From positions 2,992,660 through 3,056,659 of the forward strand of contig JAOWCC010000577.1 in assembly GCA_030867875.1 (NCBI GenBank): DNA of 64,000 nucleotides, written 5' to 3'. Shown piece after piece: positions 1 to 64,000 of the stretch. The notes beneath the pieces are model-generated. The model had not been told where the DNA came from and searched no databases. It worked only from the letters and a program-made list of their open reading frames with translations. The stretch's first letter is position 1, and every line of letters starts with the position of its first letter. The DNA comes from Actinernus sp. WN-2022 (Eukaryota > Cnidaria > Anthozoa > Actiniaria > Actinernidae). A program made the translations under genes and the position numbers.

Positions 1-66
1 GAATGGATGAAGCTGCTTATAGTTCGTAACAGCATCATTTCCGTTGTCATAGTTTGGAATTTCCAT
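1..66 (-). CDS. N-terminal fragment of a divergent gene, probably the packaging ATPase
   Basis: A minus-strand frame opens with ATG at 66 (CAT at 64-66) and stays open for all 22 codons to the window edge, with an acidic, Asn/Tyr-rich start and an HPF tripeptide at the edge. No motif of a P-loop ATPase is visible because the fragment is too short. The assignment rests on context: an FtsK/HerA-type packaging ATPase is a core gene of this virus group, is absent from the rest of the block, and must therefore lie to the left if the element is complete. It could equally be another viral gene. Confidence 0.4.
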   Translation of the reverse strand, partial: MEIPNYDNGNDAVTNYKQLHPF

Positions 67-166
67 CTTATCTATACATATTGAATAGACTATTTAACAC
101 TACGTTCTTGATATATGTCGTGAAAAAGATAAGTCGAGATAAGTTGAGATAAGTTATATAACGTAT
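67..166. promoter_or_regulatory. Divergent promoter region with GATAAGT repeats
   Basis: This 100-base gap separates the leftward gene starting at 66 from the rightward gene at 167. It holds three tandem 10-base units GATAAGTNGA/GATAAGTTAT at 128-157, followed by TATATAACGTAT running into the start codon at 167. Two genes reading outward from a short AT-rich gap imply a shared control region. The factor binding the GATA-like repeats is unknown. Confidence 0.5.
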
Positions 167-1246
167 ATGTATACAATGGATATAAATGAGTTTAAAAAGC
201 ACGTCATTCCAAAGATTGAATCTGGTAAAATGGTCGATATTGTCCGTAAAGCCATTAAAGATGGAGAAAATAATAAGCAGGACAAATATGAAAAACGAAA
301 AGAAGTGTACAAACCAATCGTTCAACAACTGGAAAAAGAGATAGATGAGATAAGTGGTTTAAGGGAAGAGTACGTTAAGTCTGCAAATAAGCCAATCACA
401 TACACTCAACAAGTTCAACAACTAGCTATAAATGATGGAAAAGATGAGATAAAAATCATAGCTAATATGGATAAAGGGTTTACGCCTGAAGAATTCGTCA
501 TTATGGAGAAATACAATCTACCATTACCCTCTAAGGTTCTATTAGACACACTAAAGGATGATAAAACAGTTGGTGATGTTTTGAGAGAAAGTAGCGATAT
601 TAATAAACTGTTGGGTCAACAACAAGGTCATATTTCTACAACGAAAAAATCTAGGAGTCAGAATAAAGATGAAATAGCTAAGTACAAGAAGGAGATTAAT
701 GCAATAAAAAAATATAGAAAACGAATAGGTTTTACTGAAGAAGGAATAAAGACACTACAAACAGGAAAGGGTATTTACAATCAACCAAAAAGGAATGCTT
801 ACAAGATCACAAGTGGTGGGCAATATGGCAACCTAAGTATAGATGTACCCCAACTGTTTGGTCAACTTAAATTGATAGCAAGTAAAGATGGTAAGAACGT
901 ATATAATACGATGGTTGATTTTGACACTATCGATTTGCTCACGAAACGCTTTAATAGTAAGAAAAAATACAGCGATCTCTCTAAGAGTGTTTTCAACGAT
1001 CTCAACGATCTATCCGAAATCCCAATACATAGAACATCTAAGAAGTACTCTAAAATAGGAGCTGGAGTAGTATACTATAATGATCCACAAGATCTATTGA
1101 ATCGTTTGGAATTGCTTGGTGGCTCGATTGCGGCAGGTAACGATTCACTAAAAAACGAGTTCTCGGAGGTTGCGCACACACTGAGACGGTTGAATGTATT
1201 TTCTAATGATCATCTCGAGAAATTGTTGGATGAATATATTATGTAA
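167..1246 (+). CDS. Conserved-looking viral protein of unknown function (359 aa)
   Basis: This is an intact lysine- and glutamate-rich ORF. Residues 1-75 are strongly charged and likely helical or coiled-coil, as are residues about 155-190 (a run of K/E-rich heptads). The C-terminal half (about 200-359) looks globular, with a Gly-rich turn followed by mixed alpha/beta sequence. I recognise no enzyme motif, signal peptide or membrane segment. It is the first gene of the rightward capsid cluster, 12 bases ahead of the penton-like gene, so a virion-assembly or structural role is plausible by position only. Two ATGs compete: 167, which overlaps the ACGTAT motif seen at other starts in this element, and 176, in better context (ACAATGG). 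Confidence 0.8.
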   Translation: MYTMDINEFKKHVIPKIESGKMVDIVRKAIKDGENNKQDKYEKRKEVYKPIVQQLEKEIDEISGLREEYVKSANKPITYTQQVQQLAINDGKDEIKIIANMDKGFTPEEFVIMEKYNLPLPSKVLLDTLKDDKTVGDVLRESSDINKLLGQQQGHISTTKKSRSQNKDEIAKYKKEINAIKKYRKRIGFTEEGIKTLQTGKGIYNQPKRNAYKITSGGQYGNLSIDVPQLFGQLKLIASKDGKNVYNTMVDFDTIDLLTKRFNSKKKYSDLSKSVFNDLNDLSEIPIHRTSKKYSKIGAGVVYYNDPQDLLNRLELLGGSIAAGNDSLKNEFSEVAHTLRRLNVFSNDHLEKLLDEYIM

Positions 1247-1258
1247 TCAAATAGTATA

Positions 1259-2038
1259 ATGTCGAATGTGAGAGAAAGAGCAATATATATTTCATCTGTT
1301 GATAGAGAAAAGCGTGGTGTGAGTAAGTCTGAAGATTTCACCATAAAATTTAATCCTTCAATAATGCTTCCTTCTGACAAGGAACACGAAGTGGCTGTGG
1401 ATAAAATATCAATGACATACTCATGGCAAAATATCACTCCAGAATATGACAACAACACCATAAAATATAGTCATGACGGAAGTACATGGACTACAGTGAT
1501 ATTCCCTAATGGGATGTATTCTTACCTTGACATAAATGACTATATACATCAAGTAATGAAAATAAATGGCCACAAGACCACAGTCAATGGTGTAGATAAG
1601 TTCGATATTAACGTAATCTTCGTGTTAACCACATACAAAGTAGTTGTTGAAATTAGTAAGAACTACCAATTAGACCTAAGAGAATCGAATTTTGGAGAAC
1701 TCATTGGATTCAATAAGAAAATCGTCAATACGACTGAGTACGGATCCAAGCTACCGAATATCACAAATAGTATCGACACGCTACACGTGAATACAGATAT
1801 TATAAATGACAGCATCGTTGGAGGATCTAATAGCAATACTTTATTCGTCATTCCAACAGACGGTTTCACTCGATCATACCCATTTACTGTTGAGCCAAAA
1901 AGAGCATTATTCAATTCAGTTTCAACAAACATCATCAGCAAAATGCGTTTCTATATAACGGACTCAATAAGAAGACCAGTAAATCTAAATGGAATTGAAT
2001 GGCATATGACTATAATATTGAGATCCACTACATTATAA
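1259..2038 (+). CDS. Penton-like minor capsid protein (probable single jelly roll)
   Basis: A 259-aa soluble protein, rich in beta-branched and aromatic residues with regularly spaced strands and Asn/Gly/Asp turns, as expected of a jelly-roll fold. The N-terminus carries an R-x-I-Y-I-S-S-x-D-R-E stretch (residues 6-16), the kind of short N-terminal arm seen in minor capsid proteins of this virus group. Its position between the unknown 359-aa gene and the basic protein, and two genes before the major capsid protein, fits a penton vertex subunit. Its length is near that usual for Polinton/adintovirus pentons (around 250-300 aa). The fold is inferred from composition and context; I see no diagnostic catalytic motif. 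Confidence 0.6.
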   Translation: MSNVRERAIYISSVDREKRGVSKSEDFTIKFNPSIMLPSDKEHEVAVDKISMTYSWQNITPEYDNNTIKYSHDGSTWTTVIFPNGMYSYLDINDYIHQVMKINGHKTTVNGVDKFDINVIFVLTTYKVVVEISKNYQLDLRESNFGELIGFNKKIVNTTEYGSKLPNITNSIDTLHVNTDIINDSIVGGSNSNTLFVIPTDGFTRSYPFTVEPKRALFNSVSTNIISKMRFYITDSIRRPVNLNGIEWHMTIILRSTTL

Positions 2039-2053
2039 TCTAACGTAATATAT

Positions 2054-2413
2054 ATGAGGCATTGTGAATACAAAAAGAAATACGATCCTACCATAGGAAA
2101 GCGCGTCTATAAGCATGTTTACGGCGATGGTATATTCGACTCAGTCACTAATTTTGCACGTAGAATGCTTGGTAAGACCATAAAGAAGACAGTCAAAGAT
2201 GCATCGAAGAAAGTCGCAACAACTGTATCGAATAAAGCTGGAGATAAAATTATTAATCTATTACAGAAGAATAGAGGAAATGAGCCTGAGCACGCTATCA
2301 ATCAACCAATCAATCAACCAATCAATCAAGATGCTCCATCGGATTATGAGATAAACGAACGTGTTCAGCGTCTATTAAGTGGATCTGGAAAACTTCGAAG
2401 GCTAAGGTTGTAA
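2054..2413 (+). CDS. Small basic, partly amphipathic virion-type protein (119 aa)
   Basis: The protein is Lys/Arg-rich at both ends, consistent with nucleic acid or capsid-interior binding. Residues about 24-75 begin GDGIFDSV and run into a long predicted amphipathic helix with alternating hydrophobic and Lys residues. A short repeat of the tetrapeptide N-Q-P-I follows (residues ~79-91), coming from an imperfect 12-base DNA repeat at 2300-2330. It lies between the penton-like and major capsid genes. Core protein or membrane-active capsid peptide are both possible. I cannot assign it to a named family. The start is preceded by ACGTAATATAT. Confidence 0.65.
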   Translation: MRHCEYKKKYDPTIGKRVYKHVYGDGIFDSVTNFARRMLGKTIKKTVKDASKKVATTVSNKAGDKIINLLQKNRGNEPEHAINQPINQPINQDAPSDYEINERVQRLLSGSGKLRRLRL

Positions 2414-2450
2414 TTAATGCGATCGTTTTATCTAATCTATTAATATAACA

Positions 2451-3731
2451 ATGGAAAGCTTTAGAAATCCTAAATATGTTCAAAGGTATGAAGATGTTTC
2501 TTTTGATCTAGAAACGCCTCTAGTAACGCAAGTAGCTAATGGAGGGAGTCAAGTCAAAACTGGATATAGATTTGTTGGTGATAATTCTGGTGAAATAGCT
2601 CCTTTTGATTGGTATAATGCTAGAATAGAAACCGACTTTAAGGTTCAATTACAGGCTGATGGTGGAAACATAGCTATTGATGACCATAATGGTATAGTAA
2701 ATGGATCTCATTCATTGATTAAAGAAATCGTCATTAAAGTAAATGGTATACAAGTATACGACAATAACAATGCAAACCAAACCGTAAATATTAAGAACCT
2801 ACTTGAATACGACGCTTCCTTTGCTAATAGTAGTGCTACAAATGAATTCTACTATCTCGATACTAGTAGAGGTGCTGAAGAGAGAGTCGCAGAGGCGACA
2901 TACAACATAGGTTTTACCCGCAGGAAGGCATTGCTTGGCGTGTCTTCAACTGTGAATACAGAAATACCTCTCAATAGGTACTCATTTTTTGAAGCGTTCG
3001 AAGACGAACTTATGCCTAACACTAAGGTTGAAGTACAAATTACTCTAGAAAGTGATGCCAATCTAATTTGGCAAGCTGGTGCTGCTTGTAGAGTTCTTAT
3101 TACGAAGTTTAAATTATGGGTACCAAGAATCATCTTCACACCTGAAGGAGAAAGCCAATATATGAGTAAATATCTGAAACCACATAAATGGTCTTATCTA
3201 AGGGAGATGGTTGAGAGAGGCAACTCTACTAGTCAACAAACAGGTACTTTCAAAATATCTTCAGGAATTAATAGGCCACGACATATATTTGTATGGATAT
3301 CAAATGACGCAAATCAAGATTTGCAAACAGCGAATCCATTTCTATACAACACTTTTTCAGTGTGCGATGCAAAAACACTTACGAGTTGCCATCTCGAAGT
3401 AGGGAATGGTAATCATTATCCCGAAAGCGAATACATGCCAAATACAGAGATGTCTAGAGTTTATAGAGGTGTGTTGGAATATGTACATGCTAAAAATGAC
3501 TACAACGGAGGAACTCTTTTGACTAGGTCAAATTTTAGTACCATTTTCCCATTTATTTACTTCAACCTCGAAAATCAGAAACAAGATATTAAGGATGGTA
3601 CTACAAAACTTGCATTCAAATATAAATTATCAGCAGCAACTAATGTAGACTACAGTGTGTATGCACTTGTTTTGTATGAACAAGACATTGAGCTCACACA
3701 ATCTAACGGCAAGATATTATTGAGATCGTAG
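2451..3731 (+). CDS. Major capsid protein (hexon-like, double jelly-roll type)
   Basis: A 426-aa protein and the largest structural ORF in the cluster, with beta-rich sequence throughout, two similar-sized halves and many Asn/Gly/Ser loops, as expected for two tandem jelly rolls. The N-terminal region contains the pattern leading from a Phe-Asp-Leu-Glu-Thr-Pro start (residues 18-23) to a D-W-Y-N-A-R strand (about 53-58). The C-terminus ends in a strand-rich tyrosine/valine segment. It sits between the small basic protein and the pVI-like protein, the usual place for the hexon homologue. It is shorter than many Polinton capsid proteins but within the range I would accept for adintoviruses. Upstream ATTAATATAACA is shared with the next gene and may be a late promoter. 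Confidence 0.7.
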   Translation: MESFRNPKYVQRYEDVSFDLETPLVTQVANGGSQVKTGYRFVGDNSGEIAPFDWYNARIETDFKVQLQADGGNIAIDDHNGIVNGSHSLIKEIVIKVNGIQVYDNNNANQTVNIKNLLEYDASFANSSATNEFYYLDTSRGAEERVAEATYNIGFTRRKALLGVSSTVNTEIPLNRYSFFEAFEDELMPNTKVEVQITLESDANLIWQAGAACRVLITKFKLWVPRIIFTPEGESQYMSKYLKPHKWSYLREMVERGNSTSQQTGTFKISSGINRPRHIFVWISNDANQDLQTANPFLYNTFSVCDAKTLTSCHLEVGNGNHYPESEYMPNTEMSRVYRGVLEYVHAKNDYNGGTLLTRSNFSTIFPFIYFNLENQKQDIKDGTTKLAFKYKLSAATNVDYSVYALVLYEQDIELTQSNGKILLRS

Positions 3732-3760
3732 TTTTTATGTAACATATTAATATAGTAACG

Positions 3761-4597
3761 ATGTCGTATTTCAAATACAATGTAAATCTAACTGATGGTC
3801 AAAAAGACAAATTGCTTCGATCATATCATAAGCGTGCACCAATCACTCTTCGACTGAAAAACGATCAACTAAATGGTTCAGATACTGTACTATTAACGAA
3901 AACTCAAGTAAACAAGATCCAAAAGAGTAAAAGAGATGGTACAGGATGCGACATAAAGATATCTCAAACGCAGATTAGGCATCAGGAAGGAGGGTTCCTC
4001 GGATCTCTCTTACCAGCATTGATGAAGGTAGGGTCAATGGCACTTCCGTGGCTATCTAAGGCTATTGGACCACTCACTAGTGGAGCTCTATCTGGAGCGG
4101 CCTCATATGGTGTGAATAAGGCATTGAAATCAGGTTCTGGTTTGTTCAATGTCCCACAAAATAAGGTCGACAAATTGATACAATACAAAGATTACCTAAC
4201 ACCTGCTCAGAAAAATCAGATCGTAAGTGCACTTCAAAGCGGTTCTGGTATGACCCTAAAACTGACTCGAAAACAGCAGTCAGGCGGCTTTCTCGGAACC
4301 CTCTTAGCTAGCCTAGGTATACCGATGCTTATCAAGGCTCTCGGAGGAGGCCTTCAGGTTGACCCACGTGCATCAAATTCAAGCACACAGAATGTGTACG
4401 TTCCTCCAAAACCCAAGGGAGGATACATCAATCCTCTTATGCTTCAGCCTCCGCCATATATAGGTAGCTGGGGGGACAATTTGACAACGAGAGGTTACGG
4501 GATTAAAAAAAAGGCCAAAAAACAAAAGGCATCAGGCTTGCTATTAGGAAAGAACAGCCCATTCAACGGCATCCCCCTGCTAGGAGCACTTCTATAA
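3761..4597 (+). CDS. Hydrophobic PPxY protein, adenovirus pVI-like in layout
   Basis: A 278-aa protein. The N-terminal 70 residues are charged and carry a repeated L-T/K-x-x-Q-type pattern. Two Gly-rich hydrophobic amphipathic segments, each introduced by GGFLG (about residues 77-120 and 175-198), could insert into membranes. A PPPY motif follows in the C-terminal third; PPxY is the known WW-domain/Nedd4 docking motif also found in adenovirus protein VI. A cluster of Lys residues and a hydrophobic tail end the protein. The sequence L-G-G-G-L near residue 198-202 fits the adenain cleavage preference (M/I/L)-X-G-G, and the protease gene follows 5 bases later. A role in capsid lining and membrane penetration is inferred from layout, not from demonstrable homology. 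Confidence 0.55.
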   Translation: MSYFKYNVNLTDGQKDKLLRSYHKRAPITLRLKNDQLNGSDTVLLTKTQVNKIQKSKRDGTGCDIKISQTQIRHQEGGFLGSLLPALMKVGSMALPWLSKAIGPLTSGALSGAASYGVNKALKSGSGLFNVPQNKVDKLIQYKDYLTPAQKNQIVSALQSGSGMTLKLTRKQQSGGFLGTLLASLGIPMLIKALGGGLQVDPRASNSSTQNVYVPPKPKGGYINPLMLQPPPYIGSWGDNLTTRGYGIKKKAKKQKASGLLLGKNSPFNGIPLLGALL

Positions 4598-4602
4598 AAT
4601 TT

Positions 4603-5058
4603 ATGAATAGACCATTATCTAATGTCGACATAATGAATTGGGTCAAACAACTAAATGTCAAATTCTTTAGGGGAGTCTTTTCGAGAGATACCTTACCAAA
4701 GATTATCAATAAAAACGAATGCGCTATCATCAATTTAGATACGCAAAATGGGTCTGGTACACATTGGATTTGTATTAGAAACACACACGAGAAGTATTGC
4801 GAGTACTTCGATTCATTTGGATTGTCGATCCCACGAAATATAGAACGATACCTATCACGCAGCAAAAAGCAGATATTTTACAGCGGGCATGAGATACAAG
4901 ACCGTTCAAGCGTTTTATGTGGTTATTGGTGCTTGTATTACCTATTGGAGAGACAAATGGGAAAATCGATTTTCGATGTGATCCATAATCCACTGTTCGA
5001 TATGAACAATCAAAGCATCAATCGTAGATTCTTAATCGATTATTTTAGTCTACTCTAA
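4603..5058 (+). CDS. Adenain-like (Ulp1/C5-type) cysteine protease
   Basis: At 151 aa this is a compact maturation protease. Catalytic residues appear in the expected order: His54 in G-T-H-W, Asp70 in Y-F-D-S-F-G, Gln99 as the oxyanion residue and nucleophile Cys106 in V-L-C-G-Y-W-C. This is the His-Asp/Glu-Gln-Cys arrangement of the adenovirus protease and Ulp1 clan. It would cleave capsid and core precursors inside new virions. It starts 5 bases after the pVI-like gene and ends 6 bases before the PLA2 gene, so these three genes probably act together in virion maturation and entry. The length is somewhat shorter than adenovirus protease (about 204 aa), as usual for these elements. Confidence 0.9.
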   Translation: MNRPLSNVDIMNWVKQLNVKFFRGVFSRDTLPKIINKNECAIINLDTQNGSGTHWICIRNTHEKYCEYFDSFGLSIPRNIERYLSRSKKQIFYSGHEIQDRSSVLCGYWCLYYLLERQMGKSIFDVIHNPLFDMNNQSINRRFLIDYFSLL

Positions 5059-5064
5059 TCGTAT

Positions 5065-5877
5065 ATGAGATCATACTGTATAAAAGAAAAGAAAGTAACT
5101 GATTGCGTTCCAGGTAGTGAGAGACATGAAAGAGCTAAGAATGGAAGACTAATGTTGAAGTGTACTTGTAGTTCTTGTGGAATAACTAAATTGAAATTCG
5201 TTAAGGTAGAAGAAGGTGCTGGTATAGGAGATGCGCTTTTCGAAGCAGGTATAAAGGGTTTGTACCAGATGGGCAAAATGGGTGCAAAGCAAGCTATCAA
5301 AAGCGATTTTGCTAAGAAGAAAGCATCAAATTATATCAAGGACATAGCCAATAAGATGATCGATCAAGGTGTTTCACAAACGTTAGACCAACTAGGTTCT
5401 GGGTACGAATTAAATTGGGATGGTAGTGTTAAACTACCTCATGAGTTATACCATTATCAAGATCCCAATTCACACATCGATGGTGGTAAGTTAGATATTC
5501 ATTCATTAATTGGTAAGTTGCCAAAACCAAAGGGTGGATGGACACCGGGTTCGTATAAATACATGGGTCCTTACAACTCACTCGAAAATCAACTAGAGTA
5601 TGATCCAAACACTGGTAACGTTCTTGAATGGCATGTACAACCAAAGAATAAACTAGATGAAATATCGGCTCATCATGATATTTGTTATGACATGGGAAAG
5701 AATAAAGGAGATTGCGATAAGAAAATGGTTTCAGATATCGATCAAATAAATTGGAAGGACAAACCATGGGGAACCACTGCCGTTAGGAACATCATGAACA
5801 CTAAACAAAAATTAGGTCTAGGCGTAAAGAAGCCAAAAAACGAGAAGAGCCGTCGAGTGAAGAAAACTGGCAAGTAA
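5065..5877 (+). CDS. Parvovirus-like phospholipase A2 virion protein
   Basis: A 270-aa protein with a C-terminal secreted-PLA2-type domain. The Ca2+-binding loop is Y-M-G-P-Y-N-S (residues 166-172) and the catalytic pair is His204-Asp205 in H-D-I-C-Y, followed by a helix ending in Asp224. This is the arrangement of the parvovirus VP1-unique region, known to breach endosomal membranes during entry; adintoviruses carry a similar domain. The N-terminus has Cys5, Cys14, Cys33, Cys35 and Cys38, possibly a small zinc-binding unit, then a Gly/Ala-rich helical segment. The basic tail (from residue 255) overlaps the integrase frame and contains the frameshift signal at codons 257-259. The start at 5065 is preceded by CGTAT. 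Confidence 0.85.
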   Translation: MRSYCIKEKKVTDCVPGSERHERAKNGRLMLKCTCSSCGITKLKFVKVEEGAGIGDALFEAGIKGLYQMGKMGAKQAIKSDFAKKKASNYIKDIANKMIDQGVSQTLDQLGSGYELNWDGSVKLPHELYHYQDPNSHIDGGKLDIHSLIGKLPKPKGGWTPGSYKYMGPYNSLENQLEYDPNTGNVLEWHVQPKNKLDEISAHHDICYDMGKNKGDCDKKMVSDIDQINWKDKPWGTTAVRNIMNTKQKLGLGVKKPKNEKSRRVKKTGK

Positions 5878-5928
5878 AACTAGCAGATGAATTGCATAAA
5901 CCAATAAGACGTAAATTCACTCGGCGGC
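5835..5928 (+). promoter_or_regulatory. Predicted -1 ribosomal frameshift signal (PLA2 to integrase)
   Basis: The heptamer A AAA AAC (5835-5841) is in the zero frame of the PLA2 ORF (codons AAA 5836-5838 and AAC 5839-5841). After a 7-nt spacer, bases 5849-5861 (GCCGTCGAGTGAA) can pair with 5916-5928 (TTCACTCGGCGGC), giving 13 consecutive pairs with one G-U. The loop is 54 nt. A six-base complementarity between the loop (5892-5897) and 5979-5984 could add a pseudoknot, but that is weak. A slip of one base back enters the integrase frame, which is open from 5805. Heptamer, spacer and stem all match the known retroviral type of signal. Confidence 0.75.
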
Positions 5929-6800
5929 GCGTTATAGCTAATCACATTGATGAAATATGGTGTTCTGATCTCGTTGAGATGCAACAGTTTAGTAAGTGGA
6001 ATAAAGGCTATCGATACCTTCTCATGGTTTTAGACGTCTTTAGCAAATATGGCTGGATCTTACCATTAAAAGATAAGAAAGGTGAAACAGTTATGAAAGC
6101 TCTTCAAACGATATTCGATGAAGGAAGAACACCACAGTACTTTTGGGTCGATAAAGGCAAAGAGTACTATAACAAGCATGTGAAAGAGCTATTGGATAAG
6201 CATAGTATACGAATGTATTCAACTGAAAATGAAGAAAAGTCTTCCGTTTGCGAGAGATGGAACCGTACAATAAAGACGAAAATGTGGAAACAATTTACTA
6301 TCCAAGGTAATACGCAATATTTAGATACGCTGCCTAGAATATTGAAACAGTACAATAGTACAAAACATAGTTCCATAAAAATGACTCCTATTGAAGCATC
6401 TAAGAAGAAGAACGAAGGAACCGTGTACTTCAATCTATATGGCAATATGGAAACTTCAAAACAGAAACCTACGTTTAAGATTAGCGATAAGGTTCGAATA
6501 AGCAAGTACAAGCGTAAGGTATTCGACAAAGGTTATACTTCGAATTGGACTGAAGAAGTGTTTACAATCGACAAAATCCAGTATACGAACCCTATTACAT
6601 ATGGGTTGAAGGATCTGAATGATGAGGAAATACAAGGTTCCTTCTATGAACCTGAATTATCGAAGGCGACTCAAGAAATCTTCAGAATCGATAAAGTCAT
6701 TAGAAGGAACTACAAAAAGAAGCAGGCTTTAGTATCATGGAAAGGGTATAGTGATGAGTTCAATAGTTGGATACCATTCAAGAATCTAGATGCGATATGA
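5841..6800 (+). CDS. Retroviral-type (rve, DDE) integrase with C-terminal chromodomain
   Basis: Counting from a TTG codon at 5892, the catalytic triad is Asp26 (W-C-S-D-L), Asp87 (F-W-V-D-K-G) and Glu121 (V-C-E-R-W-N), a D,D-35-E-like core. A basic SH3-like region follows, then a chromodomain at about residues 264-300 with aromatic cage residues and the W-K-G-Y motif. It would insert viral DNA and could steer to methylated histones. No in-frame AUG precedes Asp26; the first is at 5979-5981, after it. The frame is open upstream to 5805 with plausible coding sequence, so I place the start of the integrase part at the predicted frameshift point. An N-terminal HHCC zinc domain is not visible in this frame. 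Non-AUG initiation or splicing are the alternatives. Confidence 0.88.
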   Translation, partial: REEPSSEENWQVKLADELHKPIRRKFTRRRVIANHIDEIWCSDLVEMQQFSKWNKGYRYLLMVLDVFSKYGWILPLKDKKGETVMKALQTIFDEGRTPQYFWVDKGKEYYNKHVKELLDKHSIRMYSTENEEKSSVCERWNRTIKTKMWKQFTIQGNTQYLDTLPRILKQYNSTKHSSIKMTPIEASKKKNEGTVYFNLYGNMETSKQKPTFKISDKVRISKYKRKVFDKGYTSNWTEEVFTIDKIQYTNPITYGLKDLNDEEIQGSFYEPELSKATQEIFRIDKVIRRNYKKKQALVSWKGYSDEFNSWIPFKNLDAI

Positions 6801-6824
6801 AAATAATATAAGCATACAATATAG

Positions 6825-6947
6825 ATGCATGCTAAATTAATCAAATTACTTGATAGCATAAGAAAAGTAATCGATACTTGCGAAGTACTACTGAAAAGAT
6901 TTAAACGTATATTGTCTTCTATACGTATATATGGTAGAACTGAATAA
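6825..6947 (+). CDS. Possible 40-aa amphipathic peptide
   Basis: A short ORF starting ATGCATGCT fills the gap after the integrase and overlaps the first 17 bases of the zinc-finger gene in another frame. The product is almost wholly helical in composition, with Leu/Ile every third or fourth position and Lys/Arg between, suggesting an amphipathic helix. Upstream is AATATAAGCATACAATATAG. The element type is known to carry small melittin-like genes, but nothing here proves expression. It may be chance. Confidence 0.3.
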   Translation: MHAKLIKLLDSIRKVIDTCEVLLKRFKRILSSIRIYGRTE

Positions 6948-7125
6948 CGATAAAAAGAAAAGGAAGACTAGATGCGACAAAATATATGAATGTAGCAATG
7001 ACCGAGTTAAGGCGTGGTTCAATACCCATAAATTCTATTGCCTATTATGTGAGAAAGAGATGCATCCAGCTTCGAAATATACACATCTGAAATCTAAGAA
7101 GCACACAAACGCACATCGAAAATAA
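6931..7125 (+). CDS. Small C2H2 zinc-finger protein (64 aa)
   Basis: Very basic protein with one finger: Cys38-x2-Cys41 in Y-C-L-L-C-E and His52-x5-His58 in H-L-K-S-K-K-H, with a short C-x2-C to H spacing of the U1C/matrin type. An N-terminal Lys/Arg-rich stretch suggests nucleic acid binding. It lies between the integrase and PolB genes. The start codon directly follows ACGTATAT (6923-6930), and TTAAACGTAT at 6901-6910 matches the repeats ahead of PolB, so the two may be co-regulated early genes. Its function is unknown; a viral transcription or replication accessory factor is a reasonable guess. Confidence 0.65.
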   Translation: MVELNNDKKKRKTRCDKIYECSNDRVKAWFNTHKFYCLLCEKEMHPASKYTHLKSKKHTNAHRK

Positions 7126-7144
7126 AAAACATATAGATTCGATT

Positions 7145-7198
7145 AAACGTACGACGACACTTAAACGTATGACGACACTTAAACGTATGACGACATAT
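7145..7198 (+). promoter_or_regulatory. Three 18-base tandem repeats over the PolB start
   Basis: The unit AAACGTATGACGACACTT occurs three times (7145-7162 with one change, 7163-7180, and 7181-7198 with its end diverged). The second and third units supply ATGs at 7169 and 7187, so the PolB N-terminus reads the repeat as protein (M-T-T-L-K-R-M-T-T). The core TTAAACGTAT is also found ahead of the zinc-finger gene. Promoter function is inferred. Confidence 0.5.
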
Positions 7199-10100
7199 TG
7201 TAGTATGCCTGAAAATCAGATGAAAACGAATGAAATTATTATCTCAACTAATAGTAATATGAATGCTAGCGATCTTAAGAAATTGTCTAAATCGAAACTT
7301 ATCGAATTGCTATTGAAACGAAATACTATAAGACGTCCAAAAATTGAAATCGTAGATGACTACAAACCAGTTCCCACTCCACGAAGAAGCGTTAAGGACA
7401 TCATCAAACACTATGAGGAACACATAATCCTACCACCAACTCAATTCAGAGATGACTACAAACCGATCCCAGCTCAGAGGACCATTAAGAATACAACCAA
7501 AAGACCGGTTCCTGCTCCAAGAACTAAGATCATACAACTAGATAGAGCTATGAAAGGTTCAATCAGATCGTTTGAAGTCGTCATTAAGAACAATAAAGAC
7601 CCACTAGTACAACTAACCACTACGAGAAAAGGCATTCAGACTCAATTCGAAAAGCTATTGATTGAGACCAAAGGTTACAAATTTGTTGAAACAATAAAGG
7701 TCACATTCGAAAAACAGCTAGACGAAGACAAGACAACAATCAAAACAGCTTATTTCAACAGCGCTGCATCTACGATAATAAATGAAAGCGATATAATGGA
7801 AGGACTACAATTGGCCAAGCAACAAATACTAAATAAAATAGCGCAATGGATCTCAGAGGGTTCAGGATGGACTATAGAAACAATCGACAAACATTATATC
7901 AACATAGTCAAGTATGAGCCTATGAAAGGAAGCAGCTACATACGACTACCAGCAGAGCTTAGAAATTCGGCTAAAGGCTTGATCAACATGAAAAACGTCG
8001 ACGACGAATGCTTCAGATGGTGCCACGTAAGGCACTTGAATCCACAGGAAAAATACCCTCAGAGAATCAAAAAATGCGACAAAGACTTCGTAAAGAATCT
8101 AGACTATTCCAACATCGAATTTCCAGTAGCTACTAAGCATTACAATAGAATCGAAAAGCAAAACAACATTAGTATCAGTGTCTTTGGATACGAAGAAAGG
8201 AAGCCATATCCAGTATTCGTATCGAAAGAAAAGTACAATGACCATATGGATCTGTTATTGATTACGGAGAATACGAATAAGCATTACGTGTTAATAAAAG
8301 ACTTCGATAAGTTCATGTATAACCAAACGAAACACAAGGATAGAAAGCACTTCTGTAGACATTGCTTACAATGCTTTGGATCTGAAAGAGTGTTGGTCGC
8401 TCACAAAGAGAATTGCATCCAAGTAAATGGTACGCAAGCAATTAAGATGCCAACTAAGGAAAACAACATATTGAAATTCAAGAACTTCCATAAACAACTA
8501 CCAACACCGTTCGTGATCTATGCCGACTTCGAAGCTATAACTGAGAAGATCGATGGCTGCAAACCTAATAACGATAAATCATATACTGAAGCCTACCAAA
8601 AGCATACAGACTGTGGTTATGGCTACAAAGTAGTATGCTGCTACAATGACAAATATAGTAAACCAGTGCAGATATATAGAGGTGAGAAATCCGTCTACAA
8701 ATTCATGGAAAGAATGCTTGAAGAGGTTAAATGGTGCCAAAAGACGATCAAGAAAAAATTCAACAAAGACATGATAATGACTAAAGCGGATCGAATGGAT
8801 TTCAAAACTTCTGATAAATGCCATATATGCAATGAAGAGTACACTGAAATCGACATAAGAGTTAGAGATCACTGCCACATAACAGGAAAATACAGAGGGT
8901 CAGCTCATCAAGATTGCAACCTCAACTTCAAGATAAAGGCTGAAGAAATCAAGATACCAGTCATTTTCCATAACTTACGTGGATACGACAGTCATCTTAT
9001 CATGCAAGAAATAGGTAAAGTCGTTAAGGATCATCCATATACTGATAAAAACGGTAATGAAAGAGAGCACCAAATCAACGTGATTCCAAACAATATGGAG
9101 AAATATATGGCTTTCATGCTAGGCAACAACTTGGTCTTTCTCGATAGCTTTCAATTCATGAGCCAATCACTTAGCAATCTAGCAAATAACCTACCAAAAG
9201 ATCGTTTCAAATACACGTCAGAAGAATTTCATGATGAGAAACTCGAATTAGTGAAACAAAAAGGGGTTTATCCTTACGACTACATGGACAGCTTCGAGAA
9301 ATTCGACAAGACACAACTACCAACGAAAAAAGAATTCTATAGCATCTTGAATGACGAACACATTACGGATGACCAATACCGACATGCCCAAAACGTATGG
9401 AATACTTTCGAACTGGAAACGATGGGTGAGTACCACGATCTATATCTCAAAACCGATATCTCGTTGTTAGCAGACGTATTCGAAAACTTCAGAAGAACGT
9501 GTATGCAATACTACAAACTAGACCCATGCCACTACTTCACTAGCCCAGGATTGAGTTGGGATGCGATGCTGAAGATGACTAACATTAAACTAGAGCTCAT
9601 GACTGATGTCGATATGTTTCAATTCATCGAAATAGGTATGCGCGGAGGCGTTAGTTACATAGCCAACAGATATGGAAAGGCAAACAACAAGTACATGAAG
9701 GACTACAATGAGAATGCGCCCTCAAAGCACATCATGTACCTCGATGCTAACAATCTCTATGGGTGGGCCATGTCTCAGTACTTACCGACTGGTGGTTTCC
9801 GATGGCTGACAGAGAAAAAAATCGACGAAACCAACCTAGCTAAGTACAATGAAGACAGCAAGAAAGGACTAATCTTAGAAGTCGATCTATTGTATCCAAA
9901 AAAATTACACGACAACCATAACGACTATCCGTTAGCTCCTGAAAAAGTCAAGGTAACTGAAAACATGCTATCGAATTATTGCACAGAGATTCAGAAGAAA
10001 TATAACATTTCGATTGGACAAGTCCATAAGTTGATTCCAAATCTGAATGACAAAACCAAGTACATAATCCATTATAGAAATCTTCAACTATACCTCGATC

Positions 10101-10999
10101 TCGGCTTGAAAATAAAGAAAGTACATAGAGTGCTAGAATTCAATCAATCGCCATGGTTGAAGCAATACATCGATTTCAACACTCAGAAGAGAACCAATGC
10201 TAAAAATTCATTCGAGAAAGACTTCTTCAAGCTCATGAACAATTCCGTATTTGGGAAGACGATGGAAAATCTGAGAAAGCGAGTAGACGTTAGATTAGTA
10301 ACCAACGAAAAGAAGTTACTACAAATGACTTCTAAACCAACTTACGTGTCATCAAAAATATTCAACGAAGATCTAGTAGCAGTACACAAAATCAAAGAAA
10401 CGCTTACACTCAACAGACCTGCATATGTAGGTATGTGCATCCTCGACATTTCTAAGACGCTAATGTATGATTTCCATTACAACTACATCAAAAAGAAGTA
10501 TAGCCAAGCTAAGTTGTTGTTCACAGACACCGACAGCCTAATGTACGAAATCGAAACTGAAAACGCTTATCAAGATTTTTGGTACGATAAACATAAATTC
10601 GATAACAGTGATTATCCAATAGACAACCAATTCCATGATACAACGAATAAGAAAGTCATAGGCAAATTCAAAGACGAGGCTGCTGGAATTCCTATCGCAG
10701 AGTTCGTAGGGCTTCGATCAAAAATGTACAGCTACATGAAAGACAACAACATAGGTGCTAAGACGGCTAAAGGCATCAAGAAGAACGTCGTCAAGAAGAC
10801 TGTCAAACATGAAAACTACAAAGACGTGCTACTGAACAACAAACAGATGTCACACACTATGAAGACCATTAGAAGTCAAAACCACCAATTGGGAAGCTAC
10901 GAAATCAACAAGATATCACTATCGTGCTTCGATGACAAACGGTATCTATTGGAAGATGGGATCACGAGCTACGCTTATGGACACCATAAAATACGATAA
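7169..10999 (+). CDS. polB: Protein-primed family B DNA polymerase
   Basis: The protein is 1276 aa and intact. 3'-5' exonuclease motifs: ExoI D453-F-E455, ExoII H-N-L-R-G-Y-D (601-607), ExoIII Y759-x3-D763. Polymerase motifs: A D859-A-N-N-L-Y-G, B K1021-L-M-N-N-S-V-F-G, C D1120-T-D1122-S. The wide A-B spacing leaves room for the terminal-protein regions of protein-primed enzymes. Between ExoI and ExoII a C-x2-C ... D-H-C-H ... H-x2-C-N unit (551-584) resembles the endonuclease VII/HNH fold. An N-terminal extension carries three P-V/I-P-x-x-R motifs (about 69-115) and a C2H2-like finger near residue 400. It would replicate the viral genome from protein-capped ends. The start could be 7169 or 7187. 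Confidence 0.95.
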   Translation: MTTLKRMTTYCSMPENQMKTNEIIISTNSNMNASDLKKLSKSKLIELLLKRNTIRRPKIEIVDDYKPVPTPRRSVKDIIKHYEEHIILPPTQFRDDYKPIPAQRTIKNTTKRPVPAPRTKIIQLDRAMKGSIRSFEVVIKNNKDPLVQLTTTRKGIQTQFEKLLIETKGYKFVETIKVTFEKQLDEDKTTIKTAYFNSAASTIINESDIMEGLQLAKQQILNKIAQWISEGSGWTIETIDKHYINIVKYEPMKGSSYIRLPAELRNSAKGLINMKNVDDECFRWCHVRHLNPQEKYPQRIKKCDKDFVKNLDYSNIEFPVATKHYNRIEKQNNISISVFGYEERKPYPVFVSKEKYNDHMDLLLITENTNKHYVLIKDFDKFMYNQTKHKDRKHFCRHCLQCFGSERVLVAHKENCIQVNGTQAIKMPTKENNILKFKNFHKQLPTPFVIYADFEAITEKIDGCKPNNDKSYTEAYQKHTDCGYGYKVVCCYNDKYSKPVQIYRGEKSVYKFMERMLEEVKWCQKTIKKKFNKDMIMTKADRMDFKTSDKCHICNEEYTEIDIRVRDHCHITGKYRGSAHQDCNLNFKIKAEEIKIPVIFHNLRGYDSHLIMQEIGKVVKDHPYTDKNGNEREHQINVIPNNMEKYMAFMLGNNLVFLDSFQFMSQSLSNLANNLPKDRFKYTSEEFHDEKLELVKQKGVYPYDYMDSFEKFDKTQLPTKKEFYSILNDEHITDDQYRHAQNVWNTFELETMGEYHDLYLKTDISLLADVFENFRRTCMQYYKLDPCHYFTSPGLSWDAMLKMTNIKLELMTDVDMFQFIEIGMRGGVSYIANRYGKANNKYMKDYNENAPSKHIMYLDANNLYGWAMSQYLPTGGFRWLTEKKIDETNLAKYNEDSKKGLILEVDLLYPKKLHDNHNDYPLAPEKVKVTENMLSNYCTEIQKKYNISIGQVHKLIPNLNDKTKYIIHYRNLQLYLDLGLKIKKVHRVLEFNQSPWLKQYIDFNTQKRTNAKNSFEKDFFKLMNNSVFGKTMENLRKRVDVRLVTNEKKLLQMTSKPTYVSSKIFNEDLVAVHKIKETLTLNRPAYVGMCILDISKTLMYDFHYNYIKKKYSQAKLLFTDTDSLMYEIETENAYQDFWYDKHKFDNSDYPIDNQFHDTTNKKVIGKFKDEAAGIPIAEFVGLRSKMYSYMKDNNIGAKTAKGIKKNVVKKTVKHENYKDVLLNNKQMSHTMKTIRSQNHQLGSYEINKISLSCFDDKRYLLEDGITSYAYGHHKIR

Positions 11000-11456
11000 A
11001 CTAACGGTACATTTCAACTAAAATCGATCTTCATCTTTCCATGCACCAGCATCCATTACATAGAGAAGATGCAAGATACCTCGAACGCACTATGAAATAG
11101 AAAGAAAGGAAAATACTATAGAAGAAACTCGCAGAAGCCAATATATGGCAATAGCGGATAGCAGGCAAGGCAATGAAGCCATTAGAATGGATAGCCTAGA
11201 ATGCAACTATGAAAAGTTGAATACTATAGTATGAGAAGAACGAAGAGAAGAACCATCAATCGGCTGGTTCAAACACATTTCGAAAATATACGTACACATC
11301 ACTATAGATCAAGCCTTTAGACATCCAAAGATTGAAACCAGTTATGGAGATTTCCAAGAATTTGACATCCAAAGATTGAACTGGTTAAACCGGTTATGGA
11401 GAATTCGACCTTGACCTTGACCTTGAGAAGAATAAAAAATACGATCGATAAATAAT
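11000..11456. other. Non-coding right flank of the viral element
   Basis: No ORF of note. A direct repeat beginning GACATCCAAAGATTGAA and ending GGTTATGGAGA-like sequence occurs at 11319-11350 and, with an 8-base insertion, at 11364-11402. A TGACCT(T) triplet repeat lies at 11408-11425. Such repeats just inside a terminus may belong to the terminal inverted repeat region. Confidence 0.5.
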
Positions 11457-11525
11457 AGGGTGGGGGTATGAGATCAGAAACCATATGATGGAAAATGGTC
11501 CGGTGCCCCCACCCTCTATACTACT
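11457..11525. repeat. GC-rich terminal hairpin and inferred right end of the element
   Basis: AGGGTGGGGG (11457-11466) pairs with CCCCCACCCT (11506-11515) across a 39-base loop. The strand then ends TATACTACT at 11525; read inward from the right this is AGTAGTATAGAGGGTGGGGG, and AGT-initial inverted ends are typical of Polintons. The matching left terminal repeat should lie outside the window. Confidence 0.5.
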
Positions 11526-12545
11526 ATCTCTTAATACTCTAATAACAAACAATTCACGAAAAATTAACCATGACTATAGAAAAAAGTTTGCATGATATTT
11601 CATTTGTTGTAGCAGGTGGAGGAATACTTCGTTTAACTCGGCCATGAAGGAATACAGCAAGAATCAAAGACAATTGTTCAGCATCAAGACATTGCTAACC
11701 TGAATATTGCAAGAGGTCTGTTGCTATAGTTTATAAGTAAATACATTTCACGTTCATATGCGCAGTAATTTGATTGCTATGCCTTAAGATGTAATATTAG
11801 TCATAATATCGTTCACGCTTGGAGTTAGAGCAGAGTTATGAGATTCTTAACGTGGTATCGTGACACGTTAACTCATAACGTGGTAATTACCACAATACCA
11901 CGTTAAGAATCTCATAATGTGGTATTGCGGTAACCTGACCGGTCCACCGTACATCACTTCCGCTGAATATAGCGAACGCACATCCTCAATGACGGGCAGC
12001 ATTTTACCGGTTAACTATCCTAAAATGTGGTTTGGGAACATTTTTTACTAATTTCTAACACTGATTGACCCATTGACACTAAAAAAGTGGCAAATCGAAA
12101 TGATAAATGTTCGTCGTACGGCAAGGAATGCAGGAAGGTCATTGGCTTAAACATCAAATTATATCAAAACTTGAAGAAGAAAATTTTTTCCCCAATTTTT
12201 TTAACAGATTGGAATTGCATCTAGTGAAAACTCGTAACTTTCAGTGTGACGAAAATTCAACATGGGGAACATTTTTCTTGGTTATTGTTTTGGACACTTC
12301 TGATTGGACGAAATGTTTTTACACCAAAGGAAAGTAGTGTTAAAACTTTTCAGAGGATTTGATTTGAGAAATTATCATTTAAGGGTTGATGAGTTGTCAG
12401 TACGAAAAACAGGAAATTCTACCGTGTGGAAAGCAAATTGAACAATATAATTGTGCCTAGTTTTTACCCGGATTGTTTCGGCTTAATTTCTGGCCTGCCA
12501 TTTATTTCTGCATTTGAAATGCTTATAACTAGACATAAGTATAAT
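11526..12545. other. Host flank without recognisable gene
   Basis: AT-rich sequence with only short random ORFs. Its one clear structure is the hairpin at 11837-11916, listed separately. I see no gene. Confidence 0.5.
11837..11916. repeat. Perfect 22-bp inverted repeat (hairpin)
   Basis: Bases 11837-11858 and 11895-11916 are exact reverse complements (TATGAGATTCTTAACGTGGT...), with a 36-base loop that itself contains the palindrome GTGGTAATTACCAC. This is probably a small foldback MITE. Confidence 0.75.
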
Positions 12546-12550
12546 TAGTA

Positions 12551-12962
12551 CAGGGTTCACACAGTCATGGAAAGTCATGGAATTTCAAAAATGTCAAAAG
12601 TCATGGAAAAGTCATGGAAATTTTATCATCGACCGTTGGAATGTTTTGATGCTTCACTTTCCTTGCAGAATTCTAGATAGATTAGTAGGTTCTCTTTCAG
12701 CACTCTTCGTCATTATCCATCTGCTACTTGGTGATTTTGACTTGGTTGTTTTAAAACCGGCGGAGTCGCTACATGCTAAAGATAATATGTTACGTTGAAA
12801 TAAGGATGTGCTCCATTGGTAGTATTCCTTCCTTTGTAAAAGTTTTCAAGCAATATTAAAGTGGGTGGACAGGCCCAGTTAAATGACGTTTTCTAGTATT
12901 TCTTGTCTCCAAGAAAATGGAAAAGTCATGGAATTCATGATAACTTTCATGTGTGAACCCTG
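12551..12962. mobile_element. hAT-like MITE with 5-bp target duplication
   Basis: Terminal inverted repeats CAGGGTTCACAC ... GTGTGAACCCTG bound a 412-bp non-coding element rich in AAGTCATGGAAA repeats. TAGTA flanks both sides (12546-12550, 12963-12967). CAGGG ends are typical of hAT elements; a 5-bp duplication fits the hAT5 group rather than the usual 8-bp one. Confidence 0.7.
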
Positions 12963-13049
12963 TAGTAATTTTAATATGATCTTTCATGTGGTAGCATTAG
13001 TTTCGTGATGCGGCCTAGAGAAGACTTCGTATGAGTGGGACAAACTACG

Positions 13050-13195
13050 GCACAGTTACTGTACGGCACGATTACCGTACGGCACGCGCACTGTACAGCA
13101 CGGATACTGTACGGCACGGGTACTGTACGGCACGGGTACTGTACGGCACGGGTACTGTACGGCACGGGTACTGTACGGCACGGGTGCTGTAAGTC
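13050..13195. repeat. 16-bp minisatellite (TACGGCACGGGTACTG)n
   Basis: About nine units, the left ones diverged and the right ones near identical. The array lies inside a pair of 17-bp inverted sequences, TGGGACAAACTACGGCA at 13036-13052 and its exact complement at 13356-13372, so it may be the core of a small foldback element. Confidence 0.8.
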
Positions 13196-13372
13196 ATGTC
13201 TAGACTTTGAAATGGTTTCCTTATTGATTTTGTCCTACTGGTCCAATATAAGAAAACTGGAATGCGAATAAAAGTATTGTGTTGTATTGTACAATCAAAT
13301 TACCGAGTTACGGGTACAGTAAGTTACAGTAATGGTCACGGTATGGCTGCAGACATGCCGTAGTTTGTCCCA

Positions 13373-13776
13373 GCCAATTCCTCATACCAAACCTGCATGC
13401 TCAACTGTTGTAGCTGTATATGGATGTATTTGTTGTCTACACTATTACATTCTATGGGCGTTTCGTAGCATACAATCACGTGGATGTACTGGACGGCAAA
13501 AAAAATATTTCATTTATTTAAAAGCGACATCGGTATTCTTGGGTTGTAATCAATCCCTGGAGATTCGGCAAAAGACAAAGACGCGGCAGCCATGTTGGAG
13601 GACGGAACAAAAGACACTAATGAGGAATTTTTCGTTTATGTTCCTCCAACATGGCCGCCGTGACGTCGGGTGCAACCCAAGAATTGCTTTTAGAAAAACC
13701 TGTTTGTAAATGTTATTGTACAATCGATCGTTAGCGGAGCTCCCGCGCGGGCTGAAGGTCCGGGAGCACCATACAT
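13373..13776. other. Spacer with no recognisable gene
   Basis: There are short ORFs only. An imperfect inverted pair, GACGCGGCAGCCATGTTGGAG (13580s) against CTCCAACATGGCCGCCGTGACGTC (13642-13665), suggests another degraded foldback repeat. Confidence 0.4.
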
Positions 13777-14306
13777 CACAGGCAGCCCAAGATCACGATT
13801 TGTGGCTCTTACAAATCGTACGGTAGATTACGTGATTGCTCGCGCAAGATTGATTGCGTGATAGCGCGCGCTAGAGTCACCGTTTTCCCCGGAAATTCAC
13901 TAATAATAGAGTTTTTATTGATTTCTATAATGAGAGAGTTCTCAAAAATCAAAAAATATCTAAACCCGATCCAAACAAGCCCAAAATAGCAGAGAATACC
14001 CAAGGACATAAGAAAAGGACACTCACAGTACATTTATTGCAAAATGTTATTTCATTACCTTTTTTTTACCACGATAAGAAATCAATACAAACTCTATTAG
14101 TGATTTTACCACAATTGCCGGTAATCTCGCGATCTGATTGGTCGATGTGCGGTGGTAAATGAGAGTCCAGACAACGGTGCTGACGCGAGAAAGTTATAGA
14201 CCACGCTGGCTCTTTCAAAGCTGTCAGGCTTTGAAAGGAAACTTCCTTGTACGTTTTCTAATATTGTTGTAAAAAAAAAAAAATCCCTCTGGTTTTCCGT
14301 GGTGTG

Positions 14307-14412
14307 GACTCTTATTTACCACGATTACGTCATCACATGGTCAAAATTGCGCCTCGTAAGTCCATAACAATTTTTCACCATGTGATGACGTAAATCGTGG
14401 TAAATAAGAGTC
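14307..14412. repeat. Hairpin MITE with 35-bp arms
   Basis: Left arm 14307-14341 (GACTCTTATTTACCACGATT...) and right arm 14377-14412 are complementary apart from one bulged base, with a 35-base loop. It lies inside the 2.1-kb TIR element. Confidence 0.75.
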
Positions 14413-14957
14413 ACGGAGATTAGGGGATTGGGGCGAGGAAAAAAGAGGGGGGAAGGGGGTGGGGAGAATAGGAAGAGAGAGCCTGCCGGCAAGCCATGGT
14501 TATTTTGGTATCCACCCACCAATTAAAATGCATACAATTAGTAAGTCATTCAATCGATTCATCCAGTCATCATGCAGTGGAAGTGAAAATCATGTTTAAT
14601 ATCTGTCAAACTCACGCGTGGAATCTCAAGGAATCTCAACTCGAGCGTAAAATTCAAAACAAAAACTATACGAACTTGGAGAATGTTAGCTGAAACTCCG
14701 AAAAAACATGCGAAGACAGGGCCTAAACCCAAACCTGTAAATGTTAATGACTTTTGCAGGATATGTAATGTATGTTATATCACACTTGACACGGTTTTCT
14801 TTGTTCTTCATGGGGGTGAAACTCTGGTATAAACCCGTTGAACAATAGACTAATTAAATAACAAATCTGAGGTTTATAACTGTTGCAGGGAAGTTTATAA
14901 CTCAGTTTTAAACCTCCTTTCTATTTGAGAAAACCTCGCCAAATGTGATATAAGTCC

Positions 14958-15058
14958 GTTTCATACCTCGAACCTTCGGTTCTAATCCCTAAACATCCCT
15001 CGGGGCCTGCGGCCCTCTGGATGTTTAGGGCTTATAACCTCGGTTCTCGGTATGAAAC
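14958..15058. repeat. Imperfect hairpin
   Basis: GTTTCATACC ... TAAACATCC on the left is complementary to GGATGTTTA ... GGTATGAAAC on the right, with mismatches between. Its centre is GC-rich (CCTCGGGGCCTGCGGCCC). Confidence 0.6.
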
Positions 15059-15234
15059 TCTTACTTTTAAGGTAGCGTTTGGGAATTCAAATATTTCCAC
15101 GGCGAGAATCTGTTCAAGTTCAGAAAGAAAAGAGAGCCGAGGCTTAATTCTAGCTGGTGCCTACAAAAGTATTGATCTTCATATTCCGAAATCTGTCGTT
15201 CCTGTGGAAGGAAGATTCGAAATGCAGTAGAGAA

Positions 15235-15549
15235 CTACACCTTTGTTCGAGAAAGTTTGCAAGATAAATAGAACTCGTTGCCGCTGAATATAACGTGAGC
15301 TGTATAAAGTCGCCACCAAATCAGAAAAGAACACTGCCGACCACAATAACACCAGAACGAACTGAGTTCTGCCAAAACAAGCGCTAAAAACCATCCACGC
15401 AGCGTTACGAAATCATTAACGCAGCTCGTATTTTCGGAAGCACAAGCCTGTTCCTCGAACACACCGTTCCATGTTTCAACCGTGTGTGATTCGTCGACGA
15501 CAATACAAGCAAGACGCTTGTGGAGTTCCGATTCTTTCTTTAAATTCAT
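15235..15549 (-). pseudogene. RecQ-like helicase fragment
   Basis: The minus-strand ORF carries L-A-C-I-V-V-D-E-S-H-T-V, a DExH Walker B (motif II) box, within the first 25 residues, followed by an E-T-W segment as in RecQ-family helicases. Downstream sequence loses resemblance and no motif I or motif VI is present. The fragment lies inside the 2.1-kb TIR element, so it may be captured host or transposon coding sequence. Confidence 0.45.
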
Positions 15550-15878
15550 CGCTGAGGGATTCTCGGTGTGTTTGTCGCCATATTAATTGGTTTCTGCCCT
15601 TATCGCATGCCATGCATGAATAAAATTTAATGATTTCTGTCAATCACGCATTTTAGCCAATAGCAATACGCGGCCTTCTGAGGCCGAGAGTTATCAAAAT
15701 AACCATTGCTTGCCGTTAGGCTCTCTCTTGCTCTCCTCCCCACCCCCTCTCTTTTTTTCTTCGCCCCATCCCCCTAATCTCCGCTCGCTGCGCTTCGATA
15801 CTCCAGAGCCGCAACGCAGGTTAGTAATCTACCGTAGGATTTGTAAGAGCCACAAATCGTGAGCTTGGGCTGCCTGTG

Positions 15879-16817
15879 CATACTTATAGCACGAGTGAAT
15901 TTTTAGCAACATGTTTTGCACAACCGACCGTGCACCAGCGCGCGGAACACATAAGATTTTCGAGCTCGATTTTGTATGGTCTTTAACGCCGTCCTGTCCT
16001 TTACATTCAATCCTCCGTTTATGGGATTCTGTGATCTTCTAAGTTATCTCGATGATCAGTGTAATTTTTTTGCCGTAATGCGTAAAACATTCAATTTTCA
16101 ACTTCAATTTCCGTTACATCTTCGCGTGCACTCATACGCGACATGGTCTTTCTGTTGTAAGCCGTCACCTTTTCCGTTACATATGCGCGTGGTGTAATCA
16201 TCTGCACGCACATAATTTATTTTCATAATTACGTCTGCACGCACGCATTACTGCACATGCAGTATTTATTTTCGTAAATTAATTGCCATTACATATATGC
16301 GCGTGCATCTCTTCGTATTTAATTATCAAGAGCTCCGCTCATAAGCTTGCCTATATATATTAGTCTTTCTGAAGCAGCGTTTGAAAGTTTGTTTGCCATC
16401 CAGTAAAGCCTTTCCCATGGGATCACAAGCTCAATTCATTGTTTTTTGAAGTGCTATATCAGTATATGACTGTAACTCGTCCAGTTATATAATCTTTGAA
16501 CAAGGTCCTCAAACTATTTGTTTACACAGCCATTCAGGACAAATGTATTTAAAAATTATTAAAACAATATTTATTGGATTCGTATCTGGATGTTTTCCTT
16601 ATTCACGATGTTTTTCCGCATGTAAAGAACTATGCATATTTACAACCGTATGCCGGTTAATTAAGGTGTCTCGGTCGACTTTGCGAATTTAAACAAAATA
16701 TCACAACTTTTAAGATTTGGCTTGATTCTGCTCAAGTTTTCCACAAATAGCGCCTCGGACTGGAACTAATTGCGCGGACTTTGAAACATTACGTAAAGTC
16801 CTCATTCTCGGCTTTTA
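15879..16817. other. AT-rich stretch without recognisable gene
   Basis: It contains repeated pieces of the type GCGCGTG(C/G)A(T/C)(C/A)TCTTCG and CTGCACGCAC, but no convincing ORF, TIR or RNA gene. Confidence 0.4.
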
Positions 16818-16935
16818 ATAATAATAATGTATAAATTTATATAGTGCTTAGATTATGTAAAATATTCAAAAGCGCTTTACATTAAGTTAAAGGAGAGTAA
16901 ATATTTGTATGGCTAAAAAGGTAAAACGGATAAAA

Positions 16936-17718
16936 TATATGCTATTATAGTGCTACGAATTAAATATAATAATGACTGATAATAGGATTTATGTGCCAGT
17001 CGCAGCATATGTAGTACAACCAATTAAGGCGACCAAACAGATATTATATATATGCTATTATAGTGCTACGAATTAAATATAATAATGACTGATAATAGGA
17101 TTTATATGCCAGTTGCAGCATATGTAGGCGATGTATGTAAGGCGACCAAACAGATATTATATATATGCTATTATAGTACTACGAATTAAATATAATAATG
17201 ACTGATAATAGGATTTATGTGCCAGTCGCAGCATATGTAGTACAACCAATTAAGGCGACCAAACAGACATTATATATATGCTATTATAGTGCTACGAATT
17301 AAATATAATAATGACTGATAATAGGATTTATATGCCAGTCACAGCATATGTAGTACAACCAATTAAGGCGACCAAACAGATATTATATATATGCTATTAT
17401 AGTACTACGAATTAAATATAATAATGACTGATAATAGGATTTATATGCCAGTCACAGCATATGTAGTACAACCAATTAAGGCGACCAAACAGATATTATA
17501 TATATGCTATTATAGTGCTACGAATTAAATATAATAATGACTGATAATAGGATTTATATGCCAGTCACAGCATATGTAGTACAACCAATTAAGGCGACCA
17601 AACAGATATTATATATATGCTATTATAGTACTACGAATTAAATATAATAATGACTGATAATAGGATTTATATGCCAGTCACAGCATATGTAGTACAACCA
17701 ATTAAGGCGACCAAACAC
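16936..17718. repeat. 113-bp tandem repeat, seven copies
   Basis: Units contain TATGCTATTATAGTGCTACG, TAATAATGACTGATAATAGG and CCAATTAAGGCGACCAAACA. Spacing is 112-114 bases and identity is high, with an alternating pattern of G/A variants (AGTGCTACG against AGTACTACG). The array lies between the LINE A stop codon and its 3' tail. Confidence 0.9.
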
Positions 17719-17795
17719 AAGTACTACGACTGGCATACAAACCCATAATGTAAATCCGTATCTGAAAGAAAAATATATTTAAAAAGTTAAAAATA

Positions 17796-18170
17796 TTAAA
17801 AAGTTAAAAAATGACGATCAAATGCTTTCTTAAGAATATAGGTCTTCAAGTGGATCTTAAAAGAGTCAATGTTACTGCAGAGTCTAATAGTCAGGGGTAG
17901 AGAGTTCCATACTACAGGACCTGCATGGGCAAACGCCCTGTCACCTAAGGTCTTGCATTTTGTTCGAGGAGCCAAGAGTAGATGTCTATCATCTGATCTT
18001 AAATGATATGAGCTGACAGGCTTACTTAATAGTAGTTCCGAGATGTAGTTCGGCGCCATGTCGTTCAGACCCTTGTATGCAAGAAGAGCGATCTTGAACT
18101 CAACGCGATACTTAACAGGCAACCAGTGGAGGTAAAAAAAACTCTGCATTTCTAACGAGACCTGAAACAA
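17796..18170 (-). pseudogene. LINE A reverse transcriptase, C-terminal part
   Basis: The fragment contains L-H-W-L-P-V-K-Y-R-V-E-F-K followed by a L-R-S-x-D segment and a W-N-S-L-P motif near the end, the typical carboxy end of CR1/L2-type LINE polymerases. It is separated from the thumb fragment at 18398-18658 by the SINE insertion. Confidence 0.75.
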
Positions 18171-18196
18171 CCATGGGGGCTGATCAAAGCCAGGTC

Positions 18197-18396
18197 CCGG
18201 CTAATCCACAGATAGAATTGGAATTTAGCGTGTTGGTTTTTGCGGAGGGAGGAAAACCGGAGAACCCGGAGAAAAACCCTCGGAGCAAGGGCGAGATACC
18301 AACGAACTCAACTCACATATGGCGCCGCGTCCGGGATTCGAACCTGGGCCACAGAGGTGAGAGGCGAAGCGCTTAACCACTGCGCCACCCGAGTGA
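18197..18396 (-). mobile_element. tRNA-derived SINE inserted in LINE A
   Basis: On the minus strand the element opens GGTGGCGCAGTGGTTAAGCG (A-box region) and contains GGTTCGAATCCC (B box) about 30 bases further on, followed by a non-tRNA tail. A second copy lies at 63604-63790. Flanking GATCAAAGCCAGG (18184-18196) and AATCAAGACAGG (18397-18408) look like a decayed target duplication. It is not a tRNA gene: there is no folded acceptor stem. Confidence 0.8.
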
Positions 18397-18397
18397 A

Positions 18398-18658
18398 TCA
18401 AGACAGGAGTGATAGGGCAAATCTCGGTATTAAGCATGTCACTCTTGCAGCAGCATTGAGAACCTTCTGTAGACGATCATGCTGGTACTGGGGCAGTCCG
18501 AATAGGAGCGAGTTACAGTAATCCAGGTGTGACGTCACAAATGCATGGACCAGCGTCTTGGTTGACTCAACAGACAGGAATTTTCTTATCTGTCTGATGT
18601 TGTAGAGACCCCTGAATGCTTTACTGCAAACCTTTCCCACATGAACGTTCATAGACAT
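18398..18658 (-). pseudogene. LINE A reverse transcriptase, thumb region
   Basis: This segment contains V-H-A-F-V-T-S-H-L-D-Y-C-N-S-L-L-F-G-L-P, a pattern shared by LINE thumb domains. It ends in a frameshift just before the SINE. Upstream coding sequence resumes beyond LINE B at 19933 and above. Confidence 0.75.
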
Positions 18659-18671
18659 GCGGTTGTGAAAC

Positions 18672-19905
18672 TATAATAATAATAATAATAACTTTATTTA
18701 CGTGTCAAATACATCTAGCAGAGGGGAAAAACCCACCGCTAATAGGGGACACCTACAACTAATTGGATGTTAAAAAATCTAAAAATCTAAAAACTTGAAT
18801 GACAATATCTATAATAATAATTAATGGTGACTATTTACAAGTTAAAAAACTAACAGAAGAAACAATGCAGTTAAAGTTAAAATACATTCTAAAATAATTA
18901 TGTGTTGCATAAATGGCAGCCACTACAACCGCCTAGTAAATTACTTAGGTCACGTTTCCGTATACATGCTTTAAATTCATTAAGTTTGACGGAGCATCTC
19001 TCCTTACTGGATAGTTTGCTCCATAGTTTTGGGCCTAAATATCTAATTGTGTGTTTGCCGTATGTTACTGTATTAAAACTAGGTAAGGAGAAATCCGATT
19101 GCCTTAAATTATACGAGCTGTTGTTAGCCTTAAATAAGCTACATATTGATTTAGGGCATAAGTTATACCTAACTTTGTACATTAAAATGCATATATCTTG
19201 TAGCCGTCTATTCAGTAATGTGGGTAAGTTCGCTTTTTCTAACAATAACTGGTAACTGGACTGTTTGTCCCTGAAAACAGCTCTTAATCCTCTTTCCTGT
19301 AATCTTTCCAACTTTCGAGTATCACTGGCTCTACAGAAATGCCATACCAGATGACAGTAGGTGAGATGAGGGAGGATAGCTGTCTTATAAAGTTGTAATT
19401 TAGCCATAGTGGGAATTAAATTCCTGAGTCTCATGATCACACCAATCCTCTGACTAGCCTTCTTACATACAGTACCAATATGCTCATTAAAATTAAGTCT
19501 ACAGTCGATTGTAACACCCAAGAGTTTCAAACTTTCAGATGCTCTAATATCCTTGCCCTTTACAGTAATACTTGTATTATTTTCATTGTTAGTGCCTTTG
19601 TTACAAATGTTCATCGTCTGATATTTTTTAAGGTTGCCTTCAAGGAGATTCGAATCATACCAATTAGTTGCTAAAGTTGCACTCTCCTGAAGTTTCGAAA
19701 CTACGGTATGCAAATCTTTCCCCTTTTCATAAATCTGGTGATCGTCCGCGTACATAGATAAACTGGATTCTACACTATAAATAAGATCGTTCTGAAAAAT
19801 GTTCCAAAATAGTGGTCCTAAGACAGACCCGTGAGGGCAGCCACGGTTCATATGCTTCCAGGAACTTGTAGAAGATCCGACGCGTACTCTACTGAGACGA
19901 TCACA
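18672..19905 (-). mobile_element. LINE B, 5'-truncated, nested in LINE A
   Basis: A 344-aa frame (18898-19932) starts with about ten residues of LINE A and then becomes a different reverse transcriptase: H-G-S-V-L-G-P-L, M-Y-A-D-D-H (catalytic Asp pair), L-L-G-V-T-I-D and a thumb/C-terminal part. The 3' UTR ends at (TAT/TTA)n 18672-18690. The insertion splits LINE A after its K-T-E-F-L-I-I region. Confidence 0.8.
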
Positions 19906-19989
19906 CGAGCCCAAGTTCCGTACACTTTTCATAGGCTTGATGTCAGAATCACCAACCTTGAGAGAGTTGATGGTGACTTTAGACAGCTG

Positions 19990-20710
19990 CTAACGAGATC
20001 CGATGATCAAAAATTCTGTTTTAGTGTCATTGAACATCAGCCTATGAGAAACTAACCAAGCACGAACATCATCAATACATTCCTCGATAACTTTCACTGC
20101 TTGATCTTGAGCAGATGACGACTCCGGCCGGAATGAGAAATAGATATGCGTGTCATCGGCATATCCATGAACAGATGGGAGGTGCTTGCTTACCACCTGG
20201 AAGAGTCGAGAAGCGTACAGCAGGAAGAGAACTGGCTCAAGGCAGCTTATCTGAGGAACCCCACACTTTAGATTGAAAGCTTTAGAGGACTCTTGGTTGA
20301 CGAGTACACGCTGTTTTCTTCCAGAAAGATCGACTTGATCCATTTAAGCGCATCACCGACGACACCAAAATCCGACTGCAATATGTCCACCATAATCCCA
20401 TGGTCGATCGTATCAAAGGCCGCGCTCAAGTCGAGGAGCACAAGCAGAGTTACTTCCTGCCTGTCCATACTCATTAAAATGTCACTCTGAACTCTCAAAA
20501 GAGCTGTCTCCGTCGAGTGGAATTGGCGATATGATGACTGGTTCGTAGGCAGAGGAGCATTCTCGGTGCAATGCTTGAAAAGCTGACAGAAAACAGCCTC
20601 CGTAGATTTAGAGACAAATAACAAGTTACTAACTGGTCTAAAGTTCTTGAAAATAACATCCAGGCCAAGTTTCTTAAGGAGGGGTATAATAAGTGCAACT
20701 TTCCAGTTCT
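19990..20710 (-). pseudogene. LINE A reverse transcriptase, fingers and palm (frameshifted)
   Basis: The upstream frame (ending about 20268) carries F-R-P-V-S-N and L-L-D-L-S-A-A-F-D-T-I-D-H (motif A). A shift near 20300-20340 moves to a second frame with C-G-V-P-Q-I-S-C-L-E-P-V and G-Y-A-D-D-T-H (motif C). The usual Gly of the P-Q-G-S box is lost. Confidence 0.8.
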
Positions 20711-20717
20711 CCGGAGC

Positions 20718-21694
20718 ATATCAACAATATCAGCAGTCTTGTTCTTGACAGATCTTGCATTAACATTGGCAAATCGTAGTAATTTCCTTGCTGGGAGAGG
20801 ACGCGGGTCTATATTTACAGTAGATAGATTGGACAAGTTTCTTCCGCGACAAGAAACAACAGAAGGACTCCACACACAGTCCCATACGGAGTCTAGCAGG
20901 CGGTCCCGAGGGATGTTTAGATGGGAAAAATCTGGTGCGTTGGATAAATCGCATACGTTAGATGGATCCCGCAAATGATCCCGAGAGCTGTTCAGTTGCA
21001 CACTGGAAGAATCGCGTACGTTAAGTGGGTCCCGCACACAGTCCCGCACGCAGTCTTGCAGGCGGCCCCGAGGGATGTTTAGATTGGAAAAATCTTGCGC
21101 ATTGGATAAATCGCATACGTTAGATGGATCGCGCAAGTGATCCCAAGGGAGGTTCAGTTGCACATTGGAAGCGTCCAGCACGCTGGATAAATGCTGCGCA
21201 TTGAGTGAATCCCGCGAGTAATCCCAAAGGTCGTTAAGCTGCGGCGTGATTGTTTGTTTAGGAGTTGTATCCTCTACTAGAATATTTAAAGTTGTTCTTT
21301 CGCCATTTTCTTGAATATTTAATGAGTTCGCTTCGAATTCGCTTGAAATATGAACCTGAACAGTATTTCCCGGTTGAGATTGTGGACCTTTAGTGGTCGA
21401 TAGTTCTTTTGAAGTGCCTGTGTAGATCTTGGGGAAGATTAGCTGTCTTGAGTGAGAGTCAGAGACGAACTTCGTCTGAGCACGGAACTGCATAGAGTGA
21501 AATGTATTGCAAATAACACTGATCAGTTTCGTTTTCCTCAGTAAACGCTCACGAACATGTCTTCCTGCTCTGCATCGTCTATACGGCTGCTTCCATTGTT
21601 TCCTTCGTAGATGCCTTTCTCGCACGTATCTACCAGCACGAGTACGCCTCGCACCGGATAGTTGGTAGGGCTGAATATTCCACATACAAAACAT
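20718..21694 (-). pseudogene. LINE A 5' coding region with start of endonuclease domain
   Basis: A basic N-terminal region is followed by two copies of a repeated ~80-residue block (R-D-P-S-N-V-C-D-L-S-N-A and N-I-P-R-x-R-L), then F-A-N-V-N-A-R-S-V-K-N-K, which marks the beginning of an APE-type endonuclease. The rest of the endonuclease is deleted; the frame runs straight into the RT fingers in another frame near 20715. Confidence 0.6.
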
Positions 21695-21699
21695 ATTGC

Positions 21700-22193
21700 G
21701 TCCTAGACCTTTCTTGGAGCCAAAGAAACTATGCGAGTTTGATAAATAAATGATCTCTGTGATGTCACAATAATTCGTATACTTGATTATTAAGACCGAA
21801 GCAAGGGATAAACATTTTTTTCATTTTGGTAAGATTGAAGAAAAATCAAGAGCCGAATTAAAACGTGGCTGCCATGGAAGGCGCGGTTACAATAAAACAT
21901 CGCACAGCTACATCCCTCCAATGTTGATCAGTTCATCTTTTATCTGATATCTTCTTTTAAACATTACTTGAAGCCAAATAAAATTAGCAAAAACAGAAAA
22001 AAACTTGTGAATATTTGTTTCGGTAGAGTAAAAAGTAGAAAAATGAAAAAAACATCAAACTCGACAAATTTCATGTTTTCCCAAAAAACCGCTCCAGACA
22101 TTAAAAAAAAACATTTTTGAGCATTAAATTCAATCTTTCATAAGAATAATGCACCAAATCTTATCGCTGAAAAAGATATACAATTGCAGATAT
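21700..22193. other. No recognisable feature
   Basis: AT-rich sequence with A-runs and no convincing ORF or repeat structure. Confidence 0.4.
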
Positions 22194-22493
22194 GATTTTT
22201 CAAAGAGAAGCAATTGGAGCCCAGCTAGGTTTTGGATAGTGCTTTGTTTACATCTAGAGCGGCCAACGTACATTCAAAAATTATCATAATGACCAGGAGG
22301 TACAATGCACACCCAGTTTCTGTAAAACCTACATACATTTTTTACAGAAATCAGTTATCCCATTTACCACCTGGTCAATATGATAAGTTCTCGACTTTTG
22401 AATGCACGTGCCCGTTAGTCAGCCATGGCCACTCTTGATGTAAACAAAGAATATCCAATATCTTGGCTCTAATATGCTTCTCTTTGAAAAATC
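22194..22493. mobile_element. 300-bp foldback MITE
   Basis: Ends GATTTTTCAAAGAGAAGCA (22194-22212) and its perfect complement (22475-22493). Inner arms stay complementary over most of their length, including GCTTTGTTTACATC against GATGTAAACAAAG and TGACCAGGAGGTA against TACCACCTGGTCA. It is non-coding. Confidence 0.75.
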
Positions 22494-22730
22494 ATCTCCA
22501 ATCGCCGAAAATTTTGTTGAAGAGGCCGTGTTGTATCAGTAGATACAGATCCGAGCCGAGCACCGAGTCTTAAAATGCAAGTCGTTATTTTTATTTTATT
22601 TTTTATTCCGTGTAGCAAGCGTTCAGCGCATGCGTTAAAGGTCAAATTCACACCAATCAGATCGCACTGTGCTGGTCACGCAACAATCGCCAGGTTAATT
22701 TATTTACATAATTTAATACAGTAAAGCAAG

Positions 22731-23139
22731 ATGGCGGAATCCGCGAGCAACTTTCTCTGTAACTTGGAGTCTCATCTCTCAAATGCAAGCCAGTTTAATG
22801 TTTTATTTAACTTCACTCATGCGAAAGCCTTCCAACAGGCTCAGGATATTGCAACTGGCGCTATTGTCGGAGCCGAAGGACCGCGTTTTTTACCCAGATG
22901 GCCAGTGCTTTTATATACGACACGTACGACGACCTGAAGCAAAGGGGCCAGGATCCGGAAAGCTAAAATTCGAAGAAATAGATATTGGAATCTATAAGCC
23001 ATCGGCTCGCTGTGCTGCATTTAAAACATCCGAGAAGAACATCTTATTTTGGGTGAAGGCACTTCAAGACCAATATTATGAGTCTCTTAAAAACTGTCAG
23101 AGATTTAAATTTACCGTAAATTGGATCAGAGAGTATTGA
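22731..23139 (+). pseudogene. Repeat-family ORF fragment, function unknown
   Basis: ATG at 22731 opens a frame beginning M-A-E-S-A-S-N-F-L. After a frameshift near 22910 a second frame continues with I-L-F-W-V-K-A-L-Q-D-Q to 23139. Related but differently broken versions lie at 27014-27152, 60990-61205 and, inverted, at about 58310-57900. No known domain is apparent. Repetition within the Helentron-like family suggests a captured gene or an element protein. Confidence 0.45.
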
Positions 23140-23215
23140 GATCAAGTTATTTCGTTCCAGCGAGGATATTGACCTAGCGGAAACGGTACAAGCTGTCGAA
23201 GGATTTTACTTATAA

Positions 23216-24279
23216 CAAGAGCCCATCTGGGCTTTCACTCGGGCCACATGAGTCGTGCCTTAATTCGCCAGTGAGAACGTCAAAAAAACAGACTGGTCTA
23301 TTAATCGCTTTTATGGCATGACTATGATAACGCAGGATTCGAACAACAGAATACTGGCAATTCAAATGTATAAATGCAAATACAATGACATATTCAGACT
23401 TTGAATTTGATTGAAAATAGATCAAAAACTCGGGGAAATGTCCGGCTAAAACTGTATGAATAAATGTGAAATGAAACATAAATTTCATAGCAAGAAAAAA
23501 AATTGTAATTCCTATAAATGAGAAAGCTCTTCTATTAAGCCGCTTCTCATATACACAGACTGTTTCACAAAAAACATTTGCGCTTATCGACACAAGAATT
23601 CAGTTGACCTTTCAAATAATTTATTCTGAGGTACGCATACTCTAAATCACAGATGTTAAATAAAGCGATAATTAGAAGCAGTTTTCCCCATATTAGCCGA
23701 CATGTATAATGTCTCGAGCTCTCAATCCAGTAGAAAGACTCTGGTTATTCTGTCGTAAAACATGCCTTAGCTGTACAAGACCGCCCACGATGGAATAGAT
23801 TTCTGACAATGACTCATTGAAAGTGATCTCTCCTTGTCTCGCCTAGTCTGAGTGCTTTGAACTTTCTTATCTGAGCGCGCCTGACGAGATCTAACCTTTG
23901 ATTATAATTCGATACCCGTTGATATCCAAACGTGTTTGGATATTGTATTTCGCTTACGTTTCTAAATGTACAAACAGCGCTGATCGAATGTATTACGGCT
24001 CCTGGTTGTTCATGTATTTTTATGGTCAACAAGAGCGCCAGTTGAAATATCCTGAGCCTGTTGGAAGGCTTTCGCCCTCGCGGGTCGACCATTTTGATTT
24101 ACTGTATTCACTTATGTAAATACATTAACCTGGCGATTGTTGCGTGACCAGCACAGTGCAATCTGATTGGTGTGAATTTGACCTTTAACGCATGCGCAGA
24201 TCGCGTGCTACACTGAATAAAAAAATAAAAAATAACGACTTGCATTTTAAGACTCGGCGCTGCCACAGGCAGCCCGAGT
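23216..24279 (-). mobile_element. Helentron-like repeat, copy 2, nested reversed in copy 1
   Basis: Read on the minus strand it begins ACTCGGGCTGCCTGTGGCAG (24279 down) and ends ...GGGCTCTTG at 23216. AA lies on both sides (23214-23215, 24280-24281). The uninterrupted site TTATAATCATCC exists in the copy at 56737-58503, so the insertion point lies between two A/T bases. Confidence 0.75.
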
Positions 24280-24348
24280 AATCATCCACAACAGGAATAG
24301 TTATGTGCCAAGGCATGGGAAAAGATCGAGTTTCCCAGATTACAGATG

Positions 24349-24632
24349 AAAGTATACATTAATATATAGATCAAATGTTAGGAATTGTATTCTAGATTTT
24401 TATTTGCTTTTTAGATTTTTACTTGCCTTTTTATATTAGTAACTTAATTTAACATATGATTACAACATTATTATTATCAGTATCATTAACAGTATTTAAC
24501 TGATGTGTATACACAATTGTATTTGTATTTAGATTGTAATTAGTATTCCGTATTTTATTAAATTACATTGTAACATATGATATGTATTTTATCAATGAAT
24601 TAAAGACCATTATTATTATTATTATTATTAAC
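24349..24632 (+). mobile_element. LINE 3'-UTR fragment with (ATT)n tail
   Basis: AT-rich sequence ending AATTAAAGACC(ATT)n at 24632 interrupts copy 1 of the Helentron-like family between GATGAAAGTA and GAATGAAGAAAC, with loss of about 12 bases of target. No coding part is present. Confidence 0.6.
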
Positions 24633-27426
24633 GAATGAAGAAACAGAGGTCACGCGCGACATGCTTGAGAAAATGAACATGTTCAACACTTTATGTTATA
24701 CTAAGAAAACAAAACAAATTACAGAGCCTGCAAGTTCACAAGTCAATGAAAAACCCCAAGAGCCTGTAGTTTTGGATCAACATATCCTTGAAACTCCAAA
24801 AGCAACATACACATGAGTCAAATTCAAACCGGAAGAGACGGAATTCTTTAGATTCTTCACGACAACCCGATCCCATTCATCAGAATACATTTTCTGTGCT
24901 AAATGACGAGAGTTTATAATTACCTGACCGACAACCCACTACTAAAGAAAGGGACCATGAAGTACGGTAGTACGGTTAATTCTCGGGTTCAAAACAATGA
25001 ATATATGCCTGCTCAAATGCAGTGTGTTAAACTGTTTAAATTAAAAGGTCAACATACGAGAAAAACAAAAATATTAAATTACATATTTACTAGGGGAGCA
25101 GAGAAATTTTATGAAAGTCACCGCGCTACCGGCCACTCCAAAAGACTGCTAAATTCAGCTAATAATTCTTCCCTTTGGTTATTACTAAGAGATTTCAAAT
25201 GAAAGTGTATTTCATCTTCAATCTCATGTGGCCCGAGTGAAAGCCCAGATGGGCTCTTGCCTGCCTTGCGTGTAGGCTCTTATTGCTCGGGCTGCCTGTG
25301 GCAGGCCCGTGTTGAAATCTGCAGGCCGTTTTTGTTCGGTGCAACAAAATGTCTGCGCATGCGTTAAATTATGCATTAATTGACTTCGTTTTTTTTGTTC
25401 AGTGCAGCAAAATTGTCGACTTCCGGTCCCGTTAACCAATCAGCTCACACTGTTCAAGTGCACATACTTGAACACGGAGCCGCCTGGCGCCGCATAATGT
25501 AATGTCGATGATGGTAATCGTGAAAGGTCAACCGGAAGCCGCACAGACTGCGGATATAATTAACACAAGACGTTTACTTTAATCGTATGTACGGAGCTAG
25601 GGCTTCGGTGACAGCACAATTCCCTATCAGATTATTGGTACTTTCGTTCGAGTTGTTAAACTACCATCCTCTCACGGGCGAGGTTTTGGTTCGAGAAAGG
25701 CCCTCCAACAGTTCCCTTTATAGTTCTGTAATATAATGAGCAGACTGAAGTTTTGTGAATGAGGGTAACGCCTTTAATTAGAGATAATCAACAGGCATTT
25801 CAGTTAATAATCTTTAATCCAACAAATACAAAATGGACTCATCATGTTACTTATAACCATCCACGTCTACTTAACAACAGGAGTAGTTATGTGCCAAGGC
25901 ACCGCATACGAGGCATGGGCAAAGATTGAGTTTCCCAGATTACAGATGAAAGTAGAGAACTTAATAAATCTTAAAGATACTTCGGAGTCGTTGTATGAAG
26001 AAACAGAGGTCACGCGCGACATGCTTGAGAACATGTTCAACACTTTATGTTATACTAAGAAAACAAAACAAGTTACAGAGCCTGCAAGTTCACAAGTCAA
26101 TGAAAAACCCCAAGAGCCTGTAATTTTGGATCAACATATCCTTGAAACTCCAAAAGCAACACGTACACATACACATGAGTAAAATTCAAACGGGAAGATA
26201 CGGAATTCTTTAGATTCTTCACGAGGGTTGTTAGCCCGCAATAAGAACTCTCTCGCTGATTTAAAGACCTTGATTTGTAACATGGAGGCTGACCTAACTG
26301 ATATAATAATGAATTCTTACTCTTGTTTTTTTTTGTTCGGTGCAACAAAATTTCTGCGCGTGCGTTAAATTATGCATTAATCGTATGCGCGCTCCTCGTG
26401 GCGAATCTTCAAGAGTGATTCATTGCGAACTATGCGATTTACTAGCAAATATCTATACTGTAGAGGAGAGTAACTCATAACTGCTCAACCATCGAAGTCT
26501 GAAGACATCTGAACTACTGAACTGTGAGAGCAACACTTATTCACCAACACGAAGTACACCCTCAGGCCTCAGCACAGATTAATTTCTGATGAGCCAAGCA
26601 AATATGTTCAACTCTCGACTCACTCAAGGTAAACGTATTAAATTAAAGATCTACTTTGGTCTTTTATTGTGGATCCAAGGGACTGTTTCAGTGTTTGGTC
26701 ATTATGCTGACTATAAGATTGCTGCAGGTAATTTGTCCAGAAATGTAGAGTGTGAAGCTTCCAGTAATAGCAATTTACGAATACCTGTTTACGAGAATCT
26801 TAATCACAGAGTGAATTATTACTCGGGCTGCCTGTGGCAGCACCGAGTCTAAATCTGCAAGCCGTTATTTAAAAAAAAAAATGTTTTCTTCCGTGTAGCA
26901 AAATTTCTGCGCATGCGTTATAGGTCAAATTCACACCAATCAGATTGCACTGTGCTGGTCACGCAACAATCGCCAGGTTAATTTATTTACATTATTTAAT
27001 ACAGTAAAGCAAGATGGACGACGGCGCGAGGAATTTTCTCTCTAATTTGGAGTCCCATCTCTCAAATGTAAACCAGTTTAATGTTTTATTTAACTTCACT
27101 CGTGCGAAAGCCTTCCAACAGGCTCAGGATATTGCAACTGGCGCTCTTGTTTGAGGTACGTTTCGTAGGTAATAAACACTCAGCACAGAATAATTTATGA
27201 TGACCGAAGCAGTTATTCAACTATCAAGGTAAACAAGACTCCGTTTTGGTTCGAGAAATTAAAGGCTTCCAACAGTTCCCTTTATAGTTCTGTAATATAA
27301 TGAGCAGACTGCAGTTTTGGGAAGGAGGGTAAAAGCTTTTAAATAGAGATAAACAAAACGGGCATTTCAGTTAATAATCTTTAGTCCAACAAATACCGAT
27401 ATGGACGCGATCAGCGAGCTGCGATA

Positions 27427-29700
27427 ATAAATTTATTTATTTATTTATTTGCGCTTTGCCACACATAGAATACATACATTAACAATAGTTATATATATAT
27501 ATATATATAAAGAATTGAGGTTCAAGAATACATGATACAGTTGATATAGTGGCGAGGAGGCCTCAGGAAACCATCAGGCTTGTAGCGAGGAGGCCTCCTC
27601 GAGATAGTATAAAAAATTAAATAAAAGGACAGCGTATGCGCGTCATGACCGATTCAGTATGTAACAATAGAATAATTTTTTTTTAAATAAAATGAAAAAC
27701 TATCTTTGTAGAAAATTGAACAGTCCTTTTTTGAAGCAAGTTAGAGTAGTGGAATTTGTGACCGAAGAGGGCAGCGAGTTCCACACTTTTGGGCCTTGGT
27801 ATAAAATAGTAAATTGTTTAATATTGGTACGACATGCATGAGGTCGATAATTAGATGCCAATCTGGTGTTATAGTTGTGCACTTGATCATTTGTTGTAAA
27901 TAAATGGTGAAAAGACTGAGGCAACAGTTGATGGTGGTATGAGAACATAAATTTACCGGTTTGTAATGAGTTAAGTTTAAAGATGTCAAGTATATTCAAA
28001 CGGGCGAATAAAGGAGCAGTATGCGCCCGAAATTCAGAATTGGTCAGGGCCCGGACAGCGCGTTTCTGCAAAAGAAATATCCTGTTCAGGTTTGTAACAT
28101 AAGTTGAGGACCATACTGTGTTGCAGTAACTTAGGTAAGGGTAAATTAAAGTATAATATAGAGAAAGTTTAGTTTTAGTGGATAGGTAAAATCGTGACCT
28201 ATAAATTATTCCAACAGACTTAGATACCTTTTTACATACATGGCTAATGTGATCCTTCCATGTCAGACTTTCGTCAATAAATACTCCTAGGAATTTGACT
28301 ACTTGTACCTGTTTGAGCAATTGGTTATTGAATAAAAGAGTCACATTAGCGTTGATGGTCTTTTGTTTTGTTTTAAAAATTATATAGTTAGTCTTCTTAA
28401 AATTAACAGATAATTTATTACTTTTCATCCAGGTGTCAATCTGTTGCAGTTCGTCATTTAACACAGAAACTAACTGGTTAACATCTGAATGAGAATAGAA
28501 TACGCTGGTATCATCAGCAAAAAGTAAAGATTCTGACAATTTTGCAGCATTTGGCAGGTCATTTATATATAAAATAAAAAACAATGGCCCCAGGACGGAA
28601 CCTTGAGGCACTCCGCATTTAACTGTTTGGCTGGCGGAACAGACATCGTTAAACTGTACAAATTGTTTGCGATCTGAGAAGTAGCTTTTGATCCACTGTA
28701 AGGCCAAACCACGAATGCCGTAGTGTTCAAGTTTGGAAAACAAAATGTGATGGTCAAGGGTATCGAAAACTTTTGAGAGATCTAAAAAAACGCCAACAGT
28801 AATTTCGTTACGGTCAATGGAAGATGCAATTTTGTTGATGAGATGAATGAGTGAAAGTGAGGTCGAATGATTTTTACGGAATCCAAATTGGAGACAATAC
28901 AAAATTTCAAGACGTTCGAAAAATACAATTAAACGGTTGTGCATGACTTTTTCGAAAAATTTAGAGAAACAAGGTAGAAGAGAAATAGGTCGGTAATTAG
29001 TAAAAAGATGCGGATCATCAGCTTTAAAAATTGGGATAAGTTTGGCAATTTTTAATTTTTCAGGAAAAATTCCTTGTGTTAACGAAAGATTGATAATAAA
29101 CTTTAAGGGTTCTGAAATAAGATCAAAAGATTTTTTAATAACATGCATTCCCTGGTTATTAAAGATTTTTTAATAACAGGCTTTCCCTGGTTTGAACAGC
29201 TTACAGATTTCTTCTAATTCAGCTACATTGACAGGCTTTAGGATGATAGATTCATTGACATTGTTGGCTAAAAAGGAGCGAAAAGAATGTCTAACCGTAG
29301 GAATTTTACTGGCTAAATTAGGTCCAATATTAGTAAAATACTTGCAGAATTTGTCAGCAATATCAGTTGGGTCAGATATTTCTTTATCATCGGTATTGAA
29401 GGATGAAGGCAGCGAGGTCTTTTTTCTACGATTGTTAATAACTTCGTTTATTAGTTTCCAGGTTTCTTTGAGGTCATTTTTTGCCTTATCAAATCTGTTG
29501 TCATAGTAGTCACGCTTGGCGGTTCTGATTAGGTGATTGAGTTTGTTCTTGTAAGTCTTGTAATGCATTTCACGCATGGGATTAGGCGCTTTCATAATTT
29601 TTTTATAGAGTCTATTCTTTTTTCTGACGGAGTTCAACAAACCTTTCGTAATCCAAGGAGTAATTGGCCTTGTGTCGCGCTTTCGCTTAGTTACTTTTAA
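27427..29700 (-). mobile_element. LINE D (minus strand), 5'-truncated
   Basis: The reverse transcriptase lies at 29148-27700 and the linker between endonuclease and RT at 29690-29170. The 3' UTR runs to an (AAAT)n tail at 27427-27450 (seen as ATTTATTTATTT on the plus strand). The 5' end stops in sequence belonging to the Helentron-like host repeat near 29700. Confidence 0.8.
27700..29148 (-). CDS. LINE D reverse transcriptase (482-aa open frame)
   Basis: A long open frame with all palm motifs: N-Y-R-P-I-S-L-L-P (fingers), F-L-D-L-S-K-V-F-D-T-L-D-H (motif A), C-G-V-P-Q-G-S-V-L-G-P-L (motif B), L-L-F-A-D-D-T (motif C, catalytic Asp pair), F-L-G-V-F-I-D (motif E), then a thumb and a C-terminal W-N-S-L-P box. 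It is of CR1/L2/Rex type by overall pattern. It is the best-preserved LINE polymerase in the window, but the element lacks an endonuclease and its upstream part is out of frame, so it is probably dead. Confidence 0.85.
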   Translation of the reverse strand: MHVIKKSFDLISEPLKFIINLSLTQGIFPEKLKIAKLIPIFKADDPHLFTNYRPISLLPCFSKFFEKVMHNRLIVFFERLEILYCLQFGFRKNHSTSLSLIHLINKIASSIDRNEITVGVFLDLSKVFDTLDHHILFSKLEHYGIRGLALQWIKSYFSDRKQFVQFNDVCSASQTVKCGVPQGSVLGPLFFILYINDLPNAAKLSESLLFADDTSVFYSHSDVNQLVSVLNDELQQIDTWMKSNKLSVNFKKTNYIIFKTKQKTINANVTLLFNNQLLKQVQVVKFLGVFIDESLTWKDHISHVCKKVSKSVGIIYRSRFYLSTKTKLSLYYTLIYPYLSYCNTVWSSTYVTNLNRIFLLQKRAVRALTNSEFRAHTAPLFARLNILDIFKLNSLQTGKFMFSYHHQLLPQSFHHLFTTNDQVHNYNTRLASNYRPHACRTNIKQFTILYQGPKVWNSLPSSVTNSTTLTCFKKGLFNFLQR

Positions 29701-29814
29701 AGGAGCCGCAGGGTAGAAAGAACAGTAGAGAAATATAGTGATAGCTCCATCATAGGTGGACAGGATACAACTTATAATATGGGACAAATATAAACATACA
29801 TTTGAGACACTCAT
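29170..29814 (-). pseudogene. LINE D linker between endonuclease and RT
   Basis: Basic segment I-T-P-W-I-T-K-G-L-L followed by D-I-A-D-K-F-C-K-Y-F-T-N-I-G, typical of the region before the LINE RT, ending at a stop after F-K-P-G-K-A. The first ~45 residues of the open frame belong to the flanking repeat. It is cut off from the RT by a small local duplication at 29129-29190. Confidence 0.75.
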
Positions 29815-30365
29815 CTATTAGTACTCTGAACCTGCAGAACAGCAGACTAAATTAGGACCGAATTCGTATTTTTTTCGATCAAAAAAAGAATCAATGCCTT
29901 CAGTAAGATTCCCAGTCATATCAGTAATGGTGACTACCAAGCATTGTTGCTGGGGAAGATGTAAGAGTGACTCTAGATGTGAAAAACCTTCATAAATTCG
30001 GCGCTCAAAGAGATCTGTCTCGGAGAATGAAGCATCGATCGGTACACCGCTAGTACTCAAGAGGTTTCTCATCTTTTCTCGGCCTTTTTGATCACTCACA
30101 GGAGGAGCTTTTCTGTTCCAAAACCTTTACAGCAAATTCAGTGAGAAATGTCAGCGTTGGATAAATGTTTGTACAAGAGACCTTAAAAGCAAAGAACAAC
30201 GAGACTAGGTCTGGCAATGAAACGTAAGTGCCTATAAATTATAGATAGCGTTTACTGCGAAATTTGCATTTATATCAACACCCCTGACCGGTCATTTGAC
30301 ATTTGCTAAATTCGCAGTTTCGTTACTCTATAGATAACATATAAATTTCGCACTAAACCGAGTTT

Positions 30366-30530
30366 GTATATATACAAACTCTATCTTTAGCAGTTAATTA
30401 AATGCTAAACTTACGCTCTGTATATATAGAGTCAAACTTTCGCAGTTAATTAAATGCTAAACTTACGCTCTGTATATATGCGAGCTCAAACTTTAGCAGT
30501 TAATTAAATGCTAAACTTACGCTCTGCATG
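30366..30530. repeat. 52-bp satellite, about three copies (inverted orientation)
   Basis: The unit contains GCAGTTAATTAAATGCTAAA, CTTACGCTCTGTATATA and GAGTCAAACTTT. Each unit is itself an imperfect palindrome around TTAATTAA. The orientation is opposite to the larger array at 32158-32620. Confidence 0.8.
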
Positions 30531-31525
30531 TATGTTTTTGTTGCTGCATATGAACATTCTCGTCAGTTCATTAAAGCTATTACATTTCCCCTCTGTTTGG
30601 CAGAATCGATAGCTGGGGATATAGGATCTGTTTCGCAGGAATCTAGGCATAGACTAGCTGTTGTCTGCACTCAGAAAGGAACTAGCCGGTATTCGCACGC
30701 TCAGAACTCAGAGGTGAGCGGAACTGTTTCGAATTCAAGGTCTGACCTTGTTGCCAGACCCCCACATAAGATTGAACGTTTTCTTGTCTTTGCTAATATT
30801 TACTATTTTTAAATTATAACTTAAGTTTTTTGGGGTTTGACTTCCTCAACATTTGCACTTCTTCTTATGGTGATTACGTGATCAGTGACATTATAGCTAA
30901 GAGAAACATTATAAAGAGTGGGTCTACGAGTTTTATACGTCGGAAAAAATTGATCATGAACATATTGATCATGTTAAAGCAATTTAACAAGTCAAATAGA
31001 ATCACGGTTAGAGATGTTTTTTTATTATTAGGGGATAACATATTAAAAGGGGAATGTGGTCACGTGACATGTTTTCCTGAATATCCCCTTAACAGTAAAG
31101 TCTAAGCGTGAGTTCGTAGAAATCAGTAATCAATATACTGGATATAGTGACTTGTTTACTTGGTGAAAAATCGCAACCCCATTTTAGAAGGCGTTTCCCC
31201 CTCTGATATTCGTGTTAACAGGTCACGTGACCACTCACAATTCAAACATGCTAGTTAAGGTTCTTTATCACGTGAAGTTCTATTGATGTACTGAGTTTCA
31301 CTTATTGTTGTCAAGGTTCTAGTTCATAATCTTGAAATATGACGACCCAGGCCTTACATACTTGAGAAAGCGGCGTTTGGAAAGTTAACACGAATAAACC
31401 GCAGAATAGCGTAGAAAGTCCTACCGCGTCACAACTGACAAATGTAAAAACGGATTGTCTCAATCTTCAACTTTAAAATGAGACGTTTCTGTGTTTTTTT
31501 CTGCTCTAGACTGAGACACACTATA

Positions 31526-31938
31526 CAGGGGCGTAGCCAGTCATATTTTCCCTTTAAGCCCCGGAGGTACAAGATAAACGAGCGCTGAAGGCGCGAGCTC
31601 AGGAACTTTTTGAATTTTACAAGACTGTGAAACGCTATTTCCCAGCGTTTTCGATGCAATATTTCCTCGACCTAATCAACCTGAATCAAGAGCAAAAATT
31701 ACAAATAGACAAAATCTGAACTATTTGTTTTAAAAGTCATGATTATATTTTTCAAAATCAAAATATGTTTTAGTAAGATGGGGGTTCGGTTGAATAGTGC
31801 AGTAGAAAACATATTCGCCGTGCTCACTCAAGGGTTAGCGTTGAGTTTCTAATAAAAGTTATACAAAACAGAAGAAAATCACTGCTACAGCAAAAACAAA
31901 ATCACCAAAATTCCTGTTAAGCCCGAGCTACGCCCCTG
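31526..31938. mobile_element. hAT-like MITE with 5-bp target duplication
   Basis: CAGGGGCGTAGC ... GCTACGCCCCTG ends bound 413 bp. CTATA is present at 31521-31525 and again at 31939-31943. It has the same size and target-duplication class as the MITE at 12551-12962, but a different sequence. Confidence 0.75.
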
Positions 31939-32157
31939 CTATAAAATAAAGGAACTAACTGCTGTAACTGGTGTCCGCTCAATCAGAACAGACTAAGAGT
32001 GCGTTCGATTGGCCGTATTACGGAATAAGAATACACAGAATGATCACTACAAATCGCTTATATCGGGACGTTTTAGTCACTGGAATACTAAATGTGTCCT
32101 GAATATCATATGTCAGCGAGTGTTTGTAGCTTACAGTGCAAACTGACCTGAACCAGT

Positions 32158-32620
32158 GATATACAGAGCGTAAGTTTAGCATTTAATTAACTGCTAAAGT
32201 TTGACTCTATATATACAGAGCGTAAGTTTAGCATTTAATTAACTGCTAAAGTTTGACTCTCTATATATACAGAGCGTAAGTTTAGCATTTAATTAACTGC
32301 TAAAGTTTGACTCTATATATACAGAGCGTAAGTTTCGCACTTAATTAACTGCTAAAGTTTGGGCTCGCATATATACAGAGCGTAAGTTTAGCATTTAATT
32401 AACTGCTAAAGTTTGACTCTCTATATATACATAGCGTAAGTTTAGCATTTAATTAACTGCTAAAGTATATACAGAGCGTAAGTTTCGCATTTAATTAACT
32501 GCGAAAGTTTGAGCTAGCATATATACAGAGCGTAAGTTTAGCATTTAATTTACTGCGAAAGTTTGAGTTCGTATAATACCGAGCGTAAGTTTAGCATTTA
32601 ATTAACGGCTAAAGTTTGGG
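32158..32620. repeat. 52-bp satellite, about nine copies
   Basis: Units have ACAGAGCGTAAGTTTAGC, ATTTAATTAACTGCTAAAGT and a variable TGACTCTATATAT end, and some are shortened. It is the reverse complement of the array at 30366-30530. Confidence 0.85.
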
Positions 32621-33073
32621 TCAGTAATATAATAACATATTTTTCATTTAATTTTTTTACACCTCATGCTTATTGCTAAACTTATTTTTGGTCTATAGAT
32701 AGCGTTTACTGCGAAATTTGCATTTATATCAACACCCATTTGAAAACTCGATAAATGCAAACAATAATATAATGGTTTGAAAGAGCACACCAACATAAGC
32801 AAGATTGCCGAATTTTAGGATGCTATCAGTTCATAGTTTTAACGTATATGCTCTTCCAGCCATAACAGCTTTGGTCTCCGATGAGTTTTATTGAAGAATT
32901 TCCTATCTCCATTCGCCGATGAATGCACTCGGCACGCGGCTACATTCTTTTGTTTTTGCCTTAATACAGGAAAACCTGACCTTTGTAACTTTTCAATGTT
33001 TAGGTGAAGTCTTACAACGATATTGCATGGGAAAAGAGGAGTTTGGGATACAGTTTAAATAGGACTTGACAGT

Positions 33074-33268
33074 CTATATAGTAAGCATGTCTCGTTGGTT
33101 GGCCAGCGAAGATGCAAAACTCGCTTGACAAGATCGACGTTTGTCGCTTTGTTTCAATCCTCTGTATTTCAGCCAAAGTTTAAGCTGTTCGACAGTATAA
33201 TCATCAGGTTCTCTTTCAAAATATGGTCCAGGAAAGCAGTCATTTCTGGTAGAATAGACAGAGGACAA
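33074..33268 (-). pseudogene. SAP-domain protein, N-terminal fragment
   Basis: The minus frame reads a short leader, then D-D-Y-T-V-E-Q-L-K-L-W-L-K-Y-R-G-L, the helix-turn-helix pattern of a SAP DNA-binding motif. After residue 45 the resemblance stops. It may be a first exon of a host or transposon gene, or a captured fragment. No downstream exon was found in the window. Confidence 0.45.
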
Positions 33269-33608
33269 ACTGAAGTGCTAGTCAATTCTTGTAATGTTGA
33301 TACGAGAAAAGCGGTTTGTTTGTCTGAGTCTTGTGACGTAATTACCGCACTCTGCTATTAGCGTGCGTAACATGAATAAGTAGAGGTCAACTTCTTTAAT
33401 TTACATACACGAGAAAAACCAAAATATTAAATTACATATACATACTAGGGGAGCAGAGAATGAATGTCACCGCGCTACCGGCCACTCCTAAAGACTGCTA
33501 AATTCAGCTAATAATTATTCCCTTCGGTTATTACTAGAGGATTTCAAATGAAAGTGTATTTCATCTTCAATCTCATGTGGCCCGAGTGAAAGCCCAGATG
33601 GGCTCTTG

Positions 33609-35602
33609 TTGTCATTACGAGACAAGGAGATAACAAGAGGCCCTGAGTGGCCTTAACTCGGGCCATCTATAGCATGTACTGCATGGAGTGCTAGCATAAT
33701 TTTGTGTCAACATGGTTTGTGCTAGAGTAGCCAGAGTCAGAGAATTGGTTCTCTACTGATGCTCTTGTCTGTCAAATGTCAATGTGCAAGTGCCCCACGT
33801 ATTCCGGGGGGGGGGGGGGTTAGGTTAGGGTATGCCTGGGGGGGGGGGGGGGGGTGGGGGGGGGGTTGGGGTTGGAAATGATAGAGCCATAATACACACA
33901 CAACACACACATACATACATACATGCTGTGCATGTACATTTCAGCCACAATTTCCCTTAATTCTGTAGTTTAATATTACTTTCTTTTCAATATTATTGTT
34001 CCTTGAGGGTCATTAGAATTACAAAAAAAACTTGGTATGGGTGTTGTTGATTGAAGTGCAATGGTTATTTGAGTAGTCTGCACGATATTGAGTCACTTAA
34101 ATTTGATGCATTATAATTATATCAGGTGCAGTACAACTATGAGAAATCAAGCAATTTAGAACAACAAATTCCACATAATGTGGCTATTCATTGTGAATAG
34201 TTAGGTAATGTAATTCTACATGTGAAATAAAGTCATCTATTTGTAATTCTCAATTATTAACAAACCAGTGGAGACGGCTGACATTCAGGCTAAATTCTCA
34301 ATACAATATTTTCGATTGAGGTTGTAAACTACAGACCACCATTTTCTAGTATCAGTGAGCTGCCACTGTGCTAGTGCTCATTTCCTACATCTTGAAGGAG
34401 ACTGAAACTTATAACGGCAGGCCACAAATAAATATGCAATGTCCACTCTTTTTATATCATTCACTCAGGGGTCGCAGCAAGATTAATTTTCATTCCCAAA
34501 TAATTCGTAAAAGTACTCGTACTCCTGATCATGACCGAGTGAAAGTGACGATGCTGACGCCAAGAACTGAGGAACAACAACAACAATTACATTTAATTTC
34601 TCATAAGATGATGGAAATGTTTACGAGTAATAAGGCATAATAAGAAATACAATGATGAGAAGGTAGGTCCTTAAGGTAACCTTAGGGTTATCTTAAGCCA
34701 GGACCAGCTCAGATGGAAAACACTGAAACAAGATCTACAATGTAGCTTGCATGGATATATTATGGTACCAAGAAAGGGGAATGGAAAGAAAGAGTGCCAC
34801 TTGCATGTAAGTATACTCTCAGTTCTGGACCAAATTTAGTTATGTTATGTTATAAACTTGCAATAATGATAAATACACTACTCTATACATAATATCATTA
34901 TGTCAGTTCTAAAAAAAACACATTGAATACACTGTAGAATGCCTAAACCAAGAGATAATAATCAAATACAAAGAGGTACAGGCCAGATGTAAATAGACCC
35001 GGGAAATAGAACAACAATAACACGCCACAGATAAATATGCGATTTCCACATCAGAGTCATTTATCGTTCGTTTGAAAAAATCTTCATTTCGGATTACTTA
35101 CTCAGTTTATACTCACTCACTGCATGCTGGATTTTCGTTCCCGAATTTATAAACATTTAAATACATGTGCATGGGGGCGAAACGACTGTAATTCTTTTAA
35201 AAGGGCCCTGTCAGTCAGAGAACTGAGAAATCGGGTCATTTCTACTACACTTTCGAGAGGTTAATAACAATAATGCACCTATCAATTGAAACCCCGACCC
35301 CCCCCCCCCCCCACCCCGGGACAAGGTGGGGATTTGACTTGACATCCTTACAAATGATGATAAACCCCCACACCAGTGGGCATGTTTTCTGGTAAAAACC
35401 CCAACTTTATTACAAAATGAATTCCAACAAGAGCTACAATAATGGCAGAACAAGAAGTACATGTGGTAAAACCTGCATGTTTATATAATATTGATTTGCT
35501 CTGTGTCTTATATAATATATAATAATTAATTATATTTAAATTAATTATATAATAATTAATTATATATAATAATTAATTATATATAATAATATATAATTAA
35601 TA
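33609..35602. other. Non-coding stretch with poly-G and poly-C tracts
   Basis: Long G runs at 33808-33867, a C run at 35297-35312, a (CATA)n run at 33909-33925 and AT palindromes (ATAATTAATTATAT) at 35515-35600. No supported gene. A 90-aa frame at 34368-34640 shows no recognisable domain. Confidence 0.5.
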
Positions 35603-35942
35603 ATACCGTACGAAAATTTTGAGCCTGACAGAGACAAAATCCGGCCTGAATCCGGCAGGAATACTGCTGCTAGAGCCAAATATCGGCCAAATACGAACCT
35701 GACAAAAAAACTGTCAGGTTGGCGCTAGAGAGTCAAACAAATGTTATGCTCATGTCATGGCCATGTTAGGTTTGACGACAGACTGACACGAGCACAACAA
35801 GAGCACAACAGCATTTGGAATATTTTGAAATTTGAACAGCCTGGCTTCACAGCCTGACATGAGACTGAAACGAGCCAGACAAGAAATGGGCACGACAATA
35901 TTTAAATTAAGTGTGCATTGCACCGTTACGAATTATAAAACT

Positions 35943-37129
35943 ACTCATGGTTGATCAATATGGATCGAGGTCTTTTTAATATTGTAATATTTTTAGAATG
36001 TAACAACGAATCGATCTCATCCCCGGCAAATATAGCAGAAGAATTCAATGCACATTTTGCAGAGATTGGTCCTAGACTCTCACAAAGTTTAACAAACGAT
36101 TCGCTAGATTTTAGAGAGTATATCAAGCCAGACTCTTGCAGGTTCGATTTTACATTTACAAATCTGTCAACAGTTATCAAACAAATCGAGAAACTGTCTC
36201 CCAAGAAAGCAACAGGTATTGATGGTATCCCAGCGAAAATTCTTAAAGCCGCTGCGCCAGTTGTCTCGGAATATCTTTGTTTCCTATTTAACGTCATAAT
36301 TGACTCAGGTGTATTTCCGGCAGACTGGAAAAAAGCGCGCGTTACACCTTTATTCAAGAGCGGCGCCAAAAATGATATGGATAACTATCGGCCAATATCT
36401 GTTCTGCCGGTCGTTAGCAAAGTAATTGAGCGGATTCTGTATGATCAACTATATAGCTATCTCTCTTCACAGAACCTTCTATCAAATAAGCAATTTGGTT
36501 TTCGTAAACTTCACTCTACAATGACAGCTCTTCTAAACTCTACGAACTCATGGTTGATCAATATGGATCGAGGTCTTTTTAATATTGTAATATTTTTAGA
36601 TCTGAAAAAGGCCTTCGATACGGTCAACCATGAATTATTGCTAGAGAAGCTGAAATTGTACGGAATTAACAATGGGTCACTTGGTCTGTTACACTCCTAC
36701 CTTTCAAATAGATACCAGACATGCTCGGTGGAGAACATTCAATCCACTGAGCGTTTGATTACCTGCGGTGTTCCACAATGATCGATACTTGGCCCATTGT
36801 TGTTTCTCGTCTACATAAACGACTTACCAAATTGCCTCGAAACGTCAACACCCTGTATGTTTGCTGATGACACCAGCATCACGTTTAGTGGAGCAGATGT
36901 TATTGATGTTGTTGTCAGAGCAAATACCGAATTGCTCAAGATAAACAACTGGCTCAAAGCAAATAAGCTCCACTTAAACGTGGCCAAAACATGCTTCAAT
37001 TTGGTAACAACATCAAGTTTGTTTAATGAAATAGATTCTGACTGTTTTGATGTCAACAACTTGAACTGTTGCCATGGCAACAGTGTCTTTGTGTCATATT
37101 CTATGTACCTCTTAACGCTGATAACTTGA
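35943..37129 (+). pseudogene. LINE C reverse transcriptase with one premature stop
   Basis: Plus-strand frame: linker P-A-N-I-A-E-E-F-N-A-H-F-A-E-I-G, fingers Y-R-P-I-S-V-L-P, motif A L-D-L-K-K-A-F-D-T-V-N-H, motif B C-G-V-P-Q followed by a TGA (36779-36781) where Gly is expected, then S-I-L-G-P-L and motif C M-F-A-D-D-T. Coding resemblance fades near 37020. The probable C-terminal end reappears at 47901-48259. The first 55 bases (35943-35997) duplicate 36546-36600. Confidence 0.8.
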
Positions 37130-37604
37130 AACATTTACTGAATTTCAACTTCTAACTTAACAAAGATACTAAACAGGAAGGGATCTATGCAATGAGTGAT
37201 CCATTTTGTGAATTTCAATTTTTGTTTTGTTTTAAGGTAGTAATTCATTGTTTCCATGACAACTAAAGCTAAAAGCGCAATATCCAAAAACTGATCATTC
37301 ATTGCATAGGTCTTCATAAAATAAGCAACTGCTGAAAAGTTCAATATTAAATATTAAATACTCATTGAATTATGACTGTTAATGCCTAAAATATAAGAAA
37401 GTGAAATATCTTGATCTGAAGTTTAAGCTCTTCTGATTTAGGTAAAAATTAAATATTATATCTTCTTTTTTATTCTTTCCAGCAAAAAAACTGCCCTGCT
37501 TTGAAGAATAAAGTGTATTTGATATTTCTGATAGCTTGGAGAAAGTTTTAAGAAGGTTAGAATCTATCTGAAGTGCCTTATTAGCACTAAAACTGTCCAG
37601 AGAA
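37130..37604. other. 3' flank of the Mutator-like gene
   Basis: AT-rich and non-coding. It presumably holds the 3' UTR of the minus-strand transposase gene and its unidentified left end. A short hairpin, TTGCCATGGCAA, lies at 37069-37080. Confidence 0.4.
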
Positions 37605-39779
37605 TCAATCTCTCTTTGCCTTCTTTGGTGGCACATATACCACTTCAAAGTCTGGCAGTACAAATGTCACTGGAACATTCTTTGATGTTGACACCACCAA
37701 TGAAGTCACCTTACTTCTAGGCCTTTTCTGCTTCTTTTTGGCCTTAAGTTCAGGTTTTGAAGTCAAGCCAAAAGCTCCTGAGCCATAAGAGGCTTTGTCA
37801 GCCTTTGACTTCCGTTTAGACCTCAGTGCTTGCCTCCGCTCTCTGTATTTCTGGCTGACTTTGTATGCAGCATTGCATAAGCGTTTCGAGTCCTCCTTGC
37901 GGAGAGCTTTCATCATGTTGCTTCCTGGGTCAACTCCACAAGACTTCATTAGTACTGCTTTGCTGGCTGCACCTGTGTTAAACACACCGACAGTTTCACA
38001 GACAGCAATCAGCACTCGTCGCCTTCCACAAAAGCGGTTTTTGGGGCATTTTTGCCATAGCTGGCCATTTACGGCTTCATTCTGGTTCTGTGTCAGACCC
38101 TTTAAACAACGTCCCAACAAATCATTATTTGTAAGCCTAGTAAATGTTTTTTTAAGTTCAGTTCTGAATATTTCTGACAGACGCTTGCTATCATCATATG
38201 TGCTGGTGCTGTTTGTTTTGTCTTGCCAAAATTTGCACCAAGTATCTTTGTCCTTTGGACAGAATTTGTGCTGTTGTTCTAAAGGAATGTCACTTGCCTG
38301 GATCATATGGTGATAAATTGCCCATATGCCATTTTCCATCCCTTTGAGATCTCCTGGATTGTTCCTAATGGCTTTCCCATAGTAGTTCTGCATGGTGTCC
38401 ATTATTTTATCTGTGAGTCTCCCTTTGCCTCCTACTGACTTACCATCTGCCAATTTTTGCCCTTTGTTATCTTTCTTGAACTTTCGCAGTGCTGAACCCA
38501 TTCTTTTTTGGACATGTCCAACACATTCCTCCTTTTCTACACAATATTTATCTTTTAATGCCTCCATAACACTACAGAAGCAACTGCTATCTCCATCTCC
38601 AACAAATAAGGTATAGCGTAATCTCCTGCTTTCCACACCCCGCAAAAAAATCTCCACAGCCCCAGCTGCCTCCATTGCCTCAGATGATCCCTTGTGGTTC
38701 ACTTGGCATTCTGGTTCATGAGAGTCTCTCCACAACAGGTACTCTTCACTCTCTCTGTCGTAACTCTCATGCGTAGTGCACTCCTGGCACACAAGGGATT
38801 TTACAACATAATCTAAAATTTCCCCTGTCTCTACCGATATTACGAAAACCACTCCTATCTTTGATGAATGCCCTCTCTTCTGCCAGGTTCCATCAACTGT
38901 CACTGCTACATCGGCGATAACAGTTCCATCAGCTCTAGTATGAACTTTATCTGGGCTTTGGGCTGCAGTCACTGCTCGTAATCGGTCTCCAGCTTCACAC
39001 ATTAACTGTTCTGCATGATCAATCGAAAGCTTTTCAATTTGAATTAAATGTTTATTATAGGCATTCTTGGTTATAGGGGGTGGAAGGTCCATTGCTGAGC
39101 AGAACTTTGTAAGGCCTGCAAGGCCCCACTGGTGTGTTGCAATAACTGACCTCCGGTTCACTTCATGTGCACCCCCACCTTGTCCTCCAAGTCTTCTGCT
39201 TGTGTTCAGGGGGGTCTTGTTGCCACATTTGTCACATCTTAAAAACAGATGTTCAGATAGCCCTTCTCTTAGTGTGTTATCTTGGAATAACTGCAGTCTG
39301 CTGTCAGCCTTTCGACAGGAACTACATATTGCAGCTGCACTAATGCTATCGGATAGCAGGGTTGCATCTTGCAACTTGAAGCCACGTGCTTCACTCACTT
39401 CTGTGTGACTTTCAAGGCCCAAGTTCCTGCATTTATTTCTCGTTAAATGTCCCTCTTGTCGCTCCAAAGTTTCAAAAGAGCTATTCATTAGTTTCTCAGC
39501 GGAAACATTTCGATTGTCTGAAGCTTCAGGCTCTTTTTCCTTGCTCTCAATTTGAATCTGTGACTCTGATGCTGATTGCTTAGAGTTAGATTCAAAATGG
39601 CGGCTTCCCGTCTTCGACTTTGAGCATTCAGTTTCCACTGTTTCCTCTATCAATTCTGGCTGCTTTTTTGTGATCTCCCAAGCGTTTTTCCCCAGAAATC
39701 CTTTCCTTTTCTTTCTTCTTACACTTCTGAACTTCTTCGAAGCGTTTGAGGGTTTTTTCTCCTTTGTGTCCCAAGACAC
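37605..39779 (-). CDS. Mutator-like transposase-domain protein (724 aa, intact)
   Basis: The N-terminal ~140 residues are charged and low in complexity. A zinc-ribbon-like C-S-S-C ... C-D-K-C unit follows around residues 150-190. The catalytic core has candidate acidic residues Asp296 (T-V-D-G-T-W), Asp395/397 (G-D-G-D-S-S) and Glu568 (Q-N-E-A-V-N), a DDE-type layout. A Lys/Arg-rich tail with K-K-A-K-R ends the protein and is a likely nuclear signal. It resembles the proteins labelled Mutator-like transposase in many invertebrate genomes. The frame is free of stops although neighbours are decayed. I found no clear TIRs, so it may be a recent insertion or a gene under selection. Introns are not needed to read it. 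Confidence 0.8.
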   Translation of the reverse strand: MSWDTKEKKPSNASKKFRSVRRKKRKGFLGKNAWEITKKQPELIEETVETECSKSKTGSRHFESNSKQSASESQIQIESKEKEPEASDNRNVSAEKLMNSSFETLERQEGHLTRNKCRNLGLESHTEVSEARGFKLQDATLLSDSISAAAICSSCRKADSRLQLFQDNTLREGLSEHLFLRCDKCGNKTPLNTSRRLGGQGGGAHEVNRRSVIATHQWGLAGLTKFCSAMDLPPPITKNAYNKHLIQIEKLSIDHAEQLMCEAGDRLRAVTAAQSPDKVHTRADGTVIADVAVTVDGTWQKRGHSSKIGVVFVISVETGEILDYVVKSLVCQECTTHESYDRESEEYLLWRDSHEPECQVNHKGSSEAMEAAGAVEIFLRGVESRRLRYTLFVGDGDSSCFCSVMEALKDKYCVEKEECVGHVQKRMGSALRKFKKDNKGQKLADGKSVGGKGRLTDKIMDTMQNYYGKAIRNNPGDLKGMENGIWAIYHHMIQASDIPLEQQHKFCPKDKDTWCKFWQDKTNSTSTYDDSKRLSEIFRTELKKTFTRLTNNDLLGRCLKGLTQNQNEAVNGQLWQKCPKNRFCGRRRVLIAVCETVGVFNTGAASKAVLMKSCGVDPGSNMMKALRKEDSKRLCNAAYKVSQKYRERRQALRSKRKSKADKASYGSGAFGLTSKPELKAKKKQKRPRSKVTSLVVSTSKNVPVTFVLPDFEVVYVPPKKAKRD

Positions 39780-39888
39780 TCTAATGAAAATATATAATTC
39801 ACTTATTCAAACTCATACTGCTGTGAGGTCTGGGATACCTGTGGGAGGGTCCTCTGTGATAAACTTCAAAAATTTCAAAATAGGGCTG

Positions 39889-40076
39889 CTATTTTCATTT
39901 ATAATTAACGCGTCGAAATGACTTCGCACAGGCGGTATTTAGCTCAGTTGCCCCATGTTAGCATTAGGTCCCATGAGAATATGATTACAGGTTAAAAGAC
40001 CGGGTTTAGCTGTTATCCCTTCTCTCTAGCGCGTATTGCTGCGGTGCCTTAACGGATCTCTGTTAAGTGGATTTCT
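39889..40076 (+). repeat. A1 repeat of the YR retrotransposon
   Basis: It begins CTATTTTCATTTATAATTAA and matches A2 (47575-47756) almost base for base, including GACTTCGCACAGGCGGTATT, with small deletions near its end. Confidence 0.9.
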
Positions 40077-40094
40077 TCCTCGCCGTCGCTGAGC

Positions 40095-43000
40095 ATGGCC
40101 GAAGCTCATATAGAGAGATTTAGAGGTTATTCGTCCTGTACCGCCACCTGCAGTGGAAGAACCAGCAGCGGTAGCAGAAAACCCAAGCCCTATAGCTATG
40201 GATGCCGAAGTTACGTATACTTTACCTTTCTTTGGTTAGTTTGGTTTTCAGCAGTTATATATTTGGTTATTTCATTCCCCTACGGTCTCTAGACAAGCGA
40301 GATGTATAATATGTCAGCTTGTTTTGCGAACCATGTGTCGGTTCATAATGTTATATAGGTTTCCTTGGTGTTCCATTGGCCGTTTATAGGCTCGTTTTGA
40401 GAGCCGTGTGTCGGTTAATAAGGGTCAGTAGGTTATCATAGTGTTCCAATTTGGCATTGGCCGTGTGTCGGCTTGTTTTAGAACCGTGTATCGGTTCATA
40501 ATCTTAGGTTTTCTTAGTTTGCCATTGGCCGTATGTCGGCTCGTTTTGAGAACCGTGTGTCGGTTCATAATCTTAGATATTCTTAGTTTTTCATTGGCCG
40601 TATGTCGGCTCGTTTTGATAACCGTGTGTCGGTTCATAATCTTAGGTTTTCTTAGTTTTCCATTGGTCGTATGTCGGCTCGTTTTGAGAACCGTGTGTCG
40701 GTTCATAACCTTAGATATTCTTAGTTTTTCATTGGCCGTATGTCGGCTCGTTTTGATAACCGTGTGTCGGTTCATAATCTTAGATATTCTTAGTTTTTCA
40801 TTGGCCGTATGTCGGCTCGTTTCGATAACCGTGTGTCGGTTCATAATCTTGGGTGTTCTTAGGTTTTCATTGGCCGTATGTCGGCTCGTTTTGATAACCG
40901 TGTGTCGGGTCATAACTCTTAGGTTTTCATTGGCCGTATGTCGGCTCGTTTTGATAACCGTGTGTCGGTTCATAATCTTAGGTTTTCTTAGTTTTCCATT
41001 GGCCGTATGTCGGCTCGTTTTGATAACCGTGTGTCGGTTCATAATCTTAGGTTTTCTTAGTTTTCCATTGGTCGTATGTCGGCTCGTTTTTTGAACCGTG
41101 TGTCGGTTCATAACCTTAGATATTCTTAGATTTTCATTGGCCGTATGTCGGCTCGTTTTGATAACCGTGTGTCGGTCCGTAATCTTAAGTTTTCTTCGTT
41201 TTTCAGTAGCCATGGGTCTGCTTGTTTTGAGAACCGTGCGTTAGCTTGTTTGAGATAGTTTGTTTGAGAACAGTGTGTCTGTTTGTCTTACGAGCGTGCC
41301 GTGTCTCCTCATAGTATTAGGATTACTTCATGTTCATTAGCCGTTTTACGGCTTGTTTACGAGCGGTGTGTAACTTCATCACTATTCGGATTCCTGCATT
41401 TGTCATTTACTAGCCATTTGTTGGATTGTTTTGCGAGCGGGGTGTCACTTCATATAATTTTTAGGATTACGTCATTTTCATTTACCGTTCAGCGGCTTGT
41501 TAGGTGTCACTTCGTAGTATTCGGATTCTTTCATGTGTCATTATAGCCGTTTGGTGGCTTGTTTTGCAAACTAGGTGTCACTTCATAGTATTAGCCTAAG
41601 GTTCGTTAGGCGGCTTATTTTGCAGGCTAGGTGTCACTTCATAATATTAAAATCCTTTCATTTGTCATTAGCCGTTGGGCAGCTTGTTTTGCAAACTAGG
41701 TGTCACTTCATAGTATTAGCCTAAGGTTGCTTTTATTAGTCATTTGTCGTTAGGCGGCTTATTTTGCGAGCGGGGTGTCAAGTCACAGATTTCCTTCATT
41801 TGTTATTTTTTGCCATGCGTCGGATTGTTTTGCGAGTGGGGTGTTCATAGTATTATTTAGGATTACTGCATTTTCGTTAACCGTTCGACGGTTTGGTTTT
41901 GTGATAGCGGTGTCACGTCATACTAGTCAGTTTATTTACCATATAAGTACATAAGATTACAATACAGCTGTCTTGTCAAGATAATAAAACAAATAATAAA
42001 GATGACATGATTAATAGTGACAATAGATAAGGGAGGTGTGCAATATGTATTAGGTTAAAGGCTTAGTTGAAGGTGTATGGATGGTTGATCAGTAAAAACT
42101 CCAAGGAGCTTGTAAGCACTGTACACTAATTAATATATATATATATATATATTAATTTAATGAATTGAATCGATGTGATTGAGTTTAGGCTGAAAAGCCC
42201 TTATAATGATGTGGATTGGGTAATATAGTCATCCCGAGAGTTCCAGAAAGCTGTCCCACTGTGCTTTAGTGTAAGTTGTCTGGTTGTCGTTATTGCCTTG
42301 TTGACGTGAATTTTGTTGGCACTTCCAGTATCTCCTTGTCAAGCCTGAAATAATCTAAAAAATGTCGAGAAAGTGTTGATGAACTGTCAAAGCATTTAAA
42401 CATAGTTGCAGGATTACTTCATTTTCTATTGCCGTTTGGTGGTTTATTTTGCTAGCGAGGTGTTTCTTCATAGTTTTAGGATTAATGCATTTTCATTAAT
42501 CGCTTCTATGCTTCAGTCGTGTTTTGCGTTATCGTATTCGCTTAATTCCTTTTTTACCATTTGTCGGCTGTTTTATAGTCGCGTGTGTGTTGATGAACTG
42601 TCAAAGCATTTAAACATAGTTGCAGGATTACTTCATTTTCTATTGCCGATTGGTGGTTTATTTTGCTAGCGAGGTGTTTCTTCATAGTTTTAGGATTACT
42701 TCATTTTCATTAATCGCTTCTATTATGCTTCAGTCGTGTTTTGCGTTATCGTATTCCCTTAATGTATTTTTACCATTTGTCTGTTTTTTAGTCGCGTGTG
42801 TATTGGGGCGTTACCTTAGAATTGCCTCTTGCTCATCAACCGTTTGCCGGTTTGAATAACGACTCGTGTATTTGTTTGGCATTATTAGGATTCCTTTTTG
42901 CCTTTCTACAGTTTGTCGGTTTGTTTACGATATTTCCTGGTCTCTATTGCTGTATCTGCAACGTCGAATTTATAGGTTCAGTTCCTCCATTATATGTGAA

Positions 43001-43156
43001 CCGGGATTTCTCTGGTTAGAGAGGGACCCTCCACAAGCAGGATTCTTGGGCACGCGCCATCTCCCCTACTTTCCGGCTCGCTGATCTCGGGTGCCACCTG
43101 TGTGTTATAATTGCCGTGAAATGGGACACATCGTCAGGTTTTGTCATCGCAAATAA
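40095..43156 (+). pseudogene. Gag-like region of the YR element with terminal zinc knuckle
   Basis: An ATG at 40095 (M-A-E-A-H-I-E-R-F) directly follows A1 and could open the gag frame, but it is soon disrupted. Most of 40434-42900 is repetitive. At the far end a CCHC knuckle, C-Y-N-C-R-E-M-G-H-I-V-R-F-C, is encoded at 43103-43144 and followed by a stop at 43154-43156. The frame just upstream (42866-43084) is the same but is cut by a TGA at 43082. The region is decayed. Confidence 0.5.
40434..41210. repeat. 69-bp tandem repeat, about eleven copies
   Basis: The unit contains GGCCGTATGTCGGCTCGTTT, GATAACCGTGTGTCGGTTCA and a TAATCTTAG-type tail. Because 69 is a multiple of three, both strands stay open (about 217 codons forward, 262 reverse, a 23-residue repeat either way). 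More diverged relatives of the unit continue to about 42900. Confidence 0.85.
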
Positions 43157-44149
43157 CTCTTTAACGCCTCGATATTCTTGATCTTGGGTATTTTCCCATA
43201 AGCGGGTTTATCACATTGTAACACACTCGCACATATACATGTATTGTCCAGTCAATAGGCATTTCAACGGGGTTGTTGTGCTTTAGTTATCTACCCTGTA
43301 ATAAATTATCACTTTATATTAAGTTTGTGCGTGCTTTCGCGTTTTACTTATCTCCCTCTCCCTTGGCCACCTCGTCGAATCAGGACTGGCTTTCTAAGCA
43401 TATCCCGATACTCTGTCTTTGACGGAGTCCCTGGTTCGGCCTGGTTGGTGTCTTTCCCTTTCCATTGCACATTTTGTCTTCGCGTCTTCGCTCTTTCCCC
43501 TGCCAGTTATTTCTACCCTCCTTTATCATCCTCGCAGTGGTTCCTAGTTCGACTGTACAGCGCTGGCAGTAAGACGCGACGTTCAGTCTTCTGGTGTGAT
43601 TGGAGGGGAAAGCCACTAACTGGGCTGAACCACTCCCGTCTGTAGATATGGTTGCACTCGCCAAATTAAAGTACGGGCATCTACTGATGTCCTACCTTTC
43701 AGAGACCCCACGAATTTTATCCCAGGTATTATTCATCAGCATTTGTCAGAACGAAAGAATATTTTGAAAGTACAAGCTGACTCACGAGATTCTGCATGAC
43801 CTGGAAGGAGGCGCCGAGGTTTCGGCCGTGTTTATCGTTCCATTTAGGGGCTCTTTTCAGGAGAAATACTATAATAACCCTACTCCACCCCAGATTTGTC
43901 TCCCGAATGATACGATTTGCCGCAGCTTCAATGAATTCATCTCTCAGACTATCTTGAAGCGTGTGAAGAACGGATCCCTTGCCGTTTGGAGGAAAGTTGG
44001 AGAGGCGGCGGCGCCTCATCTGGTTATGCCTATTACAGTATAGAGTCACCTAAACCTCGCATGTGTCACGATGAGAGGTTCCTCAACCTATGGATGAAAG
44101 ATCTCCTCATCACTGATCTTCTTCGTTCTGTCCATAGAGAGTTTACAAA

Positions 44150-45222
44150 CCACCTGTGACGATAAAAGCGGTTACAACCACGTCCTTCTATCTCCATCGG
44201 GTACCACTTTCTTTGATCTCTAGTGGCATGATTGGTACTTCGTACTGATACAATAGTCTTCCATTTGGCTGGATAGCGCTTACCTTTATCATGCTATCGG
44301 TTTAGAACCTACGAGTTTTATCCGTTCCTATGGGGTCCCCTGTGCTCAGTATATCCATGATCGCCACTTCGGGAAGCTTCATATTACAAACACCCACAAG
44401 CCTTGCGACTGGCCCAATTTCGCTCTAGCAGAAGCAGCCGTAATAATAACTTGCTCTACCCTTATCGACCTAGGATACTTCATATGACTTAAGCAGTCTT
44501 CTCTGCTCCCTTCTCAAACTCCCATTTCCCTCGGATTATCATTGACCTTGCGGGAAGATAACTCCCTACACTCTTACGATGCCTGCGGCTAGATTGTATT
44601 CTAGGGTCATTCACAACTTTCTATCGAAATACTGCTAGGTGACTTAGCTGCTCTATCTATGGAACTCAGGAGAGAATTTCAACATTGGCGTTTCCTCGAC
44701 TTCTGGGAAGTGTTGCCTGCTTTGGAAGGACTGGGAAAGCGTTCTCGCTTAGAGATCTGTTCCGATGCCTCCAATTCAGAATGGGGAGGAATTATACATC
44801 TCCCCTTTCGTCCCTCAGAGACACGTACGTTTTCTCGTCTTTGGGAAATCGATCACCTAGAGCTGCCCATTATTGTTAGGGAAGCTCTGGCCTTCCAGTA
44901 CGTGTTGCAGTCAGTCGCCTGTTTGGTTCCCAATTCTAGAGTAGACTGCTTAGAGATCTGTTCCGATGCCTCCAATTCGGGGTGGGGAGGAACTCTTCAT
45001 CTCCCCTTTCGTCCACCACAGATGGTTTCAGACCCTTATCGCTTGTTGGGAGAAGCATGGATCCAAGAACGAGAGTATTAACCAAGTCCTCAAGACGATA
45101 TTTCATCTCTCCCTTCAAGCAAATTTGGTTATTCGCCTCTATTATATTCCGTCTCGAGACAACCCTGCTGATGGCCCATCTCGAACCCCTTCAGATCTAG
45201 ACTGCAAGTTAAGTCCTAGCGC
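44150..45222 (+). pseudogene. YR-element reverse transcriptase and RNase H remnants
   Basis: RT motif A-like D-D-K-S-G-Y-N-H-V starts at 44158. The catalytic box near 44350 reads Y-I-H-D instead of the expected Y-x-D-D. RNase H carries C-S-D-A-S-N-S at 44758 and again at 44957, and P-S-R-D-N-P-A-D near 45155, typical of DIRS-order RNase H. A stretch of about 63 bases is duplicated (44752-44814 and 44951-45013). There are several frameshifts and stops. Confidence 0.7.
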
Positions 45223-46002
45223 ATGACACCGTATTCAGCAAGCTTATGGACCCCACTCCCTCGATCTCATGGCCATCTCTTCTAATGTCAGCAAGATAGT
45301 TCAGGGCGGAATCTACGTTTCTTCGCTCCTCACCCATACCGAGAAGCTGCGGGAGTCAATGTCGTCGCTCAAGATATTCCACATTTTGATAATAAATACG
45401 TGTTCCCACCTTTTAGTCTCGTCGGCCCCCTGATTCACTTCCGCGCATCACAGGAATGTGATTACACCATCGTGGTTCCTGATTTATGTCCTAAAAAGTT
45501 TAGATGGCCTATCCTTCTCGCATCCAGTTCCAGCTCCTTCAAGCTGGGCTCTAAGGGCGACCGTCATGTGCTCCTGTTCCCATGTTCCCCCGTTATGGCT
45601 TTCCAGGACAGGCGCCTACAATGGGATTTGTGGGCTTTTTGGATCTCCCACTTTTAGTCTTATACGTTTTGTATGCGGACATAATTGATTAGACATTTTC
45701 TTCTTCAATATATCCTGAATTTCCTATGTATTAACCCTAATCCCAGGTATGGATCGGTAGCAGCTTGGTTTATCCATAGGATATTCATACGTATTAATCT
45801 CAGTGCTGTCTCGTATTGCAAGCGTTTAGTCTTTTCTTTGATATGCGCGGTTCATTGTTTTGTAAATGACTATCTCTTTTCAATTCATTTATACATTGGA
45901 ATGTGATTCACAATTTAAGTGTTTCCCACGCATTCTCACCTAGTTGTTGCCTTTCTTTCCTCGGCCGCCCCTTCTAGTATATCTCCTTCTCCCTTATAGT
46001 TT

Positions 46003-47327
46003 GATTATGGGATCCCCCGCCTCCTGAAGCCTGCGGTCAGATGTGCGGACTGTCTCTACGCAAATGACGTCGACTATCATTTCTGCCAAATTTGTTGCTC
46101 CCAACCGGTGCCCCCAGAACACATTACGCGTACGAAGATACCCTTGGACATAGCGAAATTGGACGAACGTCTCCAGTCTCTTGAATCAGCGAGAGCCGCA
46201 AAGCCATATGAGAAACAGAAATCAAGCCTGCAGAGACAATTGGAATCCTTTCTAGCCTCGTTTCCTTATACCAAGACAATTTATTCCGCCTCACTTTAAG
46301 ACGTCGTTAGGTTCCTTATTTGGAAAGATTCGAAGGGCAAGACTAAAGTCCATTCTCCCAGCTGCGTTAATTTCGGAACCCATTCCAAAAGGAAATGTCC
46401 TTGTCCCTCTCGGTTATCAGCGGGAACGGTGAACTCTTTAATCGGTCAACTTCGGGCTATATTTAATTCTCTGGGCAGGACAGGTGATAGCGTTGGTATC
46501 CACCCCGGCAACCCCGCCGCGCACCCTAACGTCAAGCACTATCTTTCTTTAATCTCCGAGGAACAAGCACGTGCTAAGGTTACCCCTCGTCAGGCGGTTC
46601 CCCTCTTCTTTGATAAATTTGCAAAGCTGTGTCATCACCTCAAGTCTCAGATTTTTCTACCAGGAATTTCTTCTCTCCAGCGGTTCATTTTTTGCCGTGA
46701 TCTAACTTTCTTCTGCCTTGATGTTTACTCCGGGAATCGGGCCTCGGATCTGGTCGCATTACTACTAAAGAGGTTCTTCGCCTCCCGAACGACGAAGGAC
46801 TCTTATTTCATCATACGTTTCGGCAAAAACATTGCGAGGGAACAATTCCAATATTTTCGCTATCCAGAAGTGTTCTGATATCGTTATCTGTCCTGTAGCA
46901 AACCTTACTATGTATATTAAACTAACGGATCTTCTGGGCATTTAAACCTTCGTGTTGATCTCCTCTTTAGTGCCACTGATGCAAAGGGGCCGCATCACTT
47001 CTAAACCTTTTATAGGATCCACAATCGCGAATCGTCTACGTCTTCATGTATCTACACTGAACCTAATGCAGGGGGAGACGATGCATAGCTTCAGAAGTGG
47101 GTGCTCTATCACATTATCTCTTCTGGGCACATCCGACGTGCAAGAAGCTAACCACGTTGGTTGGAGAAGTTTGGACACTGCTAGATACTACTCCCAAGGT
47201 CACGGAAGTGTCAAAACCTGCGTCAATCCTAGCGGAGAGCACTGTTGCAACAAGAGATGCTGCGGCCCCGGCGGATATTTTGGGGTCACAATTCCCGTGC
47301 CCTTAATAACTTGCAAGATTTTACATT
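46003..47327 (+). pseudogene. Tyrosine recombinase with zinc-ribbon/ALOG-like N-terminus
   Basis: N-terminal C-A-D-C ... F-C-Q-I-C-C forms a zinc-ribbon-like unit (46030-46090), followed by a helical D-E-R-L-Q-S-L-E region and, after a TAA at 46297-46299, V-R-F-L-I-W-K-D. This combination is known from ALOG-type N-termini of DIRS-like recombinases. Catalytic residues: Arg in G-N-R-A-S-D-L (46738), H-S-F-R (47084-47095), H-V-G-W (47153) and nucleophile Tyr in A-R-Y-Y-S-Q (47186-47191). A frameshift lies between 46878 and 46952. All active-site residues survive. Confidence 0.75.
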
Positions 47328-47493
47328 AGCTTTTCCTTAAGTCATTGTTTTCAATGTGCCAAGTCAGTCTAATTCGCACCCTTGTTTCTGTGGAATACCA
47401 GTGTGAAACCCTGAAATTTCTGAGTATGGGAGATAAGCTTAACCATTTCCATCGTTTTTTTGGGAAGACCTTATCTCTGTGCCCAGATGTTAG

Positions 47494-47577
47494 GCACAAA
47501 AGTATATCTTCCCATACCTCATCTCCTACTGTGCAGGTCATAGAGGCGCACCTTATATCAATGAAAATCAGTTACTA
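47494..47577 (+). repeat. B1 repeat of the YR retrotransposon
   Basis: 84 bases identical to B2 at 47817-47900 (starts GCACAAAAGTATATCTTCCC, ends ATCAGTTACTA). It runs directly into A2, sharing CTA at the joint. Confidence 0.9.
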
Positions 47578-47756
47578 TTTTCATTTATAATTAACGCGTC
47601 GAAATGACTTCGCACAGGCGGTATTTAGCTCAGTTGCCCCATGTTAGCATTAGGTCCCATGAGAATATGATTACAGGTTAAAAGACCGGGTTTAGCTGTT
47701 ATCCCTTCTCTCTAGCGCGTATTGCTGCGGTGCCAACGGATCTCTGTTAAGTGATT
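47575..47756 (+). repeat. A2 repeat of the YR retrotransposon
   Basis: Second copy of A1, lacking a few bases near its 3' end (GCCAACGG for GCCTTAACGG). It is followed by a 60-base spacer and B2. Confidence 0.9.
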
Positions 47757-47816
47757 TCTCCCCACCCACCTCCCCTCAGCGACGGTTGGCCACTTGCATC
47801 TGCACCTCTATGCCCT

Positions 47817-47900
47817 GCACAAAAGTATATCTTCCCATACCTCATCTCCTACTGTGCAGGTCATAGAGGCGCACCTTATATCAATGAAAATCAGTTACTA
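47817..47900 (+). repeat. B2 repeat, right end of the YR retrotransposon
   Basis: Exact copy of B1. LINE C coding sequence starts at the next bases. Confidence 0.9.
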
Positions 47901-48478
47901 GGCTTATTCTAAGGGCTGATTATAAAACGAGCTCCAGTCTACTCCTTGACATACTAGATTGGGATAGACTTGATGAACGGAGGGCTAAACGCAAGGCTGT
48001 CTTGATGCACAAAATCCAAAATAACTGTGCACCGACCAGTCTCACCGAATTATTCAAAACAGTTGGAAGCAGAACAGACTACAACCTGAGGGGGGCAGAT
48101 ACCAAGCTCTGCTTGCCCCTCCCCAAAACTGAGTTTGCGAAAAAGAGCATCTCCTACAATGGAGCAAAGCTCTGGAACCAGCTTCCAGCTGAATTACGCG
48201 AAACTAGGTCGTTGGTTTCTTTTAAGAACAACATTGCGACTGCCTCTCTCTTAAATTGACTTTTAGACAATTTTTTACTATATGTTACTTTACTTTTGTA
48301 TTTGTTATTGTTACTACTATTTTATATATTATTGTTTATACGAGTTTTTAAGTACATAATTAGATATATAGGAATTACTTATAATTATATACTACGGATG
48401 TATTTTTAGCCACGGATTCTATGTAAATCAGCGTTATGCTGTTAGCAATACCGTGAAATAAATTACTACTAGACCTTA
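47901..48478 (+). pseudogene. LINE C C-terminal end and 3' UTR
   Basis: Plus frame with I-L-R-A-D-Y-K-T, W-D-R-L-D-E-R-R-A-K-R-K-A-V and a terminal L-W-N-Q-L-P box, stop at 48259, then an AT-rich UTR ending near AATAAATTACTACT (48460s). It is the probable continuation of the RT at 35943-37129; roughly 100 residues between the two are missing. Confidence 0.7.
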
Positions 48479-48570
48479 CAGCCTGACACGAGCCTGAAAT
48501 GAGCCAGACAAGAAATGGGCATGACAGTCACACGAAATGGAAATTAAATAGCGTGCACCGGCACGTACGA

Positions 48571-50040
48571 ATTATAAAACATGCAATATGCTAAAGTAAG
48601 CTGGTTTTTTTCGACATGTTCATGATTTAGGTTTGGTAGTTTCGTTACTAGTAGCTTTGACCATTGATTGGATCAACTTCCATATAGCCAAATCAAAAGC
48701 AATGATGGGTATTTTGACTTCTTTATTTAGCCTGACCGGACACTTTAGCATGGGATCGAAATTATCTCCGATTCTTATAATATGTGCAGTATTGAATAAA
48801 CAGTAACTGATATTGAGTGTATAACTATATATAGGAATGTGGGGTCAAATGAAAGAATGCATATTTGAACCATAGTTGATATCGTTTACCAGAGTATAGC
48901 CCTAGTTAATTTAAGTTTCATTGGCTTAACTCCGAGATCTGATGATTGAGTCAATTACGGTTACTGAAATGCGTTTTTGGCGCTCATTTTGTAGTCTGAA
49001 CTGATCCAAAACTAAGGTGCTCTACTCTAAAACGTTACTGAGTTTTGTGTCCAACGGGAGACGTCCAAGTTGTTACAAAATGTCATATATTGTACTACGC
49101 CTGCCTCTATTTTGATTCTGACTTATAAAGTGAGTGTTCTGCCAAAGAACAAAATGTCGATTGCAAGCTGGCCCAGGGTGAAGTGGAAGTAGACTGGCGA
49201 ACGACAAGGCTGATAGCAACCGTTCTCAGAGCTGAGGGAAGAGGTAAGCAATCCATTTGTGATATACATCAATTTTGAATAGTCTTGATGCAGCGGTACG
49301 TACACAAATGCGACATTTTAGTCGTTTCCTCGGAGATCATAGGCCGCTCGCCCTATTCTCGTGCGGCCAAAAAAGCGGGGGGGGGGGGGGGGGGGGGGGA
49401 CCAGAAACGCTAATGCTAGGCAGGCATATAAAAACAATACACTTAATTACGAAATACAATAACTGCACGTGAAAATGCCTGCAGTTACCTACATTTCAAC
49501 CATTGTCTGGAAAAAAATTATGTGAAAATCACAAAGTTTACGTTTACAAGAGAACGCAAAAGAAAGTAAATCACTCTGTTTTTCGTTCGCCGTTAGCAAA
49601 ACTTTATGCTTATCATATTTTTCGAAGACCTGGATGTTTTTGCAAAGAATGGTGAAAATGTAGGCGACTGCGTGCATTTTCACGTGTTGTATTTTGTAAT
49701 CAATTAAGGCTATTGTTTTATGCCGTCGTCCAAGCTGTTGCCGTCGTGGTTGCTGATATAAAACATATAAAACGGCTTAAATCCTGCAGTGAAAGGAATT
49801 GCCAAAATTGGACTAGCCGTGGAGCGAAAAACAGTAAACACCAAATTTCCAATCGGGAGAAAACACTTTTCTACGTCCCGTCGCGTCACTGCCGTCGCCG
49901 TCCTGGTTGCTAAAGGTCCCTATTATGTGTAGTACGTGTCTTTGTTTATAATCTAATCGAATTTTTTCACTTTTCAATGATGTTTACGATAATTTTTGAC
50001 CTCTTCTTTTCTCTGTTAATTTTGCAGATTATGTGACTGC
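48571..50040. other. Right part of the long composite element, no gene seen
   Basis: Only short ORFs. It contains a G run at 49376-49399 and imperfect inverted repeats around 49480-49500 and 49660-49690 (TGCACGTGAAAATGC against GCATTTTCACGTG). Confidence 0.4.
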
Positions 50041-50061
50041 TTTCTGTATGGCTACGGCTGA

Positions 50062-50435
50062 ACAATGTTTCACGCTCTTGTCATGTTCTTGATATGCTCT
50101 TGTCATGCTCCTGTTGTACTCGTGTTACGTTCTCATCCCCGATCAAGACGATTTTCATGATCTGCTCGTGTCATGCTAATTCACGCTCTTGTCAGGCTGA
50201 ATGACATGCTCTTGTCATGCTCCTGTTGTGCTCGTGTTACGTTCTCATCCCCGATCAAGACGATTTCCATGTTCTGCTCGTGTCATGCTAGTTCATGCTC
50301 TTGTCAGGCTGGGTGACATGCTCTTGTTATGCTAGTTACCGCTCTTGTCAGGTTCGGTTATTATTGCTCTTGTTTGGCTGCTATCATGCTGATGTCAGGT
50401 TAAAATGTCCGGCCATTGTTATGCTCTTGTTTGGC
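50062..50435. repeat. Subterminal repeats of the long composite element
   Basis: A ~119-base unit (starts CATGCTCTTGTCATGCTCCT, contains TCATCCCCGATCAAGACGAT) is present twice, followed by many short GCTCTTGTCAGG-type motifs. These are the reverse complement of CCTGACAAGAGC motifs near the left end (35620-35880). Confidence 0.7.
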
Positions 50436-50613
50436 CGGACGTTTTCGTACGGATATTGTGCTGATGTACATGTATTGGCATAATTAATCTAACACAATAG
50501 AAAGGATAAACATTTTTCAGAGGTACAGTCAATCTAGTTTCGCTGTTGAATAGTTTAAGTGTAATTTGGTGATAACTAATTTTACTTTTTAGTGTATCTA
50601 AATTTAACTAATT

Positions 50614-51908
50614 ACTCGGGCTGCCTGTGGCAGCGCCGAGTCTTAAAATGCAAGTCGTTTTTTTTTTTTTTTTTAATCAGTGTCAGACGGCTTCTGCGCA
50701 TGCGTTAAAGGTCAAATTCAAACCAATCGGATTGCACTGTGCTGGTCACGCAAACAAAGGTTAGATTTCCTCAGGCGCGCTCAGATAAGAAAGTTCCAAG
50801 CTCAGACTAGGCGAGACAAGGAGATATCAATTTCAAATAGTCATTGTCAGAAATCTATTCCATCGTGGGCAATTATGCAATACAACCTAAATTTGGGTCA
50901 GGTCCATGTTTTACGACAGAATAACCAGAGTCTTTCTACTGGATTCGGAGAGCTCGAGACATTATACAAGTCTGCTAATATGGGGAAAACTGAAACAAAA
51001 AATGAACTTTGACGGCAGAAACCCTCATATTTGAGCCAAGCGGAATATTTACATGATCCGCTAAGATTTTTACAAATCTAATTAGTTAAGCAGATGTACG
51101 CAGTGTATGCCAACTGAAATGCTGTGCTCGTTTTGTGGTTACGGCTCAGTGGGGCAACTACACGAACAAGAAGCATGAACTGCCAGCAAAGAGAGAGGAA
51201 TTGATCGGAGACGTTAAATTACGTTACTGTGAAGAGAATCAAAATTCAAGTTCTTTGAGACTGTCTTCTGCCGTGACTCGTGAGAGAAATTGGAAAAGAT
51301 CTAGCTGTTTCATTCAGACACTGGCAAATTTATTGAAAGCTACGGGCTTACTTTATGAGATTATTATTCATTGTGGAATGAAAGGAAACAGGTTAGCTGA
51401 AAGTTAAGTTCGAGGTAGGCTTCGACTTTCATTCCGATTCAGTGCATATGTGCACGAAGGTGGAATGCTTTCATCAACAGTAACAATAGAACCAAAACGA
51501 AAGATTCAGTTACGTAAGTACTGTAAGTAAACTCTTTTAGATTTGAATACATTTCCTCTCAGTTTGTCTGTTAATGTACTTTTTCTTCTAATTATCGCTT
51601 TATTTAACATCTCTGTGATTTAGAGTATGCGTACCTCAGAATAAATTATTTGAAAGGTCAACTGAACTGCCCAAATGTTTTTGTAAAACAGTCTGTGAAT
51701 TTGAGAAGCGGACTTAGAAGAGCTTTCTAATTAGGAATTACATGTTTTTCTTGCTATGAAATTTATGTTTCATTTCACATTTATTCATACAGTTTTAGCC
51801 GGACATTTCCCCGAGTTTTTGATCTATTTTCAATCAAATTCAAATGAAAGTGTATTTCATCTTCAAATTATCTCATGTGGCCCGAGTGAAAGGCCAGATG
51901 GGCTCTTT
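50614..51908 (+). mobile_element. Helentron-like repeat, copy 5
   Basis: Intact 5' hairpin ACTCGGGCTGCCTGTGGCAG at 50614 and 3' hairpin with one change (AGGCCAGATGGGCT) ending at 51908. The short 1.3-kb interior shares its right half with the nested copy at 23216-24279. Small ORFs at 50680-51407 have no recognised domain. Confidence 0.75.
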
Positions 51909-52470
51909 TCTACTTTCAACACACAGTCGCTAAACTGTACGAAATCTCCAAGAATAAATCCCTAATATCCAAACTAACGGGGAAAACTGAAAGAGGAAAT
52001 CCTTGTGAGAAATCGACGTACATATGAAGCTATATAAGTTATCATCGACTATATGGGAGTCAAACATCGAGCTGCTATGAAACCGCTTGTGACAGTTTGT
52101 TTACGCACTTTCATGACAAACGAACGTTTCTACTTTCGACACAACGGTCGCTAAACTGTACGAAATCTCCAAGGATATATCCCTAATGTCCAAACTAAAG
52201 GGAAAAACTGAAAGAGGAAATCATTGTGACCAATCGACATAAATATGAAGCTCCAGAAGTAATTATTGAATACATGAGAACCCATAGAGAAAACCGATAA
52301 TAATGAACACGGTATTAGTTTCACCGACATTTGTGGCGTAACTGAACTCGCACTACAGCATAGCTTGAAATACTGTACGAAAACTCCCGTTTAAAAATTT
52401 GCTGATGCCGAAAGGACCGTAGCATTTAAACAAGATATCCTTCTGACCAATCGACATACATATTAAGCTG
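51909..52470. repeat. Three ~220-base spaced repeats
   Basis: CTAAACTGTACGAAATCTCC and TGAAAGAGGAAATC...TGAAGCT recur at 51908-52028 and 52130-52250, with a more diverged third copy at about 52370-52470. It is a tandem repeat of about 222 bp, non-coding. Confidence 0.65.
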
Positions 52471-53190
52471 TGAAAGTATGTTTCCATTCCATAACAGCCG
52501 ATAGTGCAAACTAGTAAACTGCCACTAGTAAATTGACCTTGCGAGTACTGAACTTTCTAGCGTCAAATGCATGTGTTACGTTTCCAAACTTTAGGACAAG
52601 AAATCTTCCATAGAATGTTCTATTTTATTTACAGCTGAGAACTGTATTATTAAACATAAGAAATAAAACAATGGTGCCATTTGAAGAATTATATCATGTC
52701 AAAAGTGCAAACGAAGAAATATATATCTACGGACGCGAGCAGCTCGATCGTTTCACTTTGGTCAAACTCGGACTGTTTACGACTGGAACCTGCAGTTTTA
52801 TCGGACCTGCATACTAAATTGTAAACGTGTGGCCGTGTTCAGGCTAGTAAATCTAGCTAGCTAACCACAGGAGGTAGCGAGTTTCTTTAGTCTGAACAGT
52901 TTTTCTGCTCTGGTGATTAGCTAGCTAGTGGTCGGTGGAATACTTTGAAGTTCCAGGCTACCTAGCGAGGTAGCTTGAATAGAATCTAGCGCGCTAAAAG
53001 CCCATCGATGACAACTACCGGGTGTATTGTACGTCAATTGAGCCATCATGGATAACGAGGATCGCCAAACACCAGTCAGTAGCAGTTTTTCGCACAGTTT
53101 TAATATTTTGGTTGACATTTCAATTGAGCACTTTGGCGGTCAATTATTTGCGATTACGAAACACTTGCGCCAAGGGCAGTTATAGACCAA
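52471..53190. other. No recognisable gene
   Basis: Short CTAGCTAG-rich motifs at 52845-52930 and no credible ORF. Confidence 0.4.
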
Positions 53191-53192
53191 AT

Positions 53193-53442
53193 TTCTATCT
53201 TTTAGAGAGGGTCTGAATGGGGGGGTCTACATGTCAGTTGTCAGTTAAAATGTTGTCCATTTGTCAGTTGTCAGTTAGCCCTAGTTAATCATTACTAGAG
53301 AAAATTTACAATGTTTGACCCACAAAAACCAAATTTGTCAGTTGTCAGTAAAAAAATCGTCATTTGTCAGTTGTCAGTTATTTTTAAGGCTGTTTGTCAG
53401 TAGTCAGTTAACCCCATTCATGCCCTCTTTAGAGATAGAAAC
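53193..53442. mobile_element. 250-bp repeat element built of TTTGTCAGTTGTCAGTTA
   Basis: The core motif occurs about five times between 53229 and 53412. The ends are imperfect inverted repeats: ATTTCTATC...AGAGGGTCTGAATGGGG on the left, CCCCATTCATGCCCTCT...GATAGAAAC on the right. It is a probable MITE. Confidence 0.6.
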
Positions 53443-53577
53443 AAACCAGAAGAGGGAAAAACAAAAAGTAAAACGTACTAAGTTACTAGGTCTGAACAGT
53501 ACTAATTTATTAACTAGCTGCGAGTTGCTGACAGATATCTCAAGACTCTAGCTAGCTGCACGATAGTAGTCTGAACA

Positions 53578-55957
53578 GGCATGTTGTAAACCGCGGACTG
53601 GACTCAAACTAATATGGACTGGACTGGACTCAGATAACGCGGACTCAGAAAACGCGGACTCAGAAAACGCGGACTCAGAAAACGCGGACTCAGAAAACGC
53701 GGACTCAGATAACGCGGACTCAGATAACGCGGACTCAGAAAACGCGGACTCAGAAAACGCGGACTCAGATAACGCGGACTCAGAATTCGACTCGTTTTGA
53801 CAGTAGATAAACATTCTTGGCATACAGAAAAACATTTCGACAATTGTTGCTGAGATTTTTCCTCGACGAATACCTAGTATTTTCGTAGTGATTCAAACTA
53901 GTTTTATCTCCCTTTTTGAGGCAATATAGATAGTGCAGACTGCAAAGAAAGAAAGGCTGCAAAGAAATAAAGAACTTGAAAGCAAACTGCAACTGGATTA
54001 AATCGTGATGTCTGTCACATACCAACAGAGATAATTACCGATAAGCTTTTTAGAGGTGACAGGATCAATTAGCAGATCAGTGCCCTTGTCGACCAGTGGG
54101 CTGATTCAGTTGAATTCGCTGATTAATCCAGTGCCGTAATACGCCGGGCGTGATATTAAAAGTCTGCGTATTCTACGGCGCATCAAAACAAGTAGCGTTC
54201 TCAGCCTGCTCCTTACACGTTTCACTTGAGTTCGAACACGCTCTTGTAATTGGCTTATGAACTGAGGCGAAAAAACGAAGAAATCGTATGCGATTCATGA
54301 TGATAGCGAAAGCAAATCACGACTGAACAAGCCCGCGCTTTTGTTGTTTACATCGAATGAGCGGGAAGTATAATTGACATATTTTTGCATCGTATTTCAC
54401 GTGCGTGTTTAATGTGAACGCTTGTTAATTGTAAGTAACTCCCTATTAGTGCTAGTCGTGAGTGAGTCGAACCTCTAGTGTGAACACAATAACTATCAAC
54501 TTGGGTCAAGAAACCATTGAGCCGTCAACTGTGTTGGCGGGAAAATAACCTCCAAGGTAACGGAAAACTGGCTTGCTTTGATTTTTATAGTATTTGTATG
54601 AAATCATGTTACTGAATTTGACTGTATAGATCACGAATAGAAGTATATATAATAAACACAAAGTATTATGGTGTCGTTTGAAAATAATCCACAGAAAATA
54701 CCCCCAGGACTTTGCGTTAGCCTGAGGAAATCAGACGCCTCAAAGTTAACTTTACGTGCGTGTGATACGCCGATGACAGGTTTACTTATTTTAATAACCT
54801 CTTGTCGAGGAACACAAATACGGAATGCCTGTACAACTTGATACGGATAGCATTGACATTATATTACATATATGGAGGGGCAAACTGATAAAATCTAGCC
54901 GGTTAACGGTGGTTATTCTTGATACATATGTCGCTTTGGCATTACTTTCTATTGTGTGATTATGTATGGAGCCCGCGGGGTTAGTGTGTCACTGCATTGG
55001 AAATCTTGTCCTGTAGTTTGTTAATTACGTAAACTGATTGATCCGCAGTGACAATAATTAGTGTAGACGTGAATAGAAGAATCACCCAATGCATGAACTG
55101 AGAAATAACATAGATTCATTCACGGAACTAGAGCAGATATCGTATCGCTACTTGCACGATAACAGTACATTAATCGGTAGTTATGGGTTTGGACAGGGCA
55201 TTATTATTTATGTCATTTATCATCTAAGTTTCCAGTTCGAGTCGGTAAATTATTATTTACAGTGCATCAGCCATGCATGTGTGACCGGCTAGATCTCATG
55301 CCAGTCTTTATTTTATTGGAATATCATGACGGCTAACGCAAAGTCCTGGGGGTATTTTCTGTGGATTATTTTCAAACGACACCATAATACTTTGTGTTTA
55401 TTATAGATACTTCTATTCGTGCTCTATACAGTCAAATTCAGTAACATGATTTCATACAAATACTATAAAAATCAAAGCAAGCCAGTTTTCCGTTACCTTG
55501 GAGGTTATTTTCTCGACAACACAGTTGACGGCTCAATGGTTTCTTGTCCCAAGTACGGGACTGATCTGCTAATTGATCCTGTCACCTCTAAAAAGCTTAT
55601 CGGTAATTATCTCTGTTGGTATGCGACAGACATCACGATTTAATCCAGTTGCAGTTTGCTTTCAAGTTCTTTATTTCTTTGCAGCCTTTCTTTCTTTGTT
55701 TGAATCACTACGAAAATACTAGGTGTTCGTCAAGGAAAAATCTCGGCAACAATTGTCGAAATGTTTTTCTGTATGCCAAGAATGTTTATCTACTGTCAAA
55801 ACGAGTCGAATTCTGAGTCCGCGTTATCTGAGTCCGCGTTTTCTGAGTCCGCGTTATCTGAGTCCCGTTTTCTGAGTCCGCGTTTTCTGAGTCCGCGTTT
55901 TCTGAGTCCAGTCCAGTCCATATTAGTTTGAGTCCAGTCCGCGGTTTACAACATGCC
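53578..55957. mobile_element. Foldback Mutator-like element (MULE) with 9-bp target duplication
   Basis: Long inverted arms start GGCATGTTGTAAACCGCGGA. The left arm is 53578-~54722, including ~420 bases (about 54090-54505) absent from the right arm; the right arm is ~55325-55957. GTCTGAACA stands on both sides (53569-53577 and 55958-55966), a perfect 9-bp duplication as made by Mutator-type transposases. The central ~600 bases have no transposase. Confidence 0.85.
53630..53785. repeat. 15-bp array (GGACTCAGAAAACGC)n in the left MULE arm
   Basis: About ten units with A/T variation at one position. A shorter inverted version (about six units) lies at 55817-55905 in the right arm. Confidence 0.9.
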
Positions 55958-55984
55958 GTCTGAACATACATACACACATGAATA

Positions 55985-56223
55985 AGTAGTGTTTTCAATA
56001 AAAGATCAACTACTTTAATTTACATACGAGAAAACAAAAATATTAAATTACATACATGTATATATATACTAGGGGAGCAGAGAATGAAAGTCACCGCGCT
56101 ACCGGCCACTCCTAAAGACTGCTAATAATTCTTCCCTTTGGTTATTACTAAGAGGATTTCAAATGAAAGTGTATTTCATCTTCAATCTCATGTGGCCCGA
56201 GTGAAAGCCCAGATGGGCTCTTG
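55985..56223 (+). mobile_element. Helentron-like repeat, copy 6, 3' fragment
   Basis: Only the last ~240 bases of the family are present, ending in the hairpin AGCCCAGATGGGCT and CTTG at 56223. Confidence 0.7.
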
Positions 56224-56407
56224 TTTAAATTTCACTTGCAACGGTCCTCAAAGTCTGGAGGCCGCATTTTGTTTTGTTTCCATATTTGATTGGTTAATTT
56301 TGTTTTGTCATTCACATCCATCAATCGTAGTTCAGAAATAGCATGTACTTCCTGCCAAATTTAGAACCGTTGGTCGCGTGACACTTAGCTATTTAGTGAC
56401 ACTATTT

Positions 56408-59400
56408 ACTCGGGCTGCCTGTGGCAGGCCCGAGTTGAAATTTTGTTCGGTGCAACAAAAATTCTGCGCATGCGTAAAATTATGCATTAATTGACCTCGT
56501 GGCGCTAATTATAGATTTCACCATCGGACGGTATAAGCTTCGTAGGTTTTATGTCATAACACTCGGCGAAGACCCCAGCTCACTATCTTGGTCCTCTGAT
56601 TGGCGATATAAATACACCCTCAGGCCTCGCCTTACCCTGGCAACCAGGGTAGCCTCGCCTCAGCACAGATTAATTTCTGATGAGCCAAGCAAATATGTTC
56701 AACTCTCGACTCACTCAAGGTAAACGTAAGTTTAAACAAGAGCCCATCTGGGCTTACACTCGGGCCACAGGAGATTGAAGATCAAATACACTTTCATTTG
56801 AAATCCTCTTAGTAATAACCAAAGTGAAGAATTATTAGCTGAATTTAGCAGTCTTTAGGAGTGGCCGGTAGCGCGGTGACTTTCATTCTCTGCTCCCCTA
56901 GTATATATGTAATTTAATATTTTTATTTTTCTCGTATGTTGACCTTTTAATTGAAACACTCTACTTATTCGTTGAACACACTGCATTTGAGCAGGCATAT
57001 ATTCATTGTTTTGAACCCGATAATTAACCGTACTACCGTACTTCATGGTCCCTTTCTTTAGTAGTGGGTTGTCGGTCAGGTGATTGTAAACTCTCGTCAT
57101 TTAGCACAGAAAATGTATTCTGATGAATAGGGATCGGGTTGTCATGTAAGAAAGATGGCTCTTGAACAAACTGATTCGTTGCTAAAGCTTTAGTAGGTTG
57201 GGTAGTCTCGGAACACTGGAGACCTTGGTCTTTCATTGTCTTCTTTTTTGTATTCTTGATTTTTTTTTTAAGTTTGAAAGTCGGATCTCAGCTTTATTAT
57301 AAATATCCGCTTTCAACTCGCCATTTTCAACTTCTAGGTCAATAATATGTGATGACAGCATCTTGATTTCGGTCTTGTATATATTATCTTGCTGCACTAA
57401 TTTGTCTTCCAAATGACTGAGTTTCGTTTTGATGTGACGAGAGTAAGAATCATTACGCATACAGTTAGGTCAGCCTCCATGTTACAAATCAAGGTCATTA
57501 AATCAGCGAGAGAGTTCTTATTGCGGGCTAACAAATATCCTCGTGAAGAATCTCAAGAATTCCGTCTCTTCCGGTTTGAATTTGACTCATGTGTATGTTG
57601 CTTTTGGAGTTTCGAGGATATGTTGATCCAAAACTACAGGCTCTTGGGGTTTTTCATTGACTTGTGAACGTGCAGGCTCTGTAACTTGTTTTGTTTTCTT
57701 AGTATAACATAAAGTGTTAAACATGTTCATGTTCTCAAGCATGTCGCGCGTGACCTCTGTTTCTTCATTCATTAAGTGCTCTACTTTCATCTGTAATCTG
57801 GGAAACTCTATCTTTGCCCATGCCTTGGCACATAACTATTCCTGTTGTTAAGTAGACGTGGATGATTATAAGTAAAATCCTTCGACAGCTTGTACCGTTT
57901 CCGCTAGGTCAATATCCTCGCTGGAACGAAATAACTTGATCTCGATACTCTCTGATCCAACTTACGGTAAATTTAAATCTCTGACAGTTTTTAAGAGACT
58001 CATAACATTGGTCTTGAAGTGCCTTCACCCAAAATAAGATGTTCTCCTCGGATGTTTTAAATGCAGCACAGCGAGCCGATGGCTTATAGATCCCAATATA
58101 TATTTCTTTGGCTTCAGGTCATCGTACGTGGCGTATATAAAATCACTGGCCATCTGGGTAAAAAACGCGGTCCTTCGGCTCCGACAATAGCGCCAGTTGA
58201 AATATCCTGAGCCTGTTGGAAGGCTTTCGCACGAGTGAAGTTAAATAAAACATTAAACTGGCTTACATTTGAGAGATTTGAGAGAAAGTTCCTCGCGGGT
58301 CTTCCGCCATCTTGCTTTACTGTATTTAATTATGTAAAAACATTAACCTGGCGATTGTTGCGTGACCAGCACAGTGCAATCTGATTGGTGTGAATTTGAC
58401 CTTTAACGCATGCGCAGAAATTTTGCTACATGAAACCAAAAAAATTAAAATAATAATAACGACTTGCATTTTTAGACTCGGCGCTGCCACAGGCAGCCCG
58501 AGTAATTAAAGATCTACTTTGGTCTTTTATTGTGGATCCAAGGGAATGTTTCAGTGTTTGGTCATTATGCTGACTATAAGATTGCTGCAGGTAATTTGTC
58601 CAGAAATGTAGAGTGTGAAGCTTCCAGTAATAGCAAAAGTAGCTGTTTACAAGAATCTTAATCACAGAGTGAATTTCATCATTACGAGACAAGGAGTATC
58701 GATCGATGAGTCATTGTCAGAAATCTATTCCCGGCCGTAACGTTAGGCAATCTGTCAATGGTAAAACTGTTGACAGTTTGGGTCAGGTCAACTACACAGC
58801 TAAGGCATGTTTGATGACAGAATAACCTAGCTAGAGAGTCTCTACTGGATTAAGATACTGTTACATATCTGTTAATATGGGGAAAACTGAAGAATCTTTC
58901 ATTGAGCTTGATAACGATGTTTGGATTTGGAAGCAGAATTGAGACTTTAGATGTATTTTGTGAGTCCCAAATCGCTAGTTCCCATACAAGTCATACAAAC
59001 ACGCGTTTTTTTTTTGCCAACCACATTATATATGCAAATATATATATGACGTCATGTATCGCTATAGCAAGAGTTACATAGAGGCACAAAAATCCATCAC
59101 AGGATGGACAGGATACAATAATATGGTACAAATATAAACATACATTTGAGACAATCGGAACCTGCAGTATAACAGAACAGCAGACTAAATTGTAAACGTG
59201 TGTTACTTGAATAAGTAGTGCCAGTTAAATTAAAAGGTCAACATACGAGAAAAACAAAACTATTAAATTACATATATACTAGGAGAGCAGAGAATGAAAG
59301 TGACCGCACTACCGGCCACTCCTAAAGACTGCTAAATTCAGCTAATAATTCTTCCCTTTGGTTATTACTAAGAGGATTTCAAATGAAAGTGTATTTCATC

Positions 59401-59443
59401 TTCAATCTCATGTGGCCCGAGTGAAAGCCCAGATGGGCTCTTG
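56408..59443 (+). mobile_element. Helentron-like repeat, copy 7 (outer)
   Basis: 5' hairpin ACTCGGGCTGCCTGTGGCAG at 56408 and 3' hairpin ending CTTG at 59443. It is split by copy 8 (56737-58503). Outer sequence joins across the insert to match the uninterrupted version at 26620-26660. Confidence 0.75.
56737..58503 (-). mobile_element. Helentron-like repeat, copy 8, nested reversed, fullest interior
   Basis: Minus strand: 5' hairpin at 58503, 3' end at 56737, AA on both sides. This is the most complete interior seen. Coding remnants in order include the M-A-E-type fragment (about 58310-57900), a frame at 57790-57587, a coiled-coil-like frame at 57460-57233 (L-x6-L heptads) and Q/N-rich pieces at 57236-56855. 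No Rep or helicase domain is visible, so the copy is non-autonomous. Confidence 0.75.
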
Positions 59444-60804
59444 TTTCCTTTTATCATATGACCCGTACGGCCCCCCGTGCGCTTTCCTTTCAAAACCATT
59501 TACAAAAGCACGTGATGAGGGCCGGACGTGTATGGCGTGAGCGGGCTGGAAAAAGCCGTCCGGCCCTGCACAATTTTTTTCTTCCTGTTTTGCGGTTTGT
59601 TCTACAAAAAGATATGGTGATATGATAAAAAAAAATATAGACTGAGTTAGGTCGGGCCGGACGGGAAAATATTTGGCTCGAGGTCATGACGTACGGACCT
59701 CTTAGTTTGAATATGTTTTTGATCTTTTGACTTGATGCTGAAAAGAATACGGCCCAACCATGATGCTCAGCGGCCTTTCGTTTTGTTTATTTCCACTTCG
59801 TGAAACCGTCAAACTAAACACGCAAACTACAAAAGAAACTACAAAACAGATTCAAACAAACTGAAACTGTCATACAAAACAACACGATTGCAATGATCTT
59901 GGAAGACAACTTTGTATTACGATTGAGCGTGCGCACCTGGTGATCATATCTCTTAAAGGCTCGCTTGATTCAAATGCTCTCACTTGATCTGGAAGCTGAT
60001 TCCAGTCCTGGGTACCACTGTAAGATATACTGTTTTTTAGAAAATCACGTCTTGGGTTGGGTAGGTTATTTTTTTTGTCAAATCCCTTCGGTCATAGCAT
60101 ACTTTTTACTAACTATGATGTAAATAGGTCTTTTAAATATTTGGGAGACATTATGTAATATTTTGAACATTAGCTCAGCTTTCTGCTTTTTCCGTCTATT
60201 TATCCGGCAATGTATCCCAGCCAAGTTTGTTAGGAAGGGTTGAGAACTTATATCGTAATCTGATTGAGTGATGATTCCCTCTGCACGGTTCTATAACCTT
60301 TGTAGCTTATCGCAAATTTCAGTTCGAAAGCTTATTGCTCCTCTAACTACCGCACACTTCATTATCTAATTTATCTTTCATATGTAATCTCGTAATTCTA
60401 CTTGTAAACTGTCCTGTATAACTTGCTTCTGAAGTGTAAATAAAATCAGAAACTGAACTGAACTGAATTGGCTTAATCATATCCATCCCAGACGGAACTA
60501 CAATAGTCGAAGTACTGTGGTCTGATTAAGTTTTGTACTTCTGTTTTCATTAATTTAGGCCGCTAGACGACTGGGCTGAAGATTAAGAGTTGCAGCGCGA
60601 TTTTCGACGTATTTTGATCTCAAATATAGAAAATATGGGATAGATCTCAGACAAAGGCATCATGGGTCGAAAGGCCAAAAAAGTCTGAGACTCATTTGCT
60701 CTTTAAATAAAACACTGGAAAGTGCGTTATTACCTCTTAAAGCGAACAAGCACACAATATGAAGCATGTTAACGCGAAAGTAGTCTTCCTGTCTAAGGCT
60801 CTTT
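59444..60804. other. No supported gene
   Basis: A GGCCGGACG-rich inverted pair lies at about 59520-59570 and 59650-59665, and a possible LINE 3' tail (AATAAAATCAGAAACTGAAC(TGAAC)n) at 60438-60472. Confidence 0.4.
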
Positions 60805-62845
60805 ACTCGGGCTGCATGCCTGTGGCAGGCACGAGTCTTAATCTGCAGGCCGTTATTTTGTTTTTGTTTCATGCAGCAAAATTTCTGCGCTAGCGTTAAA
60901 TTTCAAGTTCACCACCAATCAGATTGCACTGTGCTGGTCACGCAACAGTCGCCAGGTTAATTTCTTTACATAAATTTAATACAGTAAAATCAAGATGGTG
61001 GCCCGCGAGCAAATTTCTCTCAAATTTGGAGTCCCATCTCAAATGTAAGCAGTTTAATGTTTTATTTAACTTCACTCATACGAAAGCCTTCCAACATGCT
61101 CAGGATATTTCAACTGGCACTCTTGTCGGAGCCGAAGGACCGCGTTTTTTACCCAGATGGCCAGTGATTTTATATGCGACACGGCGACTTGAAGGGGCTG
61201 CATGATCAAAGCTAATATTTCTCGTTTAAGCTTCTCTTCCGCCACGGCTTTGTTATTTGAATCTCTGTGGATTGGTATACTCAAATATACTGCACAATCC
61301 CATACAACTGAATAACAAGTCTTTAACAAAGCCAAACTCAACTTCAACTCAAGAGCAAAGTGAAAGTGAAACTGAACAGTGTCTTGTTTGAATTTAAGGT
61401 ACGTTTCGTAGGTTTTATGCCACATTTCATCGCATTTCATTTTACTCTCGGTCATAATACATACCAGCGCAAACACCGTGATCGGTAGGCCAACACAAAA
61501 TTTAATCAGTTTTGACCGTATTTTTGGCTGGCTTTTAGGAAGATCTCTTATCGATACCTGTGTCTGTGGCTGTGTTATACTATACAGCCTTGCTCAACCA
61601 TCGAAGTCTTAAGATATCTGAACTCCTGAACTGTGAAAGCAACACTGTCACTCGCCAACACGAATTAAGCCAGAATACACTATCACTTCACAGCACAGAA
61701 TTACCCAAGAATTATGATGAGCCAGGCAATGCCAAATTATGTTCAACTGCTCTCAAGGCAAACTTCAATCTACTTTGGTCTTTTATTGTGGATTATTGTG
61801 TATGATTATAATGTGAGTAATCTGCGCAGCCTGTACATGATGCTCAAAGATAATCTAGTTTGAGGTACGTTTCGTAGGTGTTATGCCACATTTCATTTTA
61901 CTCTCGGTCATAATACATACCAGCGCAAACACCGTGATCGGTAGGCCAACACTAAAGTAATTTTGACCGCGTTTTTGGCTGGTTTACCGATCTCGTACGA
62001 TCTCTCTGTGTACCGCGTTCGCGTTATACTGAATAGCTGATTTATAGCGAAATATAGCGATTTACTAGCAAATATATATACTGTGGTTGAGCAGTTATGG
62101 GTTACTATCCTCTATCGAAGTCTGAAGACATCTGAACTCCTGAACTGTGAGCTAGAACAACACTGTCGCTCGCCAGCACATAATAATTTATGATGACCCA
62201 AGCAATATTCAACTCTCAAGGTAAACAAACAAGAAACCTCTCACGGCCGAGGTTTTGGTTCGAGAAATTAAAGGCTTCCAACAATTACCTTTATAGTTCT
62301 TTACTATAATGCGCAGACTGAAGTTTTGGGAATGAGTGTAAAGCTTTTAATTAGAGATCCAACAGGCATTTCAGTTAATAATCTTCAATCCACCAAATAC
62401 CAATATGGTCTCGTAATAGCTCATCATGTTTAGCAAGAACAGCAGATAAAGTTACACAGAGGCACACAAATTGACATAGCTCCATCACAGGATGGACAGG
62501 ATACAACTTATAATATGGTACGAATATAAACATACATTTGAGACAATCATCTATTAGTACTCGGAACCTGCAGTATAACAGAACAGCAGACTAAATTGTA
62601 AACGTGTGTTACATGAATAAGTAGTGTTTAAATTAAAAGGTCAACTACGAGAAAAACAAAAATATTAAATTACATATATCCTAGGGGAGCAGAGAATGAA
62701 AGTCACCGCGCTATCGGCCACTCCTAAAGACTGCTAAATTCAGCTAATAATTCTTCCCTTTGGTTATTACTAAGAGGATTTCAAATGAAAGTGTATTTCA
62801 TCTTCAATCTCATGTGGCCCGAGTGTAAGCCCAGATGGGCTCTTG
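60805..62845 (+). mobile_element. Helentron-like repeat, copy 9, uninterrupted
   Basis: 5' hairpin ACTCGGGCTGCATGCCTGTG (four extra bases in its loop) at 60805 and 3' hairpin ending CTTG at 62845. It is 2.04 kb with no large insert, so it serves as reference for the family. The M-A-E-type ORF is damaged at its start (60990-61205), and 61860-61950 duplicates 61390-61480. Confidence 0.8.
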
Positions 62846-63603
62846 TTTTGTGTTACGTTAATGAGCTTTTACCACAGGGAGCCCAAGCCCATCCGGGATG
62901 TTCAGCAAACATTGACGCCGGGCGGACACAGGAGTCGCAGATGTACTATACTTATACAAAGTACCGCCGTTATAACCTGTCATACAGGACGAGGATGAAC
63001 CTTCGTTTGTTGAACTTGTTTGCTAGGAATCCATCTTTCTTTGATTTGATGACCATGTCACTTGCAAAGTTCACTGTTAGTCAAGTATAAGCTCATGTTC
63101 GTCTTTGGTGAGTCATGGAAGGCCCATCCTGATAGCCATCAAACACAATGGTAGCCTTCCCATATTTGCGAGAGCTTGCATGCCAACACTGATAGGTTAA
63201 GTCCATAGTTAATAGAGTGGATGGTTATGAAACCCAGCGACCTTGTTATTATAGGTCTGTGGCGCTTTTTGAAACCGTGACCGTACACAAAACAATAGAT
63301 ATTGGAATACGTTAATCAATCAGCCAATAGAAACGTGTGGGTTCAGTCATTAAGGGACGCTAATGAACTATGACCGTGCACAATCTTTTGTCTTATCCCC
63401 TTCCAACCTAAATCGCAGCGCCTTTGTTAGCCCTCCTTTGAAGTTTGCCGGATTTCCAAACCATTCGACTTTATTACCTATGCCGGCTAGTTATTAAAGT
63501 CCAAGTGGCCATGGCAGATGGTGTAGGAGGGCAATTTCGCTCATCCTTAAACAGGAAGGGTCATGGCCAGGCCACTGCCACGTTCAGTTGTCGAGTGGGT
63601 GCT
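62846..63603. other. No supported gene
   Basis: The plus frame at 62785-63090 runs out of the Helentron-like end into unrelated sequence. I see no domain. Confidence 0.4.
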
Positions 63604-63790
63604 GGGGCGGCGCAGTTGTTAAGCGCTTCACCTCTGTGGCCCATGCAGGTTCGATCCCGGACGCGGCGCCATATGGGAGTTGAGTTTGTTGGTATCTCGC
63701 CCTTGCTCCGAGGGTTTTTCTCCGGGTTCTCCGGTTTTCCTCCCTCCTCAAAAACCAACCTAAATTCCAATTCGATCCTGGAGTTCGTCG
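63604..63790 (+). mobile_element. tRNA-derived SINE, second copy
   Basis: GGCGGCGCAGTTGTTAAGCG (A-box region), then GGTTCGATCCCGG (B box), then the same tail as the copy at 18197-18396, including GTTGGTATCTCGCCCTTGCT and TTCTCCGGGTTCTCCGGTTT. Confidence 0.8.
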
Positions 63791-64000
63791 GAATACTTAA
63801 ATAGATCGATTTCACTTAGGTCACGTGAATCCTAAAAATCTTTATTGCTGATTCAAATAAAATCAAGGTGCGTTTTTCTGAAAGAGAACTAAAAATTACG
63901 TATTTCTGACAAGTTTTATCAATCTAGGATATTTCTCGCCCAAAATATAAGCGATCAAATGTGCGCCATGTTACAGTAAAATGTATGGCGCCGCCATCTT

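Follow-up and report, generated by a model that had tools for sequence, protein, structure and literature searches.

A candidate -1 frameshift signal between a PLA2 gene and an integrase frame in a Polinton/adintovirus-type element of Actinernus

The window analyzed here is a stretch of 64,000 nucleotides from the genome of Actinernus sp. WN-2022 (contig JAOWCC010000577.1, positions 2,992,660 to 3,056,659), and its positions 1-11 kb hold a run of ORFs that all point in one direction. An adenain-type protease ORF (4507-5058, + strand; Pfam Peptidase_C5, 1.9e-4) lies directly 5′ of the PLA2 ORF (5059-5877, + strand; first AUG at 5065), whose reading frame we refer to as the zero frame. The PLA2 ORF contains HHDIC and YMGP motifs and is laid out as an N-terminal DUF5679-like zinc ribbon, a parvovirus-type PLA2 domain, and a basic KLGLG..KN tail. 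It matched Pfam families PF08398 (2e-7) and PF18930 (1.2e-5, slightly under its curated cut-off), and a comparison against PDB gave zero matches at E 0.1. The integrase frame (5805-6800, + strand), which is -1 to PLA2, carries an rve core (3.9e-11) and a C-terminal Chromo domain (9.5e-6), both identified with Pfam. Integrase residues D116 and E150 align with foamy virus integrase, and D55, within a WxxD motif, corresponds to the catalytic Asp of this family. Further downstream is a large ORF (7091-10999, + strand), for which Endonuclease_7 (5e-5, slightly under cut-off) was the sole telling Pfam match. By eye, we read this ORF as a PolB with an endonuclease VII domain; insect Maverick POLB is likewise listed with an endonuclease VII domain (PMC5803895).

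Judged by its gene content, the element harboring PLA2 and integrase is of the Polinton/adintovirus type. It has both an adenain protease and an rve integrase with a chromodomain, the combination by which Polintons, Mavericks, and adintoviruses are recognized, and the named relatives of its proteins come from the corals Oculina and Stylophora. Among nine proteins tested, there were no Pfam matches to protein-primed PolB, double jelly-roll capsid, or packaging ATPase. A long terminal inverted pair was not found in positions 1-14000, and the start of the element may precede the window. As side observations, the ORF at 3743-4597 and the protease ORF at 4507-5058 also overlap in the -1 relation, where the overlap has no correctly phased heptamer and the protease Met sits right after its end; an inverted repeat of 27 nt, nearly perfect and with its arms 28 nt apart, lies at 11836-11917; and reverse-transcriptase-like ORFs, recognized by eye on the minus strand at 17796-20343, probably belong to a LINE adjoining the element.

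The PLA2 and integrase frames stand in the -1 relation and share 73 nt (5805-5877), with the integrase frame opening at 5805. Within the overlap is a slippery heptamer, A AAA AAC (5835-5841, + strand), in the X XXY YYZ phase of the PLA2 ORF. It is followed by a 7-nt spacer (5842-5848, + strand) and by the 5′ arm of a 13-bp stem (5849-5861, + strand), which pairs with a 3′ arm at 5916-5928 (+ strand) with one G-U among the 13 pairs. Heptamer, spacer, and stem had been reported in an initial annotation of this DNA, and all were present on re-reading. That annotation had also stated that the integrase frame lacks an AUG 5′ of its first catalytic Asp, and no usable one exists: stops at 5784 (TAG) and 5802 (TAA) separate an AUG at 5766 from the rest of the frame, leaving a dead start (5766-5804, + strand), and the next AUG in this frame is at 5979 (Met59). 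The latter does fall past the catalytic Asp as claimed, but the distance given, 10 codons, is obtained by counting from Asp49 and is only 4 codons from Asp55.

We then examined the junction in other copies of the element. A search of the same genome (1.39 Gb) returned 6426 integrase candidates, of which 121 were scored, and more copies were sampled using relatives' proteins. Junctions were read at 119 distinct places, representing part of the sampled copies; the count includes the window's own place (L014) and leaves out L001 and four duplicate places (L065, L031, L062, and L071). These copies are best-match picks from one genome and are often near-identical. The heptamer is kept in 112 of the 119 junctions, ending in AAC in 111 and AAT in 1, and is lost in 7. 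Where it is kept, the spacer is 7 nt in 111 of 112 cases and an unbroken helix of at least 12 bp follows in 106, while the remaining six can pair 11-12 of the 13 positions; the loop of the stem measures 49-62 nt. A run of six As was present in 102 of 110 junction matches (4 of the 110 being duplicate places). Across 126 loci, the junction motif was absent from seven (L025, L103, L115, L121, L123, L125, and L127), though L121, when read directly, does have the heptamer, with a damaged 3′ arm. L025 is similar to L022.

The start of the integrase frame showed a consistent arrangement as well. In an earlier subset, the frame was open upstream without an AUG in 104 of 106 copies. Among 101 copies, a stop closes it 2-3 codons ahead of the heptamer in 54, at 8 codons in 1, and at 10 codons in 45; the remaining copy, L085, is a continuous PLA2-integrase fusion with a longer A-run, entered in the junction count as AAAAAAC despite a run one A longer. 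With the stop this near in 54 of the 101, the integrase frame often opens nearly at the slip site. The junction thus presents the sequence features by which a programmed -1 frameshift is recognized, namely, a zero-frame heptamer, a structure 5-9 nt 3′ of it, and a conserved -1 ORF without a start.

The helix is unusual for its position. None of 5000 dinucleotide shuffles produced a helix of at least 13 bp starting 5-9 nt 3′ of the heptamer (best, 12 bp), and such a helix placed exactly 7 nt 3′ occurs at 1 of 10880 positions. Of 26 heptamers in positions 1-11000, counted in all phases, the runner-up has a helix of 7 bp. How unusual the RNA fold is varies with the length taken: the z-score is an unremarkable -1.57 for 149 nt and -3.39 for 94 nt. 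When the 3′ side was recoded at random with synonymous codons, the helix was reproduced at P values of 0.0085 (window), 0.004 (L042), 0.009 (L051), and 0.03 (L084), and of 0.12-0.13 for L032 and L102, with codon usage for L102 taken from only 174 nt. As recoding yields the helix in 12-13% of trials for the last two, it is fairly likely to arise from the protein sequence alone in some families. Loop-to-downstream pseudoknots were sought in five families, which gave differing matches of 6-9 bp and none common to all.

Covariation of the stem was assessed in 22 distinct rows (286 cells across the 13 pairs) with 500 shuffles. Paired bases occupy 99.0% of the 286 cells, compared with 30-46% when the register is slid by 1-3 columns. 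Six pairs are invariant, three vary on one side, three are double-changed (11 cells), and one departs by unpaired cells only. The covariation score, the percentage paired, and the number of double-change cells were matched by 0 of 500 shuffles; the counts of double-changed pairs and of further pair types were each matched by 117 of 500 and are therefore unexceptional. Compensatory examples from the L032-like family include C-G to G-C and C-G to U-A. Double changes involve two pairs in that family and one pair in L042, and since they fall within these families, independent compensatory events are few. Some of them substitute integrase amino acids, such as Arg to Gln, and this holds for both arms. 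Together with the conservation described above, this covariation bears out, among same-genome copies, what the initial annotation had proposed should be seen in related elements if the signal is genuine.

Both the PLA2 and the integrase frames are under purifying selection. Integrase dN/dS among seven representatives was 0.04-0.15 for most pairs and 0.23 for one close pair, and stood at 0.04-0.06 between families with dS above 1; for PLA2, it was 0.06-0.26 where computable. L003 and L051 have distant PLA2 parts (dN 0.68) but near-identical junctions, suggesting that the PLA2 module was swapped while the signal persisted.

From these sequence features, we consider a -1 ribosomal frameshift producing a PLA2-integrase protein to be the best reading of the junction, and we hold it with high confidence. 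Ribosomes on PLA2 would stall at the 13-bp stem, and a fraction of them would slip one base back at A AAA AAC into the integrase frame, giving a minor PLA2-integrase fusion alongside free PLA2. Integrase would then be made solely as an extension at the C-terminus of PLA2, and the neighboring adenain-like protease might later cleave the two apart. We infer the slippage and its efficiency, as well as the delivery of integrase by the fusion to the virion or the viral DNA. PLA2 is carried by parvovirus VP1 and by insect Maverick CAP (PMC5803895), and by analogy with parvovirus VP1 and the insect Mavericks, the PLA2 here may be a virion protein. By the same analogy, packaging of the fusion in the virion is plausible and is the use we favor, with the chances about evenly balanced. 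Alternatively, the arrangement could serve simply to keep integrase scarce.

Relatives from other genomes were read as proteins, in which start codons are invisible and many Met residues were seemingly called at TTG or GTG. Among PLA2-only proteins, 81 of 111 tails have KLGLG followed by a KN step with S, Q, P, T, K, or A ahead of it, the pattern expected from an xxA AAA AAC site. The 120 listed integrase clusters include 31 that are fused to PLA2-side sequence by motif count, a low count because at least two motif-less clusters (P0074 and P0100) carry both domains. A further 41 begin fewer than 18 residues before LADELH and 10 begin 18-32 residues before it; LADELH was not found in 26, mostly because the gene model begins after it. 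Finally, 12 clusters open back across the site to an upstream Met at PLA2 W-G codons. The initial annotation had held that relatives with a separate AUG-started integrase and no slippery site would speak against its proposal, and outside this genome, this is seen in part, in these 12 clusters and in the 10 that start 18-32 residues before LADELH. The 12 argue against frameshifting being needed in every case.

The same 12 clusters also favor an explanation in which integrase initiates alone, from a leaky-scanned AUG inside PLA2, a near-cognate codon, or its own promoter, with the A-run and the stem arising as by-products of coding. The window itself has the W-G-site AUG, at 5766, but two stops follow it, and in the same genome, nearly all copies (104 of 106) have no AUG in the open frame, which in just over half of those measured closes immediately before the heptamer. 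Separate initiation also gives no reason for the stem to covary and to keep its 7-nt distance, and we regard it as very unlikely.

A second type of integrase, which shares the -1 relation to PLA2, speaks in that respect for the frameshift reading. A search with P0200 led to L123 (G000 C734:12698000-12699750) and L125 (G000 C685:49795150-49796900), in each of which a single continuous ORF comprises zinc ribbon, PLA2, and rve core. The integrase of this second type is 27% identical to that of the window over 154 residues, and the PLA2 parts are 43% identical. A further search, made with this second integrase, gave 86 rows, among which L123 and L125 are the exceptions: approximately 80 of the other 84 match the integrase part only, most of them interrupted by stops. 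We read seven junctions of the approximately 80, chosen for varied open-frame length. Integrase is -1 to PLA2 in all seven, with PLA2 stopping a few codons past a T/A tract, and in five, the integrase frame is ended by a TAA at the tract itself. The tracts are T3A7, T2A8, T6A7, or T5A8, with sums of 13 or 16 when the preceding Gs are included, and in the continuous copies L123 and L125, the tract is one base longer, with sums of 14 and 17. In the integrase part of L123, the first Met (residue 375) lies past the catalytic Asp (304). A stem was not found 3′ of the tract (fold z-scores of 0.5 and 0.3), and a canonical heptamer, with phase judged by eye, was missing in five of the seven junctions, both of which weigh against the frameshift reading. 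As no stem follows, the second type seems to reach the same outcome via a different, perhaps transcriptional, slip.

The frame change in the window family could likewise come from the polymerase slipping on the A-run as it transcribes, and not from the ribosome. This would suit the stemless T/A tracts of the second type, and it would also suit the variable, long A-runs implied by proteins of clade B. The PLA2 tails of these proteins (P0241-P0336) imply, from amino acids only, A-runs of approximately 8-12 in several frames, which suggests that in other genomes the slip site is an unstable homopolymer. The run in the window family, however, is six As only, usually too short for polymerase slippage, and polymerase slippage does not require a covarying stem 7 nt downstream. 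We therefore judge it very unlikely for the window family.

Splicing of an upstream, AUG-bearing exon onto the integrase frame is conceivable in a eukaryotic host, and one database gene model (P0074, from Oculina) jumps over the junction. Splicing predicts neither the conserved heptamer, spacer, and stem nor the continuous PLA2-integrase ORFs of L085, L123, and L125, and we consider it highly improbable. Least credible is damage or an assembly error in the A-run of a truly continuous gene: continuous fusions do exist, both among the listed clusters and in L085 with its longer A-run, but the six-A run is the norm, purifying selection acts on both frames, an integrase-frame stop lies right before the heptamer in about half of copies, and the second type stays -1 although its tract sum shifts by three.

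Ribosomal frameshifting at this junction would resemble that of retroviruses, in which gag-pro and gag-pol are joined by -1 frameshifts, as in MMTV gag-pro at A AAA AAC. As in retroviral Gag-Pol, there is a heptamer of this class, a spacer of 5-9 nt, a downstream structure, a downstream ORF without an AUG, and an integrase in the product. In contrast to Gag-Pol, the system belongs to a DNA element and has PLA2 as its upstream gene, the structure is a 13-bp stem with a loop of 49-62 nt and no common pseudoknot found, and the ORF that supplies integrase to the product has no reverse transcriptase match. The element shares with Polintons/Mavericks and adintoviruses a cluster of adenain protease, PLA2, rve-chromodomain integrase, and a large endonuclease VII-bearing ORF, and insect Mavericks too encode a PLA2 protein (PMC5803895). 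It differs from them in that integrase has no usable separate start and is joined to PLA2 by a -1 overlap. The sole outgroup DNA read, L001, is too degraded to reveal an integrase start.

Software-predicted -1 frameshifts have been reported in the adintovirus virion genes Penton and Hexon-Adenain (PMC11071296). These concern other genes, and the portion of that source available includes neither a PLA2-integrase junction nor covariation (PMC11071296). The available portions of three further sources make no mention of a PLA2-integrase frameshift (PMC8097293, PMC10120064, and PMC3671162), and none of the titles listed in the literature searches concerned one, the scope of which did not extend to the main adintovirus paper and one coral polintovirus paper.

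If the frameshift reading is true, it would represent a DNA-virus case of Gag-Pol-like fusion, with integrase joined to an enzyme associated with the capsid, and it would give Polinton-type viruses a concrete route for bringing integrase into a new cell. The hypothesis of a Polinton virion would thereby become testable, and the truncation or misfusion of these integrases by gene callers would be accounted for. A broader proposal is that an animal dsDNA virus-like lineage ships integrase in its capsid as an extension that rare frameshifting adds to a PLA2 entry protein, in the style of Gag-Pol, and that the arrangement arose at least twice, with two integrases, once driven by a stem at A AAA AAC and once by a T/A slippage tract. 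We offer this tentatively, rating its chance as slightly below one-half.

Scans of a viral-contig collection and tblastn of phage records gave no relative. The prokaryote collection yielded one degraded Polinton-like integrase fragment, L001 (JACCHT010000004.1), in a contig of a mussel-symbiont MAG, and its presence in a bacterial genome record is probably due to host contamination. Within the Actinernus genome, 13 rows, the window included, had the top score and 100% identity, and C635 carries many equal-scoring integrase copies within 140.2-140.8 Mb and 147.6-148.1 Mb. The high integrase copy number and the C635 clusters point to a recent, probably local, amplification.
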